Source of the DNA: an uncultured Bacteroidales bacterium | GTDB lineage: Bacteria; Bacteroidota; Bacteroidia; Bacteroidales; Bacteroidaceae | Direction of reading: 5' to 3' | NCBI GenBank assembly: GCA_902800925.1 | Contig: CADCGD010000003.1 | Span: forward strand, 1 to 64,000 | DNA: 64,000 bases | Shown: positions 1 through 64,000 of the stretch, one piece after another | Numbering within the stretch: the first letter of the stretch is position 1 | Layout of the letters: each line of letters starts with the position of its first letter | Notes under the pieces: generated by a model | Seen by the model: only the letters and a program-made list of their open reading frames with translations | The model's database searches: none | Told to the model about the DNA's origin: nothing | Made by a program: the position numbers and the translations under genes

Positions 1-239
1 TAATGTTAATAATATGTAACAAATTAACATTCCCCAATGTCCCGTCCGAGAGTACAATCGTTAATCAAATTAACATATTGGACTTTTTCAGTAGGCTCTT
101 AAATAAAGGACTTTTGGTGTCCCCGTGGAAGGTGGAACCTATTTTTTGAAAACCACACAGCGCGCGCACGCACGAACCTATTATTGCACAGTGGAACCGC
201 CCCCATGTTTTTTGGGGGGGGCAAAATAATGCTGTGTAC
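1..239. other. AT-rich left flank with short repeats, no gene seen
   Basis: No credible coding sequence lies here. The octamer ATTAACAT occurs at 23-30 and 69-76, inside an 11-bp direct repeat (CAAATTAACAT at 20-30 and 66-76), and its reverse complement ATGTTAAT is at 3-10. Around 198-220 a run of C followed by a run of G (GCCCCC ... GGGGGC) could fold as a hairpin just downstream of the restriction-modification gene, so it may act as that gene's terminator on the minus strand. A GC-alternating patch (cgcgcgcacgcacg) sits near 161-174. Confidence 0.4.
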
Positions 240-3194
240 CTACTTGGCTTTATTTTTTATCTTTCGGCTCTTGGCTTTCTTACGCTTTTTAGCCTTAGGA
301 GCTGCGAGTTTTGTGCAGACGCGCATAAGAATGGTTGCAATTTCTTCGTCAGACATTTTGAGATTAATGCCATATTGAGCATAGATAGTTGCTACTGCAC
401 GGTTATTCTTTTCGTGTGCCTCAACTAAATCGTCGGGCATAAGTGATGGATTGTAAAGCTGTTCGAGGGAGGAATCATTATATTTGTTCCTTACATCAAG
501 GATTTCTTGCGCAGTCTTTTCAATAGTTGCTTTCTGCTCTTCTGTAGCGTTTGGCCAAGGAAAATTGTTGTATACTATTCCGTTAGAATATCTGTATCTC
601 GTTTCCAGTCTTCCACATACGACCCTCATCCAAGCCATGTGAATACTTGATTGGAGGACACCGAAATGATACAATTTTGCTTCTGGTATTAATTGAATAC
701 CATCGCTACAGAAATCATTTGGCGTTAACCTGCCCATCGGAATATAATCGCGGCTCTGTGAGGAAGTACGAGGAACTACGAAATAATTGTTGGCAGGCAT
801 ATTTTCTACATGAAAGCGCCTTGGAGTTTTTGCCAGTTCCTGCGTAGGTTTACTATCACTCTTTGCTCTATAAGTTTTAACAGCTTCAACACGCTTCATG
901 CAAAGTGGCATGGCTGCTACTTCAGCTGGTGTGGCATCGCCTAACCACAGACAATAACGTGGAGTACCACTAATAAACTCTTCACCACCATAATAGGGAT
1001 GGAAATATTTCTCGGATGCGGGCTCTTTCTGAATGAAGTCCAGCATTTCCTGCCAGTCAAACAAATAATTGCCATCATCAATAGGCTTGTTGCCTATTCC
1101 CATCTCAGGAATTTTACATATAGGTTTTGCTCTATTCCATACAAACAGGTTCTCTGCATTTAGCAAGTATCCGTTAATGTTGTCAGCATTTATAATCGTT
1201 CCATCATCCTTGAAAAGTCTATGAGTAACCTGTCGCTTTCTTTTACTTAGGTAGAAACCAACGATAACACAATGCACATGTGCCATTTTTTCTGCTTCGT
1301 TGAACCATTGGAACGACCGCCACGCAAATAGAATTTGTAAATGGTAATGGGACATTAACGGATACCACAATGGGGCTTCTAAGTCTCCCTGAACAATACT
1401 ATTTGTAGAAACGAAAGCCGCTGTAATGCTTTTCTTGCCTTCCATGTATTCAGCAGCTTTTGCATACCAAGCGCAAACAAAGTCAAGCTTTCCCTGCTTA
1501 TCCCACAGTTTTGTTCCATCGGAAAGACGACTCGGCATAGCATGCCGCAGACTTGCTTTCTGCTCATTGTTCATCTTCTTTGCCCCTTGGAATGGTGGGT
1601 TACCTATGATATATGTCTCTGTACTGGATTTACGTTTCAACACCTCGTCCCAATCCACGAGCAGTGCATCTGCCTGCATCACATTGGTATTCTTTTCCAA
1701 TGGCAGCGGGTCAATGTTACAATGCAGTACCCTTTTGGTTTCCTGTATCAACTGACATTCGGCAATCCATAGTGAAGCACGGGCAACCGAGGCTGCAAAA
1801 TGATCAATCTCAATACCGAAGAATTGCCCCATGCGAACTTTACATGGGTCTTGATTCTCCATGACGGCATCGTGATAAAACTCAAGCTCACTTTCTATGG
1901 CTAACAATTCGAGAGCGTGCAGAGATTTGTAGGTTTCTGTCAGGAAGTTGCCGCTTCCGCAAGCAGGGTCGAGGAATCGCATAGAAGACAATCGATCTCG
2001 AAAAGACTCAAGTTTTGCGTACTTTACATCCTTCTTGCCTTTAGTATCAATAGGCAAGGATATAATGTTCTCAAGTTCTTCTTTCAGGTCATCCATAAAC
2101 AGTGGGTCAATCACCCGATGGATATTTGAAGGGGTTGTGTAGTGCATACCGCCCGATTCACGTACCTCTCTGTCTACCGTACTTTCAAAGATACAGCCGA
2201 AGTTGGTGGGTGAAATCTCACTCCAGTCAAAAGTCTCATCGGTGTCCTTCAACTTCAGGTCCCAAGCACTTTTCAATATATCGAAAGCCGCTTTGTTGAT
2301 GGCAGGTGTTTCGTATCGATCGGCATTGTTGAAGAGACCACCATCCACATATGGGAACTGCTGAACTTCCACATCAGCCAGTTTGTAATACTCACGGCGT
2401 TTAGGGTCGGTCATATCGAGCCAAAAGAACAGTGCATCGAATTTCTTGCTAAGGTCTTTGGCATTAAACTTATCTAAGAATGTACGGAACTGACCGTCAT
2501 CGAAGATACCAGCATCTTCTGCAAACAAACAGAACACAACGCGGACACAGAACATATTCAACGATTGTAGTTCGCTCTTAGTCCACTCTTTCTTGCTCGC
2601 ATAAATGGTATCATACAGATTGCGAATGAATTCACTGGCAGTACTCGAAACGCGTTCTTCACGCTTTTCGTCTACATAACCTTCTGGCCTATACGGTTCA
2701 ACTAAGAACTTTAAGTCGCGCCAACGTGAAGGCAACTCTTCAAGCATGATGCTTTTGACGGGGGCATTCTTGTGATAACTGTCCCAAATACGAAATTCCT
2801 TGAAATTGCAAGCTATCACATAACGTCCTTGGTCAGGTGTGTCTAAATTATTATAATAGCGAATAGCTTGCTCCATTGGAGTAAGCTCCATAGGTTTGCC
2901 ATTTGCATCCTTATCACTCTGTTTCAGTTTCGCATCAAGATTAACGTTATTGCTTTTCTGCTCAATGACAACCTTTGATGTTTTAACACGAATATCAATG
3001 CGTTTAGTGGTACCTTCAAATTTTACTTTAGATTGTGGCTCAATCTCTTTTCGTGCCTTGGATACAGCAAATACATCTTCAAGCAGGTCCTCCCAGAACT
3101 CCGTATAGTCCTTGTCTTCCTTGCCCCGATTTTTCCATTCGGCTACAAACTTCTGTGCAGCCTTCTTTATCTCTGATTGTTTGGGTTTAGCCAT
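240..3194 (-). CDS. MmeI-like (type IIL) single-chain restriction-modification enzyme
   Basis: A 984-residue protein that appears to join a nuclease, an adenine methyltransferase and a target-recognition region in one chain. The N-terminal part shows a D-X10-EXK nuclease signature (D67, E78-Q79-K80), the arrangement known from MmeI-type enzymes. The SAM-binding motif I (DPACGSGNF) is at about residues 409-417 and the adenine-methylase motif IV (NPPF) at 532-535. The C-terminal third probably holds the DNA-recognition domain, and the extreme C-terminus is Lys/Arg-rich. In this family one polypeptide methylates one strand of its site and cuts at a distance, so no separate partner gene is needed, and none is seen here. 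It stands alone at the window edge, next to AT-rich repeats. The specificity cannot be predicted from this sequence by eye. A BREX PglX-type methylase is less likely because the nuclease motif is present. Confidence 0.85.
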   Translation of the reverse strand: MAKPKQSEIKKAAQKFVAEWKNRGKEDKDYTEFWEDLLEDVFAVSKARKEIEPQSKVKFEGTTKRIDIRVKTSKVVIEQKSNNVNLDAKLKQSDKDANGKPMELTPMEQAIRYYNNLDTPDQGRYVIACNFKEFRIWDSYHKNAPVKSIMLEELPSRWRDLKFLVEPYRPEGYVDEKREERVSSTASEFIRNLYDTIYASKKEWTKSELQSLNMFCVRVVFCLFAEDAGIFDDGQFRTFLDKFNAKDLSKKFDALFFWLDMTDPKRREYYKLADVEVQQFPYVDGGLFNNADRYETPAINKAAFDILKSAWDLKLKDTDETFDWSEISPTNFGCIFESTVDREVRESGGMHYTTPSNIHRVIDPLFMDDLKEELENIISLPIDTKGKKDVKYAKLESFRDRLSSMRFLDPACGSGNFLTETYKSLHALELLAIESELEFYHDAVMENQDPCKVRMGQFFGIEIDHFAASVARASLWIAECQLIQETKRVLHCNIDPLPLEKNTNVMQADALLVDWDEVLKRKSSTETYIIGNPPFQGAKKMNNEQKASLRHAMPSRLSDGTKLWDKQGKLDFVCAWYAKAAEYMEGKKSITAAFVSTNSIVQGDLEAPLWYPLMSHYHLQILFAWRSFQWFNEAEKMAHVHCVIVGFYLSKRKRQVTHRLFKDDGTIINADNINGYLLNAENLFVWNRAKPICKIPEMGIGNKPIDDGNYLFDWQEMLDFIQKEPASEKYFHPYYGGEEFISGTPRYCLWLGDATPAEVAAMPLCMKRVEAVKTYRAKSDSKPTQELAKTPRRFHVENMPANNYFVVPRTSSQSRDYIPMGRLTPNDFCSDGIQLIPEAKLYHFGVLQSSIHMAWMRVVCGRLETRYRYSNGIVYNNFPWPNATEEQKATIEKTAQEILDVRNKYNDSSLEQLYNPSLMPDDLVEAHEKNNRAVATIYAQYGINLKMSDEEIATILMRVCTKLAAPKAKKRKKAKSRKIKNKAK

Positions 3195-3218
3195 TTCAAT
3201 TTTTCAATATATCTTTGC

Positions 3219-3226
3219 AAAGATAC
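3219..3226 (-). promoter_or_regulatory. Probable -7 box for the restriction-modification gene
   Basis: Read on the minus strand this is TATCTTTG, a perfect Bacteroidetes -7 element (TAnnTTTG), about 25 bp before the start codon at 3194. It lies in the palindrome ATCTTTGCAAAGAT (3212-3225). A clear -33 TTTG at 19-20 bp spacing is not visible. Confidence 0.5.
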
Positions 3227-3264
3227 GAAGAATTTGTAAAAAATAAAAATCTCTTCCTGAACTT

Positions 3265-5265
3265 TTACACATTATTAATGGAAAATTGTGGTTCTGAATA
3301 CTCTTTCTTATACTGTATCGCCAGCATGGTGAGGTCGTCGCTCTGCTCGGCTGCACCAGCAAAGAAGTGGACAGCAGCACTCATACGCTGAATGAGCGGC
3401 ATGGGCTGATATTCGCCCTTGGCCAACTGCTCTTCTGCCAACTGCAGAATGCGTTCGTCGCCAAACTGCTGATGAAGCGCATTCTCTGCCTCGTTGAGAC
3501 CATCGGTAAAAAGGAAGATGGTGGTTCCTGGAACGATAGTCGTTTCCTGCATGACGAAGTTCCAGTCCATGAGACCAATGGGGAGGTTGGACTCGCAAGG
3601 CAGCACACCTACACCCTGCCCTATCAGCAGCGGCGCATCGTGGCCCGCATTGCAGTAGCTGAGATGGCCCGTCTGCAGGTCAAGGACACCAATGAACATC
3701 GTCACAAACATGTTCATCTCGTTGCCGTCGCTCATCGACTCATTCAAGGCCTTGGCAATGATGTGAGGTTCTGGAACATGGGCAGAGACATTGCGGAACA
3801 GCGAACGTGCCACAGCCATGAACATAGAGGCAGGAACACCCTTACCACTGACATCACCAATGCAGAAGAAGAGCTTCTCGTCGCGGATATAGAAGTCGAA
3901 GAGGTCGCCACCAACGGCCCTGGCAGGTGTCAGTTGGCCGTAGATATCAATATCGTCGCGCTCAGGATATGGCGGGAACGTCTTGGGCAGCATCGACATC
4001 TGGATGCTATGGGCAATGTTCAACTCACTCTCGATGGTGGCCTTCTCGGCAGTGGTGGTCTTCAGCTGCTCGGTATAATCAGACAGCGACTGCTGCATCT
4101 TTTCGAAGGAGTCGCGCAACTGGTGTATCTCGTCACGACTCTTCATGGGTGGCAGGTGAGAGTTGAAGTTACCCTTGGCCACATCGTTGGCAGACAGCGC
4201 CAGCAAACGGATGGGCAGAGAGGCTTTCCTTATCGCACTACGGCCAGCAGCCATCACCACCAGCATGCCAATGATGATGAAGAAAGACATGAATACGACA
4301 AAGAGATACGAAAGAATATCCATCAGCACCGTTGGGAAAGCCAGACCAATGGTCCACGGCGCGTATTTGACGGGGTGAGTGGTGACAAAGACTTCCACAT
4401 CATCCACTGACAGTTCCTGACTAGATGTCTTATCCTCTCTTGACTTTAGAATCTTTGGACAAACACCATCTGGGTCGGCAGTGACATTGTCTTGAAGCTT
4501 CTGATGGATGATACGCTCCTGTATGGGATGCGACAAGAAGGTTCCAGCTGAATCGACGACAAAGAAATAGGGTAAGAACTCATTGTCCTTGTCCTTCGAC
4601 CTTAACGTTTCCAGCTTTTCACTAAACCAAATGAGAGACATATCTACGCCCAGAACGGCGACAACACGCTGCTGGCGGTCGTGGATGGGAACAAGGTAAG
4701 ACACCAATGCCGTCTGCCCGTCCGTACCCCCAAAGAAGGGAGTGGACCAATAACTGCTATCCTTGGCAACAGCCTCAACAAACCAGTCTTCATGAAGATA
4801 ATCATGGTCCGCGTTGCCAACAGTCATCGTCTCAATAGTGACACTGTCGCGACGCACAGCATAAGGACAGAACCAATGGCCTTTCTGTGGATAATAGTCA
4901 GCCACAAAACTGATGCCACAGCTGCGGATACGAGTATTGGTACGCAGCATACCCTCCATGATGTCGTACAACTTATCGGGATTGTCGAGGTTGTCCTCAA
5001 TGTAAGGAGCCGTATTGACCGAGGCCACATAGACATCTGAGGCAATGCGACGCACCGTCTCATACTTGCCACTTAACAACTCTTTTGTAAACAGTTTAGA
5101 GGCGTAATCGGTAGCCTTGAAGCTTGTCCAGAAGAGAAGCAACGTCGGTATGCCCATGAAGATGAGCATGAGAAGCATGATACGACGTGTCAGACGCTTA
5201 CCAAAGGATATGGGATATGGATTGGTTGACTTCTTCCTGAATATGTTCAACAGGTTTTTAAACAT
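3265..5265 (-). CDS. Membrane-bound SpoIIE/RsbU-type serine phosphatase with sensor and HAMP domains
   Basis: A 666-residue signalling protein. A transmembrane helix at about residues 29-48 is followed by a roughly 260-residue extracytoplasmic sensor of Cache type, a second helix at about 315-345, a HAMP linker (to about 400), a short coiled coil, and a C-terminal PP2C/SpoIIE phosphatase domain. The metal-binding motifs GGDLFDF and GDVSGKGVPA are present. Family members dephosphorylate anti-anti-sigma factors or similar proteins in response to an outside signal. No STAS-domain protein or anti-sigma kinase is encoded beside it, so its substrate is unknown. The gene lies on the same strand as the symporter gene, 16 bp downstream of it, and could be cotranscribed. 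The sensed ligand is not evident. Confidence 0.88.
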   Translation of the reverse strand: MFKNLLNIFRKKSTNPYPISFGKRLTRRIMLLMLIFMGIPTLLLFWTSFKATDYASKLFTKELLSGKYETVRRIASDVYVASVNTAPYIEDNLDNPDKLYDIMEGMLRTNTRIRSCGISFVADYYPQKGHWFCPYAVRRDSVTIETMTVGNADHDYLHEDWFVEAVAKDSSYWSTPFFGGTDGQTALVSYLVPIHDRQQRVVAVLGVDMSLIWFSEKLETLRSKDKDNEFLPYFFVVDSAGTFLSHPIQERIIHQKLQDNVTADPDGVCPKILKSREDKTSSQELSVDDVEVFVTTHPVKYAPWTIGLAFPTVLMDILSYLFVVFMSFFIIIGMLVVMAAGRSAIRKASLPIRLLALSANDVAKGNFNSHLPPMKSRDEIHQLRDSFEKMQQSLSDYTEQLKTTTAEKATIESELNIAHSIQMSMLPKTFPPYPERDDIDIYGQLTPARAVGGDLFDFYIRDEKLFFCIGDVSGKGVPASMFMAVARSLFRNVSAHVPEPHIIAKALNESMSDGNEMNMFVTMFIGVLDLQTGHLSYCNAGHDAPLLIGQGVGVLPCESNLPIGLMDWNFVMQETTIVPGTTIFLFTDGLNEAENALHQQFGDERILQLAEEQLAKGEYQPMPLIQRMSAAVHFFAGAAEQSDDLTMLAIQYKKEYSEPQFSINNV

Positions 5266-5281
5266 GGTTTCTTACTAGTTT

Positions 5282-6646
5282 TTACGTTAGTTCTTCAGGC
5301 ATCTCTTCGTCCAGATGATTGGCCCACAGGTATTTCTTCGTCTCACGGGCTGCCACACCACTCAACAGCAGGAGTGCGATGAGGTTAGGAATAGCCATCA
5401 GTGCATTCATGCAGTCGGCAATGTTCCAGATGATGTCGAGATTGATAATACTGCCAAAGAACAGGGCGACGATATAGAGGATGCGATAGAAACGGTTGAT
5501 GCGGTTTCCCTCAATGTAGTTGACGGCACTCTCGCCATAGTAGCTCCACCCTAGAATGGTGCTGAAGGCAAAGGTCAGAATGCCAAAGGTGAGCAAGGGA
5601 GCACCAACGTATGGAATTTTAGAGAAGGCCACCTTCGTCAAGGCGCCACCGTCGGCATAGCTGATGTCTGGATAGGCCAGAATGCTGCTGACAAGTACCA
5701 GGCCCGTCAGTGCACAGATGACAACGGTATCCCAGAAGGTGCCCGTACTGCTGACCAAGGCCTGACGGACGGGATTGCGCGTCTGGGCAGCTGCAGCGAC
5801 GATGGGCGCTGAACCCATACCGCTTTCGTTAGAGAACAGTCCACGGGCAATACCATAGCGGGCAGCCATGATGACTGTTGCACCCACAAAACCTCCACCT
5901 GCTGCTGAGGGGTTAAAGGCTGCATCGACAATCAGCTGGACAGCGGGCCAGACATAGTCGTGATTGATGCAGAGAATGACCACACAGCCCACGACATAGA
6001 GCACCGCCATAAAGGGCACGAGGACGGTGCATACACGAGCTATGGCCTTGACACCGCCAAGGATGACTGCCGCCGTCAGCAGACAAACAATAATGCCTAC
6101 GACCCACTGTTCGATGCCAAAGGTTTCGTGGGCCATCAGGGCAATACTGTTTGCCTGTACGGTACAGCCAATACCAAAGGAGGCTAATGCGGTGAAGACG
6201 GCAAAGAGAATGGCCAGCCACTTCATGTTCAGGCCACGCTCCAAGGCATACATCGGACCACCATACATGCGTCCGTTGTCGGCCTTGACGCGGTATTTCA
6301 CTGCCAGCAGTCCTTCGGCATATTTCGTCGACATGCCGAAGATACCCGTCAGCCAGCACCACAAGACGGCGCCAGGACCTCCTAGGGCCACAGCTGTTGC
6401 TACGCCAACGATATTACCAGTACCTATGGTTGCCGCCAGTGCAGTGGCTAAGGCGCCAAACTGACTGACATCACCTGCAGCACCAGGGTCTTTCTTCACT
6501 GACAGACGGATGCCTGTGAACAACTTCCGTTGTGGGAAGCGCAGTCGGACGGTCAGGAACACATGGGTTCCCAACAGCAGGACTATCATCGGCCATCCCC
6601 ACAGGAAGTCGCTGACGAGTGAGAAAAACGCATTAATCGTTTCCAC
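5282..6646 (-). CDS. Alanine/glycine:cation symporter (AGCS family)
   Basis: A 454-residue inner-membrane transporter with about ten to eleven hydrophobic segments. The conserved AGCS stretch near the N-terminus is clear (ATIGTGNIVGVATAV, then GGPGAVLWCW), as is the later NESGMGSAPIVAAAA segment. The family moves alanine or glycine inward with Na+ or H+. The length is normal for the family. It sits 16 bp downstream of ftsZ on the same strand and could be reached by readthrough from the division cluster. D-alanine or L-alanine supply for wall synthesis is a plausible but unproven link. Confidence 0.92.
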   Translation of the reverse strand: METINAFFSLVSDFLWGWPMIVLLLGTHVFLTVRLRFPQRKLFTGIRLSVKKDPGAAGDVSQFGALATALAATIGTGNIVGVATAVALGGPGAVLWCWLTGIFGMSTKYAEGLLAVKYRVKADNGRMYGGPMYALERGLNMKWLAILFAVFTALASFGIGCTVQANSIALMAHETFGIEQWVVGIIVCLLTAAVILGGVKAIARVCTVLVPFMAVLYVVGCVVILCINHDYVWPAVQLIVDAAFNPSAAGGGFVGATVIMAARYGIARGLFSNESGMGSAPIVAAAAQTRNPVRQALVSSTGTFWDTVVICALTGLVLVSSILAYPDISYADGGALTKVAFSKIPYVGAPLLTFGILTFAFSTILGWSYYGESAVNYIEGNRINRFYRILYIVALFFGSIINLDIIWNIADCMNALMAIPNLIALLLLSGVAARETKKYLWANHLDEEMPEELT

Positions 6647-6662
6647 GCAGTCACATTATATC

Positions 6663-7985
6663 TTACGAAAACTTGATAGTTCCCTGGATAGGCTCCGGCT
6701 GTGCCTCCTGCTTCTGCTGGGGTTCCTCACCGCTGGCCTGCTGGTAGATGCTATCGAGTATCTCGCGGGTACGCTTGTAGGTGGGCGTCTGCTCTACGGC
6801 AGAGATGACGTCGTCGTTGTCCAAGTCCTCATGGCGGAACAGGAAGATGTGAGGACGACGCTTGTAGCGCTTGCTGGAGCCATCGCCACCATAGAAGCGG
6901 TTACGACGGTCCTGACGCTGAGCTTCCTTCTCCTGCTCAGCAGCGATACGCGTTGCCTCTTCCTGCGTGTTATGACGCTGACGGTGACTTGACATACCGT
7001 CGACGCTGTCGATACCGAAGCCCGTAGCGAGAATGGTGACCTTCACCTTCTTACCCAGTTCGGGGTCGGTGGCCAAGCCCCACTTAATCTCGAAGTCGTT
7101 GCCAAACTTACCCATGAAGTCGTTGACATCGTTCATCTCCTCCATCATCAGCGACTCCTTGCCATCCTTACCGCCAGAGAACGAGATGGAGAGCAGGATC
7201 TTCTTGGAGTTGAAGACGTCGTTCTCGTTAAGCAACGGAGAGTTCAGAGCGTCCTCAATGGCCTTGCGCACACGACCTTCGCCCTCGCCGTAACCCGTAG
7301 ACATGATAGCCACGCCACCATCTTTCAGCACGGTCTTCACATCGTTGAAGTCGAGGTTGATGAGTCCGTGAACGGTGATGATCTCAGCGATAGACTTAGC
7401 AGCCACGCTCAGCGTGTCGTCGGCCTTGCCGAAAGCATCGAGCACGGTCAGCTCAGGATAGATTTCACGCAGACGTTCGTTGTTGATAACCAACAGCGCA
7501 TCGACGTGCTTCTGCATCTCCTCAACACCATCGAGTGCCTGGTCAATCTTGCGGTCACCCTCGAAACGGAAGGGAATGGTGACAATACCTACCGTCAGAA
7601 TGCCCATCTCCTTAGAGACACGGGCAATGACTGGGGCAGCACCAGTACCAGTACCACCACCCATACCGGCAGTGATAAACGCCATACGGGTGCCATCCGT
7701 GAAGAGGCCCTTGATGTCCTCCAGACTCTCCTCAGCAGCAGCACGGGCACGCTCAGGACGGTTACCGGCACCAAGACCCTCCTTACCCAGTTGCAGATGA
7801 ACGGGGACAGGCGAATCATTGAGTGCCTGATTATCTGTGTTACACAGAACGAAGGTTACATCGTGAATGCCTTCACGATACATGTGGTTGACAGCATTGC
7901 CGCCACCGCCACCAACACCAATCACCTTGATGATGCTGTTCTCCTTTTCGGGTTCACCGAAGTCGAGCAATATGTTGTTGTCCAT
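6663..7985 (-). CDS. ftsZ: Cell division GTPase FtsZ
   Basis: A 440-residue tubulin-like protein that polymerises into the Z-ring at midcell. The glycine-rich GTP-binding signature GGGTGTG is at residues 109-115, and the N-terminal nucleotide fold begins VIGVGGGGGNAVNHM. The globular domain is followed by a charged, Gln-rich linker from about residue 320. The C-terminus ends IKFS and does not show the DxPxFLR-type tail of proteobacterial FtsZ. It is the last gene of the dcw cluster. Between ftsA (upstream) and ftsZ lies a 60-bp simple-repeat tract instead of the short junctions seen elsewhere. Confidence 0.98.
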   Translation of the reverse strand: MDNNILLDFGEPEKENSIIKVIGVGGGGGNAVNHMYREGIHDVTFVLCNTDNQALNDSPVPVHLQLGKEGLGAGNRPERARAAAEESLEDIKGLFTDGTRMAFITAGMGGGTGTGAAPVIARVSKEMGILTVGIVTIPFRFEGDRKIDQALDGVEEMQKHVDALLVINNERLREIYPELTVLDAFGKADDTLSVAAKSIAEIITVHGLINLDFNDVKTVLKDGGVAIMSTGYGEGEGRVRKAIEDALNSPLLNENDVFNSKKILLSISFSGGKDGKESLMMEEMNDVNDFMGKFGNDFEIKWGLATDPELGKKVKVTILATGFGIDSVDGMSSHRQRHNTQEEATRIAAEQEKEAQRQDRRNRFYGGDGSSKRYKRRPHIFLFRHEDLDNDDVISAVEQTPTYKRTREILDSIYQQASGEEPQQKQEAQPEPIQGTIKFS

Positions 7986-7997
7986 AGTTTTTCTTTT

Positions 7998-8044
7998 TTC
8001 GATATTACGATATTTCGAAGTTTCGATATTTCGATGTTTCGAAG
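7998..8044. repeat. Degenerate simple-sequence tract between ftsA and ftsZ
   Basis: The junction is filled by variants of the 8-9 bp words CGATATTT and CGAAGTTT. Similar but differently worded tracts lie at other junctions in the window (11651-11677, 15411-15474, 16757-16795, 25703-25755). Confidence 0.7.
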
Positions 8045-8046
8045 TG

Positions 8047-9495
8047 TTATTCTTCCTCCTTGACGATTTCGGTGGCAGCCTTCTTCAGCCAGCGTCCGAA
8101 CTTATTCCAGGTGCTGTTGCGACGACGCTCCTCAGCCTCCTCGCGGGCCTTACGCTCAGCCTCCTCGCGAGCGAGACGCTCCTCTTCCTCCTTCTTGAGG
8201 CGGGCTTCCTCTTCGGCCAGACGCTTCTCTTCAGCGGTACGTACCACACCTGCAGGCGTCTCTGTGGCCGTACGGGCACGACGCTGTTCGGGGGTATCGC
8301 CAGTTCCTTGGCGCTGTGTTGCGAAGAGGTCGCCATTAGGATCGTACTCACCACCAGCACAGTTGATATCACCCTTGGCCAACAGACCCAGAACGGTGTT
8401 CATGCGTCCGTCACGAGCCGTCACCTCATTGATCTGCGACGTGATGGTCTGCGTCACGAACTTAGCAATACGGATTTTGTCAATATGGGTGTAGTTCTGG
8501 AAGGCTTTCTCAATTTCTTTCATGTTCGAGCCACCACCCGTAAGGATGATACCTCCCAGGAGCTTGTCGCAGTAGTCCTCAGGAACCTGACACCATACAT
8601 TGGCGATAATCTCCTCCAGACGACCTTCGACAATCTCAATGAACTTGCGGCACTCCACCTGACGGTCGGCGTCGATAGAGTACTTCATGTTGTTGTCGAT
8701 GTCGTTGTTCTCGGTATAGGCACTGCCATACTTAATCATCATCTGTTCGGCAGCACGCTCCTCCATCTGGAGTGAGGCAATGTCCTTGACGATGTTGTTG
8801 AAGCCCAGAGGGATGACAGCCAGATGACGCAGGATATTCTTCGAATAGACACTGACAGTAGTCGTATCAGCACCCAAGTCAACAAGGGCACATCCTGAGC
8901 GACGCTCAGCCTCTGTCAGCACACTGTCAGCAAGTGCCAAGGGAGCGAGATACATCTCTGCGACATTGATGCCTGCATTCTCAAAACACTTGTTGAGGTT
9001 CTTGTAGAAGCTCTTGCGCTGAAGGATGTTCAGGAAGTTACCTTCAATGCGGCTACACTGAATGCCTACAGGGTCGAGCTGGTACTGAGCATCAACCTTG
9101 TACTCCTGAACGGCAGCATCGAGAATTTCCTGGTCGGGATAATTAACGTTGCGGTTGGCATCCATCAGTTCAATAACCATGTCTTGCGTAACAACAGTAT
9201 CGTCAGGAAGATTCCTGTCGATAACGTTGTGCACAGAGCGGATAGACTGACCAGCCACACCCACATAGACCTGTGTGATGGTCGTCTTCAGTTGTTTCTC
9301 CAGACGATTGACGATGGACGTCAGACTCTGGGCAGTTTTGTCGATGTTGTAAACCACACCCTTACGGATAAACGACGAAGAGTCTTCCTTGACACAGGCC
9401 AGCACCTGAATGCTGCCGTCAAGGTTCTTCTTACCCGCGATACCGGTCATCTTGGATGACCCCAGCTCGATTGCTACAATAAAATCCTTTGGCAT
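8047..9495 (-). CDS. ftsA: Cell division actin-like protein FtsA
   Basis: A 482-residue actin-fold ATPase that links FtsZ to the membrane and recruits later division proteins. The start (MPKDFIVAIELGSSKMTGIAG) gives the phosphate-1 region, VDLGADTT is phosphate-2, and ILTGGGSNM is the adenosine motif. After the actin core (to about residue 385) comes a highly charged Glu/Arg/Lys helix of about 50 residues, then a terminal amphipathic segment (WNKFGRWLKKAATEIVK) that fits the membrane-targeting helix. It lies between ftsQ and ftsZ, as in most dcw clusters. Confidence 0.97.
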   Translation of the reverse strand: MPKDFIVAIELGSSKMTGIAGKKNLDGSIQVLACVKEDSSSFIRKGVVYNIDKTAQSLTSIVNRLEKQLKTTITQVYVGVAGQSIRSVHNVIDRNLPDDTVVTQDMVIELMDANRNVNYPDQEILDAAVQEYKVDAQYQLDPVGIQCSRIEGNFLNILQRKSFYKNLNKCFENAGINVAEMYLAPLALADSVLTEAERRSGCALVDLGADTTTVSVYSKNILRHLAVIPLGFNNIVKDIASLQMEERAAEQMMIKYGSAYTENNDIDNNMKYSIDADRQVECRKFIEIVEGRLEEIIANVWCQVPEDYCDKLLGGIILTGGGSNMKEIEKAFQNYTHIDKIRIAKFVTQTITSQINEVTARDGRMNTVLGLLAKGDINCAGGEYDPNGDLFATQRQGTGDTPEQRRARTATETPAGVVRTAEEKRLAEEEARLKKEEEERLAREEAERKAREEAEERRRNSTWNKFGRWLKKAATEIVKEEE

Positions 9496-9518
9496 CTCTA
9501 ATATATATGTTTGTTATA

Positions 9519-10262
9519 TTATCTTTTCTTGCAAATAATCTGATTGTCGAACTCGACATTAATATAGGAGTACTTGTTCCAGCCTGCCTTGAAGAGTCCA
9601 TATTTATAGAACTTCTCCAGACGCGTCAGCTTGCGTTCAAGGTTAGAGGGACTACCGAGGTAAACGATATGGTCACCAACACGTGGCACCATCTCGATAG
9701 AACCGTCGGCCAACACATTGAGCTGCTCTACCTGATTGCCCCAAAGGGGAGTCTGTAGCAGATAGCAGCCGATATCTTTCAACACCTTTTGGGCGTATTT
9801 CTGTTGAATGGCTCCTGTGGCAACAACCAGGTTGCTGGCAAAGTGGGTGTTCGGCATGATGTTACCATGCTCGTCGACATAATAATCGTCACCATTGTCT
9901 GCCTTGACACGGATAACGGGCAGGCGCTGGTCAACAGTGATGTTAACGTGGCCTGTCTGCGTCTTATAGCACTGTGCATTCTTGACGAACGGGTTCTTCT
10001 TCAACTGCTCTTCAATGACACGCACGTCAACACTGCTCATTTGGTCACCGATAGGGTAGCAACGTGCACGCTGCAGTAGCGTCTTGATTTCTTCCTGGTC
10101 CAGGAAACCCTTTACAGAGCCATCCTCGATATAGATATTCACCTCACGACATACATTACTTGACTCATCAGGGCAATTGAATGCCGTGATGGCCAGTACA
10201 AGGTAGACTGTCAGTGCAATGTCGGCCAGTACAAGAGCGGTATTTTTCCAGTTGATTGTCAC
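9519..10262 (-). CDS. ftsQ: Cell division protein FtsQ
   Basis: A 247-residue bitopic membrane protein with a short cytoplasmic N-terminus, one transmembrane helix (about residues 9-27) and a periplasmic POTRA-like region beginning near VKGFLDQEEIKTLL, followed by the FtsQ beta domain (VDQRLPVIRV). It scaffolds the divisome with FtsL. The start codon is GTG and overlaps the murC stop by four bases (GTGA), which implies translational coupling. Confidence 0.94.
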   Translation of the reverse strand: MTINWKNTALVLADIALTVYLVLAITAFNCPDESSNVCREVNIYIEDGSVKGFLDQEEIKTLLQRARCYPIGDQMSSVDVRVIEEQLKKNPFVKNAQCYKTQTGHVNITVDQRLPVIRVKADNGDDYYVDEHGNIMPNTHFASNLVVATGAIQQKYAQKVLKDIGCYLLQTPLWGNQVEQLNVLADGSIEMVPRVGDHIVYLGSPSNLERKLTRLEKFYKYGLFKAGWNKYSYINVEFDNQIICKKR

Positions 10263-11641
10263 AGTGAATATTTGTCTTTAAGGATTCTTGCCAGCTCAGG
10301 AACCTGATTATCGAGGTCACCGGCACCTAGGACGATGAGTACGTCGAAATCATGCTCTTTAACAAACGGAATGACCTGATCTTTCTGGACGATTTGTTTC
10401 TCGATGCCAGGACGCAGGTTGTCGTAGATGAGTTCGGAGGTCACACCAGGAATGGGAGCCTCGCGAGCAGGATATATCTCGGTGAGGATGACCTCATCGA
10501 GCAGACTCAGCGCATCAGCAAAGTCGTGATAGAAGTCGCGCGTACGAGTATACAGATGTGGTTGGAAGATGGCCGTAATCTTACGGTTCTTATACAACTC
10601 ACGGATGCTTCGTGCACTCTGCAGGATCTCCTTCGGATGGTGGGCATAGTCACTGAGGAACACGAGCTTATCTGTCTTAATCTTGAAGTCGAAGCGACGC
10701 TCCACACCGCTGTAGGTCATCAGACCAATACGCAGTTCCTCAGCAGTACATCCTGCCAATTGTGCCATCGCCATCGCAGCAATGCCGTTCTCGATATTGA
10801 TGGGGACGGGCTGACCGAGTTCAATGTCCTTTACCGATTCGATGGGTGAGACGAAGTCGAAGGTGATCTCGCCGTTCTCGATACGGATATTCTCTGCATG
10901 GAAGTCACCCTCAGTCAGTGCATAGTCGTAACGACGTACGCCAGCGGGCAGGTTCTCCTTCATCTCCAGTCCACGATGGATAATCAGGGCACCCTCGGGT
11001 TGGATGAGTTCTGTATAGTGACGGAAACTCTCCAAGTAGGCCTCCTTGGTACCATAGATATCCAGATGGTCGGGGTCTGTCGAGGTGATAACAGTCATAA
11101 AGGGTGACAGCCAATGGAACGAGCGGTCGAACTCGTCTGCCTCGATAACCACATAATCTGAGTCGGAGAGAATGTAGTTCGTGCCGTAGTTCTTGGAGAT
11201 ACCACCCAGGAAAGCATTGCAGTCCAGATGACTCTGGTGCATGATGTGAGCACACATCGTCGAGGTAGTCGTCTTGCCGTGGGTACCAGCAACACACAGT
11301 CCCTTGTGCTGACGGGTCAGCGTACCCAATACCTGTGCACGCTTCTGTATCTCGAAACCATTCTCACGGAAATAAACGAGTTCCTTATGGTCGGCAGGGA
11401 TGGCTGGTGTATAGATGACGAGACAGTTCTCCTTCTGACGACAAGTATGTGGTATCTCGTCGACATTCTCCTCATAGTGGATGAGCATGCCTTCTTTCTC
11501 CAGTTGGCGGGTCAGCGTACTGGGTGTCTTGTCGTAGCCGGCAACGACCAAACCACGCTTGATGAAATAACGGGCGATGGCACTCATGCCGATGCCACCG
11601 GCCCCTACAAAATATACTGCTTTGATATCTTTCAGTTCCAT
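10259..11641 (-). CDS. murC: UDP-N-acetylmuramate--L-alanine ligase
   Basis: A 460-residue cytoplasmic ligase that adds L-alanine to UDP-MurNAc using ATP. The N-terminal UDP-binding Rossmann motif is GAGGIGMSAIA, the ATP-binding P-loop is GTHGKTTTS, and the C-terminal domain contains the DYAHHPKEI motif typical of MurC. The length matches the family. It overlaps ftsQ by four bases and is separated from murG by a short simple-repeat tract. Confidence 0.97.
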   Translation of the reverse strand: MELKDIKAVYFVGAGGIGMSAIARYFIKRGLVVAGYDKTPSTLTRQLEKEGMLIHYEENVDEIPHTCRQKENCLVIYTPAIPADHKELVYFRENGFEIQKRAQVLGTLTRQHKGLCVAGTHGKTTTSTMCAHIMHQSHLDCNAFLGGISKNYGTNYILSDSDYVVIEADEFDRSFHWLSPFMTVITSTDPDHLDIYGTKEAYLESFRHYTELIQPEGALIIHRGLEMKENLPAGVRRYDYALTEGDFHAENIRIENGEITFDFVSPIESVKDIELGQPVPINIENGIAAMAMAQLAGCTAEELRIGLMTYSGVERRFDFKIKTDKLVFLSDYAHHPKEILQSARSIRELYKNRKITAIFQPHLYTRTRDFYHDFADALSLLDEVILTEIYPAREAPIPGVTSELIYDNLRPGIEKQIVQKDQVIPFVKEHDFDVLIVLGAGDLDNQVPELARILKDKYSL

Positions 11642-11650
11642 TGATCAGTT

Positions 11651-11677
11651 ATCATTTATCAATTATCATTTATCATT
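11651..11677. repeat. Simple-sequence tract between murG and murC
   Basis: Repeats of ATCATTT / ATCAATT fill the 35-bp gap and run into the murG stop codon. This is the same kind of junction filler as at 7998-8044, but with another word. Confidence 0.6.
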
Positions 11678-12792
11678 TAGCGATGCGCCAGTTTAATGAC
11701 TTCCTTGGCAATAATGTCTGCGGAGTCAGGCAATGCGAGCTTCAGGATGTTCTCACGAAGGCTCTTCAATTGGGCGGCATTCGTAACGGTGTCAACAGCC
11801 ATAGGCAACAGCAGCCTGTCGGCTTCGCGGTCTTTGACATAGAGGGCGGCCTGCTTATTGACAAGTGCCATTGCATTCTTGGTCTGATGGTCTTCGGCGA
11901 CATTGGGTGAAGGTACCAAAATAACAGGTACACCCAACAGACAGAACTCGCTGATGCTACCCGCTCCTGCACGACTGATAACAAGGTCAGCAACCTTATA
12001 GGCAGCACCCATATCAGCGATGAAGTCAGTGACTAGCAGATTGTCTGGTTTAATATCTTTCAGTCGCTCTGCAATCTCAAGACTATAATAATTACCTGTC
12101 TGCCAGACGAATTGTATGTCGCTATACTGCTTGATTAAATCCAAATGCTGCAACACGCTCTCATTGATGGTGCGAGCACCCAGTGATCCACCAACCAACA
12201 GGATGGTCTTTTTCTGAGGGTCGAGGCCAAAGGTCTTGGCTGCAGCTTCACGAGTGATGGTGGTATCAAGCAACTGCTGACGGACGGGGTTGCCTGTCAG
12301 CATAATCTTCTCTGCAGGGAAGAAACGTTCCATACCCTCATAGGCCACACAAATCTTTGCTGCCTGCTTGGCAAGGGTCTTATTGGCTAGTCCGGCATAG
12401 CTATTCTGCTCCTGCAACAGCGTAGGAATGCCCAGTGCATTGGCAGCACCCAGAGCAGCACTACTGGCATAGCCTCCCACACCGACAGCAACCTGTGGCT
12501 GGAACTGACGGAGCAGCTTCTTAGCCATGTGCTTGCTACGCAGATAATCAATGGCGACACCAATATTGCCAGGTTTCCACAATGGACGCAGGAAACCGCG
12601 GATGGGCAGTCCCTCAATATCGTAACCTGCTGCTGGCACACGCAACATCTCCATACGACCTTGTGCGCCAACAAACAATATTTTTGCATCAGGGCGCAAG
12701 GCCTTGATGGCATTGGCGATAGAGATGGCCGGGAAGATATGTCCACCCGTACCGCCACCACTGATAATGACTCTTAACTCCTTTTCTTCCAT
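11677..12792 (-). CDS. murG: Lipid II synthase MurG (GlcNAc transferase)
   Basis: A 371-residue peripheral membrane glycosyltransferase (GT28) that transfers GlcNAc from UDP-GlcNAc to lipid I. The N-terminal loop IISGGGTGGHIFPA and the C-terminal segments ISRAGAGSISE and VPSPNVAEDHQTKNA form the substrate pocket seen in the family. Normal length. It lies 7 bp downstream of ftsW in the dcw order. Confidence 0.97.
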   Translation of the reverse strand: MEEKELRVIISGGGTGGHIFPAISIANAIKALRPDAKILFVGAQGRMEMLRVPAAGYDIEGLPIRGFLRPLWKPGNIGVAIDYLRSKHMAKKLLRQFQPQVAVGVGGYASSAALGAANALGIPTLLQEQNSYAGLANKTLAKQAAKICVAYEGMERFFPAEKIMLTGNPVRQQLLDTTITREAAAKTFGLDPQKKTILLVGGSLGARTINESVLQHLDLIKQYSDIQFVWQTGNYYSLEIAERLKDIKPDNLLVTDFIADMGAAYKVADLVISRAGAGSISEFCLLGVPVILVPSPNVAEDHQTKNAMALVNKQAALYVKDREADRLLLPMAVDTVTNAAQLKSLRENILKLALPDSADIIAKEVIKLAHR

Positions 12793-12799
12793 ATGTTTC

Positions 12800-14056
12800 T
12801 TAACTTCTTCTATCTTCTTCTACTTCGTCTTCCTTCTTCATCTTTGCCGAGCGACTAACACTCAGTATCGCGCCGATATAGGCACAGTTGATGATGGTCG
12901 ATGTACCACCCTTAGAGATGAGTGGCAAGGGCTGACCAGTAACAGGTGCCAAACCAACAGCCACCATCATGTTAAACGTAGCCTGAATGACCAGCAACAG
13001 TCCCAAGCCCATGGCCAGGAATGCGGGGAAATTGTTCTCACACTTACTGGCAATACGTGCACAACGATAGAGCAGAAAGATGTACAGGCACATGACGACA
13101 AAGGCACCGACAATCCCTAACTCCTCGATGATGATGGCATAGATAAAGTCAGAGAAGGCCTGCGACAGGAAGTCACGCTCGGTACTCTTGCCAGGACCCT
13201 TGCCGATGACGCCACTAGACACGATGGCGATATTGGCATGAGCCACCTGTGCATCTTTGTCGAGGTCATATTCCTGAGGCGATGGCTTGGGTTTGCCAAA
13301 CTTCATGATACGGCTCTTCCACGTGTCAGCACGGTGGAACATTTTCTCAATGGCATTCTTTTTCTTCGGCTGCTCCTCTACCACCTGTTCGGTCTGTGCC
13401 AATTGTGCCTCCTCATCGCTGGTATCGTGACCGACAAGCATGACCATAGAGAGGGCAAAGACCACAAAGATGATGATGACTGCTGCTAGCTTCGCCAACT
13501 GACGGATGGGTACCAAACCAATGAACATCATCAGATAAACCACCGCAAAGAGCATGGCAGCTGTTGAGAGGTTCTCTAAGCCTATCAGAAAACAGGCCGG
13601 TAGCGTGAGACGCATAATCCATTTGAAGGTATTCTTGTCGGCACCGTCTTCACGCTGCATAGCAGCCAGCACCTGAGCCACAGCCAGTACAATGGTTCCC
13701 TTAGCAATCTCTGAGGGTTGGAAGGTAAAGCCAAACAAACTAATCCAACGACCTGCATCACCCACCTTGGTACCTGCCAGCAATACCCATAGTAGGGTGA
13801 CAGCTGAGATAAGCATCAGGAAGGGCGTCATGAGTTTGAAATAACGGCAAGGGATATTCAAAGTGATGATGGCTACCAGCACACCTACCAGAATGGTTCC
13901 GGCATGATAGACAATAGGGCCAATATAGTTCTGGCTCTTATAGGTGAGTCCGCTGGATGCCGAGAACACCTCGACGATACTCACCATGCAGAGGAAGAAG
14001 AAGATCATCCAGACGACCTTGTCTCCCTTGAAGATATTGCCTATTTTCTTATTCAT
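12800..14056 (-). CDS. ftsW: Septal peptidoglycan glycosyltransferase FtsW (SEDS family)
   Basis: A 418-residue polytopic membrane protein of the SEDS family that polymerises lipid II at the septum together with FtsI. About ten hydrophobic segments are visible. Family features include QPSEIAKGT in the middle and the C-terminal GLAPVTGQPLPLISKGG. A charged cytoplasmic or periplasmic loop of about 60 residues lies between, rich in Glu and Lys (about residues 215-275). It sits 17 bp downstream of murD. Confidence 0.96.
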   Translation of the reverse strand: MNKKIGNIFKGDKVVWMIFFFLCMVSIVEVFSASSGLTYKSQNYIGPIVYHAGTILVGVLVAIITLNIPCRYFKLMTPFLMLISAVTLLWVLLAGTKVGDAGRWISLFGFTFQPSEIAKGTIVLAVAQVLAAMQREDGADKNTFKWIMRLTLPACFLIGLENLSTAAMLFAVVYLMMFIGLVPIRQLAKLAAVIIIFVVFALSMVMLVGHDTSDEEAQLAQTEQVVEEQPKKKNAIEKMFHRADTWKSRIMKFGKPKPSPQEYDLDKDAQVAHANIAIVSSGVIGKGPGKSTERDFLSQAFSDFIYAIIIEELGIVGAFVVMCLYIFLLYRCARIASKCENNFPAFLAMGLGLLLVIQATFNMMVAVGLAPVTGQPLPLISKGGTSTIINCAYIGAILSVSRSAKMKKEDEVEEDRRS

Positions 14057-14073
14057 CTTTACGTTCTTACCTT

Positions 14074-15405
14074 TTAAAGGTTCCTTGCCAATTCCTTGAA
14101 CTGTTCACCACGGTCTTCCATGTTCTTAAAGAGGTCGAAGCTGGCACAGCAGGGTGACAGCAATACCGTCATTCCGGGCTCTGCCATCTCGTAGCAGGCC
14201 TGCACGCACTCCTTCATAGAGTGGGTGTCGCGCACAGGGATGCCCAATGCGTCAAAGTTGTCATGCAACTTCTGGTTGTCAGCTCCGAGGTACACCAGAC
14301 CAGCGCACTTCTCCTTAACGAGGGGTTTAATAGGGTCATAGTCATTGCCCTTGTCCTTACCACCGATGATGAGGATGGTCTTGGTCTTCATAGACTCCAG
14401 TGCATACCAGCAGGCATCGACATTGGTGGCCTTTGAGTCATTGACATACTGCACGCCACGAACGGTGCAAACCTTCTCCAAGCGATGCTCCACGCCAGGG
14501 AAGTCACCGAGCGACTGACGGATAATCTCCTTTTTGATGCCAGCAATATTGGTAGCAATACCTGCTGCCAGCGAGTTGTATATATTGTGCTTGCCCGTAA
14601 GACTGAGGGCTTCCTGCTCCATATTGAACGGCTCCGGCTGTTCAATGGTGTACTGTCCGGCCTCGATATAACCGATAGAACCTTTCTCCTTCAGCTCAGA
14701 GAACGGATACTGGATGGCCTTGATGTCGTACTTCTCCAACTCCTTCTTGATGATGGGGTCGTCGTTCCAATAGATGAAGGCATCCTGCGCGGTCTGATTC
14801 TGGATGATTCGCATCTTGGCATCGACATAGTTCTGCATCTTGAAGTCGTAACGATCCAGATGATCAGGCGTGATATTCAGCAGAATGGCGATGTTGGCAC
14901 GGAAGTCGTACATATTGTCCAACTGGAAAGAACTAAGTTCAATGACATAGTAGGCATGAGGGTCCTCAGCCACCTGCAGTGCCAGCGAGTTGCCGATATT
15001 GCCAGCGAGACCGACATCATAACCGGCATTCTTGAAGATATGATAGATTAGGCTGGTGGTAGTGGTCTTGCCGTTAGAACCAGTGATGCAGATCATCTTC
15101 GAGTCGGTATAGCGTCCTGCAAACTCTATCTCACTGATGATGCCGATGCCACGCTCCTTGATCTTCACTATCATTGGTGCGGTATCGGGAATACCAGGAC
15201 TCTTGATAATCTCGTCAGCAGTGAGAATCTTCTCCTCAGTGTGTTGGCCTTCCTCCCATGCTATCTGATGGTCGTCAAGCATCTTCTTATACTTGTCGTT
15301 TATCTTCGACATGTCACTGACAAACACCTCGAAACCCTGCTTCTTAGCCAGAACAGCTGCTCCTGCGCCGCTCTCACCGGCTCCTAATATGACAATCTTA
15401 CTCAT
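14074..15405 (-). CDS. murD: UDP-N-acetylmuramoyl-L-alanine--D-glutamate ligase
   Basis: A 443-residue cytoplasmic Mur ligase that adds D-glutamate to UDP-MurNAc-L-Ala. The nucleotide fold begins KIVILGAGESGAGAAVLA, the P-loop is GSNGKTTTT, and the third domain carries NDSKATNVDA and LLSPCCASFD, both typical of MurD. Normal length. The gene is in standard dcw order between mraY and ftsW. Confidence 0.97.
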   Translation of the reverse strand: MSKIVILGAGESGAGAAVLAKKQGFEVFVSDMSKINDKYKKMLDDHQIAWEEGQHTEEKILTADEIIKSPGIPDTAPMIVKIKERGIGIISEIEFAGRYTDSKMICITGSNGKTTTTSLIYHIFKNAGYDVGLAGNIGNSLALQVAEDPHAYYVIELSSFQLDNMYDFRANIAILLNITPDHLDRYDFKMQNYVDAKMRIIQNQTAQDAFIYWNDDPIIKKELEKYDIKAIQYPFSELKEKGSIGYIEAGQYTIEQPEPFNMEQEALSLTGKHNIYNSLAAGIATNIAGIKKEIIRQSLGDFPGVEHRLEKVCTVRGVQYVNDSKATNVDACWYALESMKTKTILIIGGKDKGNDYDPIKPLVKEKCAGLVYLGADNQKLHDNFDALGIPVRDTHSMKECVQACYEMAEPGMTVLLSPCCASFDLFKNMEDRGEQFKELARNL

Positions 15406-15410
15406 ATCTA

Positions 15411-15474
15411 CTTTAACTTCTTTAACTCCTTTAACTTCTTTAACTTCTTTAACTCCTTTAACTCCTTTAACTTC
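15411..15474. repeat. 9-bp tandem repeat between mraY and murD
   Basis: Seven nearly perfect copies of TTTAACTYC fill the gap and end in the mraY stop region. The unit and period are the cleanest of the junction tracts in this window. Copy number could vary between strains. Confidence 0.85.
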
Positions 15475-16744
15475 ATCTCACCTTCAGGGTGATAATCGTT
15501 AATGCTGCCAATATAATCGTTACAATCCAGAAACGGATGGTTATCTTCGACTCATGGAAGGGGCGACGCGGCCAACCCTTGAGGATATAGGTGCTGGTGG
15601 CATCGAGCTGTGAGTCGAGACGACGGAAAGTGTCGTGGATAGGGGTTGCGCGGAACACGCGCACACGCTTACCTTTTCTCTTCTGTATCTTAAACCACTG
15701 GGTCTGGATGATGACACTCAGACTCTCGATAAAGAAGATGCCGCACAGTATTGGAAGCATCAACTCCTTGTGGATGATAACGGCACAGACACCAATGATA
15801 CCACCGATGGCCAACGAACCTGTATCGCCCATGAACACCTGGGCGGGATAGGCATTGTACCACAGGAAACCAATCATGGCACCGACGAAGGCGGCCAAGA
15901 ATACTACCAACTCCTGCGACTGTGGGATATACATAATATCGAAATAGGCCGCATAGACAATGTGTGACGACACATAGGCAAAGATTGCCAATGCCACACC
16001 GATGATAGCTGAATTACCTGCACACATACCATCCATACCATCGTTGAGGTTGGCTCCATTTGATACGGCCGTAACAACCAGGATGGTCATAAAGACGAAC
16101 AACACCCAACCAGCAGCAACCTTATACTTTCCACAGAACGACATCACATCTGAATAGTTCAGGTTGTGATTCTTGATGAACGGAATGGTGGTCTTCAGCG
16201 ACTTGACGGCATTGGGATTGTGTTTGATGACGACCTCCTTATTCTGCTGAGGTACAGACACATTCTCTCGTACCACTGCATCAGGACTCAGCCATAGCGT
16301 CAAGCCAACGATAAAGCCTATCGACAACTGACCGATAATCTTATAGCGCCCACTCAAACCTTCCTTATTTTTCTTGAAAATCTTGATATAGTCATCCATG
16401 AAGCCCAGGAAGCCCAACCATAATGTTGTACCAATCATCAGTAGAAGGTAGATGTTACGCATACGACCCAACAGGATGACAGGTACTAAGATAGCAACAA
16501 TAATGATGATGCCACCCATGGTAGGCACGCCCTTTTTCTCTACACCAAATGGATCGATACTTGGGTCACGGGCTGTCTCCGAGATGTTGCGACGCTTCAT
16601 CCACTTGACAAAGTACTCGCCAAACCATGCCGAAATAACCAACGACAAGATAAGGGCCAACAACGCACGGAACGAGATGTACGACCAGATGTGAGCACCT
16701 GGTATGTTGAATTGTTCGAGGAATCTGAAGATGTAATATAGCAT
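15473..16744 (-). CDS. mraY: Phospho-MurNAc-pentapeptide translocase MraY
   Basis: A 423-residue polytopic membrane enzyme that makes lipid I from UDP-MurNAc-pentapeptide and undecaprenyl phosphate. Key family segments are FLGFMDDYIKIFKKN (catalytic Asp pair), NGANLNDGMDGM and FMGDTGSLAIGG. It is about 60 residues longer than the proteobacterial enzyme. The extra length lies in the loop at about residues 175-215 (after SPDAVVRENVSV), a pattern I associate with Bacteroidetes MraY. Confidence 0.97.
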   Translation of the reverse strand: MLYYIFRFLEQFNIPGAHIWSYISFRALLALILSLVISAWFGEYFVKWMKRRNISETARDPSIDPFGVEKKGVPTMGGIIIIVAILVPVILLGRMRNIYLLLMIGTTLWLGFLGFMDDYIKIFKKNKEGLSGRYKIIGQLSIGFIVGLTLWLSPDAVVRENVSVPQQNKEVVIKHNPNAVKSLKTTIPFIKNHNLNYSDVMSFCGKYKVAAGWVLFVFMTILVVTAVSNGANLNDGMDGMCAGNSAIIGVALAIFAYVSSHIVYAAYFDIMYIPQSQELVVFLAAFVGAMIGFLWYNAYPAQVFMGDTGSLAIGGIIGVCAVIIHKELMLPILCGIFFIESLSVIIQTQWFKIQKRKGKRVRVFRATPIHDTFRRLDSQLDATSTYILKGWPRRPFHESKITIRFWIVTIILAALTIITLKVR

Positions 16745-16756
16745 ATTCTTTCTCTT

Positions 16757-16795
16757 TTTTCGATATTACGTTATAACGTTATTTCGTTATTACGA
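16757..16795. repeat. Simple-sequence tract between murE and mraY
   Basis: Degenerate words of the type CGATATTA / CGTTATAA / CGTTATTT / CGTTATTA fill the gap and reach the murE stop. This belongs to the same class of junction filler as the neighbours. Confidence 0.6.
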
Positions 16796-18259
16796 GAGGC
16801 CAAAGATTTCACGAACGACCTCGCGGTCATCAAAGTGGTGTTTCACCCCCTTAACCTCCTGATAGTCCTCATGACCCTTACCGGCAATGAGAATAACATC
16901 GCCCTTCTCAGCCATCATAGCGGCAGTACGGATAGCCTCCTTGCGGTCAACAATGCTGACAACCTTCTTCATCTGTTTCTGGTCAAGACCTGCCAACATG
17001 TCGTTGATGATGTCCTGAGGTTCCTCAAAACGAGGATTATCGGAAGTGATGATAACACGGTCGCTCTGCTTGACAGCCTCCTGAGCCATCAGCGGACGCT
17101 TACCTTTATCACGGTTACCACCAGCACCACAGACAGTAATAATCTTACCTTGCTTACCCTCCATCACCTCGTGGATTGCATTGAGCACATTCTCCAGGGC
17201 ATCGGGGGTATGGGCGTAGTCAACTACGGCTGTCACACCTTCTTCTGAGCGAATCGGTTCCAAGCGTCCTGCAACACTCTTCAACGTGCTGAGCACAACG
17301 AGGATGTCCTCTGGCTTCTTGCCCAGCATGACAGCAGCGCCATAGACGGCCAACAGGTTAGACACATTGAACTTACCAATAAACTGTACGCCAACCTCCT
17401 GACCATTGATTTCCAGATACATACCTTCAAAATGGCACTCGATGATGCGGGCACGGAAGTCAGCCATGCGCTGTACGGAGTACGTCTTCACCTGTGCCTT
17501 ACAGTTCTGTACCATCACGCTGCCGTTCTTGTCGTCGGCATTGGTAATGGCGAAAGCATCCTTGCCAAGTCCATCGAAGAAAGCCTTCTTGGCATCACGG
17601 TAGTTCTCAAAGGTCTTATGGTAGTCCAGATGGTCGCGGGTAAGGTTGGTAAACAAGCCACCAGCAAACTTCAATCCACCAATACGCTGTTGGGCGATGG
17701 CGTGGCTGGAGCATTCCATAAAGGCATATTCACAACCTGCCTCTACCATCTGGTGCAACAACTTGTTCAATTCAATAGGGTCTGGGGTCGTATGGTCGGC
17801 AGGAATAGCCTCACCCTCGATGTAGTTGCACACCGTAGAGAGCAGACCACACTTATGGCCGAACTTACGGAACATATTATACAATAAGGTCGCGATGGTC
17901 GTCTTACCATTGGTACCAGTAACACCCACCAGCTTCAGCTGTTGTGAGGGCTCGCCATAGAACACCGTAGCCACAGGGCCCACGGCAGCCTCCGTAGAAG
18001 CCACCTGCACATAGGTGACGTGCTCAGCGGTTTTGTCGCTGAGATCCTCGGGCATATCCTCGCACAGCACAGCCACAGCCCCCAGCTCCAATGCTTTGGG
18101 AATAAAGCGGTGACCATCTGTCTGTGTGCCTTTGATAGCCACAAAGAGATGTCCCTTCTCAATCTTGCGTGAATCGATGTTCACACCAGTGATGTCTACT
18201 TCAGCATTACCAACTATGGCAATAGGCTTAACGTACTTCAGCAGTTCACTTAATCTCAT
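16790..18259 (-). CDS. murE: UDP-MurNAc-tripeptide synthetase (meso-diaminopimelate type)
   Basis: A 489-residue Mur ligase that adds the third residue of the stem peptide. The P-loop TGTNGKTT is at residues 114-121. The motif DNPR at 407-410 is the known signature for meso-diaminopimelate, as opposed to lysine enzymes, which have other residues there. So the wall of this organism should carry DAP. It sits between ftsI and mraY. murF is not in this cluster and must lie elsewhere. Confidence 0.97.
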
Positions 18260-18286
18260 ATACCTTATTATATTATATAGTGTTTT

Positions 18287-20482
18287 TTATTCTAATGTTA
18301 ACAGACACTCGCCGTTCTTGACAACGGCACTACCGACAGGAAGACTCTGATGCTTCACCTTACCACGGCCATGCAGTTTAACTCGTAGGCCATAGGTTTC
18401 CAACAGATAGACAGCATCCTTGGCACCCATCCCCGTCACATCGGGAACCGTGGTGTCACTGACCTTGGTCTTTGACAGGGCTACACCATCGTGACGACGC
18501 TCCGCACTACCCCAGATAGGATTACCATTCGAGTAGCTGCCACCCCAGTGTTTATTGGTCTTTACACCCAGATCAGAGAGGACCTGACTGGCAGCGGCAA
18601 TATTTCCGTTTTTCACATCGGGAATAACGACAGAATGCTCATCATGGGCATCGTCAACACGCATCTTCAGATGACGAGCCATCACACCCTCAGCAATATG
18701 GTGGAAGACGACACCACTCATACCACCACCTGATGCTGGCAGACCGGTCTTCTTGATACAGACAATACACGTGTAGCGAGGGTCGTCGGCTGGGAAGTAG
18801 CCAGAGAACGACAGCCAATAGCGGGTAACACCTGAATGGTAGCTACCATGCTGGTCTGCAACCTGTGCGGTACCAGTCTTACCAGCCACCTTAAACAGCG
18901 GAGAACCTGCTTTTCGTCCTAGACCTTGGCTGACTACATGTTCCAGAATGGTCTGCATGGTCTTGATAGCCTGTGGCTTGGCAATACGTTCTTTGATGAC
19001 CTCTGGCTCAAACTCGGCAATGGTCTCACCGTTCTTGACAATCTTCTTGACAAAGCGTGGACGCATCATCTTACCATTGTTGGCGATGGCATTATAAAAC
19101 GTCACCGTATTGATAGGTGCAATCTGCGTCTCATAACCAATAGACATCCAGGGCAGGGCCGTCTTGCTCCAGTTCTCATACTGGCCACGCTTATTCTTGT
19201 GGGGCATGCGGATACGAGGAGGCAGATAACCCACCAATGGCAGTTTCAGGTCTTCATGAATACCAACGCGGTAGAGTCCCTTGACATAACGCTCAGGCTC
19301 CTTGCCATAGAACTTATCAATGACATGACTGACACCGATATTTGAACTGACCTCCAGCGTACGGGCTACATTGATATCGCCATAGCCACCACGACGCCAG
19401 TTATGGTCTTTCATCCAACGGCCGTGCATTTCCTGAACACCACTACCCGTATGGATGACATAGCTGGTGTCCACAACAGCATCGTCGAGGGCCACAAGGA
19501 ATGAGGCGACTTTGAATACGGAACCAGGCTCGCAACGATAGCTGATAGCACTGTTCACGGCCTCTGCATATTGGTAGTTTTCAGGACTGTCACCCATGCG
19601 CATCATATTGACAATAGCCTTCACGTCACCCGTCTTCACTTCCATGAGGATAGCAACACCCATCTCACCATTGACGAGTTTCAGCTCGTCTATCAATGCA
19701 CGTTCAGCGATATCCTGCATGTTGACATCGATGGTAGTGACAATATCGGCGCCATCGACAGGCAGCATGACAGGGATATTCATGTACTTATTAAGCACCT
19801 TACGACGACCCGTGATACCTGGTGTACCACGCAGGATAGAGTCGTACGACATCTCCAAACCGAAGTAAGCAGAGTCCTTGGCACCGAACAAACCGCCAAT
19901 GGTACGCTTAGCCAGCGAACCGAAGGGGCGGTTGCGCGAGTTATAGATTTCCTCCGTAAAGCCACTCTTGTTCTTCGACATATTGAAGAAGGGGAGTTGC
20001 TTCACCTCCATATAGGTATTGTAGTCGATGCGCTTCGGCCAGATATTCCACCAGCGGGAACCCATCTTCTGCTGACCAGTCTTCTTGTCGTACACCATCT
20101 TGTGGCGACCTTCCTCCAAATTGGCCTTGAACTCCTCGGCCGTACGCGTGGGGAATATACGGTGTAGTCCCTCACAGACAGAATCCACCTTGTCCAACCA
20201 TAACGAGTCGTCCTCGAAGGCAGAAGCCTGGAAGTCCATAAAGATTTTATATTCCGGTATCGAGCTGGCCATCAACTGACCATCACTGCTGAGGATATTG
20301 CCACGGTTAGGTTTCACTACCACACTATCTCGCTTCAAACGACCTGCCACCTCTGTCCAGTACTGCTTCTTGGCAGTCATGATATAGAAGGCTTTGCCGA
20401 TGACAGCAAAACCAATAAGCGTCAGCACTAAGGCTATAGCCATGTAGCGCGGCATCACTTTATCATTGTCAAACTTGCTCAT
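18287..20482 (-). CDS. ftsI: Septal transpeptidase FtsI (PBP3) with PASTA domain
   Basis: A 731-residue class B penicillin-binding protein that cross-links septal peptidoglycan. One N-terminal membrane anchor (about residues 14-34), the dimerisation or pedestal region, then a transpeptidase domain with active-site Ser321 in SVFK, the SSN motif at 379-381 and KTGT at 535-538. A C-terminal PASTA-like domain (about 676-731, beginning TVPDVTGMGAKDAV) is present. Its start overlaps the ftsL stop by four bases (ATGA). Confidence 0.96.
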   Translation of the reverse strand: MSKFDNDKVMPRYMAIALVLTLIGFAVIGKAFYIMTAKKQYWTEVAGRLKRDSVVVKPNRGNILSSDGQLMASSIPEYKIFMDFQASAFEDDSLWLDKVDSVCEGLHRIFPTRTAEEFKANLEEGRHKMVYDKKTGQQKMGSRWWNIWPKRIDYNTYMEVKQLPFFNMSKNKSGFTEEIYNSRNRPFGSLAKRTIGGLFGAKDSAYFGLEMSYDSILRGTPGITGRRKVLNKYMNIPVMLPVDGADIVTTIDVNMQDIAERALIDELKLVNGEMGVAILMEVKTGDVKAIVNMMRMGDSPENYQYAEAVNSAISYRCEPGSVFKVASFLVALDDAVVDTSYVIHTGSGVQEMHGRWMKDHNWRRGGYGDINVARTLEVSSNIGVSHVIDKFYGKEPERYVKGLYRVGIHEDLKLPLVGYLPPRIRMPHKNKRGQYENWSKTALPWMSIGYETQIAPINTVTFYNAIANNGKMMRPRFVKKIVKNGETIAEFEPEVIKERIAKPQAIKTMQTILEHVVSQGLGRKAGSPLFKVAGKTGTAQVADQHGSYHSGVTRYWLSFSGYFPADDPRYTCIVCIKKTGLPASGGGMSGVVFHHIAEGVMARHLKMRVDDAHDEHSVVIPDVKNGNIAAASQVLSDLGVKTNKHWGGSYSNGNPIWGSAERRHDGVALSKTKVSDTTVPDVTGMGAKDAVYLLETYGLRVKLHGRGKVKHQSLPVGSAVVKNGECLLTLE

Positions 20483-20946
20483 TCTGGTACTTCTATGATA
20501 TAGGGTGGCTGGTCTGCCTGGTGAAGCAGCGAATCATTATTCTGTTTCAATATCTCTAAGACGTGACTCTCACGACACTTCTCTGTCAATCGACTCGACG
20601 AACTCAACGCCCTGAACTTGGCATCCTTCAACTGCTGTTCCATCTTGTCAATAGTCAACATATCTTGCTGACACTGATAACGGAAAGCAACATAGACCGT
20701 TGAAAAGGCGACAATCAGCACAAACAGCCAGATTTGTGAACGTACCATCTCCGAAGTCAGCAAGTCACCACCAAGGATGGTACGCAGATTCAGTTGGGAC
20801 GAAGGCTTAGGGTCTTCCTCACTCACCGTTTCCTTAATCTTCTTCAGCGTCTCCTTCAGGTCGCTCTCACCCTGACCTTTCTCATCGGCCTTCACAGGTG
20901 CCTCACCCTCTTGGATAAGCTCTTCTTGTATCTTTTCGTCAGCCAT
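20479..20946 (-). CDS. ftsL: FtsL-like cell division protein (Bacteroidetes type)
   Basis: A 155-residue bitopic protein with a charged cytoplasmic N-terminus, one transmembrane helix (about residues 72-90) and a periplasmic coiled-coil-forming segment (QQDMLTIDKMEQQLKDAKF). Position between rsmH and ftsI and the overall plan identify it as the FtsL-like protein of the phylum, which connects FtsQ with FtsW/FtsI. Sequence similarity to proteobacterial FtsL is weak, so the call rests on context and topology. Confidence 0.85.
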   Translation of the reverse strand: MADEKIQEELIQEGEAPVKADEKGQGESDLKETLKKIKETVSEEDPKPSSQLNLRTILGGDLLTSEMVRSQIWLFVLIVAFSTVYVAFRYQCQQDMLTIDKMEQQLKDAKFRALSSSSRLTEKCRESHVLEILKQNNDSLLHQADQPPYIIEVPE

Positions 20947-20955
20947 ATATCTCTG

Positions 20956-21864
20956 TTAAATTCTTTCTGCGATGCGGAGCTTGGCACTACGACTGCGCGG
21001 ATTCTCCGTCTGCTCTTGTTCACTAGGCACTGTCACTTTGTTGACAGATTTGAAGGGCGAATGAAAACGTCCGAAAAAATCCTGTTCTACCCTGCCCTCT
21101 GCATTACCTGATTTCATCACGTTTTTCACGATGCGGTCTTCCAGCGAATGATAGGTGATAACGCTCAGTCGTCCACCTTCTCTTAGCAAACAAGTAGCAC
21201 CCTTCAGCATCTCACGCAAGGCATCCATCTCGTGGTTCACTTCAATGCGCAGTGCCTGATAGATCTTTGCCATGTCTTTCTTCCACTGGCTGTTGGGACT
21301 GTCCACATGGATACCCAGCACTTGCAACAACTGACCTGTCGTCTCTATGCGTTCCTGTTGGCGGGCCTTCACAATGGCTCTTGCAATACGGCGGGCGTCT
21401 TTCAGTTCTCCATAGAGATAGAAAACATCTGCCAACTGCTCTTCAGTATAGTCGTTCAGCACTTCAGCAGCGGTCTTACCAGCGCGATTGTTCATACGCA
21501 TATCCAAAGGGGCATCAAAGCGGAAAGAGAATCCGCGTGTTTCGTCATCGAAATGGTGACTCGACACGCCCAAATCAGCCAGCAATCCGTCAATATGCTC
21601 CACACCATAGTACTGCATCCAGTTCTCTATATATCTAAAGTTGCTGCGTACGAAGGTAAATCTATCATCGTTAACGATATTTTTTTCAGCATCGGCATCT
21701 TGGTCAAAACTATACAGATGACCTTTGGCTCCCAGTCGTGAGAGTATCTCCTTGGAGTGACCGCCACCACCGAAGGTAACATCCACATAAACGCCATCGG
21801 GCTGGATATCCAGTCCGTCAACGCTCTCCCTGAGGAGAACAGGAATGTGGTATATCGACTCCAT
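20956..21864 (-). CDS. rsmH: 16S rRNA (cytosine-1402-N4)-methyltransferase RsmH
   Basis: A 302-residue SAM-dependent enzyme that methylates N4 of C1402 in 16S rRNA. The conserved start (HIPVLLRESVDGL), SAM-binding DVTFGGGGHS, GLLADLGVSSHHFD and the FSFRFDAPLDMRM stretch are all present, as is ITYHSLEDRIVK near the C-terminus. Length and position directly after mraZ are standard. Confidence 0.97.
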   Translation of the reverse strand: MESIYHIPVLLRESVDGLDIQPDGVYVDVTFGGGGHSKEILSRLGAKGHLYSFDQDADAEKNIVNDDRFTFVRSNFRYIENWMQYYGVEHIDGLLADLGVSSHHFDDETRGFSFRFDAPLDMRMNNRAGKTAAEVLNDYTEEQLADVFYLYGELKDARRIARAIVKARQQERIETTGQLLQVLGIHVDSPNSQWKKDMAKIYQALRIEVNHEMDALREMLKGATCLLREGGRLSVITYHSLEDRIVKNVMKSGNAEGRVEQDFFGRFHSPFKSVNKVTVPSEQEQTENPRSRSAKLRIAERI

Positions 21865-21882
21865 TTATAATTTTATGGTTTT

Positions 21883-22353
21883 TTATTTACCAATGTTAGC
21901 CGCTTCTTCCTCCACAGCCATCAGCTCCTCCAACGCCTCACCGAATTCCTCGGGATTCATCTGGTGCTGCTCTGCCTGCTGACAACTCCATATCTCTATC
22001 GTATCGCCCATGCCCACGAATTTCACATCCTGATCGATATCTGCCATACGCAGATAACGCTTGGGCACAAGGAAACGACCATTACCATCGAGTGTCAACA
22101 GTTCAACCTCGCTTACGAACTGACGGAACACCTGTTGGTGCTGCTTGTTCCAACGGTTCAAGCGCTGACGTAAGGCATCCATCTGTTCATTCCACACGCT
22201 TTCAGGGTAGAGCACAAGGCAAGGCTGAAAAACATCCTTGCGCAACACCAAACGTTCTTCACCCCCTGCTTGCAGTATTTTACGGAATACTGCGGGCAGG
22301 AAAGCGCGTCCCTTGGCGTCCATTTTGGCTTCTATATTACCTAAAAATCGCAT
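21883..22353 (-). CDS. mraZ: Transcriptional regulator MraZ
   Basis: A 156-residue AbrB-like DNA-binding protein with two MraZ half-domains, which regulates the dcw operon in other bacteria. The N-terminal half contains DAKGRAFLPAVFR and the second half LDGNGRFLVPKRYLR, both matching the DxxGR pattern of the family. It is the first gene of the cluster, and a -7 box lies about 30 bp upstream. Confidence 0.95.
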   Translation of the reverse strand: MRFLGNIEAKMDAKGRAFLPAVFRKILQAGGEERLVLRKDVFQPCLVLYPESVWNEQMDALRQRLNRWNKQHQQVFRQFVSEVELLTLDGNGRFLVPKRYLRMADIDQDVKFVGMGDTIEIWSCQQAEQHQMNPEEFGEALEELMAVEEEAANIGK

Positions 22354-22383
22354 GCGTACTTATATAAAAACTAGTTTCGGATG

Positions 22384-22391
22384 CAAAGGTA
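22384..22391 (-). promoter_or_regulatory. Probable -7 box of the mraZ/dcw operon
   Basis: On the minus strand this reads TACCTTTG, a perfect TAnnTTTG element, 31 bp before the mraZ start. The upstream C-rich stretch (CCACAATCCCCCACTTTTCCC on the plus strand, in part) has repeated CCCCAC words that could be the MraZ-type operator, though the usual TGGGN repeats are only partly matched. No good -33 box at 19-20 bp. Confidence 0.5.
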
Positions 22392-22506
22392 TACAATTTC
22401 CTCCACAATCCCCCACTTTTCCCCACATTTTTACGTGAAAAGATGCAAAAGATTGCTTATTTGCGCAAATTTTCTTTAAAAGTGCAGTTTTTAGAACATT
22501 TTTCCG

Positions 22507-22514
22507 TATATTTG
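22507..22514 (+). promoter_or_regulatory. Probable -7 box for the glsA-like gene
   Basis: TATATTTG matches TAnnTTTG and lies 27 bp before the ATG at 22541. The -33 region is not a good match. This promoter diverges from that of mraZ. Confidence 0.5.
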
Positions 22515-22540
22515 CATGCCATTAGTGCGAACAGAGAGAA

Positions 22541-23365
22541 ATGGGACAGATAACAGAGAAGACTATCGACATCGACAGTATCCTGAAAAACAAGATGGGA
22601 ACCAAGGCAAAATGGGTTCCACGTCCTTTGGTGTCATGGCTCAAGCATATTGCCCACCAGGATCAGGTAAACGCCTTCCTTTGGGAGTCGCGCGACAAGG
22701 TGGGCACACCTTGGCTAGAGGCTTGCGTGGATTATTTGGAAATGACACTTGAGGTAGAAGGCAAGGAGAACCTGCCCGACCCTGCCGACGGACGTCTTTA
22801 CACCTTCGTATCTAACCATCCTTTGGGCGGTGAAGACGGTGTGGCATTGGGCGCACTCATTGGGCGACATTACGACTCTCGCTTCCGCTATTTGGTCAAC
22901 GACTTGCTGATGTACTTGCCGGGACTCGCTCCACTGTGCATTCCCATCAACAAGACCGGCAAGGCCAGCCGCAACTTCCCTGCTATGGTGGAAGCTGGTT
23001 TTCAGAGCGACAACCACATGCTGATGTTCCCTGCAGGACTCTGCTCTCGCCGCCATGATGGTGTGATTCGCGACATTCCCTGGAAAAAGACATTCATCTC
23101 AAAGAGTGTTGAATACCAGCGCGACGTAGTTCCCATCCACTTCGGTGGACAGAACTCCAGCTTCTTCTATCGTCTGGCAAACTTCTCCGATCGTTTCCTA
23201 CCATTCAACTTAGCTATGCTGTATTTGGTCGATGAAATGTATAAAAATGTAGGAAAGACGTTCCGCGTTGCTATAGGCAAACCCATCCCTTGGCAAACCT
23301 TCGACAAGAGCAAAAGTCCGATGGAATGGGCAAAATATGTGCAAGACATCGTCTATTCTCTTTAA
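22541..23365 (+). CDS. glsA: Glycine-lipid O-acyltransferase (GlsA-like, PlsC-type fold)
   Basis: A 274-residue acyltransferase of the PlsC/OlsA kind. The catalytic motif is NHPLGGEDG, giving H93-X5-D99 instead of the classical HX4D, and the substrate-binding counterpart is MFPAGLCSR. The next gene encodes an OlsB-like N-acyltransferase. In Bacteroides thetaiotaomicron such an adjacent pair (glsA/glsB) makes glycine lipids: the N-acyltransferase first acylates glycine and this enzyme then adds the second acyl group by O-acylation. Assignment here rests on motif and gene pairing. An ornithine-lipid or phosphatidic-acid role is possible but less likely. Confidence 0.8.
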   Translation: MGQITEKTIDIDSILKNKMGTKAKWVPRPLVSWLKHIAHQDQVNAFLWESRDKVGTPWLEACVDYLEMTLEVEGKENLPDPADGRLYTFVSNHPLGGEDGVALGALIGRHYDSRFRYLVNDLLMYLPGLAPLCIPINKTGKASRNFPAMVEAGFQSDNHMLMFPAGLCSRRHDGVIRDIPWKKTFISKSVEYQRDVVPIHFGGQNSSFFYRLANFSDRFLPFNLAMLYLVDEMYKNVGKTFRVAIGKPIPWQTFDKSKSPMEWAKYVQDIVYSL

Positions 23366-23393
23366 TCATAAAAAAACTTAACTCACAACTATA

Positions 23394-24386
23394 ATGGAAC
23401 AACCGATTATCCAGCCCATCTCAAAGGAAGTACTTAAGAGCGAGCTCACTCCCGACAAGCAGTTGCGCATGACCAACAAGAGCAACAACAAGATTTATGT
23501 CGTCACGGCACATAATGCACCCAACGTGATGCAAGAAATTGGCCGACTGCGTGAGATTGCTTTCCGTGAGGCTGGCGGAGGTACTGGCAAAGAGGTCGAC
23601 ATCGACGAATTCGACATTTGCGAGAACTGTTACAAACAGCTCATCGTCTGGAATCCAGAAGAAGAAGAGATTATCGGTGGATACCGTTATTTATGTGGAA
23701 CAGATTGGGATTACGACGAGAAAGGCCAACCCATCCTAGCTACGAGCCACATGTTCCATTTCTCCGAGCATTTTATTAAGGACTATGCACCTTGGACCAT
23801 CGAACTCGGGCGTTCTTTTGTCTCTCTTCCCTATCAAAGTTCACGAATGGGTGCCAAAAGTCTGTTTGCACTAGACAACCTGTGGGATGGACTTGGAGCA
23901 CTAACGGTTATCAAGCCCAATGTAAAATACTACTTTGGAAAGATGACGATGTATCCTAGTTACATCCGCAAAGGACGCGACATGATTCTCTACTTCCTCC
24001 AAAAATATTTCGACGACAAAGAGAACCTCATTATTCCGATGAAACCACTGGAAATAGAAACAGACGCCACCGAGTTGGCAGCACTTTTCTGCGGTAACGA
24101 CTTTAAGGAAGACTATAAGATCTTAAATGGTGAAATTCGCAAATTAGGCTATAACATCCCACCACTGGTCAACGCCTACATGGGACTGTCACCAACAATG
24201 AAGTTGTTTGGCACAGCTATCAACTATGGGTTTGGTGACGTAGAAGAAACAGGTATACTGATAGCCATTGATGAAATCTTCGAAGAAAAGCGCAAACGCC
24301 ATATCGACTCCTTCATCCATGAGCATCGCAACGAACTGAAGCTGACATCAGGTGCCAATAAAATCATCTATAAGGATAAGGAATAG
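23394..24386 (+). CDS. glsB: Glycine N-acyltransferase (GlsB-like, OlsB/GNAT family)
   Basis: A 330-residue GNAT-fold protein of the hemolysin/OlsB type, expected to transfer a 3-hydroxyacyl group from acyl-ACP to the amino group of glycine. Visible family parts are the IGRLREIAFREAGGGTGKEVDIDEFD segment (only its start and end quoted as one region, about residues 50-75) and RYLCGTDWDYDEKG. The protein begins 28 bp after the O-acyltransferase gene. Together they would produce lyso- and mature glycine lipids of the envelope. It is followed after 6 bp by the HprK-like gene, so the lipid genes and the putative peptide system appear to share one transcript. Confidence 0.8.
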   Translation: MEQPIIQPISKEVLKSELTPDKQLRMTNKSNNKIYVVTAHNAPNVMQEIGRLREIAFREAGGGTGKEVDIDEFDICENCYKQLIVWNPEEEEIIGGYRYLCGTDWDYDEKGQPILATSHMFHFSEHFIKDYAPWTIELGRSFVSLPYQSSRMGAKSLFALDNLWDGLGALTVIKPNVKYYFGKMTMYPSYIRKGRDMILYFLQKYFDDKENLIIPMKPLEIETDATELAALFCGNDFKEDYKILNGEIRKLGYNIPPLVNAYMGLSPTMKLFGTAINYGFGDVEETGILIAIDEIFEEKRKRHIDSFIHEHRNELKLTSGANKIIYKDKE

Positions 24387-24392
24387 GCTAGA

Positions 24393-25256
24393 ATGAAGCA
24401 TTACTACAAAGTCGCAGAACACGTATTCTCGGTAGACATACCCGAAGAGTCCTCTCTTCTCGATGAAATGGGGCAATATGCTCCATTTTCTGTCAACGAG
24501 AGCGACCATGTAGTTTTCTCACTACGTCTCGTTGAAAAGGACGATTTCCCACAGACCGACGATATCATCACAGAGATGAATCAGGACGATGACGGTTCAC
24601 AGATTCTGGCAGGTCTACTGAACGGGAAACCATACTTTGAGTTCCAGCTATGGGGGCGTTGTGCTGCACGCATGATTACGGACGACCTTTACCAGCATGC
24701 TGACGTCCTGTTGGTCGACGAGCCGTTGTTTGGCATTAATAATGCTCTGATGGTGATGTACGCCTTGTCAACGGCCAATCTGCAAACAGCCCTTTTCCAC
24801 TCTTCCGTCGTCAGTTGTGCTGGCTACGGCTACATGTTCTTAGGCAAGAGCGGCACAGGAAAGAGTACGCATTCTAGCCTGTGGCTCAAGCACGTCGGCG
24901 CTACCGAACTGGTCAACGACGACAATCCTGTAGTACGCCGAATGTCCGATGGATTCTATGTTTTTGGTTCTCCTTGGAGTGGCAAAACACCATGCTATCG
25001 CAATGTGCGCTATCCGTTAGGCGGTGTTGTCCAACTGAGTCAGGCACCTTACAATAAAATACAACGTCTGAGTCCTCTCATGGCCTATGCAGCGTTGGTA
25101 CCATCCATCTCTGGCAAGCGTTGGGACAAACAGGTAGCTGAGGGACTCCACGAAACCGAGGATATGATGGCTGGCGAAGTAGATGTTTGGCACCTGGAAT
25201 GTCTGCCCGATGCTGATGCTGCCCAGCTTTGTTCTAAAACGATACGTAAGGCATGA
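24393..25256 (+). CDS. HPr-kinase-like P-loop protein of peptide-modification clusters
   Basis: A 287-residue protein with a central P-loop GKSGTGKST (residues 151-159) and a downstream acidic motif NDDNP (175-179), the layout of HPr kinase/phosphorylase C-terminal domains. HPr itself is not encoded here. HprK homologues occur in lasso-peptide clusters, where one (as in paeninodin) phosphorylates the C-terminal residue of the precursor. The following genes encode a signal-peptidase-like protein, a PqqD-like recognition protein and an ABC exporter, so a role as a peptide or protein kinase in maturation is inferred. The residue acted on is unknown. It overlaps the next gene by four bases (ATGA). 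Confidence 0.7.
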   Translation: MKHYYKVAEHVFSVDIPEESSLLDEMGQYAPFSVNESDHVVFSLRLVEKDDFPQTDDIITEMNQDDDGSQILAGLLNGKPYFEFQLWGRCAARMITDDLYQHADVLLVDEPLFGINNALMVMYALSTANLQTALFHSSVVSCAGYGYMFLGKSGTGKSTHSSLWLKHVGATELVNDDNPVVRRMSDGFYVFGSPWSGKTPCYRNVRYPLGGVVQLSQAPYNKIQRLSPLMAYAALVPSISGKRWDKQVAEGLHETEDMMAGEVDVWHLECLPDADAAQLCSKTIRKA

Positions 25257-25705
25257 ATACCATTTCTGATGACGAGATTATCAAGAGTGCCATCAAGTTG
25301 GTCAACGAAGGCCTACGTGTCACCTTTCCTGTGAAGGGTTATAGCATGCTCCCGTTTATCATTGGCGGCAAGGAGAGTGTTGACCTCGTCAAACCTATTG
25401 ACATACAGGTAGGACATGTCGTACTAGCATGGGTTGAAGGGTGCCGCTACGTGGTGCATCGCATCATTCAGATAGACGGCGACAAGGTCGTGCTGATGGG
25501 TGATGGCAATATTGCTGGCGTAGAGCACTGCATGCTCAGCGATGTAGCAGCTCTGGCCGTTAACGTCGTCACGCCAAAAGGCAAACACAACAACCTCTAC
25601 TCCCCATGGCGCATCAAAGCTAGCCACCTATGGTGGCGACTGCTTCCTATCCGCCGATGGATTCTGGCTATCTATCGAAGAACATGGCTGAAAATCATGT
25701 CGTAA
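25253..25705 (+). CDS. S24/S26-family peptidase with Ser-His arrangement
   Basis: A 150-residue protein related to signal peptidases. The nucleophile motif is GYSMLPF (Ser31), followed by VVHRI (His69) and MGDGN (Asp84). In most bacterial type I signal peptidases the general base is Lys; His at this place is the pattern of Sec11 and SipW-type enzymes. No clear N-terminal membrane anchor is visible; a hydrophobic, basic C-terminal segment (about 125-147, LLPIRRWILAIYRR) may attach it to the membrane. Wedged between an HprK-like and a PqqD-like gene, it is a good candidate for the leader peptidase of the putative system. Confidence 0.7.
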   Translation: MNTISDDEIIKSAIKLVNEGLRVTFPVKGYSMLPFIIGGKESVDLVKPIDIQVGHVVLAWVEGCRYVVHRIIQIDGDKVVLMGDGNIAGVEHCMLSDVAALAVNVVTPKGKHNNLYSPWRIKASHLWWRLLPIRRWILAIYRRTWLKIMS

Positions 25706-25755
25706 TATCGGAATATCGTTACATCGAAATATCGAAATCTCGAAACATCGAAAAA
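25703..25755. repeat. Simple-sequence tract before the PqqD-like gene
   Basis: Words of the form AATATCG / ACATCGA / AAATCTCG fill the 61-bp gap. The tract resembles the one between ftsA and ftsZ (inverse-complement word CGATATT). No small precursor ORF fits in this gap. Confidence 0.6.
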
Positions 25756-25766
25756 AAAGAAAGAAT

Positions 25767-26042
25767 ATGAAACAAAAAGAAGGATTTATACTGCGCACAG
25801 TCTGTGGCGAACACGTCATCGTAGCCGAAGGTCTGGGTACCATTGACTTTGGCAAACTCATCAGCCTCAACGAGACGGCTGCCTGGATATGGAAAAAAGC
25901 CGGTGAAATGGGAGATTTTGATATCGATAGTCTTGCAAAAGCACTTTGCGAAGAATACGAAGTCGATGCCCAACAGGCCCACGACGACATCACCAAGATG
26001 GTTAAGCAGTGGCAGGAACTGGGCATCATAGAAAACTCGTAA
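25767..26042 (+). CDS. PqqD-family peptide chaperone (RRE domain)
   Basis: A 91-residue protein with the PqqD fold pattern: three predicted beta strands in the first 35 residues (FILRTVCGEHVIVAEG, IDFGKLISLNETAAWIW) and a helical C-terminal half ending in the winged-helix part (VDAQQAHDDITKMVKQW). These proteins bind leader peptides of RiPP precursors and present them to modifying enzymes. It is the strongest sign that the surrounding genes act on a peptide. No precursor gene is recognised next to it. Confidence 0.8.
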   Translation: MKQKEGFILRTVCGEHVIVAEGLGTIDFGKLISLNETAAWIWKKAGEMGDFDIDSLAKALCEEYEVDAQQAHDDITKMVKQWQELGIIENS

Positions 26043-26067
26043 TTCCTAATTCCAAATTCGTAATTCC

Positions 26068-27696
26068 TTGAAGTACGTCGTCTGGATCCTACGCAACATG
26101 GCAGGCATCAGGTGGAACACCCTGGTCCGTGTCATAGTAGGCATCACCCAAGTGATGCTGGGACTGGTTATGATCTGGTTCAGCAAGCAGTTCATCGATG
26201 TTACCATCCGTACGGGCACCGACCAGGATGTCGTCTTCATGGTGGCTTTGCTTGTCACACTGGTCGTCACAGCTATCCTGCTGCGCCAGTCCTATTACTA
26301 CATGTCCACCAAGGCCCATACATACCAGTCCAACAGTATCCGCCTACGTGTATTTAGCAGTTTGTTCCGCCGTCAGATGTATGAAGACCAACTGCACTCC
26401 GGCGATGTCACCTCCCGTCTCTCCAAAGATATCGGTACTGTGGCAGACGTCACCACCTCATTACTTCCACAGTTTGTGGTGACGGGCGTACAACTCACTG
26501 GTGCTTTCTTGCTGATGTACTCCATGGACAGCCGACTGGCACTAGCGTTATTACTCGTCACCCCCTTCGTTGTGGCTTTCGGCAAACTCTTCGCTCACCG
26601 TTTGCGTGATATGACGCTTGACATTCGCAAACAAGAGAGCACGATCCAGATGCAGGTGCAAGAGGGTATGGAACATAATGCCGTTTTGCGCTCGTTAGGT
26701 AGTGAGCAATGGGTAACCGACCGTCTCAACGATATGCAGGACCAGCTGATGGGACGTGTTTTGCGACGCACACGTTTCACTGTTGTTTCGCGACTGCTGC
26801 TAGCCTTCACCTTCAGTCTGGGCTACCTCATGGCATTTGTGTGGGGTGGTTTACAACTGCGAGCAGGCATCATTACCTTTGGCGTCATGACCTCGTTCCT
26901 CCAGTTGGTAGGACAGATTCAGCACCCCATTCTCAGCATGCTTAATATGATGCCACAATTCTTCTATGCTACGGCAAGCATCGACCGTCTGGAGGAACTG
27001 ACAACAACCCAAGAAACGACAAGTAATACAGCAGAACACCAGATAACGGGTCCTATAGGAATCACAGTGCGTAATGTCTGCTTTACTTATGCCTCTGGCG
27101 ACCGTGCCGTGCTGAGTAATTTCTCTCACGACTTCCGTCCGGGCACCAAGACAGCCATCATGGGAGAAACGGGCATCGGTAAGACCACACTGTTCCGTCT
27201 GATACTGGCATTCATCAAGCCCAATGTCGGTAAAATCGCCATTTTTGGTGACAATCAACAGCCTATTCCAGTTGATGAGCATACCCGCAAGCATCTTGTC
27301 TTCGTGCCCCAAGGTAACACTTTGATGAGTGGTAGCGTGCGCTACAATCTCCAACTGGCACGTCCAGAGGCCACCGACGACGAGCTTCATCAGGTACTCC
27401 ATGTAGCTATGGCCGACTTCGTTTACGACCTGCCCAATGGCATTGACACTCAGTTGGGCGAACGAGGCATCGGACTTAGTGAGGGCCAGGCCCAGCGCAT
27501 AGCTATTGCCCGTGGTTTGTTACGTCCCGGCAGCATCTTCCTTCTCGATGAAATCAGTTCTTCTCTCGACGAGCAAACCGAGCATGAACTCTTCAGCCGT
27601 CTCTTCGACTACTGCCATGACAAAACGATGATCTTCATCACCCACCGTCCCGCTGTCAGCCAGCTCTGCGACGACGTTATCCGATTGCAAGAATAG
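26068..27696 (+). CDS. ABC exporter (fused permease and ATPase)
   Basis: A 542-residue half transporter: six membrane helices in the first about 300 residues, then an ATPase with Walker A GETGIGKTT, signature LSEGQAQR, Walker B IFLLDEISSS and switch His in ITHRP. There is no N-terminal C39 peptidase, so any leader removal would need the neighbouring S26-like protein. The likely start is TTG at 26068 (giving KYVVWILRNMAG), since the first ATG at 26098 would remove part of the N-terminal helix. The gap before it consists of short repeats of AATTCC. It probably exports the product of the putative peptide system. Confidence 0.85.
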   Translation: MKYVVWILRNMAGIRWNTLVRVIVGITQVMLGLVMIWFSKQFIDVTIRTGTDQDVVFMVALLVTLVVTAILLRQSYYYMSTKAHTYQSNSIRLRVFSSLFRRQMYEDQLHSGDVTSRLSKDIGTVADVTTSLLPQFVVTGVQLTGAFLLMYSMDSRLALALLLVTPFVVAFGKLFAHRLRDMTLDIRKQESTIQMQVQEGMEHNAVLRSLGSEQWVTDRLNDMQDQLMGRVLRRTRFTVVSRLLLAFTFSLGYLMAFVWGGLQLRAGIITFGVMTSFLQLVGQIQHPILSMLNMMPQFFYATASIDRLEELTTTQETTSNTAEHQITGPIGITVRNVCFTYASGDRAVLSNFSHDFRPGTKTAIMGETGIGKTTLFRLILAFIKPNVGKIAIFGDNQQPIPVDEHTRKHLVFVPQGNTLMSGSVRYNLQLARPEATDDELHQVLHVAMADFVYDLPNGIDTQLGERGIGLSEGQAQRIAIARGLLRPGSIFLLDEISSSLDEQTEHELFSRLFDYCHDKTMIFITHRPAVSQLCDDVIRLQE

Positions 27697-27711
27697 TAAT
27701 TACAAATATTG

Positions 27712-30462
27712 ATGACCCGTTTCTTCGTCGTTTTTTTATGGTGTCTACTGTCGATGAGTGCGTCAGCCGGCAGTCTTGATGATATCCGTCGTGCCTTGGA
27801 ACAGGCAGGTCAGTCGCAAGTGCAGGAGAAGGTATATATACATACCGACAATGAGTGTTATTTTGTGGGCGACACGCTGTGGTACAAGGCATACGTGGTA
27901 AGGGCCGACCAGTTGGTGCCTACCGATATGAGCCGCATCTTGTATGTTGAACTGCTCTCGCCCGACGGTCTGCTGGTGGAGCGACAGAACATCATTGTCA
28001 GTCCTACCGGTCACACCTGCGGGCAGTTTGCCTTGCCCGACTTCCTCTATTCCGGTTATTATGAGCTGCGGGCCTATACCCGCTGGATGCTCAACTTTAA
28101 TACGAGTCATCAGCGGTATAGCACTCAAGACACCTGGTATTTCTATAATAAGGAGATGGCTGCCGACTATTTCCGTACATGGGACGGCCTGTATTCTCGG
28201 GTCTTCCCCGTGTACAGCAAAGGAGAACAACCTGGTGACTATGATGTACGCCGTATGTATCAGCGTCCCAAACAGGATATTCCGCAACCTAAGAAGGATA
28301 AGCTGTTCGTGACCTTCTATCCAGAGGGAGGTCATCTGATAGCCGGCGTGGAGAACCGTGTGGCCTTCGAGGCAGTCGACCAATATGGTGAGGCTGTCAC
28401 AATAACAGGCACCATTACTGGCAATAACGGCCAGTCTCAAACCATCCAGACGGAACACATGGGGCGTGGTGTGTTCACGACAACACCGACTGACAAGCGG
28501 TTAGAGGCTCATTTTACGTTTAGAGGCAAGAAGTATGACATCGCCTTACCAACTACTGAACAGCAGGGTGTAACCTTACGGTTGAATCATGCGCAAGACA
28601 CCATGCACCATGTACAAGTGCACCTTGAGGCCATAAATTTACCACAGGACAAGGACTATGCTGTCAGCGTACTCTGTCGTGGCAGGTTAAAGTATTTTGA
28701 GGTGTGTGATGTAGCCTGCAAACAATTGGAACTTCCAATTGATTCGTTGCCAACAGGTGTCAATGAACTGACGCTCTTCGACAGTGACGGGCGCATCTGG
28801 GCCAGTCGACTGTTCTTCGTCAACCACCACGACTACGACGAATCCCTCGTCTCCCTCAACCTTCCACCATCAACCCTTCAGCCCTACGAAAAAGTTGAAC
28901 TGCCTGTGATCTGTCAGGGTGTGACGGCTCCCACCACTTTCTCGCTTTCTGTTCGAGACACCAATACCGATGAGCCGACGTACAACAACGGCAACCTAAT
29001 GACAGATTTGTTGCTGTCAAGCGATTTGAAGGGTTTTGTTGCGAAGCCTGCCTATTATTTCGAGGCCGACGATGACACACACCACCGTCACTTGGATATG
29101 CTGATGATGGTGCAGGGCTGGCGCAAGTATAAGTGGAACGAGCTAGCTGACACAACCCGCACTATGCGCTACCAGCCAGAGACTACGATGACCGTCGAAG
29201 GCATGGTCTGCAAGATGCTTGATGTGGCTGAGGTGCAGCCCGACGAGGTGACGTCGTGGCAGGACGGCCATGTGGCTGGCGAGACCACCATCGACATTGA
29301 CGAAGAGGGTAATCAGACCAGTACCACGGAGTATGCCGACATGGAGCGTGCCAACGACAATATCGGCATCAACAACAAGGGTGTCCGTAAAGAGGTGGTG
29401 GTCGAGGCGGAGATCATTGTCGGCACCCAAATTGCTGGCACGACGCAGCGGACGAAGAATGGACGCTTTCTGTTTCAGATTCCCCCCTTCTATGGTCTGG
29501 GTTATCTGAATATGAAAGCCTATTCACCTTCAGACTCCATCAAGAAGAATATGGCATCGCTAAAAGACAAGAAGGTGTACGACGAGAAATCCTATCCCGA
29601 CTACTATGTCAAGCGCAACTTGTTCTTCCCTATGACCACACAGCCCTACAACTACTATCAGAACCACATGCCCGATATCGATACAGATATGCTCATCGAC
29701 ACCCTCTCAACCCTCTCTATGGAGAACGATGTACATCAGTTGGCCAATATCAACGTGAAGGGCCACCGCCGAGGCCGTCGCGCCATCGACTGGAAGAAAC
29801 CGGCCTACGTGCTGGATGCCTATGATATGTATAATGAACTGACAGACCGCGGTCTCTCCTTCGGCTATTTCGACATGCGCCAATTCCCACTGCAGATATG
29901 TCGTTATCTCTATGGCAACATGGGACGCTATCGCAAGTTCAATGTCGACGGACGATTGGAAAATTTCACGTATTGGCGCAACTACTCGCCTGTAAGCCGT
30001 GGTGCTGGGGAAGCTGAACAGAATGGTCTGTTCCGTGTCAACCGTACTGCACAGTCCATCTATCCCCATCTGCTCCTGAGTCGTCTGCAAGATATCCGTG
30101 TTTTTAGTGACTATGAGCCCCGCAACCCTGACTCTACGATGGTGGAACGCGAACTCTCGGCAGATGCCACCGTCTGGATGGTGCCCATTCCCAATGATGG
30201 CAAGCAGGTGGTGTTCCGCGACCGCCACTTCGTTTTCCACGGTTTCAACGAACCAGAGGCGTTCTACCAGCCTGACTATAGCCAGCGTCAGCCTGAAGAA
30301 CTGCCTGCCGACTACCGTCGCACGCTCTACTGGAATCCCAATGCTGTGACTGACGAACAGGGGCGCTTCACAGCTGTCTTCTATAACAACGGCAAAGAAA
30401 CACGTATCCGCATGTCAGCTGCCGGCGTCACTTCCGATGGGCGCCTTCTTCATAGCCGTTAG
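27712..30462 (+). CDS. Large secreted MG2-type protein, function unknown
   Basis: A 916-residue protein with a signal peptide (MTRFFVVFLWCLLSMSASAG). The region after it (VQEKVYIHTDNECYFVGDTLWYKAYV, about residues 32-60) resembles the MG2 macroglobulin-like domain found in many Bacteroidetes surface proteins. Further beta-rich segments and, near residues 530-600, a carboxypeptidase-regulatory-like part follow. The last 60 residues (DEQGRFTAVFYNNGKETRIRM) again look like a macroglobulin domain. Related proteins are often encoded near TonB-dependent systems. The start ATG 27712 is preceded by an in-frame TTG. The gene is 15 bp after the exporter gene and is probably in the same operon. No enzyme motif was found. 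Confidence 0.65.
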   Translation: MTRFFVVFLWCLLSMSASAGSLDDIRRALEQAGQSQVQEKVYIHTDNECYFVGDTLWYKAYVVRADQLVPTDMSRILYVELLSPDGLLVERQNIIVSPTGHTCGQFALPDFLYSGYYELRAYTRWMLNFNTSHQRYSTQDTWYFYNKEMAADYFRTWDGLYSRVFPVYSKGEQPGDYDVRRMYQRPKQDIPQPKKDKLFVTFYPEGGHLIAGVENRVAFEAVDQYGEAVTITGTITGNNGQSQTIQTEHMGRGVFTTTPTDKRLEAHFTFRGKKYDIALPTTEQQGVTLRLNHAQDTMHHVQVHLEAINLPQDKDYAVSVLCRGRLKYFEVCDVACKQLELPIDSLPTGVNELTLFDSDGRIWASRLFFVNHHDYDESLVSLNLPPSTLQPYEKVELPVICQGVTAPTTFSLSVRDTNTDEPTYNNGNLMTDLLLSSDLKGFVAKPAYYFEADDDTHHRHLDMLMMVQGWRKYKWNELADTTRTMRYQPETTMTVEGMVCKMLDVAEVQPDEVTSWQDGHVAGETTIDIDEEGNQTSTTEYADMERANDNIGINNKGVRKEVVVEAEIIVGTQIAGTTQRTKNGRFLFQIPPFYGLGYLNMKAYSPSDSIKKNMASLKDKKVYDEKSYPDYYVKRNLFFPMTTQPYNYYQNHMPDIDTDMLIDTLSTLSMENDVHQLANINVKGHRRGRRAIDWKKPAYVLDAYDMYNELTDRGLSFGYFDMRQFPLQICRYLYGNMGRYRKFNVDGRLENFTYWRNYSPVSRGAGEAEQNGLFRVNRTAQSIYPHLLLSRLQDIRVFSDYEPRNPDSTMVERELSADATVWMVPIPNDGKQVVFRDRHFVFHGFNEPEAFYQPDYSQRQPEELPADYRRTLYWNPNAVTDEQGRFTAVFYNNGKETRIRMSAAGVTSDGRLLHSR

Positions 30463-30555
30463 TAACGGTATTCATTTAGCCCCCTAAAAAGTGGGCAAAT
30501 TATCATGGACATGCGTTTTTCTTTGTTATTATTTTTTTATTCTTGTCTTTTTTAG

Positions 30556-30563
30556 TACTTTTG
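30556..30563 (+). promoter_or_regulatory. Probable -7 box of the PP2C gene
   Basis: TACTTTTG fits TAnnTTTG and ends 9 bp before the ATG at 30573, which would give an almost leaderless mRNA. The T-rich tract upstream (30526-30550) offers only a partial -33 box. The placement supports the start at 30573 rather than the ATG at 30543. Confidence 0.5.
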
Positions 30564-30572
30564 CACCTTAGA

Positions 30573-31307
30573 ATGAGAATAGAGATTGAAGCACTGTGCC
30601 AGAAAGGCCTTGTACGCGACAATAACGAAGATGCCGTGTCGATAAGCGGACTTATCTTGCGCGACAATGCAACCACCAGCAGCATCACACCCACTAAGAA
30701 AGGGTTCTTCTATCTGTTGGTGGCTGACGGCATGGGTGGACACGAGAATGGCGAAGAGGCTAGCGAATACACGCTCAAGACCATCAGAGAGCTGTTCAGC
30801 CAACGACTGATAAGTGCCGACACCTTCGAGGAAGACCTCAGCTATGCTACTCGCAACATCTCGTTCTCATTAAACTGCGCAGCAGCTGAACGAGGACAGC
30901 GTCTGCCTATGGGCTGCACACTGACAGGACTCATCTGGTTCTATGGACATGCCTGGCTCGTGAATGTCGGCGACAGCCGCACCTACCGCTATCGTGGCGG
31001 TCTCCTGCGCCAGCTGACAACCGACGAGACAGAGCGTGGCATGACAGGTAATCCCGATGCAGAGAAATACCTGTTGAACTGTATTGGTGGAGGTCTGGAT
31101 GGTACAATCGCCATTGAGAACATGGATGGCAAACTACTTGCCGACGACACCATCCTTATCTGCTCCGACGGCCTCACCGACATGCTAAGTGATGACCAAA
31201 TAGAAAAAGCCATCGCCGGTGGCGCCACAGCATCCGACCTCTACCGCATGGCGTGCGAAGCGGGTGGCATCGACAACGTATCCATCATCCTCGCACGTAT
31301 ATTATAG
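30573..31307 (+). CDS. PP2C-family Ser/Thr protein phosphatase
   Basis: A 244-residue cytoplasmic phosphatase. Metal-binding and catalytic motifs are clear: RDNNEDA near the N-terminus, VADGMGGHENG, VGDSRTYRYR and CSDGLTDML. The family removes phosphate from Ser/Thr residues placed by Hanks-type kinases, but no kinase gene is adjacent. A longer reading frame from 30543 would add ten residues that run through the -7 box, so the start at 30573 is preferred. Its 3' end meets the TPR gene tail to tail. Confidence 0.88.
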   Translation: MRIEIEALCQKGLVRDNNEDAVSISGLILRDNATTSSITPTKKGFFYLLVADGMGGHENGEEASEYTLKTIRELFSQRLISADTFEEDLSYATRNISFSLNCAAAERGQRLPMGCTLTGLIWFYGHAWLVNVGDSRTYRYRGGLLRQLTTDETERGMTGNPDAEKYLLNCIGGGLDGTIAIENMDGKLLADDTILICSDGLTDMLSDDQIEKAIAGGATASDLYRMACEAGGIDNVSIILARIL

Positions 31308-31326
31308 GATTATATTAGCCTACTTT

Positions 31327-32400
31327 TTACCCGTTGTTTTTCATCTTTTGATAGAGCTTTCTTACTTGGAGGGCCCCTTCATTATCTGGCTCATAGAGCA
31401 ATATCTTCTCAGCATACTGCCCTGCCAGGGCGTAGTCTTCCTTTTCTATGAAGTAGTAACTCATCAAATAGCGATAACCCGTCACCAAGCGTTCTTTGTG
31501 GCGCTCATCCAACTGTGGCTTCTTCAGGAACACCTCTTCCATCTGCATGATGGCAGGGATGGCCGTACCCTTCTGTGCTTCCGGGTCCAGCTGAAACTGT
31601 ACCATCTGCACACGCATATAGGCAAAGAGGTCATCGTTCATCGTAGTCTCAGGAATGCGCCGTGCCAAGATATTGTCTGCCTTGAGCAGCATCTGTTCCT
31701 TCTCGGCACCCTCCAGTTTCTTGGCCCACTCGATATAGATATTCGCAAGCTGCATGGTAACATCATCGGTCATTTTTCCATACTGGCGGCGCTGCTGTGC
31801 AAAAGGTTCCATCCAATGGGCTGCTTCTTCAAACTTCCCCTGCTGATATAAGTAGCGTACCCACCCCGTCAAAGCCACACTATAGTGCACGCTGTCGCTG
31901 TGTTCCAGAATAGCTGACTGTGCATGTGTCAGATTTTCATAGGCCGTCAGACTCTCGCGGTAACGACCTTGCGAGACCAGTGAACGGAAGAAATACCTGT
32001 TCAACGGCAGGCTCTGCGGATAGTAGCTCAGTGCTTCACGTGCCTTTGCCACACAGTCATCATTGCGACCACTATAAAACAAACTCAGGATATACAGTTC
32101 CATATCCCCTCTTGACATCAGCGACAGCGATGTCTGGTCATAGGCATGAGCAACCTCAGCTCGGTACTCCGTGCCCTTCCTGTCAGCCTGGTCATACAAT
32201 TGTGCGATATACAACTCGGCAGGAAAACCGAAATATTTTTGTTTAAAATCCAGCAACTTCGCCTCAGCCCCTTTGATATCCGTCTGTGCCAAAGGCTTAC
32301 AGATGCTGAGCAGCGAGTCCACCTGCCGCTGCGTCTGTGCCTCCACACCCACCGACAGTCCTATCAGCAGGCTTGCTATCAACAATAGTCTTTGTGTCAT
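31327..32400 (-). CDS. Secreted TPR protein, related to the fimbrial-operon TPR protein
   Basis: A 357-residue protein with a signal peptide (MTQRLLLIASLLIGLSVGVEA, cleaved near residue 21) and several helix-turn-helix TPR-type repeats. Its end (RYLMSYYFIEKEDYALAGQYAEKILLYEPDN...) resembles the end of the 522-residue TPR protein at 33727-35295 (RYMMMYEYLN... EYADKILDIDPTNEDAL), so the two are probably paralogues. They are separated only by the RAYT gene. Role unknown: a periplasmic protein-interaction scaffold is likely. Confidence 0.7.
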   Translation of the reverse strand: MTQRLLLIASLLIGLSVGVEAQTQRQVDSLLSICKPLAQTDIKGAEAKLLDFKQKYFGFPAELYIAQLYDQADRKGTEYRAEVAHAYDQTSLSLMSRGDMELYILSLFYSGRNDDCVAKAREALSYYPQSLPLNRYFFRSLVSQGRYRESLTAYENLTHAQSAILEHSDSVHYSVALTGWVRYLYQQGKFEEAAHWMEPFAQQRRQYGKMTDDVTMQLANIYIEWAKKLEGAEKEQMLLKADNILARRIPETTMNDDLFAYMRVQMVQFQLDPEAQKGTAIPAIMQMEEVFLKKPQLDERHKERLVTGYRYLMSYYFIEKEDYALAGQYAEKILLYEPDNEGALQVRKLYQKMKNNG

Positions 32401-32415
32401 TTCTATTCCATCGTC

Positions 32416-32432
32416 ATGCGGGTTTCCCGCAT
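32416..32432. repeat. REP-like palindrome 3' of the RAYT gene
   Basis: A perfect inverted repeat: seven-base arms ATGCGGG / CCCGCAT around a TTT loop. It lies between the RAYT stop (32443) and the start of the TPR gene. The inner 13 bases are the same, in reverse complement, as the palindrome inside the RAYT gene at 33171-33183. Confidence 0.85.
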
Positions 32433-32442
32433 TATTCCTTTT

Positions 32443-33717
32443 TTAAGTTTTCTTCCACCAATCATCCCTCTGTCTGCACAATGCCTGTGCGACACAGTTC
32501 ATCGTTTTACACTCTACCACGGTAATATCCTCCTCAGCAGGCCGATACTTATATACCCATGGTGTCACTATCAGCAGTTTCTGCTCCGCACATAGCGTCA
32601 TCCGTCGTTCCGACGGATGATAAAGCTCGCTAAAGCCATTATCATCAATACTCACCACCGGCAGTCCTTCGTCCATCACCGCGTTGATAATCTCCTGCTC
32701 ACCTTTAGAAATATGAGCAGAGACGAGTACTGCCCCCTGTCTCGCGGCTTCAAGGCATGCAGCCTTCTGCTTGCCAAAATCGCGGAGGTCATTACGATGG
32801 CATACTACAGGCAACAGGTGTCTCGTCAGCAATTGTCGGTCACCATAGCTGTCGCATTCGACATGTGTACCGTTCATCAACAGCCGCCGGCTAACCATCA
32901 TCCATGTCTCATCACTAAAGGCAGAGCCACACTCTCGTTGGAGATAGCCCCGCAATGCCGACAACGACAGCGCCGTATCTATGCCGCCCCGCTGTACTTG
33001 TAGCGATGAGCGGTTTTGGCTGCGCAACAGGCGGTTGCGCGGATTATTGCGGATATAGGCCCGCTGTGTCTCCAGCTGGCCCTCTTCCAGCGGTATCACG
33101 TCAACATAGCGATTGCTGAACAGCGGCTGCCGCCCAGTAGTGGTGCGCGAAGGAATCTTCACATAAGACTGCGGGAAACCCGCAGACCGCAGACCATCAG
33201 TGCCGATTACGGCTGTGGCGGCCTCGGGCTGCTTCCCTGCGTCAGTGGGGTTTCCGGGTTGCTTCCCTGCGTCAGTGGGGTTTCCCCACTGCAAAACTGC
33301 TGCCTGCCCCGTCATCTCCCAATAGTGACGGCTGCAGCCCTTTTTGAAACCGGAAATCAGCTGCCCCAGATGCGTTTCTTTTCCGTTCTTGCTGATGATG
33401 GTGCTCTTCACCACCATGATGCAATGCACATGGTCAGGCATGATGACATAGTCCTGCACCTCTACCATTGGATAGCGGGCAGTGATGCTATGCAGCAATT
33501 CGCGTTCCACCATCACCCCTATCTCTGACAACACCACCCTCGGTGCATCAGGATCACCATCAGCCTTACTGGCATCCCCCACAATGTGCCCTAACGGCTG
33601 CTGCCGCCTGTCATTCACCGTCATAGTAATATGGTATATGCCTGCCCACCGATAGTCCTTATGATGACTGCGGCGTCCCATGCGATGCGAGTCGGTATGG
33701 TAAGGGGTGTTGGTCAT
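32443..33717 (-). CDS. REP-associated tyrosine transposase (RAYT, Y1/HUH) with extra C-terminal domain
   Basis: A 424-residue protein of the IS200/IS605-like Y1 family, single-domesticated type. The N-terminal half shows the metal-binding HUH motif (MPDHVHCIMV, H96/H98) and the likely catalytic Tyr221 in AYIRNNPRN, the pattern of RAYTs that handle REP palindromes. RAYTs are usually 150-230 residues. Two things make this one longer: an insert at about 143-183 that carries a doubled decapeptide (GNPTDAGKQP) and REP-like palindromes in its DNA, and a roughly 190-residue C-terminal domain (GAVLVSAHISKGEQEI..., ending DDWWKKT) that looks alpha/beta and faintly DprA/LOG-like. No flanking terminal repeats typical of an IS were seen. 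Confidence 0.8.
   Translation of the reverse strand: MTNTPYHTDSHRMGRRSHHKDYRWAGIYHITMTVNDRRQQPLGHIVGDASKADGDPDAPRVVLSEIGVMVERELLHSITARYPMVEVQDYVIMPDHVHCIMVVKSTIISKNGKETHLGQLISGFKKGCSRHYWEMTGQAAVLQWGNPTDAGKQPGNPTDAGKQPEAATAVIGTDGLRSAGFPQSYVKIPSRTTTGRQPLFSNRYVDVIPLEEGQLETQRAYIRNNPRNRLLRSQNRSSLQVQRGGIDTALSLSALRGYLQRECGSAFSDETWMMVSRRLLMNGTHVECDSYGDRQLLTRHLLPVVCHRNDLRDFGKQKAACLEAARQGAVLVSAHISKGEQEIINAVMDEGLPVVSIDDNGFSELYHPSERRMTLCAEQKLLIVTPWVYKYRPAEEDITVVECKTMNCVAQALCRQRDDWWKKT
33169..33291. repeat. REP-like palindromes and a 30-bp direct repeat inside the RAYT gene
   Basis: Two perfect palindromes lie in the coding sequence: CTGCGGG-AAA-CCCGCAG at 33169-33185 and CAGTGGGG-TTT-CCCCACTG at 33273-33291. 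Between them a 30-bp unit occurs twice in tandem (33226-33255 and 33256-33285, one mismatch), encoding ten residues each time. All arms are GGG/CCC-rich and all loops are TTT or AAA, like the palindrome 3' of the gene. Confidence 0.85.
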
Positions 33718-33726
33718 TACAATAGC

Positions 33727-35295
33727 TTAATTTACCTTAGAGACGAAATTAAGAGCATCTTCGTTGGTTGGGTCAATGTCAAGGATTTTGTCTGCATACT
33801 CCAATGAGACGGCCTTTGCCTTCTTAATTTTCTGCACAGCGAACTTATTCAAATATTCATACATCATCATATAGCGGTATGCCTGTACCAGATATACTTT
33901 ATCAGAATTATTCAGATCAGCGTTATTTCCAAATAGTGCTATGAGCTGTTCAGCATACGGAAGTCCCTGTCCTTTTTCAAATTTCGGGTCAAGATATGCT
34001 CCGCTGTAGGAACAACAGAAATAAAGGAACAGTCCTTTGTTGAGTTCTGAGTACTTCGCACCTTCCTCATATATCTGAACAGCTTTTGCGATAGCATCTT
34101 GTTTTTCTGTACCATTGAGCTCTACCGACCAGTCGGTATATATCTTAGCATAAGACGATACTAACTGGTCATTCTGATTGCCCTTGTCTCGTGATCGCTG
34201 CAAAGCTGGTTCTACAATTGCAATAGCTTTTTCGTAGTCACCCATCTGACGAAGTTCAGTAACCTGCGTATTAATCGTTCTCACAATGGCGCTCTCAGCC
34301 TGTGTTTTTCTATCTTCACCTGCATTATTCATAGCCAAAACATACTCATATTGAGCAATTGCATCATCATAGCGTTTAGCACCAGAAAGACAACTACCAT
34401 ACCACAGATAGTCATCGTCTTTGAGCTTTTTTACGCTATCTGGCAGAGCCTTCATTTTTTCCATCGTCTCAATACCCTCATCGTAATTTTGCGTATTCAA
34501 ACATCCCAAAAGGTGGAAGTGATATAAACCAAAATCCTTAGGATACTGCTCAATACCATAGGCAGTAACCTCATAAAGTTTTGAAAAACGATCATTACCC
34601 AAATCTCCAGCAAACTGGAGACCCATGCAGAAATAGCTCAAATCATATAATGTCAGTTTCGATCGATCATTACTATCAAATACTTTCCCATAAGCTGTTG
34701 CCATCTCTACCATAGGAAGTTTTCCGTGTTTATCATACAGATTATAGTACAGGCGTCCAAGTTGCAGGTCGACTTGGAAGGTAGAGTCACGCTGTTTGAG
34801 TACCATAAGTTTTTTTACGGCAGCGTCGGGGTCAGTGAACGCCAGCAACTTTGCAGACTCGATATACAGCGCAGAGTCAGTTGGGTTGACGGCAATACCC
34901 TTGTCAAGCCACATCTGTGCCGTGTCTAACTTTGCCTCATTAAAGAAGATATCACTAGCCACAATATAAGCTTTAGAATATTTGGGGTTGATGGCCAATG
35001 CCTTATCAATATATGAAAAAGCCCTTGGCAAATCACGCCTATAGTATGTACGTTGTTTCGTTTCCGGATTCTCTACAAAGCTATAATATGACTTCGCTAT
35101 GCGAGTGGCCATAGAGGCACTCTTCTTATGTTTTTTAAACACCTCATCCACAAAGTTGTCTACGATATCATAATGAGGAAAGATACGAATGACACTGTCC
35201 AAGGCAGCAGCCGCTGCAACTTCATTATCCTGCGCAACGGCAGGAGAGGTTGTCATCAGGATTATCGTGAGGAGGGAGAATAGCTTACGAAACAT
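33727..35295 (-). CDS. Secreted TPR protein of the fimbria operon
   Basis: A 522-residue protein with an N-terminal signal peptide (MFRKLFSLLTIILMTTSPAVA) and many TPR-like helical repeats (for example INPKYSKAYIVASDIFF and YIDKALA). It is the last gene of the fimbria operon, 11 bp after the outer-membrane protein gene. TPR proteins commonly act as periplasmic assembly scaffolds. That it assists fimbrial export or assembly is inferred from its position. It is the larger paralogue of the protein at 31327-32400. Confidence 0.75.
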   Translation of the reverse strand: MFRKLFSLLTIILMTTSPAVAQDNEVAAAAALDSVIRIFPHYDIVDNFVDEVFKKHKKSASMATRIAKSYYSFVENPETKQRTYYRRDLPRAFSYIDKALAINPKYSKAYIVASDIFFNEAKLDTAQMWLDKGIAVNPTDSALYIESAKLLAFTDPDAAVKKLMVLKQRDSTFQVDLQLGRLYYNLYDKHGKLPMVEMATAYGKVFDSNDRSKLTLYDLSYFCMGLQFAGDLGNDRFSKLYEVTAYGIEQYPKDFGLYHFHLLGCLNTQNYDEGIETMEKMKALPDSVKKLKDDDYLWYGSCLSGAKRYDDAIAQYEYVLAMNNAGEDRKTQAESAIVRTINTQVTELRQMGDYEKAIAIVEPALQRSRDKGNQNDQLVSSYAKIYTDWSVELNGTEKQDAIAKAVQIYEEGAKYSELNKGLFLYFCCSYSGAYLDPKFEKGQGLPYAEQLIALFGNNADLNNSDKVYLVQAYRYMMMYEYLNKFAVQKIKKAKAVSLEYADKILDIDPTNEDALNFVSKVN

Positions 35296-35306
35296 AGTAG
35301 AAAATA

Positions 35307-37334
35307 TTAGAATTCATATTGGACACCGAGATTGATGTTCTCCACAAGGTGGAAATCGCGGAAGTAAACCAGATACTGGTTCGTCATCTCTTTGCTGTGC
35401 AGCACATAGAGAGTAGGTTCTAAGATAGCCGATAGGTGTGGCATGACACGCACGCGCAACTTACCACCACCATGGACACCAAAATCAAAGGAGGAAAGCA
35501 CATTGGCCGTCGGACCCATGTAGATCGTAAAGTCGATAGGACGTTGAGAATAGGTACCCCAGAAGAGGTTGCTCAGATTCAGCGCATAGCTTAACGATAC
35601 TAAACCATAGTTGTTATCGTGTTCTTTGTGACGGATATCGTGGCGCTTGTATGGCAGGTAGTCGAAACTGGCACGCACGCCATGGAGTGGTGTGAAACAG
35701 TACTCTCCAAAAGCCCGTGCATTCCATCCCACCGAGTTATCATCGTCAATATTCCATATAGGATACAGCAGATGGATGCCACCAGCCACACCGACATTAA
35801 CAGGAATCTTACGTTGAGTCTCCGATTCCTCACCAAAGTAACGCTTCCTATACTGAAACGAACGTGTGGATACCGACATACCAACTTGGACAGCAACACT
35901 CTTGGCACGATTATGCTTATTCCACGACACGTTGGTATAGGGAGTTTTATAGACATAGAAAGCAACACGTGGCTCCATGAAGACACGAAGACCATCTATC
36001 GGCTGCCACCAAAGGTTTACGGCACCTTGATAAGCCTCATAACGTGTACTGAGTTCCTTCGCCTCATAGCGTTTCACCTGACCATATTCTATACCGCCAG
36101 CCAGGAAAAAGCCCCAACGACGATTCCATTGGAAATTTTTCATGAATCCCAATGGATTGAACAAGCCTTCCAATCGTCCTCCTAAGTAATAACAATGGTA
36201 ACGTGTGTCTTTAACACGTCCCCACGTCACCTGCTGACCTGTCGCTGACATACGCAGGCCAATAACCGGCGAGAACCACTTGCCGACACTCAACGTAGTA
36301 TTAAGACCCATAGACTGGCCAATGCCCACCGATGAACTCATCCAAGCAGGGCCATTGCTAAACTCAAAGAACCATGGCTGTTCCCAGATACTGGGTATGG
36401 AGTCTTCCTTTGTAGCATAGAGGTTGTCACTGTGATGCTTCTTGAATCGCTGACGCTCGGCAGGCGACAGGTTGTTGTGCAGATAGTAGGTGTAGTTAAC
36501 ATTGACGCCATAGAACACATCCACCTTACGCCAGTTCAGATTCGTGCTCAGGTCCATCTTGTCGGTAGCCACACCGATATAAGGCTCAACGTGGATATAG
36601 CCTTGCGGACCTGTAAAGAAACGCAGTTGCAGACCGAAATGTCCTTCGAACGACGTACCGCTAAGGTCTTTCGGCATATTCTCGCGGATAACGGCAGCCT
36701 CTTCATAGTCACCAGCCTTTTCCAGTGCTGCAATGTCAGCCAATTGTGTCTTCTCCCACATCACGTTCTTGTAGCTGAGACGACTGTATTGCGCACCAAT
36801 ACCGAAAATGGTAGACATCTCCATCAGGCGAGAGGGTTTGTAGCCGGCGAAGTAGGACGAGAAGTTGAACAAATGCTCCAGACGCACACCATAATTGGTA
36901 AATCGGCGGTCCTTAGCCTGCTGATAACCCCATGCGCCATGGAACAGGACACGCGCTGAATTCAGTTTATTGAACTGCTTACCCACACCAACTTGCAACA
37001 TCGTCAGCGCATTGAAACGGTAGCCATCATTGGGCGGCACCATCTGCAAAGCGCCCAGACCTGCCTGGAAGAAGAGGTGATCGTGCCACTTAGGCGTAAA
37101 CTCCTCGCCATAAGCCCTATAACGGTGACCCATGACAAAATCCAAGGCATTAAAACCTTCGGCAATGTTACGTTTGGTACGTTTTACAGTATCCGCAACC
37201 GCTTCATCATCGTCTTCACCATACTGTGTAGTGTCACGCGGTGTTGTCATTACATCACGTGGCATCCAAGAGCGAGCATCGGCATTCAGCGACAAAAAGC
37301 TACTCAGCAGTAGAATCAGCACTATTCTCTTCAT
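35307..37334 (-). CDS. Outer-membrane beta-barrel protein of the fimbria operon
   Basis: A 675-residue protein. The start is taken at the ATG 37334, because this gives a signal peptide (MKRIVLILLLSSFLSLNADA). A longer reading frame upstream only copies the antisense frame of the preceding gene. The body is rich in alternating hydrophobic and aromatic strands (FFLAGGIEYGQVKRYEAKEL, VRASFDYLPYKRHD) and ends with aromatic FHLVENINLGVQYEF, as expected for an integral outer-membrane barrel. It overlaps the OmpA-like gene by 35 bp. I do not recognise a named family. A porin or fimbria-export channel is possible. Confidence 0.7.
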   Translation of the reverse strand: MKRIVLILLLSSFLSLNADARSWMPRDVMTTPRDTTQYGEDDDEAVADTVKRTKRNIAEGFNALDFVMGHRYRAYGEEFTPKWHDHLFFQAGLGALQMVPPNDGYRFNALTMLQVGVGKQFNKLNSARVLFHGAWGYQQAKDRRFTNYGVRLEHLFNFSSYFAGYKPSRLMEMSTIFGIGAQYSRLSYKNVMWEKTQLADIAALEKAGDYEEAAVIRENMPKDLSGTSFEGHFGLQLRFFTGPQGYIHVEPYIGVATDKMDLSTNLNWRKVDVFYGVNVNYTYYLHNNLSPAERQRFKKHHSDNLYATKEDSIPSIWEQPWFFEFSNGPAWMSSSVGIGQSMGLNTTLSVGKWFSPVIGLRMSATGQQVTWGRVKDTRYHCYYLGGRLEGLFNPLGFMKNFQWNRRWGFFLAGGIEYGQVKRYEAKELSTRYEAYQGAVNLWWQPIDGLRVFMEPRVAFYVYKTPYTNVSWNKHNRAKSVAVQVGMSVSTRSFQYRKRYFGEESETQRKIPVNVGVAGGIHLLYPIWNIDDDNSVGWNARAFGEYCFTPLHGVRASFDYLPYKRHDIRHKEHDNNYGLVSLSYALNLSNLFWGTYSQRPIDFTIYMGPTANVLSSFDFGVHGGGKLRVRVMPHLSAILEPTLYVLHSKEMTNQYLVYFRDFHLVENINLGVQYEF

Positions 37335-39963
37335 TCGTATCTTGAGGTATCTCCCGCTGACGAGCCTCATAAGCTTGCAGTTGTCTAAACAGCTTACGAT
37401 AAGCGGGAATATCTTTATTCTTATATTTATATATTTCGCGCATTTCCTCAGGAACATGTCCCTCATTGAAGTACATACGCTTGTAAAGGGGTTCCAACTC
37501 AAAGGCGTGATTGAAGTAAGCCAGATAATATGGTATCTTGTCGGTTTCCACATCATCGTCCTCAGCCTTGGGCTTTTCTTTAAGGACAGGCATTGGTTTT
37601 CCCTCTTTCTCCAATTGCTCCTTGAATCTTGCCAAGGCCTCCTGGTAAGGCTGATACTTATCATCAGGCAGGTTGAGTTCGTCAGCCTCTGATAGCAGGT
37701 GGAAGCCGCCACCAATATCTATCTGGTCCTCATCGTCTTCAACGTCTAACTGATCGCGTCCCACTTCATGACAAGCTACCTTTTCTCCCTTCTGAGCCCA
37801 CAGCAGAGCTTTCAGATACCACTTCTTAGGCATATCATCTGGCAACTGGTCAACATGTTTCAAGCCTTCGCTGCTTTTTCCCCAGTCTGGAATCTCAGAA
37901 TAGAGGATAGCCTTATTCTCGTCACTGATTCCCAACACGTAATCCTTTGCCTGTTTATATACGCGTTCCTGTTCAGGAGAACGAGGTGTAGTATAATGCA
38001 ATCGCTTGAGATCCATGATGCGCCTCAAACTATTCACACTGGCACTCATCGTCTCAAGTGTTTCAGGGGTCGTACGTTTGGGGTCACTCAACCAATCAAC
38101 AAAAAACATGGCAGAATCCATCTTGGTCTCCATATAATATGTGATTGCCTGGTTCATCAGCATCTCCTGACGATTGACTGTTATGGTCAGTACATCATTG
38201 ACTGGTTTTCGGGCATTGACTGTACGACGGGACAAGTCAATAAAAGGCTCCAGAATGCGAGCATTAGGGGTACCATTACGCAAGTTCAGCAAAGCAACCC
38301 TGTTAAAGACATAGGGAGCCAGTTTGTCGGTGGCAAAGTCCGGGTCCCGTTTCAATTGCCGATAAGCTATCATCGTCAGTGTGTCCAGTTCCACGCTGTC
38401 GGTCAATTGGTCGAAGATATTCCAATAGTCACCATTGGAAAATTTCTTTTTACCCGACTGGTAAAGAGGTTTGTTCTGGAAATACTCCTCCATAGCTTCC
38501 GTAGGAGTGAGGATTTTCGCACGCATATACTTATAGGACACTTTCATGATACGCATACTCTCCAGAATGGGAACGACTTCCTCTTCATAGAACGGCAACT
38601 GGCGCAATTCACGGTCTGGGGTGGTAGTACGTTCTGCAATGGCCATCAACTGGTTCGCTTCTTCTATCTTGCCCTTCACGCGGAGACGTTCGGCAACATC
38701 GCCCCATGTATAGACTTCGGACGAGGAAGTAACATGCTTAGACACATATCGCTGCAGGATGCCTGCAGCTTTCTGGGCTCGCCGATAGGCCAGGTCCTGA
38801 TTGGTTTTCATATTACCGTCTGGAGACGCCATACCCTTGATCTCGGGGGCAACGAGTTTCTCGCCATATGAACGAAGTTCCTCTACCAATCTATCCATCA
38901 GTTGTTGATTGATAGAATCTTGCTTCAAGTCGGCTTTACCCACTTCGAATAGCAGGTTTAAGTCCTGTTTCTGCTCACCGAACTGTTGTTCAGCCTCCTC
39001 TTTGAATTCTTCCGTCAGTTCAATCTCAGCCAATGCGGGCGAGAAATCCAAGAACTTAAACGGACGCAGGCGGAGGCAGGTTCCTCCCCAGCCTCCTGTA
39101 TGATAATTGTGGTGATAATCTTCTAACTTAAACACATAAGGACCACGGAACTTCTTTTTCTTGTCAGTCTTCTTGTAGACAATCATGGTATCCACCCGGA
39201 TACGCTCACCCTTGGCCAGCGTTATACTGGACTTATAGGCATGGCGTAGCGTATCATAGGTAAAAAAGTCAAAGTTCATCCGTTTGTCCTGCAGCCGATG
39301 ATAACGGGCTGCCTCGTAGACTACCGGATCACAGTAGGCTACCGTATCCTCTGTCTGACAATCAACGGCAAAGGTCTGGATAATTAATCGGGCATCATCG
39401 GTAGCATAACCCTCTGGTAAATCAATACTAATGCCAAAATATTCGTTTCCATCATCAGGATCACCCGTACTGCCACCAATCTTGGGTAAGTCTCTTGCCG
39501 TACCGCTAATATACACATTCTCAGTACGTACTACCTTAATCTTTACATCGTATTCCTCTTTCCCGTCAACAATATCTACGATGTCTGATACATTCTTCTC
39601 AACAGAGGTCAGAAACAGCAGACACCAGCCCGTGACAGCATTCAGTTCAAAGCGTCCACTGCCTTTGGTCATTTTGGAAAAGCCATATTGTTTACGAAGC
39701 TCCTCCAATCGCTCTATCAGATTGACATCCATGCTAGCGTCAGAACCAGCATCGTCACCCGTGAGTCGTTTGAAATCTGCATGGGCTCGCTGGGCCTCGC
39801 TCTTGGGCATCAGGGCATAATACACAGCTTCATAGCCATCCTTTTCCGTTGATCTGTTGTGCACTGTTACCCTACCCTTTACACGAATGGGTTTCTCGAC
39901 CTGCGCCATCATCATAGCACAGGGAACCAACATCAACAATAGAAGCAGCAGACGGTGTCGCAT
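37300..39963 (-). CDS. Large OmpA-motif protein of the fimbria operon (DUF3868-like)
   Basis: An 887-residue secreted protein with a signal peptide (MRHRLLLLLLMLVPCAMMMA). The N-terminal half (to about 330) is beta-rich and includes a Tyr/His-rich stretch (EDYHHNYHTGGWGGT). Residues about 336-412 (LLFEVGKADLKQDS..., then IKGMASPDGN and RRAQKAAGIL) resemble the OmpA C-terminal peptidoglycan-binding domain. A long helical region and an acidic tail follow. In related loci DUF3868 proteins sit with DUF3575 and fimbrillin genes. This one is longer than usual. It may anchor the assembly to peptidoglycan. The exact domain names would need a profile search. Confidence 0.65.
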   Translation of the reverse strand: MRHRLLLLLLMLVPCAMMMAQVEKPIRVKGRVTVHNRSTEKDGYEAVYYALMPKSEAQRAHADFKRLTGDDAGSDASMDVNLIERLEELRKQYGFSKMTKGSGRFELNAVTGWCLLFLTSVEKNVSDIVDIVDGKEEYDVKIKVVRTENVYISGTARDLPKIGGSTGDPDDGNEYFGISIDLPEGYATDDARLIIQTFAVDCQTEDTVAYCDPVVYEAARYHRLQDKRMNFDFFTYDTLRHAYKSSITLAKGERIRVDTMIVYKKTDKKKKFRGPYVFKLEDYHHNYHTGGWGGTCLRLRPFKFLDFSPALAEIELTEEFKEEAEQQFGEQKQDLNLLFEVGKADLKQDSINQQLMDRLVEELRSYGEKLVAPEIKGMASPDGNMKTNQDLAYRRAQKAAGILQRYVSKHVTSSSEVYTWGDVAERLRVKGKIEEANQLMAIAERTTTPDRELRQLPFYEEEVVPILESMRIMKVSYKYMRAKILTPTEAMEEYFQNKPLYQSGKKKFSNGDYWNIFDQLTDSVELDTLTMIAYRQLKRDPDFATDKLAPYVFNRVALLNLRNGTPNARILEPFIDLSRRTVNARKPVNDVLTITVNRQEMLMNQAITYYMETKMDSAMFFVDWLSDPKRTTPETLETMSASVNSLRRIMDLKRLHYTTPRSPEQERVYKQAKDYVLGISDENKAILYSEIPDWGKSSEGLKHVDQLPDDMPKKWYLKALLWAQKGEKVACHEVGRDQLDVEDDEDQIDIGGGFHLLSEADELNLPDDKYQPYQEALARFKEQLEKEGKPMPVLKEKPKAEDDDVETDKIPYYLAYFNHAFELEPLYKRMYFNEGHVPEEMREIYKYKNKDIPAYRKLFRQLQAYEARQREIPQDTNEENSADSTAE

Positions 39964-39969
39964 AGGTCT

Positions 39970-40530
39970 TTATTTTAAGATATAGCTCAGCGAGATGCCG
40001 ATACGGGTGGGCAACAGATAGTAGCCCGTAGCATTGGTAGACAACTCGCCATCAATGATATACTCTTTATCGTAGTTGTCACCGGTGAAGTACTCCTTCT
40101 GCCGGTAGAAAATCATGCCGAAGCCCGCATGGAAATCAATGTTAAGGCGGCGGCTCAAGGGCAGCACATAACCGAAGGTCAGTCCTGCACCCACAGCGGT
40201 GCCGTCATAGACCTTGCCTGCCCATGTAATGTCGTAGAGGGCGCCGATGGCACCGATGCCGATGAACTCGCGGAACATCGGGCGTCCCGAGAAGAAATAG
40301 CGATACTCCGGTTGTAGGGCCTTGATCTTAATATCCTTGCCCAATGGCTTGCTGGTCCACAGACCATTCAGCCCCAGGGTAGACCGTTCACCTACTACCA
40401 GTTCTACGCCAAGGTTAGGCGACATCGTGGCCAGCCACAGGGCGTCGGTGCTCGCGGCAATCATTTGTGCGCGAGCGCCGACGACACCTGTCGCAGCCAC
40501 CACTATCGTCCATATCAAACGTTTCATCAC
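39970..40530 (-). CDS. DUF3575-type outer-membrane protein (second copy)
   Basis: A 186-residue protein with a signal peptide (MMKRLIWTIVVAATGVVGARA). The pattern ASTDALWLATMSPNLGVELVVG followed by repeated beta strands matches DUF3575 proteins of Bacteroidetes fimbria loci. It starts four bases before the end of the upstream fimbrillin gene. A second, larger DUF3575 protein heads the same operon at 46153-47211, so the operon contains two non-identical copies. Confidence 0.78.
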   Translation of the reverse strand: MMKRLIWTIVVAATGVVGARAQMIAASTDALWLATMSPNLGVELVVGERSTLGLNGLWTSKPLGKDIKIKALQPEYRYFFSGRPMFREFIGIGAIGALYDITWAGKVYDGTAVGAGLTFGYVLPLSRRLNIDFHAGFGMIFYRQKEYFTGDNYDKEYIIDGELSTNATGYYLLPTRIGISLSYILK

Positions 40531-41939
40531 TGAATCACCTGATCAATATTCTGGTCACTATCTTCAGTTAATTCCACCGTGCTCCACTGCGACAGCGTAG
40601 CTCTGGCAGTCAAGATATCAGGGACTTTGACACGCAGGAAGACATTATAAATCTTACCTGCCTCCAAATTCAGACTTTCATCACCGATAATCTGTGGTGT
40701 ACCTTCCACCGGTTTATCGTTCAACATGAGGGTCATATTGATAAACGGATTCTTCAGGTTCTGACCGTTATGGTCAGCCATGAAGGGGCTCATGTCATCT
40801 AGAGCAGACAGTACCATCTCCGTGGAAGGAATCATGGCATAGCCCACCAAGACTGCTTCTGCACGATTATCTGTGCGGGGAATTTCCACACTGCCGCCTG
40901 CAAAGGCATTATTATCAGTGTATTCTCCTCCTTCAAAGCCATAGACTGCGATAGAGCCAAGGCCGATAGATGGATCAGTCAGCGTCAACTTACCCTCAGT
41001 TCCTTCACCACCTTCACGGTCGGCCACGGTAAGCGTCCAGTTCAGCGGCAAACGATCAATGGTCATGTCTTTCAACTGTAGGCGACTAGTACCTAGATCT
41101 ACGTAAGAGTCATAGCCCTCGAAGTCATCACACATGACATAGAATTTCAGCATCGTCAGATTATGCGTCATAGCCAAATGAGGCAACAATTCCTGATCGG
41201 TTACACCACTACTTGCTTTCTCGCGGAAGTAGCGGGCGTTAAAGCCAGTAGTCAGGTCAGTGACGGGGAATTTAGGATCCGCAGCGTCCGTATAGGGCAC
41301 AGCTTTACCCCAGATGATGTCCTGCGTGCCGTCAAGCGTAAAATCTACGGTTATCTTGTTGGACGTGATATTCAGTCCACTCTCCTGACGGGGATAATAC
41401 CCATAGAAGTAGTAGTTATACCAACTACCCATAGGATAGTGGTAGGTGGTATCCTCATTCATTTTTAACGGATTCCGGAATATCACTTCACTCACCTCCT
41501 CAGTCGTTGTAACGGTACCTATTTTGCCACCAACCGAAGTCCTTTTCACACGGGCTGGTTGGTTGAGGGTCATTAGTGACATAAGACTGGCAGCGTTCGT
41601 CCAGTCAATCTCACTGGCTGCTACCGGCCCCGGATGGGTGGGCGTTGCCGTCGGCTGGGGCTGTTGAGCCAGACAGAACACACCTAAATACTTGCCATCA
41701 GGTGTAGCGAACAGCCCTGTCCCCTGATCAGAATTCAGCGGGCTTCGGGTCAGGTTCCTGGCCTGTGAGCCGGAGCCCAAACGAATAGGCACCTCGCTGT
41801 CGCTGGTTGCCGAGGTGAAGAGAGAGCCTTGTTGTTCAGCAAGTTCTCTTTCTTCTATGTCTTGATCCACGTCACTGGTGCTGCACCCAGCAAAGAGTGC
41901 AGCAGTGACAATGGATATAATATACAGAGACTTGTTCAT
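40527..41939 (-). CDS. Fimbrillin-like lipoprotein (third subunit)
   Basis: A 470-residue lipoprotein: the signal sequence ends with lipobox LFAGC (Cys19). The mature part is a two-domain, beta-rich protein of the FimA/Mfa1 type, with characteristic elements such as MTHNLTMLKFYV (the conserved HxLT-like strand) and TAPWES-like endings in relatives (here TLSQWSTVELTED). Such subunits are usually processed at an Arg before polymerising. Arg is present at QARNLTRSPLN near residue 58-68. It is the third of three fimbrillin-like lipoproteins in a row and may be a tip or accessory subunit. Confidence 0.8.
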   Translation of the reverse strand: MNKSLYIISIVTAALFAGCSTSDVDQDIEERELAEQQGSLFTSATSDSEVPIRLGSGSQARNLTRSPLNSDQGTGLFATPDGKYLGVFCLAQQPQPTATPTHPGPVAASEIDWTNAASLMSLMTLNQPARVKRTSVGGKIGTVTTTEEVSEVIFRNPLKMNEDTTYHYPMGSWYNYYFYGYYPRQESGLNITSNKITVDFTLDGTQDIIWGKAVPYTDAADPKFPVTDLTTGFNARYFREKASSGVTDQELLPHLAMTHNLTMLKFYVMCDDFEGYDSYVDLGTSRLQLKDMTIDRLPLNWTLTVADREGGEGTEGKLTLTDPSIGLGSIAVYGFEGGEYTDNNAFAGGSVEIPRTDNRAEAVLVGYAMIPSTEMVLSALDDMSPFMADHNGQNLKNPFINMTLMLNDKPVEGTPQIIGDESLNLEAGKIYNVFLRVKVPDILTARATLSQWSTVELTEDSDQNIDQVIQ

Positions 41940-41951
41940 AAATAATCTGTT

Positions 41952-43427
41952 TTACTCAATTACCATGGGAATGGGATCACCAGACTCCCAAGGAGCAATT
42001 GTGGTATTAACTTTAATCTCTTCTGCGCCATAGAGCGTAATGTTGACATCGTAAGAATAACCCAATTTGAATTCTGTGTCTTTAATTTCGACAGGGACAA
42101 TGGTCGCAAAAGGTTTTGAAACTAAACTGGTATTGTTGTGATTGGATTTAACCAACTGTGACACGCTAATTCTCATATAATATTGATTGCCAGAGCCATC
42201 ACCTTTTATACCAGTTGCTTCATTATTATCACTATTAGTAGTGATTGCAACAGGCTTTGAAACTATCAGTGCTTCACCAACGCTTGTCAAGGGGAATTTC
42301 TCTTCTGGAGTAGCACCGGTTTTATTATACTTTGGAGCTACATGTACCAAGTCCACCAATTGTTCACTAGGATCAGGATCGGCTGTTGGGTCTGTTGGGT
42401 CCGGACGTTGCATCAACTTCACCCATCCACAAGTATTTGCATCGTCACTGGGATTAGCGGGATCAAAAACAAGGTCATCCCACTTAATCTTATTTGCGCG
42501 TACCTTCTGATCGTCTGTAATCGGAGATCCATTTATAGAATCAATTTCAGCATCAGCAGTCCAGGCGACTACCAGTTTTCCAGTAGTACGTGAGAATATC
42601 TCTATAGATTCCACAAAAATACCTGTATAAGAATCATCACTATAGGGATCAGGCTGCACACCAGCAACGACGCCAGCAGCATTCTCGTCTCCTGCTTTAA
42701 TATTAAAATGTAAACGAGTCAACAAGTGTTTAAAATCTAAATTGGGATGCACATCTCTACGGGCAGAATATGAAGAGAAGAAACGAGTTTTGTTCGATCC
42801 ATCAGGCCATGTTCCCAATTGCACGGCTCTTTCAGACATTAGATCATGAGAACCGTCAATAACAAAGTCGGCTTCCATAGCATTACCAGCAGCATTCAAA
42901 ACCGGACCTGTAGTTTTTGCATTAGAAAGGTGATAACCAAAGAAATCGTAGTTACCCATCTGAGGATAATATTTGATTTCAGCATTATTTGTACCAGTGG
43001 GATCATATACCATAGCCTGACCCTGGGGCGCTGGAGTGCCGTCAATAAGATTCTTTGTTGATCCAGGAGTAACCATCAATTGTTTATCAAAGATAGGAAC
43101 AACTTCTGTCTGATTGGTTGTCTTATTTTTTACTTTTTCTGTAGCAAGAGTTAGAGTTCCTTTATGAAACATATACACATTAATCAATTGACCATACCAA
43201 TTATTGGTACCTGTGCCAATGCCACCGACTGTACCGGTACCGGTATTGGCGCCACGAGTTACAGAAGCTTCGACACCTTGATTAACACCAATTTTGATGG
43301 GCACAAGAGCGTCTCCAGAATCTACGTCTTCACTGGTAACCTGGGGGGCTACGAAGTCATCACTGTTGGAGCAACTGGCAAATAGCGATGCTATGGCCAC
43401 CGTTGCAAACATGAAATACTTTTTCAT
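41952..43427 (-). CDS. Fimbrillin-like lipoprotein (second subunit)
   Basis: A 491-residue lipoprotein with lipobox LFASC (Cys19). After a short acidic linker (SEDVDSGDALV) comes SVTRGANTGTG, a plausible Arg-protease processing place before the first beta domain. FKHLLTRLHFNI is the conserved fimbrillin strand. TTIAPWESGDPIPM at the C-terminus is the classical end of this family (donor strand region). Likely a structural or accessory subunit exported to the surface. Confidence 0.85.
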   Translation of the reverse strand: MKKYFMFATVAIASLFASCSNSDDFVAPQVTSEDVDSGDALVPIKIGVNQGVEASVTRGANTGTGTVGGIGTGTNNWYGQLINVYMFHKGTLTLATEKVKNKTTNQTEVVPIFDKQLMVTPGSTKNLIDGTPAPQGQAMVYDPTGTNNAEIKYYPQMGNYDFFGYHLSNAKTTGPVLNAAGNAMEADFVIDGSHDLMSERAVQLGTWPDGSNKTRFFSSYSARRDVHPNLDFKHLLTRLHFNIKAGDENAAGVVAGVQPDPYSDDSYTGIFVESIEIFSRTTGKLVVAWTADAEIDSINGSPITDDQKVRANKIKWDDLVFDPANPSDDANTCGWVKLMQRPDPTDPTADPDPSEQLVDLVHVAPKYNKTGATPEEKFPLTSVGEALIVSKPVAITTNSDNNEATGIKGDGSGNQYYMRISVSQLVKSNHNNTSLVSKPFATIVPVEIKDTEFKLGYSYDVNITLYGAEEIKVNTTIAPWESGDPIPMVIE

Positions 43428-43493
43428 ACTGTTTTGGGTTTAGTTAAAAAATAAATGAATTAAAAATATGAATTATCTCGTTTTTTTTCTTGT

Positions 43494-44987
43494 TCAATAA
43501 ATATCACCGCCAACCGGATTGTCAGGATCTATCTCCACCGTTTTTCCGTCTTTCCAGGCATCGATTGTCGAGTTGACCACAACGACCTCCAGACCGTATA
43601 CCGCCACAGCAATAGTGTAGTAGCGTCCCGAGCAGAACCTGTATTTACCATCCGCCCCCAAATTTTCTTCGTTCCGTTGGGGTGTTAGACGGTAAACTGA
43701 CTCGAACCTTCTTTTCTTCGTCGGGTCATTAGGATCAGGATCATAAGTACCCACAATCTTCACAAGGAACTCTTCAGACTCTGGCAGCATAATACAAGCG
43801 CCTTTATGCTCTTTACTGCCTAAGCAAATTATTTCCTCGTCAGGCTGAATACGATCAGTGATTGGCCAAGCGAGTTCGGGATGATTATCGGGATCAGGAT
43901 TATACTCCTTGTGCCAGGGATTTGTCTTGTATTGTCCCGCTGGCATCACGTCACATATCCATTTCCCGTCATCATCTTTATGTGGACCTTCGTGGAGTAC
44001 GAACCAACCTTCGCTCTCGGGATCTGGCGTATAACCCATCCGGGTAGTATCATTGTCAGCTACAACCAATCGGCCCTTCATAGGAGCTTTTACTTTAACA
44101 CTATCAATGAATACGAAATCAGCTGTTGAATCACCAGGGTAGGCCACAAAGTCCAGTCGCGTCAACTGATGGCGCATGGCAATATATGGATGAATATTAC
44201 GGTGAGCTGCATAGGTACAGTAATTTCCAATATCAAGGATACGTTTTTTCTCTGTTTCTGTCAACTTTACCTTATTATAGCGTCCGGAACCAACATTAAA
44301 GTCATTCTCGGTAATGCCAGGTGCATAGCCGCACATAATATCCTGTGTACCGTCGATGGCAAGGTCGTAGTAAATACTTTCCTGAGTTCGCGTAGCCTGT
44401 GGCTCACTTGCCATGCCGTCCGCAGACGCAGCGTCATCGATGGAATAAGCGAAGAAATTGAATCCTACATCTTGATAGTCAGGATAATAGAAGACATATG
44501 GTTTGTCAGGCAATATCATGCCCCCCTTTTCATCCAAAAGGGTCTTAAAGCCTTCATGATAGTTATAACCATCCATCAAACAGTCCAAATTCTCGTTATC
44601 TTTTTTTCCACCATTGGTTGCCAACATCGTATAAGTCAAGTCCGGCAATTGGTGCAATCGGGGATTGTCATAGGAAGTGGAGGTGAACTTTGGATCGCGG
44701 AAAGCAAAAAGATAGAATGGAGTATCGCGGAACTTCTGCTTTTCATCTTCTGTAGATGTAGTACTGATAGGATCGAAATGGCCGGCACCACGTGTAGAAG
44801 ACAGTGAGAAGAAGCTCTGGCGGTCAACAAAGACCATAAGGGGGACAGAACGGTCTTCGCCAGGTGTCTCGGAATTAGTGGGCACCGATTCATATCGATA
44901 ATTAACGCTTGGGTACGATTCAGAGCAGGCAACCAGTCCTAAGCTTGCTGCCAGCACGATGAGTACTATGTAGTTTATTCGTTTCAT
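43494..44987 (-). CDS. Fimbrillin-like lipoprotein (first subunit)
   Basis: A 497-residue lipoprotein with lipobox GLVAC (Cys21). AMRHQLTRLDFVAYPGDS is the conserved fimbrillin strand, and the C-terminus (NSTIDAWKDGKTVEIDPDN) again has the family's end motif. It precedes two further fimbrillin-like genes. Order in the operon puts it directly behind the Mfa2-like anchor gene. Confidence 0.82.
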   Translation of the reverse strand: MKRINYIVLIVLAASLGLVACSESYPSVNYRYESVPTNSETPGEDRSVPLMVFVDRQSFFSLSSTRGAGHFDPISTTSTEDEKQKFRDTPFYLFAFRDPKFTSTSYDNPRLHQLPDLTYTMLATNGGKKDNENLDCLMDGYNYHEGFKTLLDEKGGMILPDKPYVFYYPDYQDVGFNFFAYSIDDAASADGMASEPQATRTQESIYYDLAIDGTQDIMCGYAPGITENDFNVGSGRYNKVKLTETEKKRILDIGNYCTYAAHRNIHPYIAMRHQLTRLDFVAYPGDSTADFVFIDSVKVKAPMKGRLVVADNDTTRMGYTPDPESEGWFVLHEGPHKDDDGKWICDVMPAGQYKTNPWHKEYNPDPDNHPELAWPITDRIQPDEEIICLGSKEHKGACIMLPESEEFLVKIVGTYDPDPNDPTKKRRFESVYRLTPQRNEENLGADGKYRFCSGRYYTIAVAVYGLEVVVVNSTIDAWKDGKTVEIDPDNPVGGDIY

Positions 44988-44996
44988 ACTTATTAG

Positions 44997-46163
44997 TTAT
45001 ATATCAATAACATCCGTCTCGTCGGTAGAAATCCAGCGTTCAAAACCACTTTCATCATCCGATGTCACGAGGAAGTTCTCGTCAATAATGAGATTGGCCT
45101 CAATATCGATAGTACCATGCCGCTTATGTCTGATGGCATGGAGACCGTCTTCGGTCAACTCATAAAGGTTAGCGCGGCGGATGGGATAATATAGGTTCAC
45201 CTTGCCACGAATAGGCATGCTTCGGTTTTTCACGAAAATCATCACCTGCAGGATGCCAGGACCATAGGTCACCTTTTCATCGGGAGCATTGACGACACTC
45301 AGCACGTCAATGGTTCCATGGCATTCAAGTTCCGTATTCTTATTAGTGTCCTTTATTCTTTTGCCTGTAGCATCGCGGAAGTGATTCTTGTAGAGCATCT
45401 TACAAGTCTCAGTGACATCAATGTAGCCGTTAGCCAGATTGACACGACAAGGGATGCCTGATATCTCGGTATAGACACTGTCTATGATGAAGGGAACGAC
45501 ATCCACTTTCTTGTGGATATGGAACTTCACGTCAATATTCTGCGACAGCAGATTAGGCTTGAATACATAGTTCGATAAATCTTGATCATCCACACGGATG
45601 GGCGTGATGGAGTCATAATAGATGGGGGTAATGTCTGGCTGTATATAGTTGGCACTGCTGCCATAATTGTTATAGTCTTTCCAATAACTGATTGTTCCAC
45701 GCAACTCGGGGTCGTCATAGCTATAGCGCTTATACTCTATATTCAGGTCAGACACCTGCTTGTCGCCATCGTCAGTGCGTATATAGTTGTCGATGTCATC
45801 ATAGATGAACTCCTTGTCATCACGGTTGAATGCCAACAGCTTATAGATGCCGCTACGCAGTCTGAACTCAGTGGTCTTACCCTCAGGCAGTTCCTCGGGA
45901 GCATTCCACAGGTAGTAACCCTCTGCCTTATAAGAGTCCAGCTGAATCAGGCACTTCCACGTACCAACGATACGTTTAGCCAGCACATTCATCGTGTCGG
46001 GCACGGTGTGCACGTACTCGTCAGACGTCGCATTAACCCAATTGAAGCTAAACATCGTGGAGATACGATGTGGGTGCTCTGTTTCTTCACAGAGCTCCGT
46101 TTGGGTGCAGGCAACCAGCAGCACCACCAACGGAAGGAAATATCGGATGGCGCTATGATTCAT
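44997..46163 (-). CDS. FimB/Mfa2-like fimbrial anchor lipoprotein
   Basis: A 388-residue lipoprotein when started at ATG 46163, where the signal peptide and lipobox appear (MNHSAIRYFLPLVVLLVAC, Cys19). A longer frame upstream encodes only a Lys/Arg/Pro-rich shadow of the previous gene. The mature protein (TWKCLIQLDSYK..., YKLLAFNRDDKEFIYDD, VNLYYPIRRANLYELT) resembles the FimB/Mfa2 and DUF5119 group, which anchors fimbriae to the outer membrane and regulates length. The start overlaps the DUF3575 gene by 11 bp. Confidence 0.75.
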   Translation of the reverse strand: MNHSAIRYFLPLVVLLVACTQTELCEETEHPHRISTMFSFNWVNATSDEYVHTVPDTMNVLAKRIVGTWKCLIQLDSYKAEGYYLWNAPEELPEGKTTEFRLRSGIYKLLAFNRDDKEFIYDDIDNYIRTDDGDKQVSDLNIEYKRYSYDDPELRGTISYWKDYNNYGSSANYIQPDITPIYYDSITPIRVDDQDLSNYVFKPNLLSQNIDVKFHIHKKVDVVPFIIDSVYTEISGIPCRVNLANGYIDVTETCKMLYKNHFRDATGKRIKDTNKNTELECHGTIDVLSVVNAPDEKVTYGPGILQVMIFVKNRSMPIRGKVNLYYPIRRANLYELTEDGLHAIRHKRHGTIDIEANLIIDENFLVTSDDESGFERWISTDETDVIDI

Positions 46164-47211
46164 CTTTCGCTTCTTTTTTAGACTTTTTAGGTTTGGGGGC
46201 CTTCTTGGGCTTTTCGGACTTTTCTGCCTTCTTAGGCTTTTCTTCCTTTTTGGGTTTTTCGATCTTTTCGGCCTTCTTGGGCTTTTGGACAGGCTCCGAA
46301 GCTGGAAGAACTTTAACCAGCGAGTCGTACTTCTGCCAGAACAGGTTGCGCACAACGGCTTCAATAGAGTCACTACGCTGCTTTTCAGCACGCTGAATAC
46401 GTCTGTTCATAATGATATCATCGAGACGCTGCTGATATGGTACATCCACATCGTAACGCCAACGGTATTTGCTAGTTATTGGATAATTGCCGAACCGATA
46501 GACAAAACCTATACGCAAATCATTAATGACTGGCATGACCGTCGTCTGCTGACGCGCTACTATCGGATAACAGTCATCCTGCGGATCATGACGGAAGGTG
46601 TCGTAGTTGGCAAAGGCCACTCCAATGGCAGTACCCAGTTCGAAGTCGAGTGTGTTGCCATTGGCAAAAGCATACATCGGACGGATGATGCCAAACAGCA
46701 GACCGCCTATCAGGGCTGAACCCTGGCGGCCCTCATCTCCGAACTTCAACGAGAAATTATTATAGGCCACGAAAGCACCACGATAATAGGTTGTCGTAGG
46801 ATGTTTGGAAACAGCCCGACGGGGAGACACCCAACGCTCCCACTTATGTTCCTTGGGGACGATATATTTCCCGTCAAGCAGTCTAATGCGGTAGTAGTTG
46901 CGAACCTCTGCACGCACCTCAGCGACATTGTAGACCACACCAGGTTTGAAGGTGTGACTCGACTGCCAGTTAGCACGGAGGTTCAGTCCCACGGCCCAAC
47001 GGTTCCAGTTGTAGCGACGAAGGTCGAATTCCACACCAATATTCGGCACCAGCAACAGCCAGTCAACCGCATTAGTACGGAATGACACCCTTTCCTTCAT
47101 GGAAAGTGTATCAACCTTGTGACCTGTATCCATTCTCTGAGCCAACAACGACTCAGATAGAAATAGTAGTACGCACAGCCAGCAATATATTAGTAGTACA
47201 TGATTTCTCAT
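46153..47211 (-). CDS. DUF3575-type protein with Lys/Pro-rich tail
   Basis: A 352-residue protein (start at ATG 47211; a longer frame begins upstream of the signal sequence). The signal peptide is MRNHVLLIYCWLCVLLF. SFRTNAVDWLLLVPNIGVEF is the typical DUF3575 beginning, and several beta strands follow to about 245. After a helical linker, a terminal part of about 50 residues consists of repeated PKK, EK and KPK motifs and ends KKEAKDES. This tail may contact the negatively charged envelope or cell wall. It is the first gene of the operon. Confidence 0.78.
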   Translation of the reverse strand: MRNHVLLIYCWLCVLLFLSESLLAQRMDTGHKVDTLSMKERVSFRTNAVDWLLLVPNIGVEFDLRRYNWNRWAVGLNLRANWQSSHTFKPGVVYNVAEVRAEVRNYYRIRLLDGKYIVPKEHKWERWVSPRRAVSKHPTTTYYRGAFVAYNNFSLKFGDEGRQGSALIGGLLFGIIRPMYAFANGNTLDFELGTAIGVAFANYDTFRHDPQDDCYPIVARQQTTVMPVINDLRIGFVYRFGNYPITSKYRWRYDVDVPYQQRLDDIIMNRRIQRAEKQRSDSIEAVVRNLFWQKYDSLVKVLPASEPVQKPKKAEKIEKPKKEEKPKKAEKSEKPKKAPKPKKSKKEAKDES

Positions 47212-47259
47212 ATATATTACCACCAAGTTACTCCCCAGCAGGGTTAGTAGATAGCGCGG

Positions 47260-47292
47260 CAAGGGTAAACATTATTTTTGAAATCACCAAAA
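47260..47292 (-). promoter_or_regulatory. Candidate promoter of the fimbria operon
   Basis: On the minus strand a TTTTG box (47288-47292) lies 20 bp from TACCCTTG (47260-47267), which differs from TAnnTTTG in one base. Transcription would begin near 47252, about 40 bp before the ATG at 47211. The stretch between is otherwise free of genes. Confidence 0.45.
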
Positions 47293-47325
47293 TAAAAATG
47301 ATAAAAATTTTGCAACACATCTTTT

Positions 47326-47417
47326 AGTATGTCGTAAAGACTAAGACACAGAACGTTGTAACTTGCTGTATTTTCATCACTTACAACGCTCTTGAAAGAT
47401 TCTTTTTACGACATACT
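47326..47417. repeat. Nested inverted repeat in the divergent regulatory region
   Basis: The outer arms are AGTATGTCGTAAAGA (47326-47340) and TCTTTTTACGACATACT (47401-47417; same sequence with two extra T). An inner pair CGTTGTAA (47354-47361) and TTACAACG (47381-47388) lies between. The motif TACGACAT is repeated 10 bp later. It separates the promoter of the fimbria operon from that of the accessory cassette. Confidence 0.75.
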
Positions 47418-47424
47418 ACGACAT

Positions 47425-47456
47425 TTTTGATGACTTACCGATACTTCATACCTTTG
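47425..47456 (+). promoter_or_regulatory. Promoter of the M15 peptidase cassette
   Basis: TTTTG at 47425-47429 and TACCTTTG at 47449-47456 with a 19-bp spacer is a textbook Bacteroidetes primary-sigma promoter. The ATG lies at 47512, leaving a leader of about 50 bases. Confidence 0.75.
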
Positions 47457-47511
47457 CATCGTCAATCTGGCCAGATAGACGATATGTTCAACAATTAATA
47501 AAGGAAAACGT

Positions 47512-47955
47512 ATGAAGACAATTGATTTAAATACAAAGCTCACGGAGAACTTCCGACTGGGTGAATTCATAGAAAGTGAGACGGCCCGCCGTCTGGGTAT
47601 TGACAACACACCGCAGCTGTGGGACGTGGTGGTACACCTGCGCCAATTGTGCCGCGAGGTGCTGCAGCCACTGCGCGACCACGTCGGCCACCCCATCCGC
47701 ATCAACAGCGGCTACCGCTGTGAACTGCTCAACAAAGCAGTCCATGGCGTGGAGAACTCGCAACATCTGTATGGCTGTGCGGCCGATCTGCATGTCCCGG
47801 ACCTGGACACGGCACGCAAGTGGTACTATTGGATAGTGAACCACCTGGACTTCGACCAGTGCATCCTGGAACATAACCGTCGCGGTGCCTTCTGGATACA
47901 TGTCAGCTACCGACCCGACTACCATGACAACCGCCACCAATCCTGGTTCTACTAA
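47512..47955 (+). CDS. M15-type D-Ala-D-Ala carboxypeptidase-like protein
   Basis: A 147-residue cytoplasmic-looking protein with no signal peptide. The zinc-binding motif SQHLYGCAADLH (H and D) and the later WIHVSY (H) match the M15A peptidase group of phage-like endolysins and carboxypeptidases. LGEFIESETARRLGIDN begins the fold. It leads an accessory cassette with a zinc-ribbon protein, a VirE-like protein and an HU-like protein, an association I know from many Bacteroidales genomes; the role of such a cassette is not established. Confidence 0.85.
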   Translation: MKTIDLNTKLTENFRLGEFIESETARRLGIDNTPQLWDVVVHLRQLCREVLQPLRDHVGHPIRINSGYRCELLNKAVHGVENSQHLYGCAADLHVPDLDTARKWYYWIVNHLDFDQCILEHNRRGAFWIHVSYRPDYHDNRHQSWFY

Positions 47956-47998
47956 ATGCGCCATTTATTTTCTAAGGAACCTAGGAATCAAGGAATAG

Positions 47999-48196
47999 AT
48001 GAGACGACGTGATGAAGGAAAGCGACAGGCGACAAGCCTCGTCTGTCGCTGCTGCGGACAGGAGCTGCCCGTCAGCAAGTTCCGTCGCTATCCCACGGGG
48101 ACCTACCGCCACACCTGCAACCACTGCTACTGGCTGCACCACGGCCAACCCACCCGCATGAGACGGATACTACGCGAACTGGAAGAGAGAGAATGA
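47999..48196 (+). CDS. Small Cys4 zinc-ribbon protein
   Basis: A 65-residue basic protein with CRCCGQEL and CNHCYWLHH, giving four cysteines in CxxC pairs and likely one zinc ion. The remainder is rich in Arg. It sits between the M15 peptidase and the 21-bp repeat array. A DNA- or RNA-binding role is plausible. No named family was recognised. Confidence 0.65.
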   Translation: MRRRDEGKRQATSLVCRCCGQELPVSKFRRYPTGTYRHTCNHCYWLHHGQPTRMRRILRELEERE

Positions 48197-48323
48197 AAAA
48201 ATGCTTTCACCTTTCACCAACCTGGCGCAAAGCACGATAGAATAAGGGGTTGCGGGCAGGCGCGCGGCGCGCAGACGTTCCACGAAGGTTTCACCAAGCA
48301 TTCACTCAGCCTAAGCCAATACT
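48197..48323. other. Non-coding stretch before the 21-bp array
   Basis: No gene seen. It includes GCGCGC-G-GCGCGC (48260-48272), a GC palindrome, and two copies of a TTTCACCAA word (near 48214 and 48290). Confidence 0.4.
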
Positions 48324-48512
48324 GAGACAGCCCACCCCACTGACGAGACAGCTGTAGGCAGCAGAAAACGGTGAGCGTTTTGGGCAAAACGGTGAGCGCT
48401 TTTCGGAAAACGGTGAGCGTTTTTCCACGAGACAGCTATTCCCACAGATGAGACAGCTGTAGCCACAGACAAGACAGTTGTTCCTACTATTAGGACAGCT
48501 GTAGAGATGAAG
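48324..48512. repeat. Nine-unit array of phased 21-bp repeats (iteron-like)
   Basis: Units start exactly every 21 bp at 48324, 48345, 48366, 48387, 48408, 48429, 48450, 48471 and 48492. Units 1-2 and 6-9 begin with the word (G/A)(A/G)GACAGCTGT or close variants (GACAGCTG at five, GACAGTTG or GACAGCCC at the others). Units 3-5 begin instead with AAACGGTGAGCG and are flanked by short AAAACG/CGTTTT arms. So the pattern is A-A-B-B-B-A-A-A-A in a constant frame of two helical turns. It ends 25 bp before the VirE-like gene. No spacers, so it is not CRISPR. Each reading frame contains stops. Confidence 0.9.
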
Positions 48513-48537
48513 TAATCAGTTATTAAAATGTAGAATT

Positions 48538-50607
48538 ATGAAACAGATAACAATCAGATACCGCAAGAGCGGCAAGACAATAGAGAAAACGATGAGCGTA
48601 AGCGAGTTTCACCAACTGCTTACAAGTGAAAAATATGTACGCCACGTGCGCGCGTTGCGTGCCATCGTGGGTACGGGAATCAATATGGGTACGGGCGACA
48701 TCCCAGAAGCCGACCGACTACCAGAGGTGCATGTCGCAGTAGGAGCATCAGGATATAGCGGACTGCTCATGTTGAGCCTGACCATCACCGACCGAACTCC
48801 TCCGCTAGAGACTATGCGACACATCGTCGACATATTACCGCAGACTATCATGTCGTTTATCGGTTCTTCCGGTCGGACGTTGAAGGTGCTGACCAGCGTG
48901 TCACTTCCCGACGGTACGCTACCCACCGACACTCACGAGGCAGAACTGTTGCACCAGCACGCATGGGCAATGGCTGCAAAGTTTTACGAGGGACAGACAG
49001 GCATTGCCTGCGACCGTGTGGCACCACGTCTGCTGCGCGGCATACGACTCAGCTATGACCCCTCTGCACAGCTGAACACCCATGCTGTTGCATTCGTCTT
49101 AGAACAGCCTGCAGAACCACTGGCCATAAGCTTGCGCCGACGCCGGACAGCAATACCAACGATGACCATAGACCGACTGCCAGACTATGACGAACAGCAC
49201 ATGCAGATGACGCGCTTCCAGTTCTGTTATGCAGACATCATGAGTCGTAACTACGAAGAACTGGACGTCATGATGCAGGAGCTGGCCCGCAAGGCGATGA
49301 AGAACGGACTGGACGCAGAATTCTGCATCCACAGGCTGATGCACATGCACCAGTACAAGGACTACGAGATATTGGTGCGCCGTACTTTCCGTAACGTCTA
49401 TGGCATCTGTTTCCGTCATCCCGAGCGTATGAATAGCCCCAAAGAGAGTGCCTTGCCGCACTACACGCTCCAGATGGCCTTGCTGTGTCACTTCATGGAG
49501 CAACGCTACCTGCTGCGTCGTAACATGATTACTGACGGCATCGAATACATCGAACGGGGATCCGTCTGTTTCGATTGGCAACCACTACGCAAGGAGGACA
49601 TCAATAGCATTACCATGCAGGCATTGATGGAGGGTATTGAGGCATGGGATAAAGATGTTAAACGTTACGTCGAATCTTCCCATGTGATGACGTATGACCC
49701 TATCGCAGACTTCCTGAATGAGTTGCCACAATGGGACGGCATAGACCGCATCAGCGAGTTGGCACGTCGGGTACCTGTTGACAATCCCTCGTGGCCAGAA
49801 GACTTTGCTGTCTGGATGCGTGCCATGATGGCCCAATGGCTCCACCGCAACATACTGCATGGTAATGCCATGGTGCCATTGCTCATCGGTGCTCAAGGCG
49901 ACGGTAAGTCAACGTTCTGCCGCCGTCTTCTACCTGACGAACTGGCAGATTACTATACCGATCGCATAGACTTTGCCAACCGGAACGTAGCAGAACGCAT
50001 GCTGACACGCTTCTGTCTGATTAATATTGACGAGTACGACAGCCTGTCACACCAGCAGGGAGCCTTCTTGAAACACGTGCTACAGAAAGCAGATGTAAAA
50101 ACGCGCAAGTTGTATGACTCACAGATTCTCAACCGACAGCGTTACGCAACCTTCATCGCTACCACCAACGACCCTACCCCACTGACTGACTCGACAGGTT
50201 CTCGCCGTTTTATGTGTTTGCAACTTACAGGGCGCATTGACAATGAGAGTCCCATCAATCATCCGCAACTTTACGCACAGGTTAAGGCAGAACTGGATGC
50301 AGGACTGCCGTCGTGGTTCGACCATGAGCGTGAACAGCGCATTCAACAGCAGAACATCAACTTCCAGTTGCATGACAGCATGGAGGAAATCTTCTGCGAG
50401 ATGTTTCGGAAGCCAGCAGACAAAGAGGAAGAGATGCTCATGAGCGCTGCACAGATCTTGTCTGCCATGAAGAAACGCTACGTCAGTGTAAAGACAGACA
50501 ACTGTTGGGTTCAGCGACTCTCGAAGATGCTGGTCAGGAAACAGTTCGAACGTCACCACACCAACAGCAAGAATCTCTTTCGTGTAAGCCTGGTGGAAGG
50601 GAAGTGA
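48538..50607 (+). CDS. VirE/primase-helicase-like protein (VirE_N plus P-loop ATPase)
   Basis: A 689-residue cytoplasmic protein. The first about 220 residues (LRAIVGTGINMGTGD..., VAVGASGYSGLLML) fit the VirE N-terminal domain, with a middle linker. The C-terminal half carries a VapE-like ATPase with Walker A GAQGDGKST (451-459), INIDEYD (Walker B) and IATTNDPTPLTDSTGSRRF (sensor/Arg finger), as in superfamily-III-like helicases of mobile elements. So it probably acts on DNA. Directly upstream is the phased repeat array, which could be the site it binds. The end of the gene is followed by a hairpin and an HU-like gene. Confidence 0.82.
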   Translation: MKQITIRYRKSGKTIEKTMSVSEFHQLLTSEKYVRHVRALRAIVGTGINMGTGDIPEADRLPEVHVAVGASGYSGLLMLSLTITDRTPPLETMRHIVDILPQTIMSFIGSSGRTLKVLTSVSLPDGTLPTDTHEAELLHQHAWAMAAKFYEGQTGIACDRVAPRLLRGIRLSYDPSAQLNTHAVAFVLEQPAEPLAISLRRRRTAIPTMTIDRLPDYDEQHMQMTRFQFCYADIMSRNYEELDVMMQELARKAMKNGLDAEFCIHRLMHMHQYKDYEILVRRTFRNVYGICFRHPERMNSPKESALPHYTLQMALLCHFMEQRYLLRRNMITDGIEYIERGSVCFDWQPLRKEDINSITMQALMEGIEAWDKDVKRYVESSHVMTYDPIADFLNELPQWDGIDRISELARRVPVDNPSWPEDFAVWMRAMMAQWLHRNILHGNAMVPLLIGAQGDGKSTFCRRLLPDELADYYTDRIDFANRNVAERMLTRFCLINIDEYDSLSHQQGAFLKHVLQKADVKTRKLYDSQILNRQRYATFIATTNDPTPLTDSTGSRRFMCLQLTGRIDNESPINHPQLYAQVKAELDAGLPSWFDHEREQRIQQQNINFQLHDSMEEIFCEMFRKPADKEEEMLMSAAQILSAMKKRYVSVKTDNCWVQRLSKMLVRKQFERHHTNSKNLFRVSLVEGK

Positions 50608-50616
50608 AAGGGACAG

Positions 50617-50633
50617 CAGCGGCCTTGCCGCTG
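50617..50633. repeat. Short perfect palindrome after the VirE-like gene
   Basis: Arms CAGCGGC / GCCGCTG with loop CTT, 9 bp after the stop at 50607. Without a T-run it is not a simple terminator. Its build (7-bp arms, 3-base loop ending TT) resembles the palindromes near the RAYT gene. Confidence 0.65.
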
Positions 50634-50677
50634 TAACCTTCAGAATAACAAATATTTACAACAAAAAGTGAAACGTG

Positions 50678-51055
50678 ATGGCAATTTTTTATAGACTAGT
50701 TAGAGATGAGCGAAAGGACTCGCCCTACAAAGGAATGTATTTCGCAAGGGCCGTCAACCTCGGCACGATAGAGACCGACGAGTTGGCGCGCATCATTGAG
50801 CGCAACTGTAGTGTGAAACGCAGCGATGTGCTAGCCGTGCTGGCAGAGCTGAGCGATACCATCCGCCTGCTGCTGGCCGACTCGCACCGTGTGCGCATTG
50901 CCGGCATCGGCTCGCTGATGGTGGGCCTCAACGGTCGCCCGTGCAGCGACCCCACCAAGTATACCAACGACCACATCACCGGTCTGCACCTCTGCTTCAA
51001 ACCGGAAAAGGAGCAACGCCTGACCGATGCCGACGTTGCTCCCTTGCCTCCGTAA
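50678..51055 (+). CDS. HU/IHF-like DNA-binding protein
   Basis: A 125-residue protein beginning at ATG 50678 (a GTG three bases earlier is possible). The HU fold is seen in LARIIERNCSVKRSDVLAVLAEL (helices) and the strand RVRIAGIGSLMVGLNG, equal to the ARxGxF-like region of HU. The arm (RPCSDPTKYTNDHITGLHLCFKPE) is of the HU-like type common in Bacteroidetes accessory loci. It would bend DNA, perhaps with the repeat array of the same cassette. Confidence 0.82.
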   Translation: MAIFYRLVRDERKDSPYKGMYFARAVNLGTIETDELARIIERNCSVKRSDVLAVLAELSDTIRLLLADSHRVRIAGIGSLMVGLNGRPCSDPTKYTNDHITGLHLCFKPEKEQRLTDADVAPLPP

Positions 51056-51067
51056 TATGTTATATGC

Positions 51068-51409
51068 TTAAGCAGCCTCGTAGATGTAGTTGCGAAACAT
51101 GCTGTCCTTGCTCTGTTCTGTGGCGTCAATATCGATGCTCTGTAGGGGCGAAACGGCTATCAGGTTGTTGGAATAGCGTGTAAGGTAGTTGATGCCCTCG
51201 ACGGTGCTGATGCTACCATCGGTAGGCAGCGAGCGCACCACCTCCGACAGGAACTCGTATTCCTTCGGAGAAAACAGACCGCGCACGGCCTCCAGCTTCT
51301 GCTGCGAATAGCGCACGTCTACCTTGTCGCCATCGACAAATATTAGCCCAAGGCTGACACGCTCGGAAATCTCGGGGCGGATAACCGCGTAAATGATGCT
51401 GTATTTCAT
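51068..51409 (-). CDS. DUF3037-like partner of the HipA-like kinase
   Basis: A 113-residue cytoplasmic protein (start at ATG 51409; a longer frame overlaps the kinase gene). The beginning MKYSIIYAVIRPEISERVSLGLIFVDGDK fits DUF3037 in its first 30 residues (quoted here in two parts for reading: MKYSIIYAVIRPEISER, then VSLGLIFVDG). The gene begins one base after the kinase stop, so the pair is translationally linked. DUF3037 is commonly encoded with HipA-like kinases. Its action is unknown: it might act as substrate, inhibitor or cofactor. Confidence 0.72.
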   Translation of the reverse strand: MKYSIIYAVIRPEISERVSLGLIFVDGDKVDVRYSQQKLEAVRGLFSPKEYEFLSEVVRSLPTDGSISTVEGINYLTRYSNNLIAVSPLQSIDIDATEQSKDSMFRNYIYEAA

Positions 51410-51410
51410 A

Positions 51411-52211
51411 TTAACCAATGTTTTCGTTAAGACAATCCACAAAATTCTGCCAGACAGCTGCTGTCCAATGTTTGTCGGATAGCTGGTTCAGCTTTTCCTT
51501 GAGAGTTTCTGCTGGTACTTTCCATTCTTTCGGCATCTCATCCATAATCTCTTCAGCGGCGACGCTGATCTGGCTGAGATATTCATCATAGTCGGCCTTC
51601 AGGCGATCGGCCAAAGTGAGCACCATCTGGCGGTCTGCTACCTGAACCAGATGGTGGAACAGGTCCGACCACAGAATAGTGTCTGTCGAAGTGAGTTGTG
51701 ATAGTGGGTATTCAAATGTTGCCGTGTTGAAGATGCAACCATAGTCGATGGATACCAACTGCTCGCGAGCCACGTTGTACATCAGGTTCGCATTATTTGC
51801 GTTGCGGTCCTCATTAGCCACCCAGAAGTCGAACAGTGCAATCTTCATCAGTTGGGCCAGCGTCTCAGCATTTGCGGGAACCTTGGAATAGGTAGAGGGC
51901 GTGATGTCGACCACGCTGTCCAACCAGCGGAAGCCTATCGATGGGGCAGAGAGGCTGTGAGATATGCTGATACCCTCCCAATGCGCAGGGCGAATAGTTA
52001 CGAGAGCAATGTCGGGCGTTGTCAGGTGCCAAGCCTTAGCCAGCTTTGCTCCAATAAACTCGCAGGCCAGTTTGTAAGCTGTAGCAGACGATCGCATGTA
52101 TTTGCAGACGTAGATATTTACGTCTGAACACATCACCATCACCGGTTCTTCGCCAGTGTGGAACTGCTGTTCTATTCGCTTGGCGCTGTATAGGGTTTGC
52201 ATTGCCATCAT
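51411..52211 (-). CDS. HipA-like kinase (HipA_2 type)
   Basis: A 266-residue protein (numbering from ATG 52211). The phosphatidylinositol-kinase-like fold is indicated by a Lys in YVCKYMRSS, the catalytic segment WVANEDRNANNANLMY (Asp and Asn spaced as in HipA) and the metal-binding DYG in SIDYGC. Longer frames begin inside the -7 box, so the start at 52211 or the ATG at 52202 is preferred. It is followed at once by the DUF3037 partner. True HipA kinases act as toxins with HipB. No HipB-like helix-turn-helix gene is seen here, so a simple toxin-antitoxin role is uncertain. Confidence 0.75.
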   Translation of the reverse strand: MMAMQTLYSAKRIEQQFHTGEEPVMVMCSDVNIYVCKYMRSSATAYKLACEFIGAKLAKAWHLTTPDIALVTIRPAHWEGISISHSLSAPSIGFRWLDSVVDITPSTYSKVPANAETLAQLMKIALFDFWVANEDRNANNANLMYNVAREQLVSIDYGCIFNTATFEYPLSQLTSTDTILWSDLFHHLVQVADRQMVLTLADRLKADYDEYLSQISVAAEEIMDEMPKEWKVPAETLKEKLNQLSDKHWTAAVWQNFVDCLNENIG

Positions 52212-52244
52212 CTTGTCTTCTTGGTTACACACGCTTTCACGCTG

Positions 52245-52252
52245 CAAATATA
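52245..52252 (-). promoter_or_regulatory. Probable -7 box of the HipA-like kinase operon
   Basis: TATATTTG on the minus strand is a perfect TAnnTTTG, placed 34 bp before the ATG at 52211. This is the reason to reject an ATG at 52247 as start. A -33 box at 19-20 bp is not obvious. Confidence 0.5.
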
Positions 52253-52417
52253 CAACAATTTTCCGAAAGTTCTTCTTTCTTTAACATATAATTATCATCT
52301 AATCGTCCATTAATTTCTCATTAATGAATAATTATATGGCCCATTATATGGTCATTACATGTTCAAGGAAATCCCAGAAAAAGATATTAAAATGACACGC
52401 GAGTCATTATGAGTACA
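52253..52417. other. Non-coding gap with short tandem repeat and palindrome
   Basis: No gene seen. ATTATATGG occurs twice close together (about 52331-52352). AATGAC-ACGCGA-GTCATT (52391-52408) is an inverted repeat that may act as terminator or operator 3' of the esterase gene. Confidence 0.45.
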
Positions 52418-53725
52418 TTATCTTTTATTTGCCAATATCCAGTCCAACTGCTGGCGATTGGTGACGTTGCTGGTCCAGTGCTCGTTGACGGGGGTGATGA
52501 GGCTTTCCTTCTCACACTTCAGCAGGTTCCAGACAGCATAACTCGTGGTGGGCGGACAGGTATTGTCGTTATAGCCCCACGTCATGTAGGTCTTGGCCTT
52601 GATGTAAGGTGCAAAACAGCAGACATCAAAGTAGGGCAACGTCTGCAAGTGTTGGGGAGTGAGGAATCCTTCGGCTTTTGAGAAGTGAGGATAGCCGTGG
52701 GTACGGCCTTCCTCGGCGGCTGCCGCCATATCACTGAGTGCGGGGTGGTTGGCCACACAGAGCGTCACACGAGGATCGAGGGCTGCGGCGATGAGCGACA
52801 AGGCGCCACCCTGACTGCCACCTTGGGCAATGACGTTCTTGCCGTCCCATTCAGGCAACGAGCAGAGGAAGTCGATGCAACGGACAAGGCCCAGATAGAC
52901 GTGCTTCATATAATAATGGTCACGACTGTCGATGCCCTGATAGAGATAGCCCTTCTCACGACCATCGAAAGCAGAGCGCACGTCGTTGAAATAAGACTCA
53001 GGCATCAGCGGGTTCATACCATGTATCTCGGTGATGAAGCGGATGACGCCGTTCTCCGGATAGTAGTCGCGCGAATTGGGTTCCTTGATGGTCTTCACAC
53101 CAGCCCCTGGGGGACAAAGCACAACGGGGTGGCTGCCTGCCTTAGCGTTCTTCGGCATCATCAGCAGGCCGTAGAGTATCTGGTGCTGACGGTTCAGGTC
53201 CAGGCGCACGAGGTAGCAGTCGGTCTTGTCGGTGGTAAACTCCGGACAGGGTGTCTTCGTGAACTTCAGCGGATACTGGGCCGCCTCCTTCAGGTTGTCC
53301 TGCCAGAACTGCCAGAAGTCCTTTGGCTCCTTGGTGTAGGGCACAATCTTCTCGGGCGAGAAGCCAATCTTCACGTGATGCTGATAGGTGGTTCCATCGA
53401 GCTTCATCGTCAGACGGATGTCGCGGAAGCAAGGCTTCTTTGCAGTCCCCGCTTTGATGACAGCGCGCCCGTTCTTCAACGTGACAGTACCCTTGGTGTC
53501 GGTTTCCATCAGGTCATTGCCGATGGCATACTCCACCACACCGTCACGCGGTATACCGTACTTATAGAATTGTACCTCGACCGTGGCCTGCTCGCCCGTC
53601 TTGTAAAGCCAGTCGGCATGATTGGGAACGGTCACCCACAGATAGTCACTGCGATAAGGATAGTTTTCTGCGTGAAGACTAACAAGTCCCAGCAGACAGA
53701 TAATAATTGCAAGTAGTCGTTTCAT
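52418..53725 (-). CDS. Secreted CE7 acetyl-esterase (acetylxylan/cephalosporin-C deacetylase type)
   Basis: A 435-residue alpha/beta hydrolase with signal peptide (MKRLLAIIICLLGLVSLHAE), start at ATG 53725; the frame continues upstream across the -7 box, so the long start is rejected. The catalytic motif GGSQGG holds the nucleophile Ser; YNDNTCPP provides Asp and NEHW His. An extra N-terminal beta domain (residues about 22-140, EVQFYKYGIPRDGV) precedes the esterase. Family members remove acetyl groups from xylan or xylo-oligosaccharides. The nearby GH31 enzyme at 56664-58841 would fit plant-polysaccharide use. Confidence 0.88.
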   Translation of the reverse strand: MKRLLAIIICLLGLVSLHAENYPYRSDYLWVTVPNHADWLYKTGEQATVEVQFYKYGIPRDGVVEYAIGNDLMETDTKGTVTLKNGRAVIKAGTAKKPCFRDIRLTMKLDGTTYQHHVKIGFSPEKIVPYTKEPKDFWQFWQDNLKEAAQYPLKFTKTPCPEFTTDKTDCYLVRLDLNRQHQILYGLLMMPKNAKAGSHPVVLCPPGAGVKTIKEPNSRDYYPENGVIRFITEIHGMNPLMPESYFNDVRSAFDGREKGYLYQGIDSRDHYYMKHVYLGLVRCIDFLCSLPEWDGKNVIAQGGSQGGALSLIAAALDPRVTLCVANHPALSDMAAAAEEGRTHGYPHFSKAEGFLTPQHLQTLPYFDVCCFAPYIKAKTYMTWGYNDNTCPPTTSYAVWNLLKCEKESLITPVNEHWTSNVTNRQQLDWILANKR

Positions 53726-53754
53726 TTTTTGATGTAGTAGTTTGTTTGTGGGTG

Positions 53755-53762
53755 CAAAGTTA
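53755..53762 (-). promoter_or_regulatory. Probable -7 box of the esterase gene
   Basis: TAACTTTG on the minus strand, 30 bp before the ATG at 53725. A -33 element at proper spacing is weak. Confidence 0.5.
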
Positions 53763-53782
53763 AGAAATTTCTGCGAAACCTG

Positions 53783-53812
53783 TTGCTGTTTTGTAGATTT
53801 TTTGTATCTTTG
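53783..53812 (+). promoter_or_regulatory. Promoter of the PAP2-EptA-cupin operon
   Basis: TTG at 53783-53785 and TATCTTTG at 53805-53812 with a 19-bp spacer. The ATG of the PAP2 gene follows at 53831. It diverges from the esterase promoter. Confidence 0.7.
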
Positions 53813-53830
53813 CAGCAGATTTGTAATGCA

Positions 53831-54511
53831 ATGATTAGCAAACAAGAATTTATTAGAACAGTTTGCAGCTATGTGATTCCCTATTTGATATTGCTCATAG
53901 CTGTACTCGGATTGTTGTACGCATACCCGAAGCCAGAGCTTCACATGCTGCTCAACTCCCACCACACCAGTTTTCAAGATACTTTCTTCAAGTATTATAC
54001 TCTGTTGGCAGAGTGGCCATTGTATGTACTGGCACTGCTACCATTGTTGTGGAAGAAGCCAAAGATGACTCTCTTCTATGCCATGTGCGAGGCAACGGGA
54101 GGTATCATGGTGCAGATATTGAAGCACATCTTCAGAAGCGACCGTCCTGTCGTTGTGTTCGAACAATACCCCGATTGGGCTTTGCCCCTGGTAGAGGGTG
54201 TGAAGATGCATCATAGCAATTCATTCCCCTCAGGACATTCGTCTACGTTCTTCATATTTTTCACCTGCTGTGTGATCGTTCTGGCATATCACTATATCCG
54301 CGATGCTAAGCCACATACCCTCAGAGCGAAATTCTTTTTTAACGCCTCGTTGGTGATGCTGTTGGTGATGGCCGTTCTTGGCGCATACTCACGCATCTAT
54401 CTTTCACAGCACTTCCTATCGGATGTGTGTGTAGGTAGCATCATCGGTTTTGTAACACCTTTCCTGGTGTTCTTCCTGTGCAAGGACAAGATATTGAAAA
54501 TTGAACATTGA
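53831..54511 (+). CDS. PAP2-family lipid phosphatase (possible lipid A phosphatase)
   Basis: A 226-residue inner-membrane protein. All three PAP2 motifs are present: KX6RP (KHIFRSDRP), PSGH (SFPSGHSST) and SRX5HX3D (SRIYLSQHFLSD). Five to six membrane helices are visible. The start is ATG 53831; the longer frame runs across the promoter. Directly downstream is a phosphoethanolamine transferase, so a dephosphorylation of lipid A (LpxE/LpxF-like) or of another phospholipid is plausible. Phosphatase for undecaprenyl diphosphate or phosphatidylglycerophosphate cannot be excluded. Confidence 0.85.
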   Translation: MISKQEFIRTVCSYVIPYLILLIAVLGLLYAYPKPELHMLLNSHHTSFQDTFFKYYTLLAEWPLYVLALLPLLWKKPKMTLFYAMCEATGGIMVQILKHIFRSDRPVVVFEQYPDWALPLVEGVKMHHSNSFPSGHSSTFFIFFTCCVIVLAYHYIRDAKPHTLRAKFFFNASLVMLLVMAVLGAYSRIYLSQHFLSDVCVGSIIGFVTPFLVFFLCKDKILKIEH

Positions 54512-54513
54512 AT

Positions 54514-56094
54514 ATGATCGCATTATTTCGCAAGATAAGAAAGGTACTTAAACGACCAGTGTCGCTTATCACTTTCTCATGTATCGTTAGTATAGGCACC
54601 CTATTACTGTACAACATTCCATTCTTTGATTTTGCTATTGAAAAAAGCAATGAGAGTTCGATAGGTGTCGCATGGCTGACAGTATCGCTGGTCATCATCA
54701 TGTTGGCGGTTAATTTCATGATGACCTATCTCACCATGTTCTGCATGAGAATAGTGGGGCGCATCTTGCTGGCTATCCTATCGGTTATCAATGCTACAGC
54801 CTTCTTTTTCATTCTGAACTACAACATCATCATCGATGAGATTACCATCGGAAATGTGTTCAACACCAGATACTCGGAGGCTTCGGGATTCTTCAGCTGG
54901 GGACTATGGCTTTTCATTTTTGTCTTTGGCATTCTTCCGGCCCTGTTCTGCCTGTTACAGCCGGTGGTGATGGGGAAAGCGAAGAAAATGGGTGTTTATT
55001 GTGGTAGTTCGCTGGCAGTCATTCTCGTCATTGCATTGCTGAACATCAATCAGACGCTGTTCATCAGTCAGCACGACACAGAGTTGGGAGGACTGCTGCA
55101 GCCTTGGTCGTATCTTGTCAATACGTGTCGTGTCATCAGTATTAGTCAGCACAAACAGGCAGAGGAAATCAAACTGCCCGACGGCAAGTTTACAGATGAT
55201 GAGAAAGCTGTGGTAGTGCTCGTCATCGGAGAGTCGGCAAGAAAAGCCAATTTCCAGCTCTACGGCTATAAGCGTGACACGAATCCACTGCTGTCGAAAC
55301 AGCAGGAATTGAAGGCATTCCAAGCTACCTCCTGTGCCACCTACACCACAGCTGGCACCAAGGCTATCCTTGAAGCGAAAGACTGCGACGAGTTGTACGA
55401 ACCGTTGCCCAACTATGCCTTCCGTACAGGAGCCGACGTGGTATGGCGCACCTCCAACTGGGGAGAGCCGCCCATACATATTGACGAGTACCAGACAATA
55501 TTACAACTGGCCGATAAATACCCCGAAATGAGTCGCGACTATGACGGCACGCTCTTTGCAGGACTTCGCCAGCGCATTGAATCCAGTAGCAAGAACAAGG
55601 TGCTGATAGTACTGCACACCAGTATCAGTCACGGTCCGCAATATGCCAGCAAATACCCCAAAGAATTCGAGGTGTACAAGCCCGTGGCAGAGAATGTGGA
55701 AGAGGGTGAGAAACATGTGGATAGGCTGGTCAATGCCTACGACAATACCATCCGTTATACCGACTTCCTCTTGGACAGTCTTATCAACACCCTGCGCGAT
55801 ATGAAAGACTGGAAGAGTGCCATGATATTCATTTCCGATCATGGTGAGTCGCTCGGCGAGAACAAGTTGTTTATGCATGGTCTGCCAAAGAAACTGGCAC
55901 CCAAAGAACAGTACGAGATACCATTCCTCGTATGGACATCGGAAAACTTCAGGGAGTACAAGAGTCAGCTACCGGCAGTGTTGGAGCAGCATTACGTATT
56001 CCATTCCGTACTCAACCTGCTATCTATCCAATCGCCTGCTTACAACGAAGCGTATGACATTTTTTCAAATAACTTTATAACCACAAAACAATGA
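54514..56094 (+). CDS. Phosphoethanolamine transferase (EptA/MCR-like)
   Basis: A 526-residue protein with about five N-terminal membrane helices (to about residue 180) and a periplasmic sulfatase-fold domain. The nucleophile position in VLVIGESARKANF is Ser241, where EptA/MCR enzymes have Thr (GET). Other active-site elements are conserved: SCATYTTAGTKA, HTSISHGPQYASKYP and FISDHGESLGENKLFMHG. The start is ATG 54514 (TTG 54508 precedes). It would add phosphoethanolamine to lipid A or a glycan core, reducing negative charge. Pairing with PAP2 suggests removal of phosphate and later decoration. Confidence 0.88.
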   Translation: MIALFRKIRKVLKRPVSLITFSCIVSIGTLLLYNIPFFDFAIEKSNESSIGVAWLTVSLVIIMLAVNFMMTYLTMFCMRIVGRILLAILSVINATAFFFILNYNIIIDEITIGNVFNTRYSEASGFFSWGLWLFIFVFGILPALFCLLQPVVMGKAKKMGVYCGSSLAVILVIALLNINQTLFISQHDTELGGLLQPWSYLVNTCRVISISQHKQAEEIKLPDGKFTDDEKAVVVLVIGESARKANFQLYGYKRDTNPLLSKQQELKAFQATSCATYTTAGTKAILEAKDCDELYEPLPNYAFRTGADVVWRTSNWGEPPIHIDEYQTILQLADKYPEMSRDYDGTLFAGLRQRIESSSKNKVLIVLHTSISHGPQYASKYPKEFEVYKPVAENVEEGEKHVDRLVNAYDNTIRYTDFLLDSLINTLRDMKDWKSAMIFISDHGESLGENKLFMHGLPKKLAPKEQYEIPFLVWTSENFREYKSQLPAVLEQHYVFHSVLNLLSIQSPAYNEAYDIFSNNFITTKQ

Positions 56095-56594
56095 TGAGAA
56101 AGATGATGAATTGGGTGCTCGCTGCCACCCTCATTTGCAGCGCAAGTGTGATGACCTCTTGTAAGGAGAAGCAAGCTCAGCAGGCACAAGAAGAGAACAC
56201 TGCTGAGGTACAAGTGGCCGATTCTGTAAAGAAAGTAGTGAGTGAGGAACTGATCCGTACCAGCAAGAGCTGGGACGGCGTGGATCTGCCTGACTACTTC
56301 CAGGGAAAACCCGAACTGGTGGCTGTGAAGTATGTCTTCCCCGCTGGTCAGAAGTTGGGTTGGCACCACCATCCCGTGATGAACTACGGCATACTGGTGC
56401 AGGGCGAACTGACCATCATCGGACAAGACGGTAAGACGAAGGTAGTACACGAGGGTGAGCCCGTCGTAGAGATGGTAGGTACCATCCACCATGGCGAGAA
56501 CCGCGGTGACAAGGACGTCATCCTCTACATGTTCTATCTCTCCAAGGAAGGGGAACAGTTGGCTGTTCAGCACCCAGAGATTCCACTGGAGTAA
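56091..56594 (+). CDS. Cupin-domain lipoprotein
   Basis: A 167-residue lipoprotein with lipobox MTSC (Cys near residue 24) and a small Gln/Glu-rich linker. The cupin core is seen in GWHHHPVMNYGILVQGELTI (HHH and a following Glu) and VGTIHHGENRGDKDV, so a metal ion is likely. The start overlaps the transferase stop by four bases (ATGA). Single-domain cupins vary in function, so none is assigned. It may bind or modify an envelope component. Confidence 0.78.
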   Translation: MMRKMMNWVLAATLICSASVMTSCKEKQAQQAQEENTAEVQVADSVKKVVSEELIRTSKSWDGVDLPDYFQGKPELVAVKYVFPAGQKLGWHHHPVMNYGILVQGELTIIGQDGKTKVVHEGEPVVEMVGTIHHGENRGDKDVILYMFYLSKEGEQLAVQHPEIPLE

Positions 56595-56610
56595 GCTATA
56601 AGAGAAGTAC

Positions 56611-56649
56611 AAAAAATCCCGAAGGCCAGCGAGGCTTTCGGGATTTTTT
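56611..56649. terminator. Bidirectional rho-independent terminator
   Basis: An A-run, a stem (CCCGAAGGCC with GGCTTTCGGG), a short loop and a T-run give a typical terminator for both the plus-strand operon and the convergent GH31 gene. Confidence 0.85.
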
Positions 56650-56663
56650 CGTTGTCTGTCCTA

Positions 56664-58841
56664 TCATTGTTCCAGTTCGAAGACGGGAATGAAGGTCTTG
56701 TCAATCTGTGTGGTGACAGTCTGTCCACCAGCATAATACTTGCCGCTATGGCGGTCGCGCCAGCGTCCACGGGTCTTGGGCAAGTAGGTCTTCCACTCGG
56801 TGGCATCGGGCTCAGTGACGGGACTGATGAGCAGCTTGGGACCGAACATATACTCATACTTCTGAGCCAGTGCCTCAGGGTCGTCGGCAAAGTCGAAGAC
56901 CAGCGGACGCATCAGCGTATAGCCCTCGGTGCTGACACGACGGGCACACTCCTCGATATAGGGGCGCAGGGCCTCGCGCTCCTTGATGCAGTTGGCAATG
57001 GCGGCTTGTGCCTCCTTGCCGTAGTTCCACGGCTCTGTATTGCTCATATAGCCATGAACACGCATCAGGGGCAGATAGACAGACAACTCTATCCAGCGCA
57101 GCATGCGGTCGATATATGCCTGGTCTTGATACTGGTTCTGCGGACGGAAGAAGCCTCCGGCATCGTACGTCCACCAAGGCATGCCGGCAGCCTGTACACC
57201 CAGTCCAGCAGTAATCTGGCGGCGCAGCGTCTCCCAGTCGTTGCCCACATCACCGCTCCATACGGCAGCACCATAGCGCTGGATGCCTGGATAAGCACAA
57301 CGTGTCAGGATGAAGGGCTCCTGCTGACCGCACGCCTTCAGACCCTCATAGACGGTCTTGTTGACGAGCAGGGGGAACACGTTACGTACCGCATTGCCAC
57401 GCCAGCGACCGTTGTTGACCATGCGTCCTGCCAGGTCGTCGTTCTCAGGCTCCGTGGCATCCTGCCACCAGGCATCGATGCCCAGCGGTACGAGGCGCTC
57501 GGCAAAGTTCTTCCAGTAGGCGGCAGCAGCATCGGGATTGAAGAAGTCTATCCAGTCGGTATTAGGGATATAGTAGTTGTTGGCGAGCATCTGTTTGCCC
57601 ACCTCTGAGTTCTTGTCTATCTTCGACCATACGCTGACCATGAAGCGGATGCCCATATGGTGCAGATAGTCGGTGAGTGCCTTGGGGTCGGGGTAGTTGT
57701 CTTCATCGAAGCGCATGGCGTTCCACCCGTATTTGCCCCAATACTGCCAGTCTTGTACCAGCATACCTACAGGGATGCGCTCCTTCTTGAAGCGGTTGGC
57801 GGTCTGCAGGATCTCGTCGGACGAGTGGAAGCGCTCACGGCAGTGGATATAGCCCAGTGCCCAAGAGGGCATAGGAGCACAGGGACCCGTCAGCTCGCGG
57901 TAGGTGGCTATTACCTCGTCGGCAGAACCGACGAACACCGTGTAGTCCACCTTGGCAGCCACGGGCGAGCGGAACGTCGTCTCGTCCTTCACCAAATGGT
58001 AATAGAGCACGGGCTTATCATCCTTGGTGAGCTCTGACGTCAGCTGGTGCTTGCCAGCTTTCAGATGCACGATGGCTGAACTCGTTGGTGGCAGCCAAAG
58101 GTTCTGCATGTCCATCACCTTCTTGCCGTCAATCTCCAGATCATGGCGACGAGCCATCTGCTGACCCACATCAAGCAGCAGGGAATAGTCGCCCTCCTTG
58201 GCAATCTGCAACTCAGCACTGAAGATGTTACGCTGGCGCATCTCCTTCTTGCCGCCCTCGGTAGTGGTGATGTTGACAACCTCAGAGGTGAGAGGTGAGT
58301 GGTTAGAGGTTAGCGGTAAGAGTGCTACGCTCTCGCTGCTGGGGTTAAACTCCGACATGCCGTAGTTATTCCACAGCACACCATAGCCCTTGCTCGACAG
58401 CACCATCGGCAGCGAGATCTGTGTGTTGACCTGTGTCAGACGGCGCGACAGTCCACGGACATTGGTATAGCCATCCTGGAACTGTCCCAGGCCATAGAGA
58501 TATTCATCCTTCGGCGATTTGAAGGTCAGCGTAGCCTGTTCGCCCTGCATGTCGTGGCGTGTGGCAGTGAATACCACACGACCCTGGCGGTCTTTCACCT
58601 GTAGCAGCTGGCGCTTCTTGTCAATCTTGACGGTGATATCGTGGTCGGCAACCTCGTCGGTCTTCACATAGCTCCAGTCGGGGAGCTGTTCGGGCAGTAC
58701 CCCACCCTCGTCATACTGGATGCGGACGGCATTGCGGGCTACATACTTCACGGTCAGTTGTCCCTTGCCGAAGGGTACGGTCTCTGCCCATGCCCACTGC
58801 ATGGCAATGAGCATGATAGTTGATAAGAATAGTCGTTTCAT
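56664..58841 (-). CDS. GH31 alpha-glycosidase (alpha-xylosidase/glucosidase type)
   Basis: A 725-residue secreted enzyme with signal peptide (MKRLFLSTIMLIAMQWAWAE). The nucleophile Asp461 lies in WWQDATEP, and the acid/base Asp531 is expected in WSGDVGND. An insert at about 205-295 (ELQIAKEGDYSLLLD...) resembles a PA14 domain, as in alpha-xylosidases of this family, so alpha-xylosidase activity on xyloglucan fragments is the favourite. Residues 174-188 (ALLPLTSNHSPLTSEV) are encoded by a 7-bp simple repeat and seem an insertion in a loop. It could act with the CE7 esterase on plant glycans. Confidence 0.88.
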   Translation of the reverse strand: MKRLFLSTIMLIAMQWAWAETVPFGKGQLTVKYVARNAVRIQYDEGGVLPEQLPDWSYVKTDEVADHDITVKIDKKRQLLQVKDRQGRVVFTATRHDMQGEQATLTFKSPKDEYLYGLGQFQDGYTNVRGLSRRLTQVNTQISLPMVLSSKGYGVLWNNYGMSEFNPSSESVALLPLTSNHSPLTSEVVNITTTEGGKKEMRQRNIFSAELQIAKEGDYSLLLDVGQQMARRHDLEIDGKKVMDMQNLWLPPTSSAIVHLKAGKHQLTSELTKDDKPVLYYHLVKDETTFRSPVAAKVDYTVFVGSADEVIATYRELTGPCAPMPSWALGYIHCRERFHSSDEILQTANRFKKERIPVGMLVQDWQYWGKYGWNAMRFDEDNYPDPKALTDYLHHMGIRFMVSVWSKIDKNSEVGKQMLANNYYIPNTDWIDFFNPDAAAAYWKNFAERLVPLGIDAWWQDATEPENDDLAGRMVNNGRWRGNAVRNVFPLLVNKTVYEGLKACGQQEPFILTRCAYPGIQRYGAAVWSGDVGNDWETLRRQITAGLGVQAAGMPWWTYDAGGFFRPQNQYQDQAYIDRMLRWIELSVYLPLMRVHGYMSNTEPWNYGKEAQAAIANCIKEREALRPYIEECARRVSTEGYTLMRPLVFDFADDPEALAQKYEYMFGPKLLISPVTEPDATEWKTYLPKTRGRWRDRHSGKYYAGGQTVTTQIDKTFIPVFELEQ
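58283..58320. repeat. 7-bp simple repeat inside the GH31 coding sequence
   Basis: Read on the coding strand: CTAACCT, CTAACCA, CTCACCT, CTCACCT, CTGAGGT in tandem. It encodes about 13 residues in frame, after a loop of the N-terminal domain. The same style of unit fills intergenic gaps elsewhere in this window. Confidence 0.75.
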
Positions 58842-58873
58842 TGTCTAATGAAGTTAGTCATATTAAGTTAGTG

Positions 58874-59350
58874 TTATTCTTTCCAAAGGCGATAGGGGTT
58901 CCTGCGCAGCTGACTATTATAGTAGCGTCGGTCGCCAGTGACCTCCTTCCCGATGAAATGGGGGATTACTGGTTGTTCGTCTTGCGATTGCAGCTCAACT
59001 TCGGCCATGACAAGCCCCTCGTTGTCGCCAAAGAACTCGTCGACTTCGAAGACATGGTCACCACTCTTGACGAGCCAGCGAACCTTGTCAATGAGACCAG
59101 GCTCACAGAGTGTCATCAACTGTCTGGCATCGTCGAGCGGTATCTCGTATTCGAATTCAGCCCGTGCCAGACCACCATCTTCCGAGGGGCCCTTGATGGT
59201 CACATAGGCATGCTCATCCCTGATGCGGATGCGCACGGTACGACCACGCTCGCTACAGATATACCCCTGACAGATGTGGCTTTTTGAAAAAGCCTCGTGC
59301 TTGTACGAGTCGTCAAGCACGAGGAACTTACGTTCAATCTCCAGCGCCAT
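58874..59350 (-). CDS. CYTH-domain protein (inorganic triphosphatase-like)
   Basis: A 158-residue cytoplasmic protein. The ExExK motif EIERK (Glu4, Glu6, Lys8) begins the triphosphate tunnel, and YICSERGRTVRIRIRDE and YVTIKGPS follow in the right order. Family members hydrolyse tripolyphosphate or related triphosphates. Length fits. It stands alone, bordered by simple-repeat tracts on its 5' side. Confidence 0.88.
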   Translation of the reverse strand: MALEIERKFLVLDDSYKHEAFSKSHICQGYICSERGRTVRIRIRDEHAYVTIKGPSEDGGLARAEFEYEIPLDDARQLMTLCEPGLIDKVRWLVKSGDHVFEVDEFFGDNEGLVMAEVELQSQDEQPVIPHFIGKEVTGDRRYYNSQLRRNPYRLWKE

Positions 59351-59362
59351 AATGACTGTTGA

Positions 59363-59510
59363 ATTTGGAATGTTGAATGATGAGTGTGGAATGAGGAATG
59401 TGGAGTGTGGAATGGTCGCCTACGGCGATTATCAATGAAGAATTGAGAATTCTACATTCAAACATCGCAGCGATGCGAGAATCATTCAACATTCAACACT
59501 CCACATTCTT
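59363..59510. repeat. Simple-sequence tracts with two tiny-loop palindromes
   Basis: Variants of GAATGTTGAATG / GAGTGTGGAATG run left to right, then appear as reverse complements (CATTCAACATTC) to the right. Two palindromes interrupt them: TCGCC-TAC-GGCGA (59416-59428) and CATCGC-A-GCGATG (59463-59475). No gene fits. The whole tract fills the gap between the CYTH gene and the small membrane protein. Confidence 0.8.
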
Positions 59511-59518
59511 CATACCCA

Positions 59519-59662
59519 TTACGCCATCATTGAGAAGGTCCAGATGAGGTAGATAACGGCCAGTACGATGAGTGAGCCGAAAATCCATGCTACGACTTTC
59601 TTTCCCTTTTCTTCTTCCTTCTTAGCGTAAGCTTCGCGCTTTGCATTTACTTTCTTGTTCAT
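59519..59662 (-). CDS. 47-residue membrane protein
   Basis: Starts at ATG 59662 and ends TAA at 59519. The product begins MNKKVNAKREAYAKKEEEKG, a highly charged stretch of about 22 residues, then a single hydrophobic helix (VVAWIFGSLIVLAVIYLIW) and a short tail TFSMMA. The charged first part and the clear membrane segment argue for a real gene. It lies between two simple-repeat tracts and has its own neighbourhood. Function unknown. I saw no homologue by eye. Confidence 0.6.
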   Translation of the reverse strand: MNKKVNAKREAYAKKEEEKGKKVVAWIFGSLIVLAVIYLIWTFSMMA

Positions 59663-59679
59663 AGTTATCTAAATTTTGA

Positions 59680-59732
59680 ATGTTGATTTTTGAATGTTGA
59701 CTGGTCGGCTTTGCCGATGATTCATTTATGAA
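59680..59732. repeat. Simple-sequence tract with palindrome TCGGC-TTT-GCCGA
   Basis: TGAATGTTGA words lie to the left and TGAATTATTCA-like words to the right of the palindrome at 59705-59717. It occupies the gap before the S23-type gene and extends to its stop. Confidence 0.7.
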
Positions 59733-60116
59733 TTATTCAATGACAATCTCTTTATCCAGATTAAATCTTGATGTTTTAGTAATTGAAACCAGTAAACGCT
59801 TTAACTCTTCACAATCATCATGAATTGATTGATACTGTTCAGGTTTAAGATGACCTGTTTTTTTTAACAAATCAATCCAGAAGAGACTCTCATTACATTC
59901 TTTTAATGAAATGTATACTTTTGCGATAAAATCCTTTTTTGTTATAGCACATTGGGCCTCAGCCATATTGGCACCTATACTTGTGCCACTGCGGAATAGT
60001 TGATCTGAGATTTTGTATTCGTGCCTTTCGTCAATAAGGAATTTACATAAATTGACAATACGTATTGCAAAATTCATGCATTTTTCTTCCATTATCTTTC
60101 CGAAATCACTCATCAT
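59733..60116 (-). CDS. Four-helix-bundle protein, S23 (rRNA intervening sequence) type
   Basis: A 127-residue protein. The conserved QLFRSGTSIGANMAEAQ and the helices IAKVYISLKECNESLFWIDLL are the signature of the S23/IVP family. Members are encoded within 23S rRNA intervening sequences or as free genes. They form four-helix bundles and are thought to bind nucleic acid or other proteins. A related copy is at 61383-61769, on the other side of prfB. No rRNA is near. Confidence 0.85.
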   Translation of the reverse strand: MMSDFGKIMEEKCMNFAIRIVNLCKFLIDERHEYKISDQLFRSGTSIGANMAEAQCAITKKDFIAKVYISLKECNESLFWIDLLKKTGHLKPEQYQSIHDDCEELKRLLVSITKTSRFNLDKEIVIE

Positions 60117-60148
60117 TCTTCATTTTTACATTGCGCTTGCGCAATCAT
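60117..60148. repeat. Simple-sequence tract with palindrome ATTGCGC-TT-GCGCAAT
   Basis: Palindrome 60130-60145 (inner arms TTGCGC / GCGCAA at 60131-60144) between CATTC-type words. It fills the gap between the S23-type gene and prfB. Confidence 0.7.
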
Positions 60149-61273
60149 TCAACATTCCACATTCTCCATTCCAAATTCCATGAGGTAAGCCTTGATGAAA
60201 TCGTCGATTTTGCCATTCATCACGCCATCGACATCACTGGTCTGGTAGTTGGTACGATGGTCCTTGACACGACGGTCGTCGAAGACATAGGAACGAATCT
60301 GTGAGCCCCACTCAATCTTCTTCTTGCCAGCCTCTATCTTGGCTTGAGCCTCCAAGCGCTTCTGCATGGCACGGTCGTAGAGTTGTGAGCGCAGCAGCGC
60401 CATAGCACGCTCCTTGTTCTTTGGCTGGTCACGCGTCTCGGTATTCTCGATGAGGATCTCCTCTTCCTCGCCAGTGTCAGGGTCGGTATACCAGTAGCGC
60501 AGACGGACACCCGACTCCACCTTGTTGACGTTCTGACCACCGGCACCAGAGCTGCGGAAGGTATCCCACGACAGCTTGGCAGGGTCGACATACACCTCGA
60601 TGGTGTCATCGACGAGCGGGGTCACGAAGACAGAGGCAAAGCTCGTCATGCGCTTGCCCTGGGCATTATAGGGACTGACACGTACCAGACGGTGTACGCC
60701 ATTCTCACTCTTCAGGTAGCCATAGGCATATTCGCCACCTTCTATCTGCATGGTGACGCTCTTGATGCCTGCCTCATCCCCATCCTGCAGGTTGGCGATG
60801 CTGACCTTATAGCCATGAGCCTCTGCCCAGCGCTGGTACATACGCATCAGCATCTGTGCCCAGTCCTGTGCCTCGGTACCTCCCGCACCGGAGTTGATTT
60901 TCAGGACACACTCCATGGGGTCTTCCTGCTGGCGCAGCATATTCTTCAACTCCAACGACTCAATAGCCTCGATGGCCTTCTGGTAGTTGGCATCGACCTC
61001 TTGCTCGGTGACCATCTCTTCCTTATAGAAGTCGAAAGCCAACTGCAACTCGTCGGCAGCAGTACGTACGTCCTGGTAGCCGTCGAGCCACTTCTTGATG
61101 GCCTTGACTTTCTTCATCTGCTCCTCGGCACGTTTCTGGTCTTCCCAGAAGTCGGGAGCCTGTGTACGAAGGTCTTCTTCTTCGTACTCCATCTTCTTCT
61201 CGTCTATCTTCAAGTACTTGTACAATGCATCCGCACGGTCAAGCACGTCTTTCAATTGATCCTGAGTAATCAT
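60149..61273 (-). CDS. prfB: Peptide chain release factor 2
   Basis: A 374-residue factor that reads stop codons UGA and UAA. The GGQ loop (SSGAGGQNVNKVES) is at 245-247. The codon-recognition tripeptide, SPF in E. coli, is SPY at 200-202. It is encoded in one uninterrupted frame, so there is no programmed +1 frameshift at the usual place near codon 26. The GAGGTEAQDWA motif in the middle is as expected. Gene is flanked by S23-type genes on both sides. Confidence 0.96.
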   Translation of the reverse strand: MITQDQLKDVLDRADALYKYLKIDEKKMEYEEEDLRTQAPDFWEDQKRAEEQMKKVKAIKKWLDGYQDVRTAADELQLAFDFYKEEMVTEQEVDANYQKAIEAIESLELKNMLRQQEDPMECVLKINSGAGGTEAQDWAQMLMRMYQRWAEAHGYKVSIANLQDGDEAGIKSVTMQIEGGEYAYGYLKSENGVHRLVRVSPYNAQGKRMTSFASVFVTPLVDDTIEVYVDPAKLSWDTFRSSGAGGQNVNKVESGVRLRYWYTDPDTGEEEEILIENTETRDQPKNKERAMALLRSQLYDRAMQKRLEAQAKIEAGKKKIEWGSQIRSYVFDDRRVKDHRTNYQTSDVDGVMNGKIDDFIKAYLMEFGMENVEC

Positions 61274-61382
61274 ATTATTTTAAATTAGAAATGAGAAGTG
61301 AGAAATGAAAAATGTAAATGAAGAAATGCAATAATGCCCTATGGTGCATTTTGTATGCACAAAGCACAAGCATGACTTCTTT
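61274..61382. repeat. Simple-sequence tract between the S23 gene and prfB
   Basis: GAAATGAGAAGTGAGAAATG-type words (61284-61325) are followed by a palindrome GTGCAT-TTTGT-ATGCAC (61344-61360). No gene seen. Confidence 0.6.
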
Positions 61383-61769
61383 CTACTTCTTATCTCCATC
61401 ATTTCGTAAATTCTCTTTTGTTGTTTTTGTTATCGATGTTAATATACTTATTATTTCTTCATTGTCATCTATAATTGAAGCAAACTCCTTGTCATTAAGA
61501 GAGCCATAAGAGTGTAGTCGTTTCAACCAATAGCGTGTTTCATTCGCTTCTTTCAAAGCAATGGTCATCTTCGTCAGAAAATCGGGCTTCGTCTGGGCAA
61601 ATTGCCCTTCCGAGACATTTGCACCTATGCTTGTTCCGCTCCTAACAATTTGCTTCAGCATGTCTTTATCACCCTGTCGCTTTTCAGACAGATAGCGATA
61701 CATTTTTGTGATTCTATCAGCAAACTTATCCGTCTTTTCAATGATGATATTTTCTCGCGGTACAGCCAT
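61383..61769 (-). CDS. Four-helix-bundle protein, S23 type (second copy)
   Basis: A 128-residue protein (start ATG 61769; an upstream ATG at 61784 would take five residues from a simple-repeat tract). KQIVRSGTSIGANVSEGQFAQ is the S23 motif, with the next helix FLTKMTIALKEANETRYWLK. It is a paralogue of the gene at 59733-60116 and ends with a Lys/Asp-rich tail. Confidence 0.85.
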   Translation of the reverse strand: MAVPRENIIIEKTDKFADRITKMYRYLSEKRQGDKDMLKQIVRSGTSIGANVSEGQFAQTKPDFLTKMTIALKEANETRYWLKRLHSYGSLNDKEFASIIDDNEEIISILTSITKTTKENLRNDGDKK

Positions 61770-61770
61770 T

Positions 61771-61836
61771 CCGTCATTTCTCATTTAGGGCCGTGGCCCG
61801 TCATTTCTCATTTCTCACTTCTCATTTCTCATTTGG
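61771..61836. repeat. Simple-sequence tract with palindrome GGGCC-GT-GGCCC
   Basis: The word CGTCATTTCTCATTT appears on both sides of the palindrome (61788-61799). Several TTTCTCA / TTCTCAC units follow. It fills the gap between the acyl-CoA ligase stop and the S23 gene. Confidence 0.75.
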
Positions 61837-61838
61837 AA

Positions 61839-63647
61839 CTATTCGACGTACATTGCGTCGATTTGTTCCTTGTAGTTCTCGTTGAGCACGCGGCGTTTGA
61901 TCTTCAGTGTGTTGGTCAGCTCACCCTTCTCTATGGAGAGGTGGTGAGGCAGCAGGGTGAAGCGTTTCACCTGCTCGTAGTGCGCGAGCTGCTGCTGGAG
62001 CGTATCGATGCGCTCGTGCATCATCTCGATGATGCGTGGATCGGCACAGAGCTGTTCACGGTTGTCGAAAGCGATGTCGTGTGCACGGGCATACTCTTCC
62101 AAGAGCGAGTAGACGGGAACGATGAGTGCCGACACGAACTTACGCTGGTCAGCAATGATGCATATCTGGTCGATATACTTGTCGACCAACAGCTTCGACT
62201 CAATCATCTGTGGGGCAATATACTTACCGTTGCTGGTCTTGAAGAGGTCCTTGATACGCTCTGTCAGGAACAACTCGCCATCCTTCATATAGCCGGCATC
62301 ACCCGTACGGAAATAGCCATCGGCGGTGAATGCCTGCTTGGTAAGATCCTCGCGGTTGTAATAGCCGACGGTAATCGTCGGACCCTTAAGCAGAATCTCG
62401 CCCTCGTCACTGATCTTGATATCGATGCCCTCGATGGGAATACCCACAGAACCAACGGTATAAGGATCGCCTAAGTGGTCGCACGACACGGTGGCCAACG
62501 ATTCTGTCAAGCCATAACCAACAACCATATTGATGCCGATGGAATGGACAAATTCTTCCACATAGGCCGACACGGCGGCACCTGCCGTGGGGAAGAAGTG
62601 GGCATTCTCCAGTCCCAACTCCTTGCGTACCAGCGAGAAGATGGTACGGTTGATCATCTCATATTCCAAGTGCAGAGGAATAGGCGGTTTCTTGCCACGG
62701 CTGAGATACTCAATGTTATGACGGCGACCCACCGACAGTGCATGCTTGAATATACCGCGCTGCATGGCACTGGCATGCTCTATCTTGTCCATCACACCCA
62801 TATAAACCTTCTCCCAGAAGCGGGGCACGGCCGACATACAGGTTGGATGGGTCTCACGCATAGACTGCTGCACCTCCTGCGGATGAGTGTTGACAATCAT
62901 CCTTGCTCCTGCATAGAGGCAGAGGATGGCCCAGCCACGCTCGAAGATATGGGTATAGGGCAGGAAGTTCATGATGCGGTCGTCCTCATTGACAGGCACA
63001 CACTTGCCATTGGCAATCATAGCTGCATGGAACTGTCCATGCGTCAGGATAACGCCCTTTGAGTCGCCCGTCGTACCACTGGTATAGAGGATGTTGGCAA
63101 TATCGTCGTCATTGGCCTGGCCCTGCAACTTCTCTACTTCCGTCTGACGGGGCAGGTTCTCGCCTAACTTCAGGAAGTCGGCAAAGTAGATGGCGTTAGG
63201 GTCATGCGAAGAAATATGCACCATCGGGTCAAAGACAATGATACGCTCCAAGGTTGGACACAACGAGAAGATGCGACGTGCCTTGTCATACTGGTCTTGT
63301 TCACCAACAAACAGGAAACGGATCTTAGCATCGTTGACCATGAACTGTATCTGCTGCTCAGAACTGGTGGCATAGAACGGAATGGTGACGGCACGGATGC
63401 CCCAGGCACCGAAGTCACACTCAATGTACTGCACGGAGTTCTGTGAGAAGATACCAATGTTCTCCTGTACCTTCACACCCAGATTCAACAAGGCATTGCT
63501 TACCTGCTTGACGGTCGCCGACACCTGATTCCAACTGAGTGACTTCCACTCCTTACCACCGAAATCCTGATAGATCAGCATTTCGCGGTCACCATACTTC
63601 TTTGCTTGCTCGTGCACCAGCACTGACATGTGACATTTTGCCTGCAT
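61839..63647 (-). CDS. AMP-forming long-chain acyl-CoA ligase
   Basis: A 602-residue enzyme that activates fatty acids with ATP and CoA. The AMP-binding motif YTSGTTGDSKGVILTH, the GYGLTES stretch and the TGDAGYMKDGELFLTERIKDLFKTSNGKYI region (quoted in parts: TGDAGYMKDG and RIKDLFKTSNGK) are standard. Length is right for a FadD-like enzyme of the eukaryotic-like group. A good promoter lies upstream. Substrate chain length is not predictable here. Confidence 0.92.
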   Translation of the reverse strand: MQAKCHMSVLVHEQAKKYGDREMLIYQDFGGKEWKSLSWNQVSATVKQVSNALLNLGVKVQENIGIFSQNSVQYIECDFGAWGIRAVTIPFYATSSEQQIQFMVNDAKIRFLFVGEQDQYDKARRIFSLCPTLERIIVFDPMVHISSHDPNAIYFADFLKLGENLPRQTEVEKLQGQANDDDIANILYTSGTTGDSKGVILTHGQFHAAMIANGKCVPVNEDDRIMNFLPYTHIFERGWAILCLYAGARMIVNTHPQEVQQSMRETHPTCMSAVPRFWEKVYMGVMDKIEHASAMQRGIFKHALSVGRRHNIEYLSRGKKPPIPLHLEYEMINRTIFSLVRKELGLENAHFFPTAGAAVSAYVEEFVHSIGINMVVGYGLTESLATVSCDHLGDPYTVGSVGIPIEGIDIKISDEGEILLKGPTITVGYYNREDLTKQAFTADGYFRTGDAGYMKDGELFLTERIKDLFKTSNGKYIAPQMIESKLLVDKYIDQICIIADQRKFVSALIVPVYSLLEEYARAHDIAFDNREQLCADPRIIEMMHERIDTLQQQLAHYEQVKRFTLLPHHLSIEKGELTNTLKIKRRVLNENYKEQIDAMYVE

Positions 63648-63673
63648 AACACTCTATATTTATTAATTAGGTG

Positions 63674-63705
63674 CAAAGGTAGTGCAAATCGAGCGAAATA
63701 CCAAA
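63674..63705 (-). promoter_or_regulatory. Promoter of the acyl-CoA ligase gene
   Basis: On the minus strand TTTG (63702-63705) and TACCTTTG (63674-63681) with a 20-bp spacer, 27 bp before the ATG at 63647. Confidence 0.7.
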
Positions 63706-63747
63706 GAAAAATTAAGAATAAAGAGTTAAGAATTAAGAATTATTTTT

Positions 63748-63755
63748 TATCTTTG
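63748..63755 (+). promoter_or_regulatory. Probable -7 box of the M20 peptidase gene
   Basis: TATCTTTG, 8 bp before the ATG at 63764. It would give a nearly leaderless transcript. The -33 region is unclear. Confidence 0.5.
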
Positions 63756-63763
63756 CACCAATT

Positions 63764-64000
63764 ATGGACTACAAAGACTATACTCATGAAGCTATTGAAC
63801 TGTTGAAACAGCTCATCAGCACCCCTTCCATCAGTCGTGACGAAACGGCTGCAGCTGACATTTTGGCCGATTTCATCGAGAAATGCGGACTCCCTTGCCA
63901 GCGTATCGGCAACAACCTGTTGGTTCAGAAACAGCTGGACAAAGCAAAACCCACCATTCTGCTTTGTGCACACATCGACACGGTGAAACCTGTTAGCAGT
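63764..64000 (+). CDS. M20-family metallopeptidase/deacylase (partial, 5' end)
   Basis: The first 79 codons run off the window. The start MDYKDYTHEAIELLKQLIS and STPSISRDETAAADILADFI, then CAHIDTVKP (the first zinc-binding His-x-Asp) match the M20 group, for example ArgE/DapE-like deacylases. Which amino acid derivative it cleaves cannot be told from this piece. The gene was not called as a longer unit because its end is outside. Confidence 0.85.
   Translation, partial: MDYKDYTHEAIELLKQLISTPSISRDETAAADILADFIEKCGLPCQRIGNNLLVQKQLDKAKPTILLCAHIDTVKPVSS

Follow-up and report, generated by a model that had tools for sequence, protein, structure and literature searches.

What is the function of a strictly phased repeat array directly in front of a VapE-type gene? 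This question is raised by a locus in an uncultured Bacteroidales bacterium of the family Bacteroidaceae (assembly GCA_902800925.1, below G000 or the own genome), of which we analyzed one stretch of 64,000 nucleotides (contig CADCGD010000003.1, below C3, positions 1 to 64,000), referred to as the window. On balance, we judge it probable that the nine repeats are the central cis-acting control site of a small mobile element residing in the chromosomes of gut Prevotella-type bacteria and that the VapE-type product acts on this site; we put this no higher mainly because no joining enzyme was recognized in the unit. The element is laid out as an inverted end, an array of phased palindromes, the VapE-type gene, a mirrored end and usually an HU gene.

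The array extends from 48324 to 48512 (+ strand) and consists of nine 21-bp units in the order A-A-B-B-B-A-A-A-A. Units start at 48324+21k (k=0 to 8), the last one ends at 48512, and the total length is 189 bp. Direct reading and two repeat finders thus bore out the number, the exact 21-bp step and the order of units given in the original prediction, which had also assigned a core sequence to either unit type. This assignment holds for the three B units (48366-48428, +), which are of the AAACGGTGAGCGTTTT type and contain AAACGGTGAGCG in all three cases, but not uniformly for the A units: GACAGCTGT is exact in three of six (48347, 48452 and 48494), and the other three read GACAGCCCA, GACAGCTAT and GACAGTTGT. 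By eye, A is near-palindromic around ACAGCTGT, and B is near-palindromic in the form AAAACG-GTGAG-CGTTTT. The period-21 self-match reaches 41/63 in the best 63-bp stretch upstream of the gene. A chance origin of the array was rejected, given that none of 200 shuffles scored as high and that period 21 or 22 recurs in 24 of 54 VapE upstream regions (see below). A known structured RNA was rejected as well, since no Rfam family reached its gathering score within 46000-52500.

The gene behind the array (48538-50607, +) encodes 689 amino acids with a PF08800 primase-like N-terminal domain, a PF05272 VapE-like ATPase domain and DUF3874. It is a member of the BT4734/BF3469 family (PF08800 plus PF05272), both domains scoring above their curated Pfam cut-offs (74.2 bits versus 22.4 and 97.2 versus 25, respectively). 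In the alignment of VapE proteins, Walker A (GxQGxxKS/T) and Walker B (DEY/FD) are retained by eye. BT4734-like proteins are listed among the archaeo-eukaryotic primase families, which have the motifs hhhDhD/E, sxH and hD/E (PMC5862659, in excerpt). Among 35 aligned VapE proteins, the first acidic column of motif I holds S in 20, E in 12 and T, R and A in one each, and the second holds neither D nor E in any. The acidic pair is therefore absent in 35 of 35, with one acidic residue retained in 12. A motif-II-like GRH with H in the aligned column was seen by eye in three of the 35 (L198, L238 and L057), and the window protein has GRT. Because the acidic pair of motif I is absent, primase activity seems unlikely from the alignment, more clearly so for the window type than for the 12 proteins that retain one Glu. 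The sole solved chain found was 7pds, "Similar to D. nodosus vapE" (E 7e-6). We rejected a known defence gene, for which PADLOC gave a PrimPol model and a weak GajB match (E 0.003), as well as a viral gene: no relative was confirmed with the window protein among viral contigs, and the 42 matching phage records are all below 60% identity. Matching plasmid records, which annotate VapE relatives as BT4734/BF3469 family, numbered 17 for the VapE of the sister subgroup described below, likewise all below 60% identity.

Array and gene lie between two inverted ends. The left end (48196-48305, +) comprises an A-tract, CTTTCACCTTTCAC, a stem and GACGTTCCAC followed by TTTCAC and ATTCAC, its inner border at 48305 being set by judgement and not computed. 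The right end (50608-50690, -) lies between the VapE and HU genes, with its left border placed by judgement at the VapE stop codon. We scored both ends with a weight matrix built from 16 end sequences of short gene-less copies (minis) in the own genome and one related metagenome-assembled genome (MAG); 18 sequences had been taken, two were skipped for different spacing, and the window was excluded. Scores of at least 25.7 bits occur at 3 of 127,960 window positions, namely 31.2 bits at 48198 (+; motif 48198-48218), 29.0 bits at 124 (-) and 25.7 bits at 50667 (-; motif 50667-50687, overlapping the HU start codon), compared to 16.9 for the next best position and 18.7 for the best of 30 shuffled windows. 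Because only these three positions reach 25.7 bits, the VapE gene is bracketed by inverted ends. The third motif (124-144) is near the start of contig C3, which seems to truncate another element of the same family. Plain alignment of left with right end was not significant for the window (0.14 of null) or for genome G106 (0.08 of null), so that both end pairs rest on the scan with the weight matrix and on the agreement in layout. The VapE of G106 is 58% identical to that of the window, and its locus has the same order: M15 peptidase, Cys-rich protein, end, array with a B' centre (see below), VapE, end and HU. Other short-period repeats in the window include 7-bp-period arrays at 58284-63742 (AGAGGTG, TGTGGAA, CATTCCA, AAATGAG, TCATTTC and AATTAAG), which resemble heptamer pairs at element ends, and 8-bp-period arrays at 7997-8045 and 25700-25753, TTTCGATA and TCGAAATA, which are mutual reverse complements.

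As for the neighbouring genes, the HU-HIG family DNA-binding protein gene (50678-51055, +; ATG at 50678) follows the right end, and in sister units homology stops at or near the stop codon of the HU gene. In the two-gene unit of G157, only VapE and HU exceed 80 amino acids. On the left, the gene for an M15 peptidase, endolysin-like by PHROGs (47512-47955, +), is perhaps part of the unit in the window's subgroup, because similarity to G106 begins about 105 bp ahead of it. The gene of a 65-aa Cys-rich protein, zinc-ribbon-like by eye (47999-48196, +), abuts the left end with its stop codon; the protein had no match in Pfam, PHROGs or NCBIfam. In tblastn searches with the window proteins, 9 of 40 VapE loci had the Cys-rich gene nearby and 8 of 40 the M15 gene; for the majority of these loci, flanks of only 1.5 kb were available, and some loci repeat one place. 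No integrase was present among the seven window proteins scanned (about 46-52 kb). Directly after the HU gene lie a HipA_2-like kinase gene and a 124-aa neighbour (51068-52247, -), possibly a toxin-antitoxin-type pair.

In the own genome, the B unit had 14 matches with at most two mismatches, compared to one for the reversed control. B triplets lie at four places (the window, C5:16177, C8:5313 and C11:33372), and single weaker B matches at C6 and C15 sit in other sequence. All four triplets are inside inverted-end pairs, those of the window VapE unit and of three minis without VapE, which measure 400, 463 and 452 bp end to end between mirrored AAAAAAATGCYTTCACCTTTCAC-type ends. A sister centre termed B' (AAGTGGTACGACTTT type, 20-bp steps) forms triplets at nine further places, and by eye A-type units surround most B and B' centres. 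One of the nine B' triplets (C4) is inside an inverted-end pair, four (C5, C6, C34 and C37) are beside one and one (C30) is beside a single end. The other three (C8:25157, C22 and C28, or L053, L042 and L043, respectively) had no end in the stretch examined, those on C22 and C28 being close to the contig end. These B' arrays suggest that the array may travel or persist alone in places. A VapE gene follows only one of the 13 arrays of B or B' type dispersed in the own genome, and we therefore considered that the link to VapE might be incidental, a view overturned by the genus survey of VapE upstream regions. By eye, phased repeats lie upstream of each of the five VapE genes in the own genome; shuffles matched these arrays in 0 of 200 cases for the window, C12 and C24, in 1 of 200 for C1 and in 10 of 200 for C15.

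A VapE relative (E<=1e-40) was found in 112 of 200 genus genomes, the copies per genome being lower bounds here and in the subgroup survey, and the exact B-doublet pattern in 3 of 200. We scored as an array any 63-bp stretch with at least 36 matches within 500 bp upstream of the gene. The 24 of 54 upstream regions with period 21 or 22 (identical regions removed, close relatives kept) compare to one of 54 in which a different period (17 to 26) qualified; among 500-bp windows drawn at random from the context loci, such arrays included, 31 of 2000 qualified for period 21/22 and 22 of 2000 for the other periods. The remaining 30 regions had no contiguous 21/22-bp array by the period scan. Between VapE loci, unit sequence varies, and the array lies at widely differing distances from the start codon (about -30 to -470). 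Outside these genomes, the best period was 22 (35-48/63, without shuffles) in three Bacteroides/Parabacteroides records and two faecal contigs, or 5 of 59 matching records, and one of the five showed a left-right match score of 72. Many members of an EVNN-type VapE group (L201-L213) have arrays without a clear inverted repeat. In G024, the left-right match of five VapE loci (L226-L230) is weak (0.034-0.068 of null), and these blocks were excluded from the subgroup counts; four of the five loci share several-kb blocks at 88-96%, containing a Toprim/DnaB-like helicase, an M15 peptidase, a Cys-rich protein and VapE.

The layout is clearest in a sister subgroup, whose VapE query matched 29 of 398 genus genomes (E<=1e-170) at no fewer than 33 places. 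In an order-wide sample, one of 295 genomes matched (E<=1e-130), namely the own genome. We tested 32 of the 33 places, two of which had too little flank, leaving 30 testable loci; many of these elements are related, and the counts below are not independent. In 28 of the 30, left and right ends match in inverted orientation over 60 bp or more (67-127 bp), and two loci have no such match. The right copy begins 1-20 bp past the VapE stop codon, and the left copy lies between -403 and -110 of the start codon. Sixteen loci exceed 95% of 870 mispaired comparisons, a null drawn from the same subgroup and hence sharing its family resemblance. For the 28 elements, the summed score of own left and right ends is 3412, compared to 2059 for the best of 100,000 permutations; the own right end is the best match of the own left end in 21 of them, and relatives score better in seven. 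At least two palindromes precede the gene in 23 of 30 elements, and in 20 of these 23 every palindrome spacing is 21-21.5, 43-43.5 or 64-65 bp, the exceptions being L273, L277 and L282. An HU gene follows VapE in 27 of 32 loci and was not found behind it in L257, L261, L262, L264 and L248. Two elements, L260 and L261, match one and the same query at about 74% identity each, yet their array units differ. Such fast unit turnover is awkward for a strict pairing of VapE with its site; changing unit sequence together with constant phasing would fit co-evolving binding, or spacing and symmetry mattering over sequence.

A query of end plus array matched in 19 of 19 genomes, all chosen for carrying the subgroup VapE. 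G151 contains eight inverted pairs of 381-470 bp, too short for VapE. Seven of eight minis read have paired ends, L344 only in part, and L349 was mis-paired by the finder. In six of the seven, a pair of palindromes lies 65 bp apart, as in L260 of the same genome, and spacing is mixed in five minis of G385 and G260, with some values off a 21.6-bp ladder. These counts omit G034 and G205, for which the pair finder mostly chose other inverted repeats. L350 and L351 are identical over 525 of 526 bp in flanks without a match, and the copied unit extends about 45-50 bp past the inverted repeats on both sides, with no target-site duplication seen. In one Prevotellaceae MAG, three minis on three contigs agree in 382/392, 383/390 and 382/391 columns (about 98%); their left flanks share nothing, and on the right, an 89-bp repeat is common to one pair. 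The retention of ends and array in minis argues that these sequences are needed in cis.

Full units appear to have moved likewise. L255 (G157) and L256 (G260) share a 2897-bp stretch at 96.4% identity that reaches from the left repeat as far as the stop codon of HU, and their flanks of 1.17 and 0.99 kb gave no blastn or tblastx match. L250 (G051) and L281 (G000) are 95.1% identical over 2884 bp, and the one match between their flanks (227 bp on the right of L250) is 28 bp long and runs in opposite orientation. L258 (G296) and L268 (G051), the latter with a broken VapE frame and 314 bp of left flank, agree at 98.7 and 98.2% in two pieces and share one 22-residue tblastx match in the flanks. No gene is common to the outer flanks of any of these three pairs. 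L257 aligns to L255 from repeat to repeat only and is followed by a 395-aa frame. A 30-bp match to the HU gene directly behind its repeat suggests that HU was lost, which undercuts L257 as a unit that originally had no HU. The pairs L271/L272 and L278/L279 are similar into the right flank and thus uninformative on movement. By eye, no target-site duplication was seen among nine pairs, with the ends of three full-unit pairs sharp enough to judge. REP-like sequences (GGGACTG..., GGGGACT...) lie beside L099, L107, L250 and L350 by eye and may be preferred neighbourhoods of copies. Taken together, comparison of the copies shows near-identical units in unrelated flanks and gene-less copies that retain both ends and an array.

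The minis have general traits of MITEs, being short, gene-less and dispersed with inverted ends, and the alternative that survives best is that the family consists of ordinary MITEs. Minis and a passenger VapE gene would then be moved in trans by a transposase encoded elsewhere, the array being an embedded minisatellite as in BrickBuilt, the nearest described repeat. BrickBuilt and MITE464/PgRS of Porphyromonas gingivalis are, like the window element, dispersed intergenic Bacteroidales elements with inverted ends and internal repeats of about two helical turns (PMC4596501, in excerpt). BrickBuilt is a MITE with a minisatellite of 23-nt direct repeats (41-nt in PgRS) and 12-nt ends matching transposase elements of the IS5 family, ISPg1/ISPg9; many copies lack an end, both TIRs being present in 4 of 19, and duplications of differing length flank three of four complete copies (PMC4596501, in excerpt). 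The units described here have no recognized nuclease, and the own genome is 82.9% complete, so that a transposase could be missing from the assembly. In contrast to BrickBuilt, the window family has ends of about 67-127 bp and near-palindromic units of two kinds (20-22 bp), and its full units carry VapE, not a transposase. The BrickBuilt end GAGACCTTTGCA was not found at the element ends, with 6-8 of 12 positions at best near the ends of 13 elements scored. Moreover, VapE is the sole coding unit between the repeats found by the query in G151, no transposase was present among the frames read by eye at four single repeats in short gaps of this genome, and arrays also precede VapE genes without a detectable inverted repeat. 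We thus regard a MITE moved by a foreign transposase as unlikely.

The nearest working analogue of the locus is the pri-rep-ori segment of PICIs and SaPIs, in which, as in the window, a primase-like and helicase-type gene lies beside repeats, there forming the origin (PMC6092414, in excerpt). Accordingly, the array might be a strict replication origin, that is, an iteron origin serving a unit which leaves the chromosome and is copied as an episome, like PICIs and iteron plasmids, with integration as a separate step. The layout of a primase-like domain with a VapE-type ATPase, the match to 7pds and the PICI ori with iterons adjoining pri-rep (PMC6092414, in excerpt) speak for such an origin, which we nevertheless consider quite improbable. 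PICIs possess an integrase, attachment sites, a repressor and phage induction, and their origins lie 3' of rep, flanking an AT-rich stretch (PMC6092414, in excerpt), whereas the window array lies 5' of the gene and no integrase was seen among the neighbours scanned; by this comparison, the window element is not a PICI. In addition, the motif I acidic pair is missing throughout the aligned proteins, and the plasmid matches are all distant (<60% identity). An array that only regulates the VapE (and HU) genes as the operator of a repressor array is very unlikely, as minis without VapE retain it and its distance to the start codon varies by hundreds of base pairs, even though it sits before the gene and near-palindromic, phased sites suit dimeric repressors.

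The original prediction had placed the array in a mobile cassette before a VirE/VapE-like gene, a view supported by the ends, the dispersed units and the period survey. Its proposed search upstream of VirE-like genes elsewhere did reveal arrays in relatives, and the two-helical-turn phasing recurs in the genus survey as well as in the 20 of 23 subgroup elements. The proposal of an "origin-like or operator array" for the cassette thus pointed in the right direction. The bracketing inverted repeats and the gene-less copies bearing the array were absent from it. Its candidate binders, the zinc-ribbon and HU proteins, are weakened by the incomplete presence of their genes (near 9 of 40 and behind 27 of 32 loci, respectively), and VapE appears to be the better candidate.

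Under the favoured reading, in which the array is the control site of the mobile element, its binder would most likely be VapE itself. The primase-like domain, which lacks the acidic pair in a protein that retains its ATPase motifs, might serve as a DNA-binding module, and either this or the C-terminal domain could read the palindromes. VapE would assemble along one face of the DNA on palindromes spaced about 21.6 bp apart and melt or remodel the DNA, a role proposed for SaPI-type Rep/VapE helicases at their origins. It would thereby initiate copying or excision of the segment bounded by the ends, possibly assisted by DNA bending through HU. Ends and array would suffice in cis, with VapE supplied in trans. 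No nuclease or recombinase was recognized in the unit. A bolder proposal, to which we give somewhat less than even chances, is that of a new class of transposable element, in which a VapE ATPase with a primase domain devoid of the acidic pair acts on phased palindromes and mobilizes itself and minis between long inverted repeats without encoding a transposase, integrase or HUH nuclease. In the literature searched (mainly open-access, at title and abstract level), we found no account of these arrays, inverted repeats or minis, nor of a role of BT4734/VapE.

If BT4734/VapE genes drive mobile elements whose cis-acting sites can now be recognized, their function becomes open to direct test, and a family of repeats between the genes of these bacteria finds an explanation. 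Mobility of an element that lacks its own nuclease and is powered by a helicase whose primase domain is disabled would represent a new way to move DNA. In addition, the combination of strict 21-22-bp phasing with fast-changing units provides a natural series for the co-evolution of a protein array and its DNA sites.
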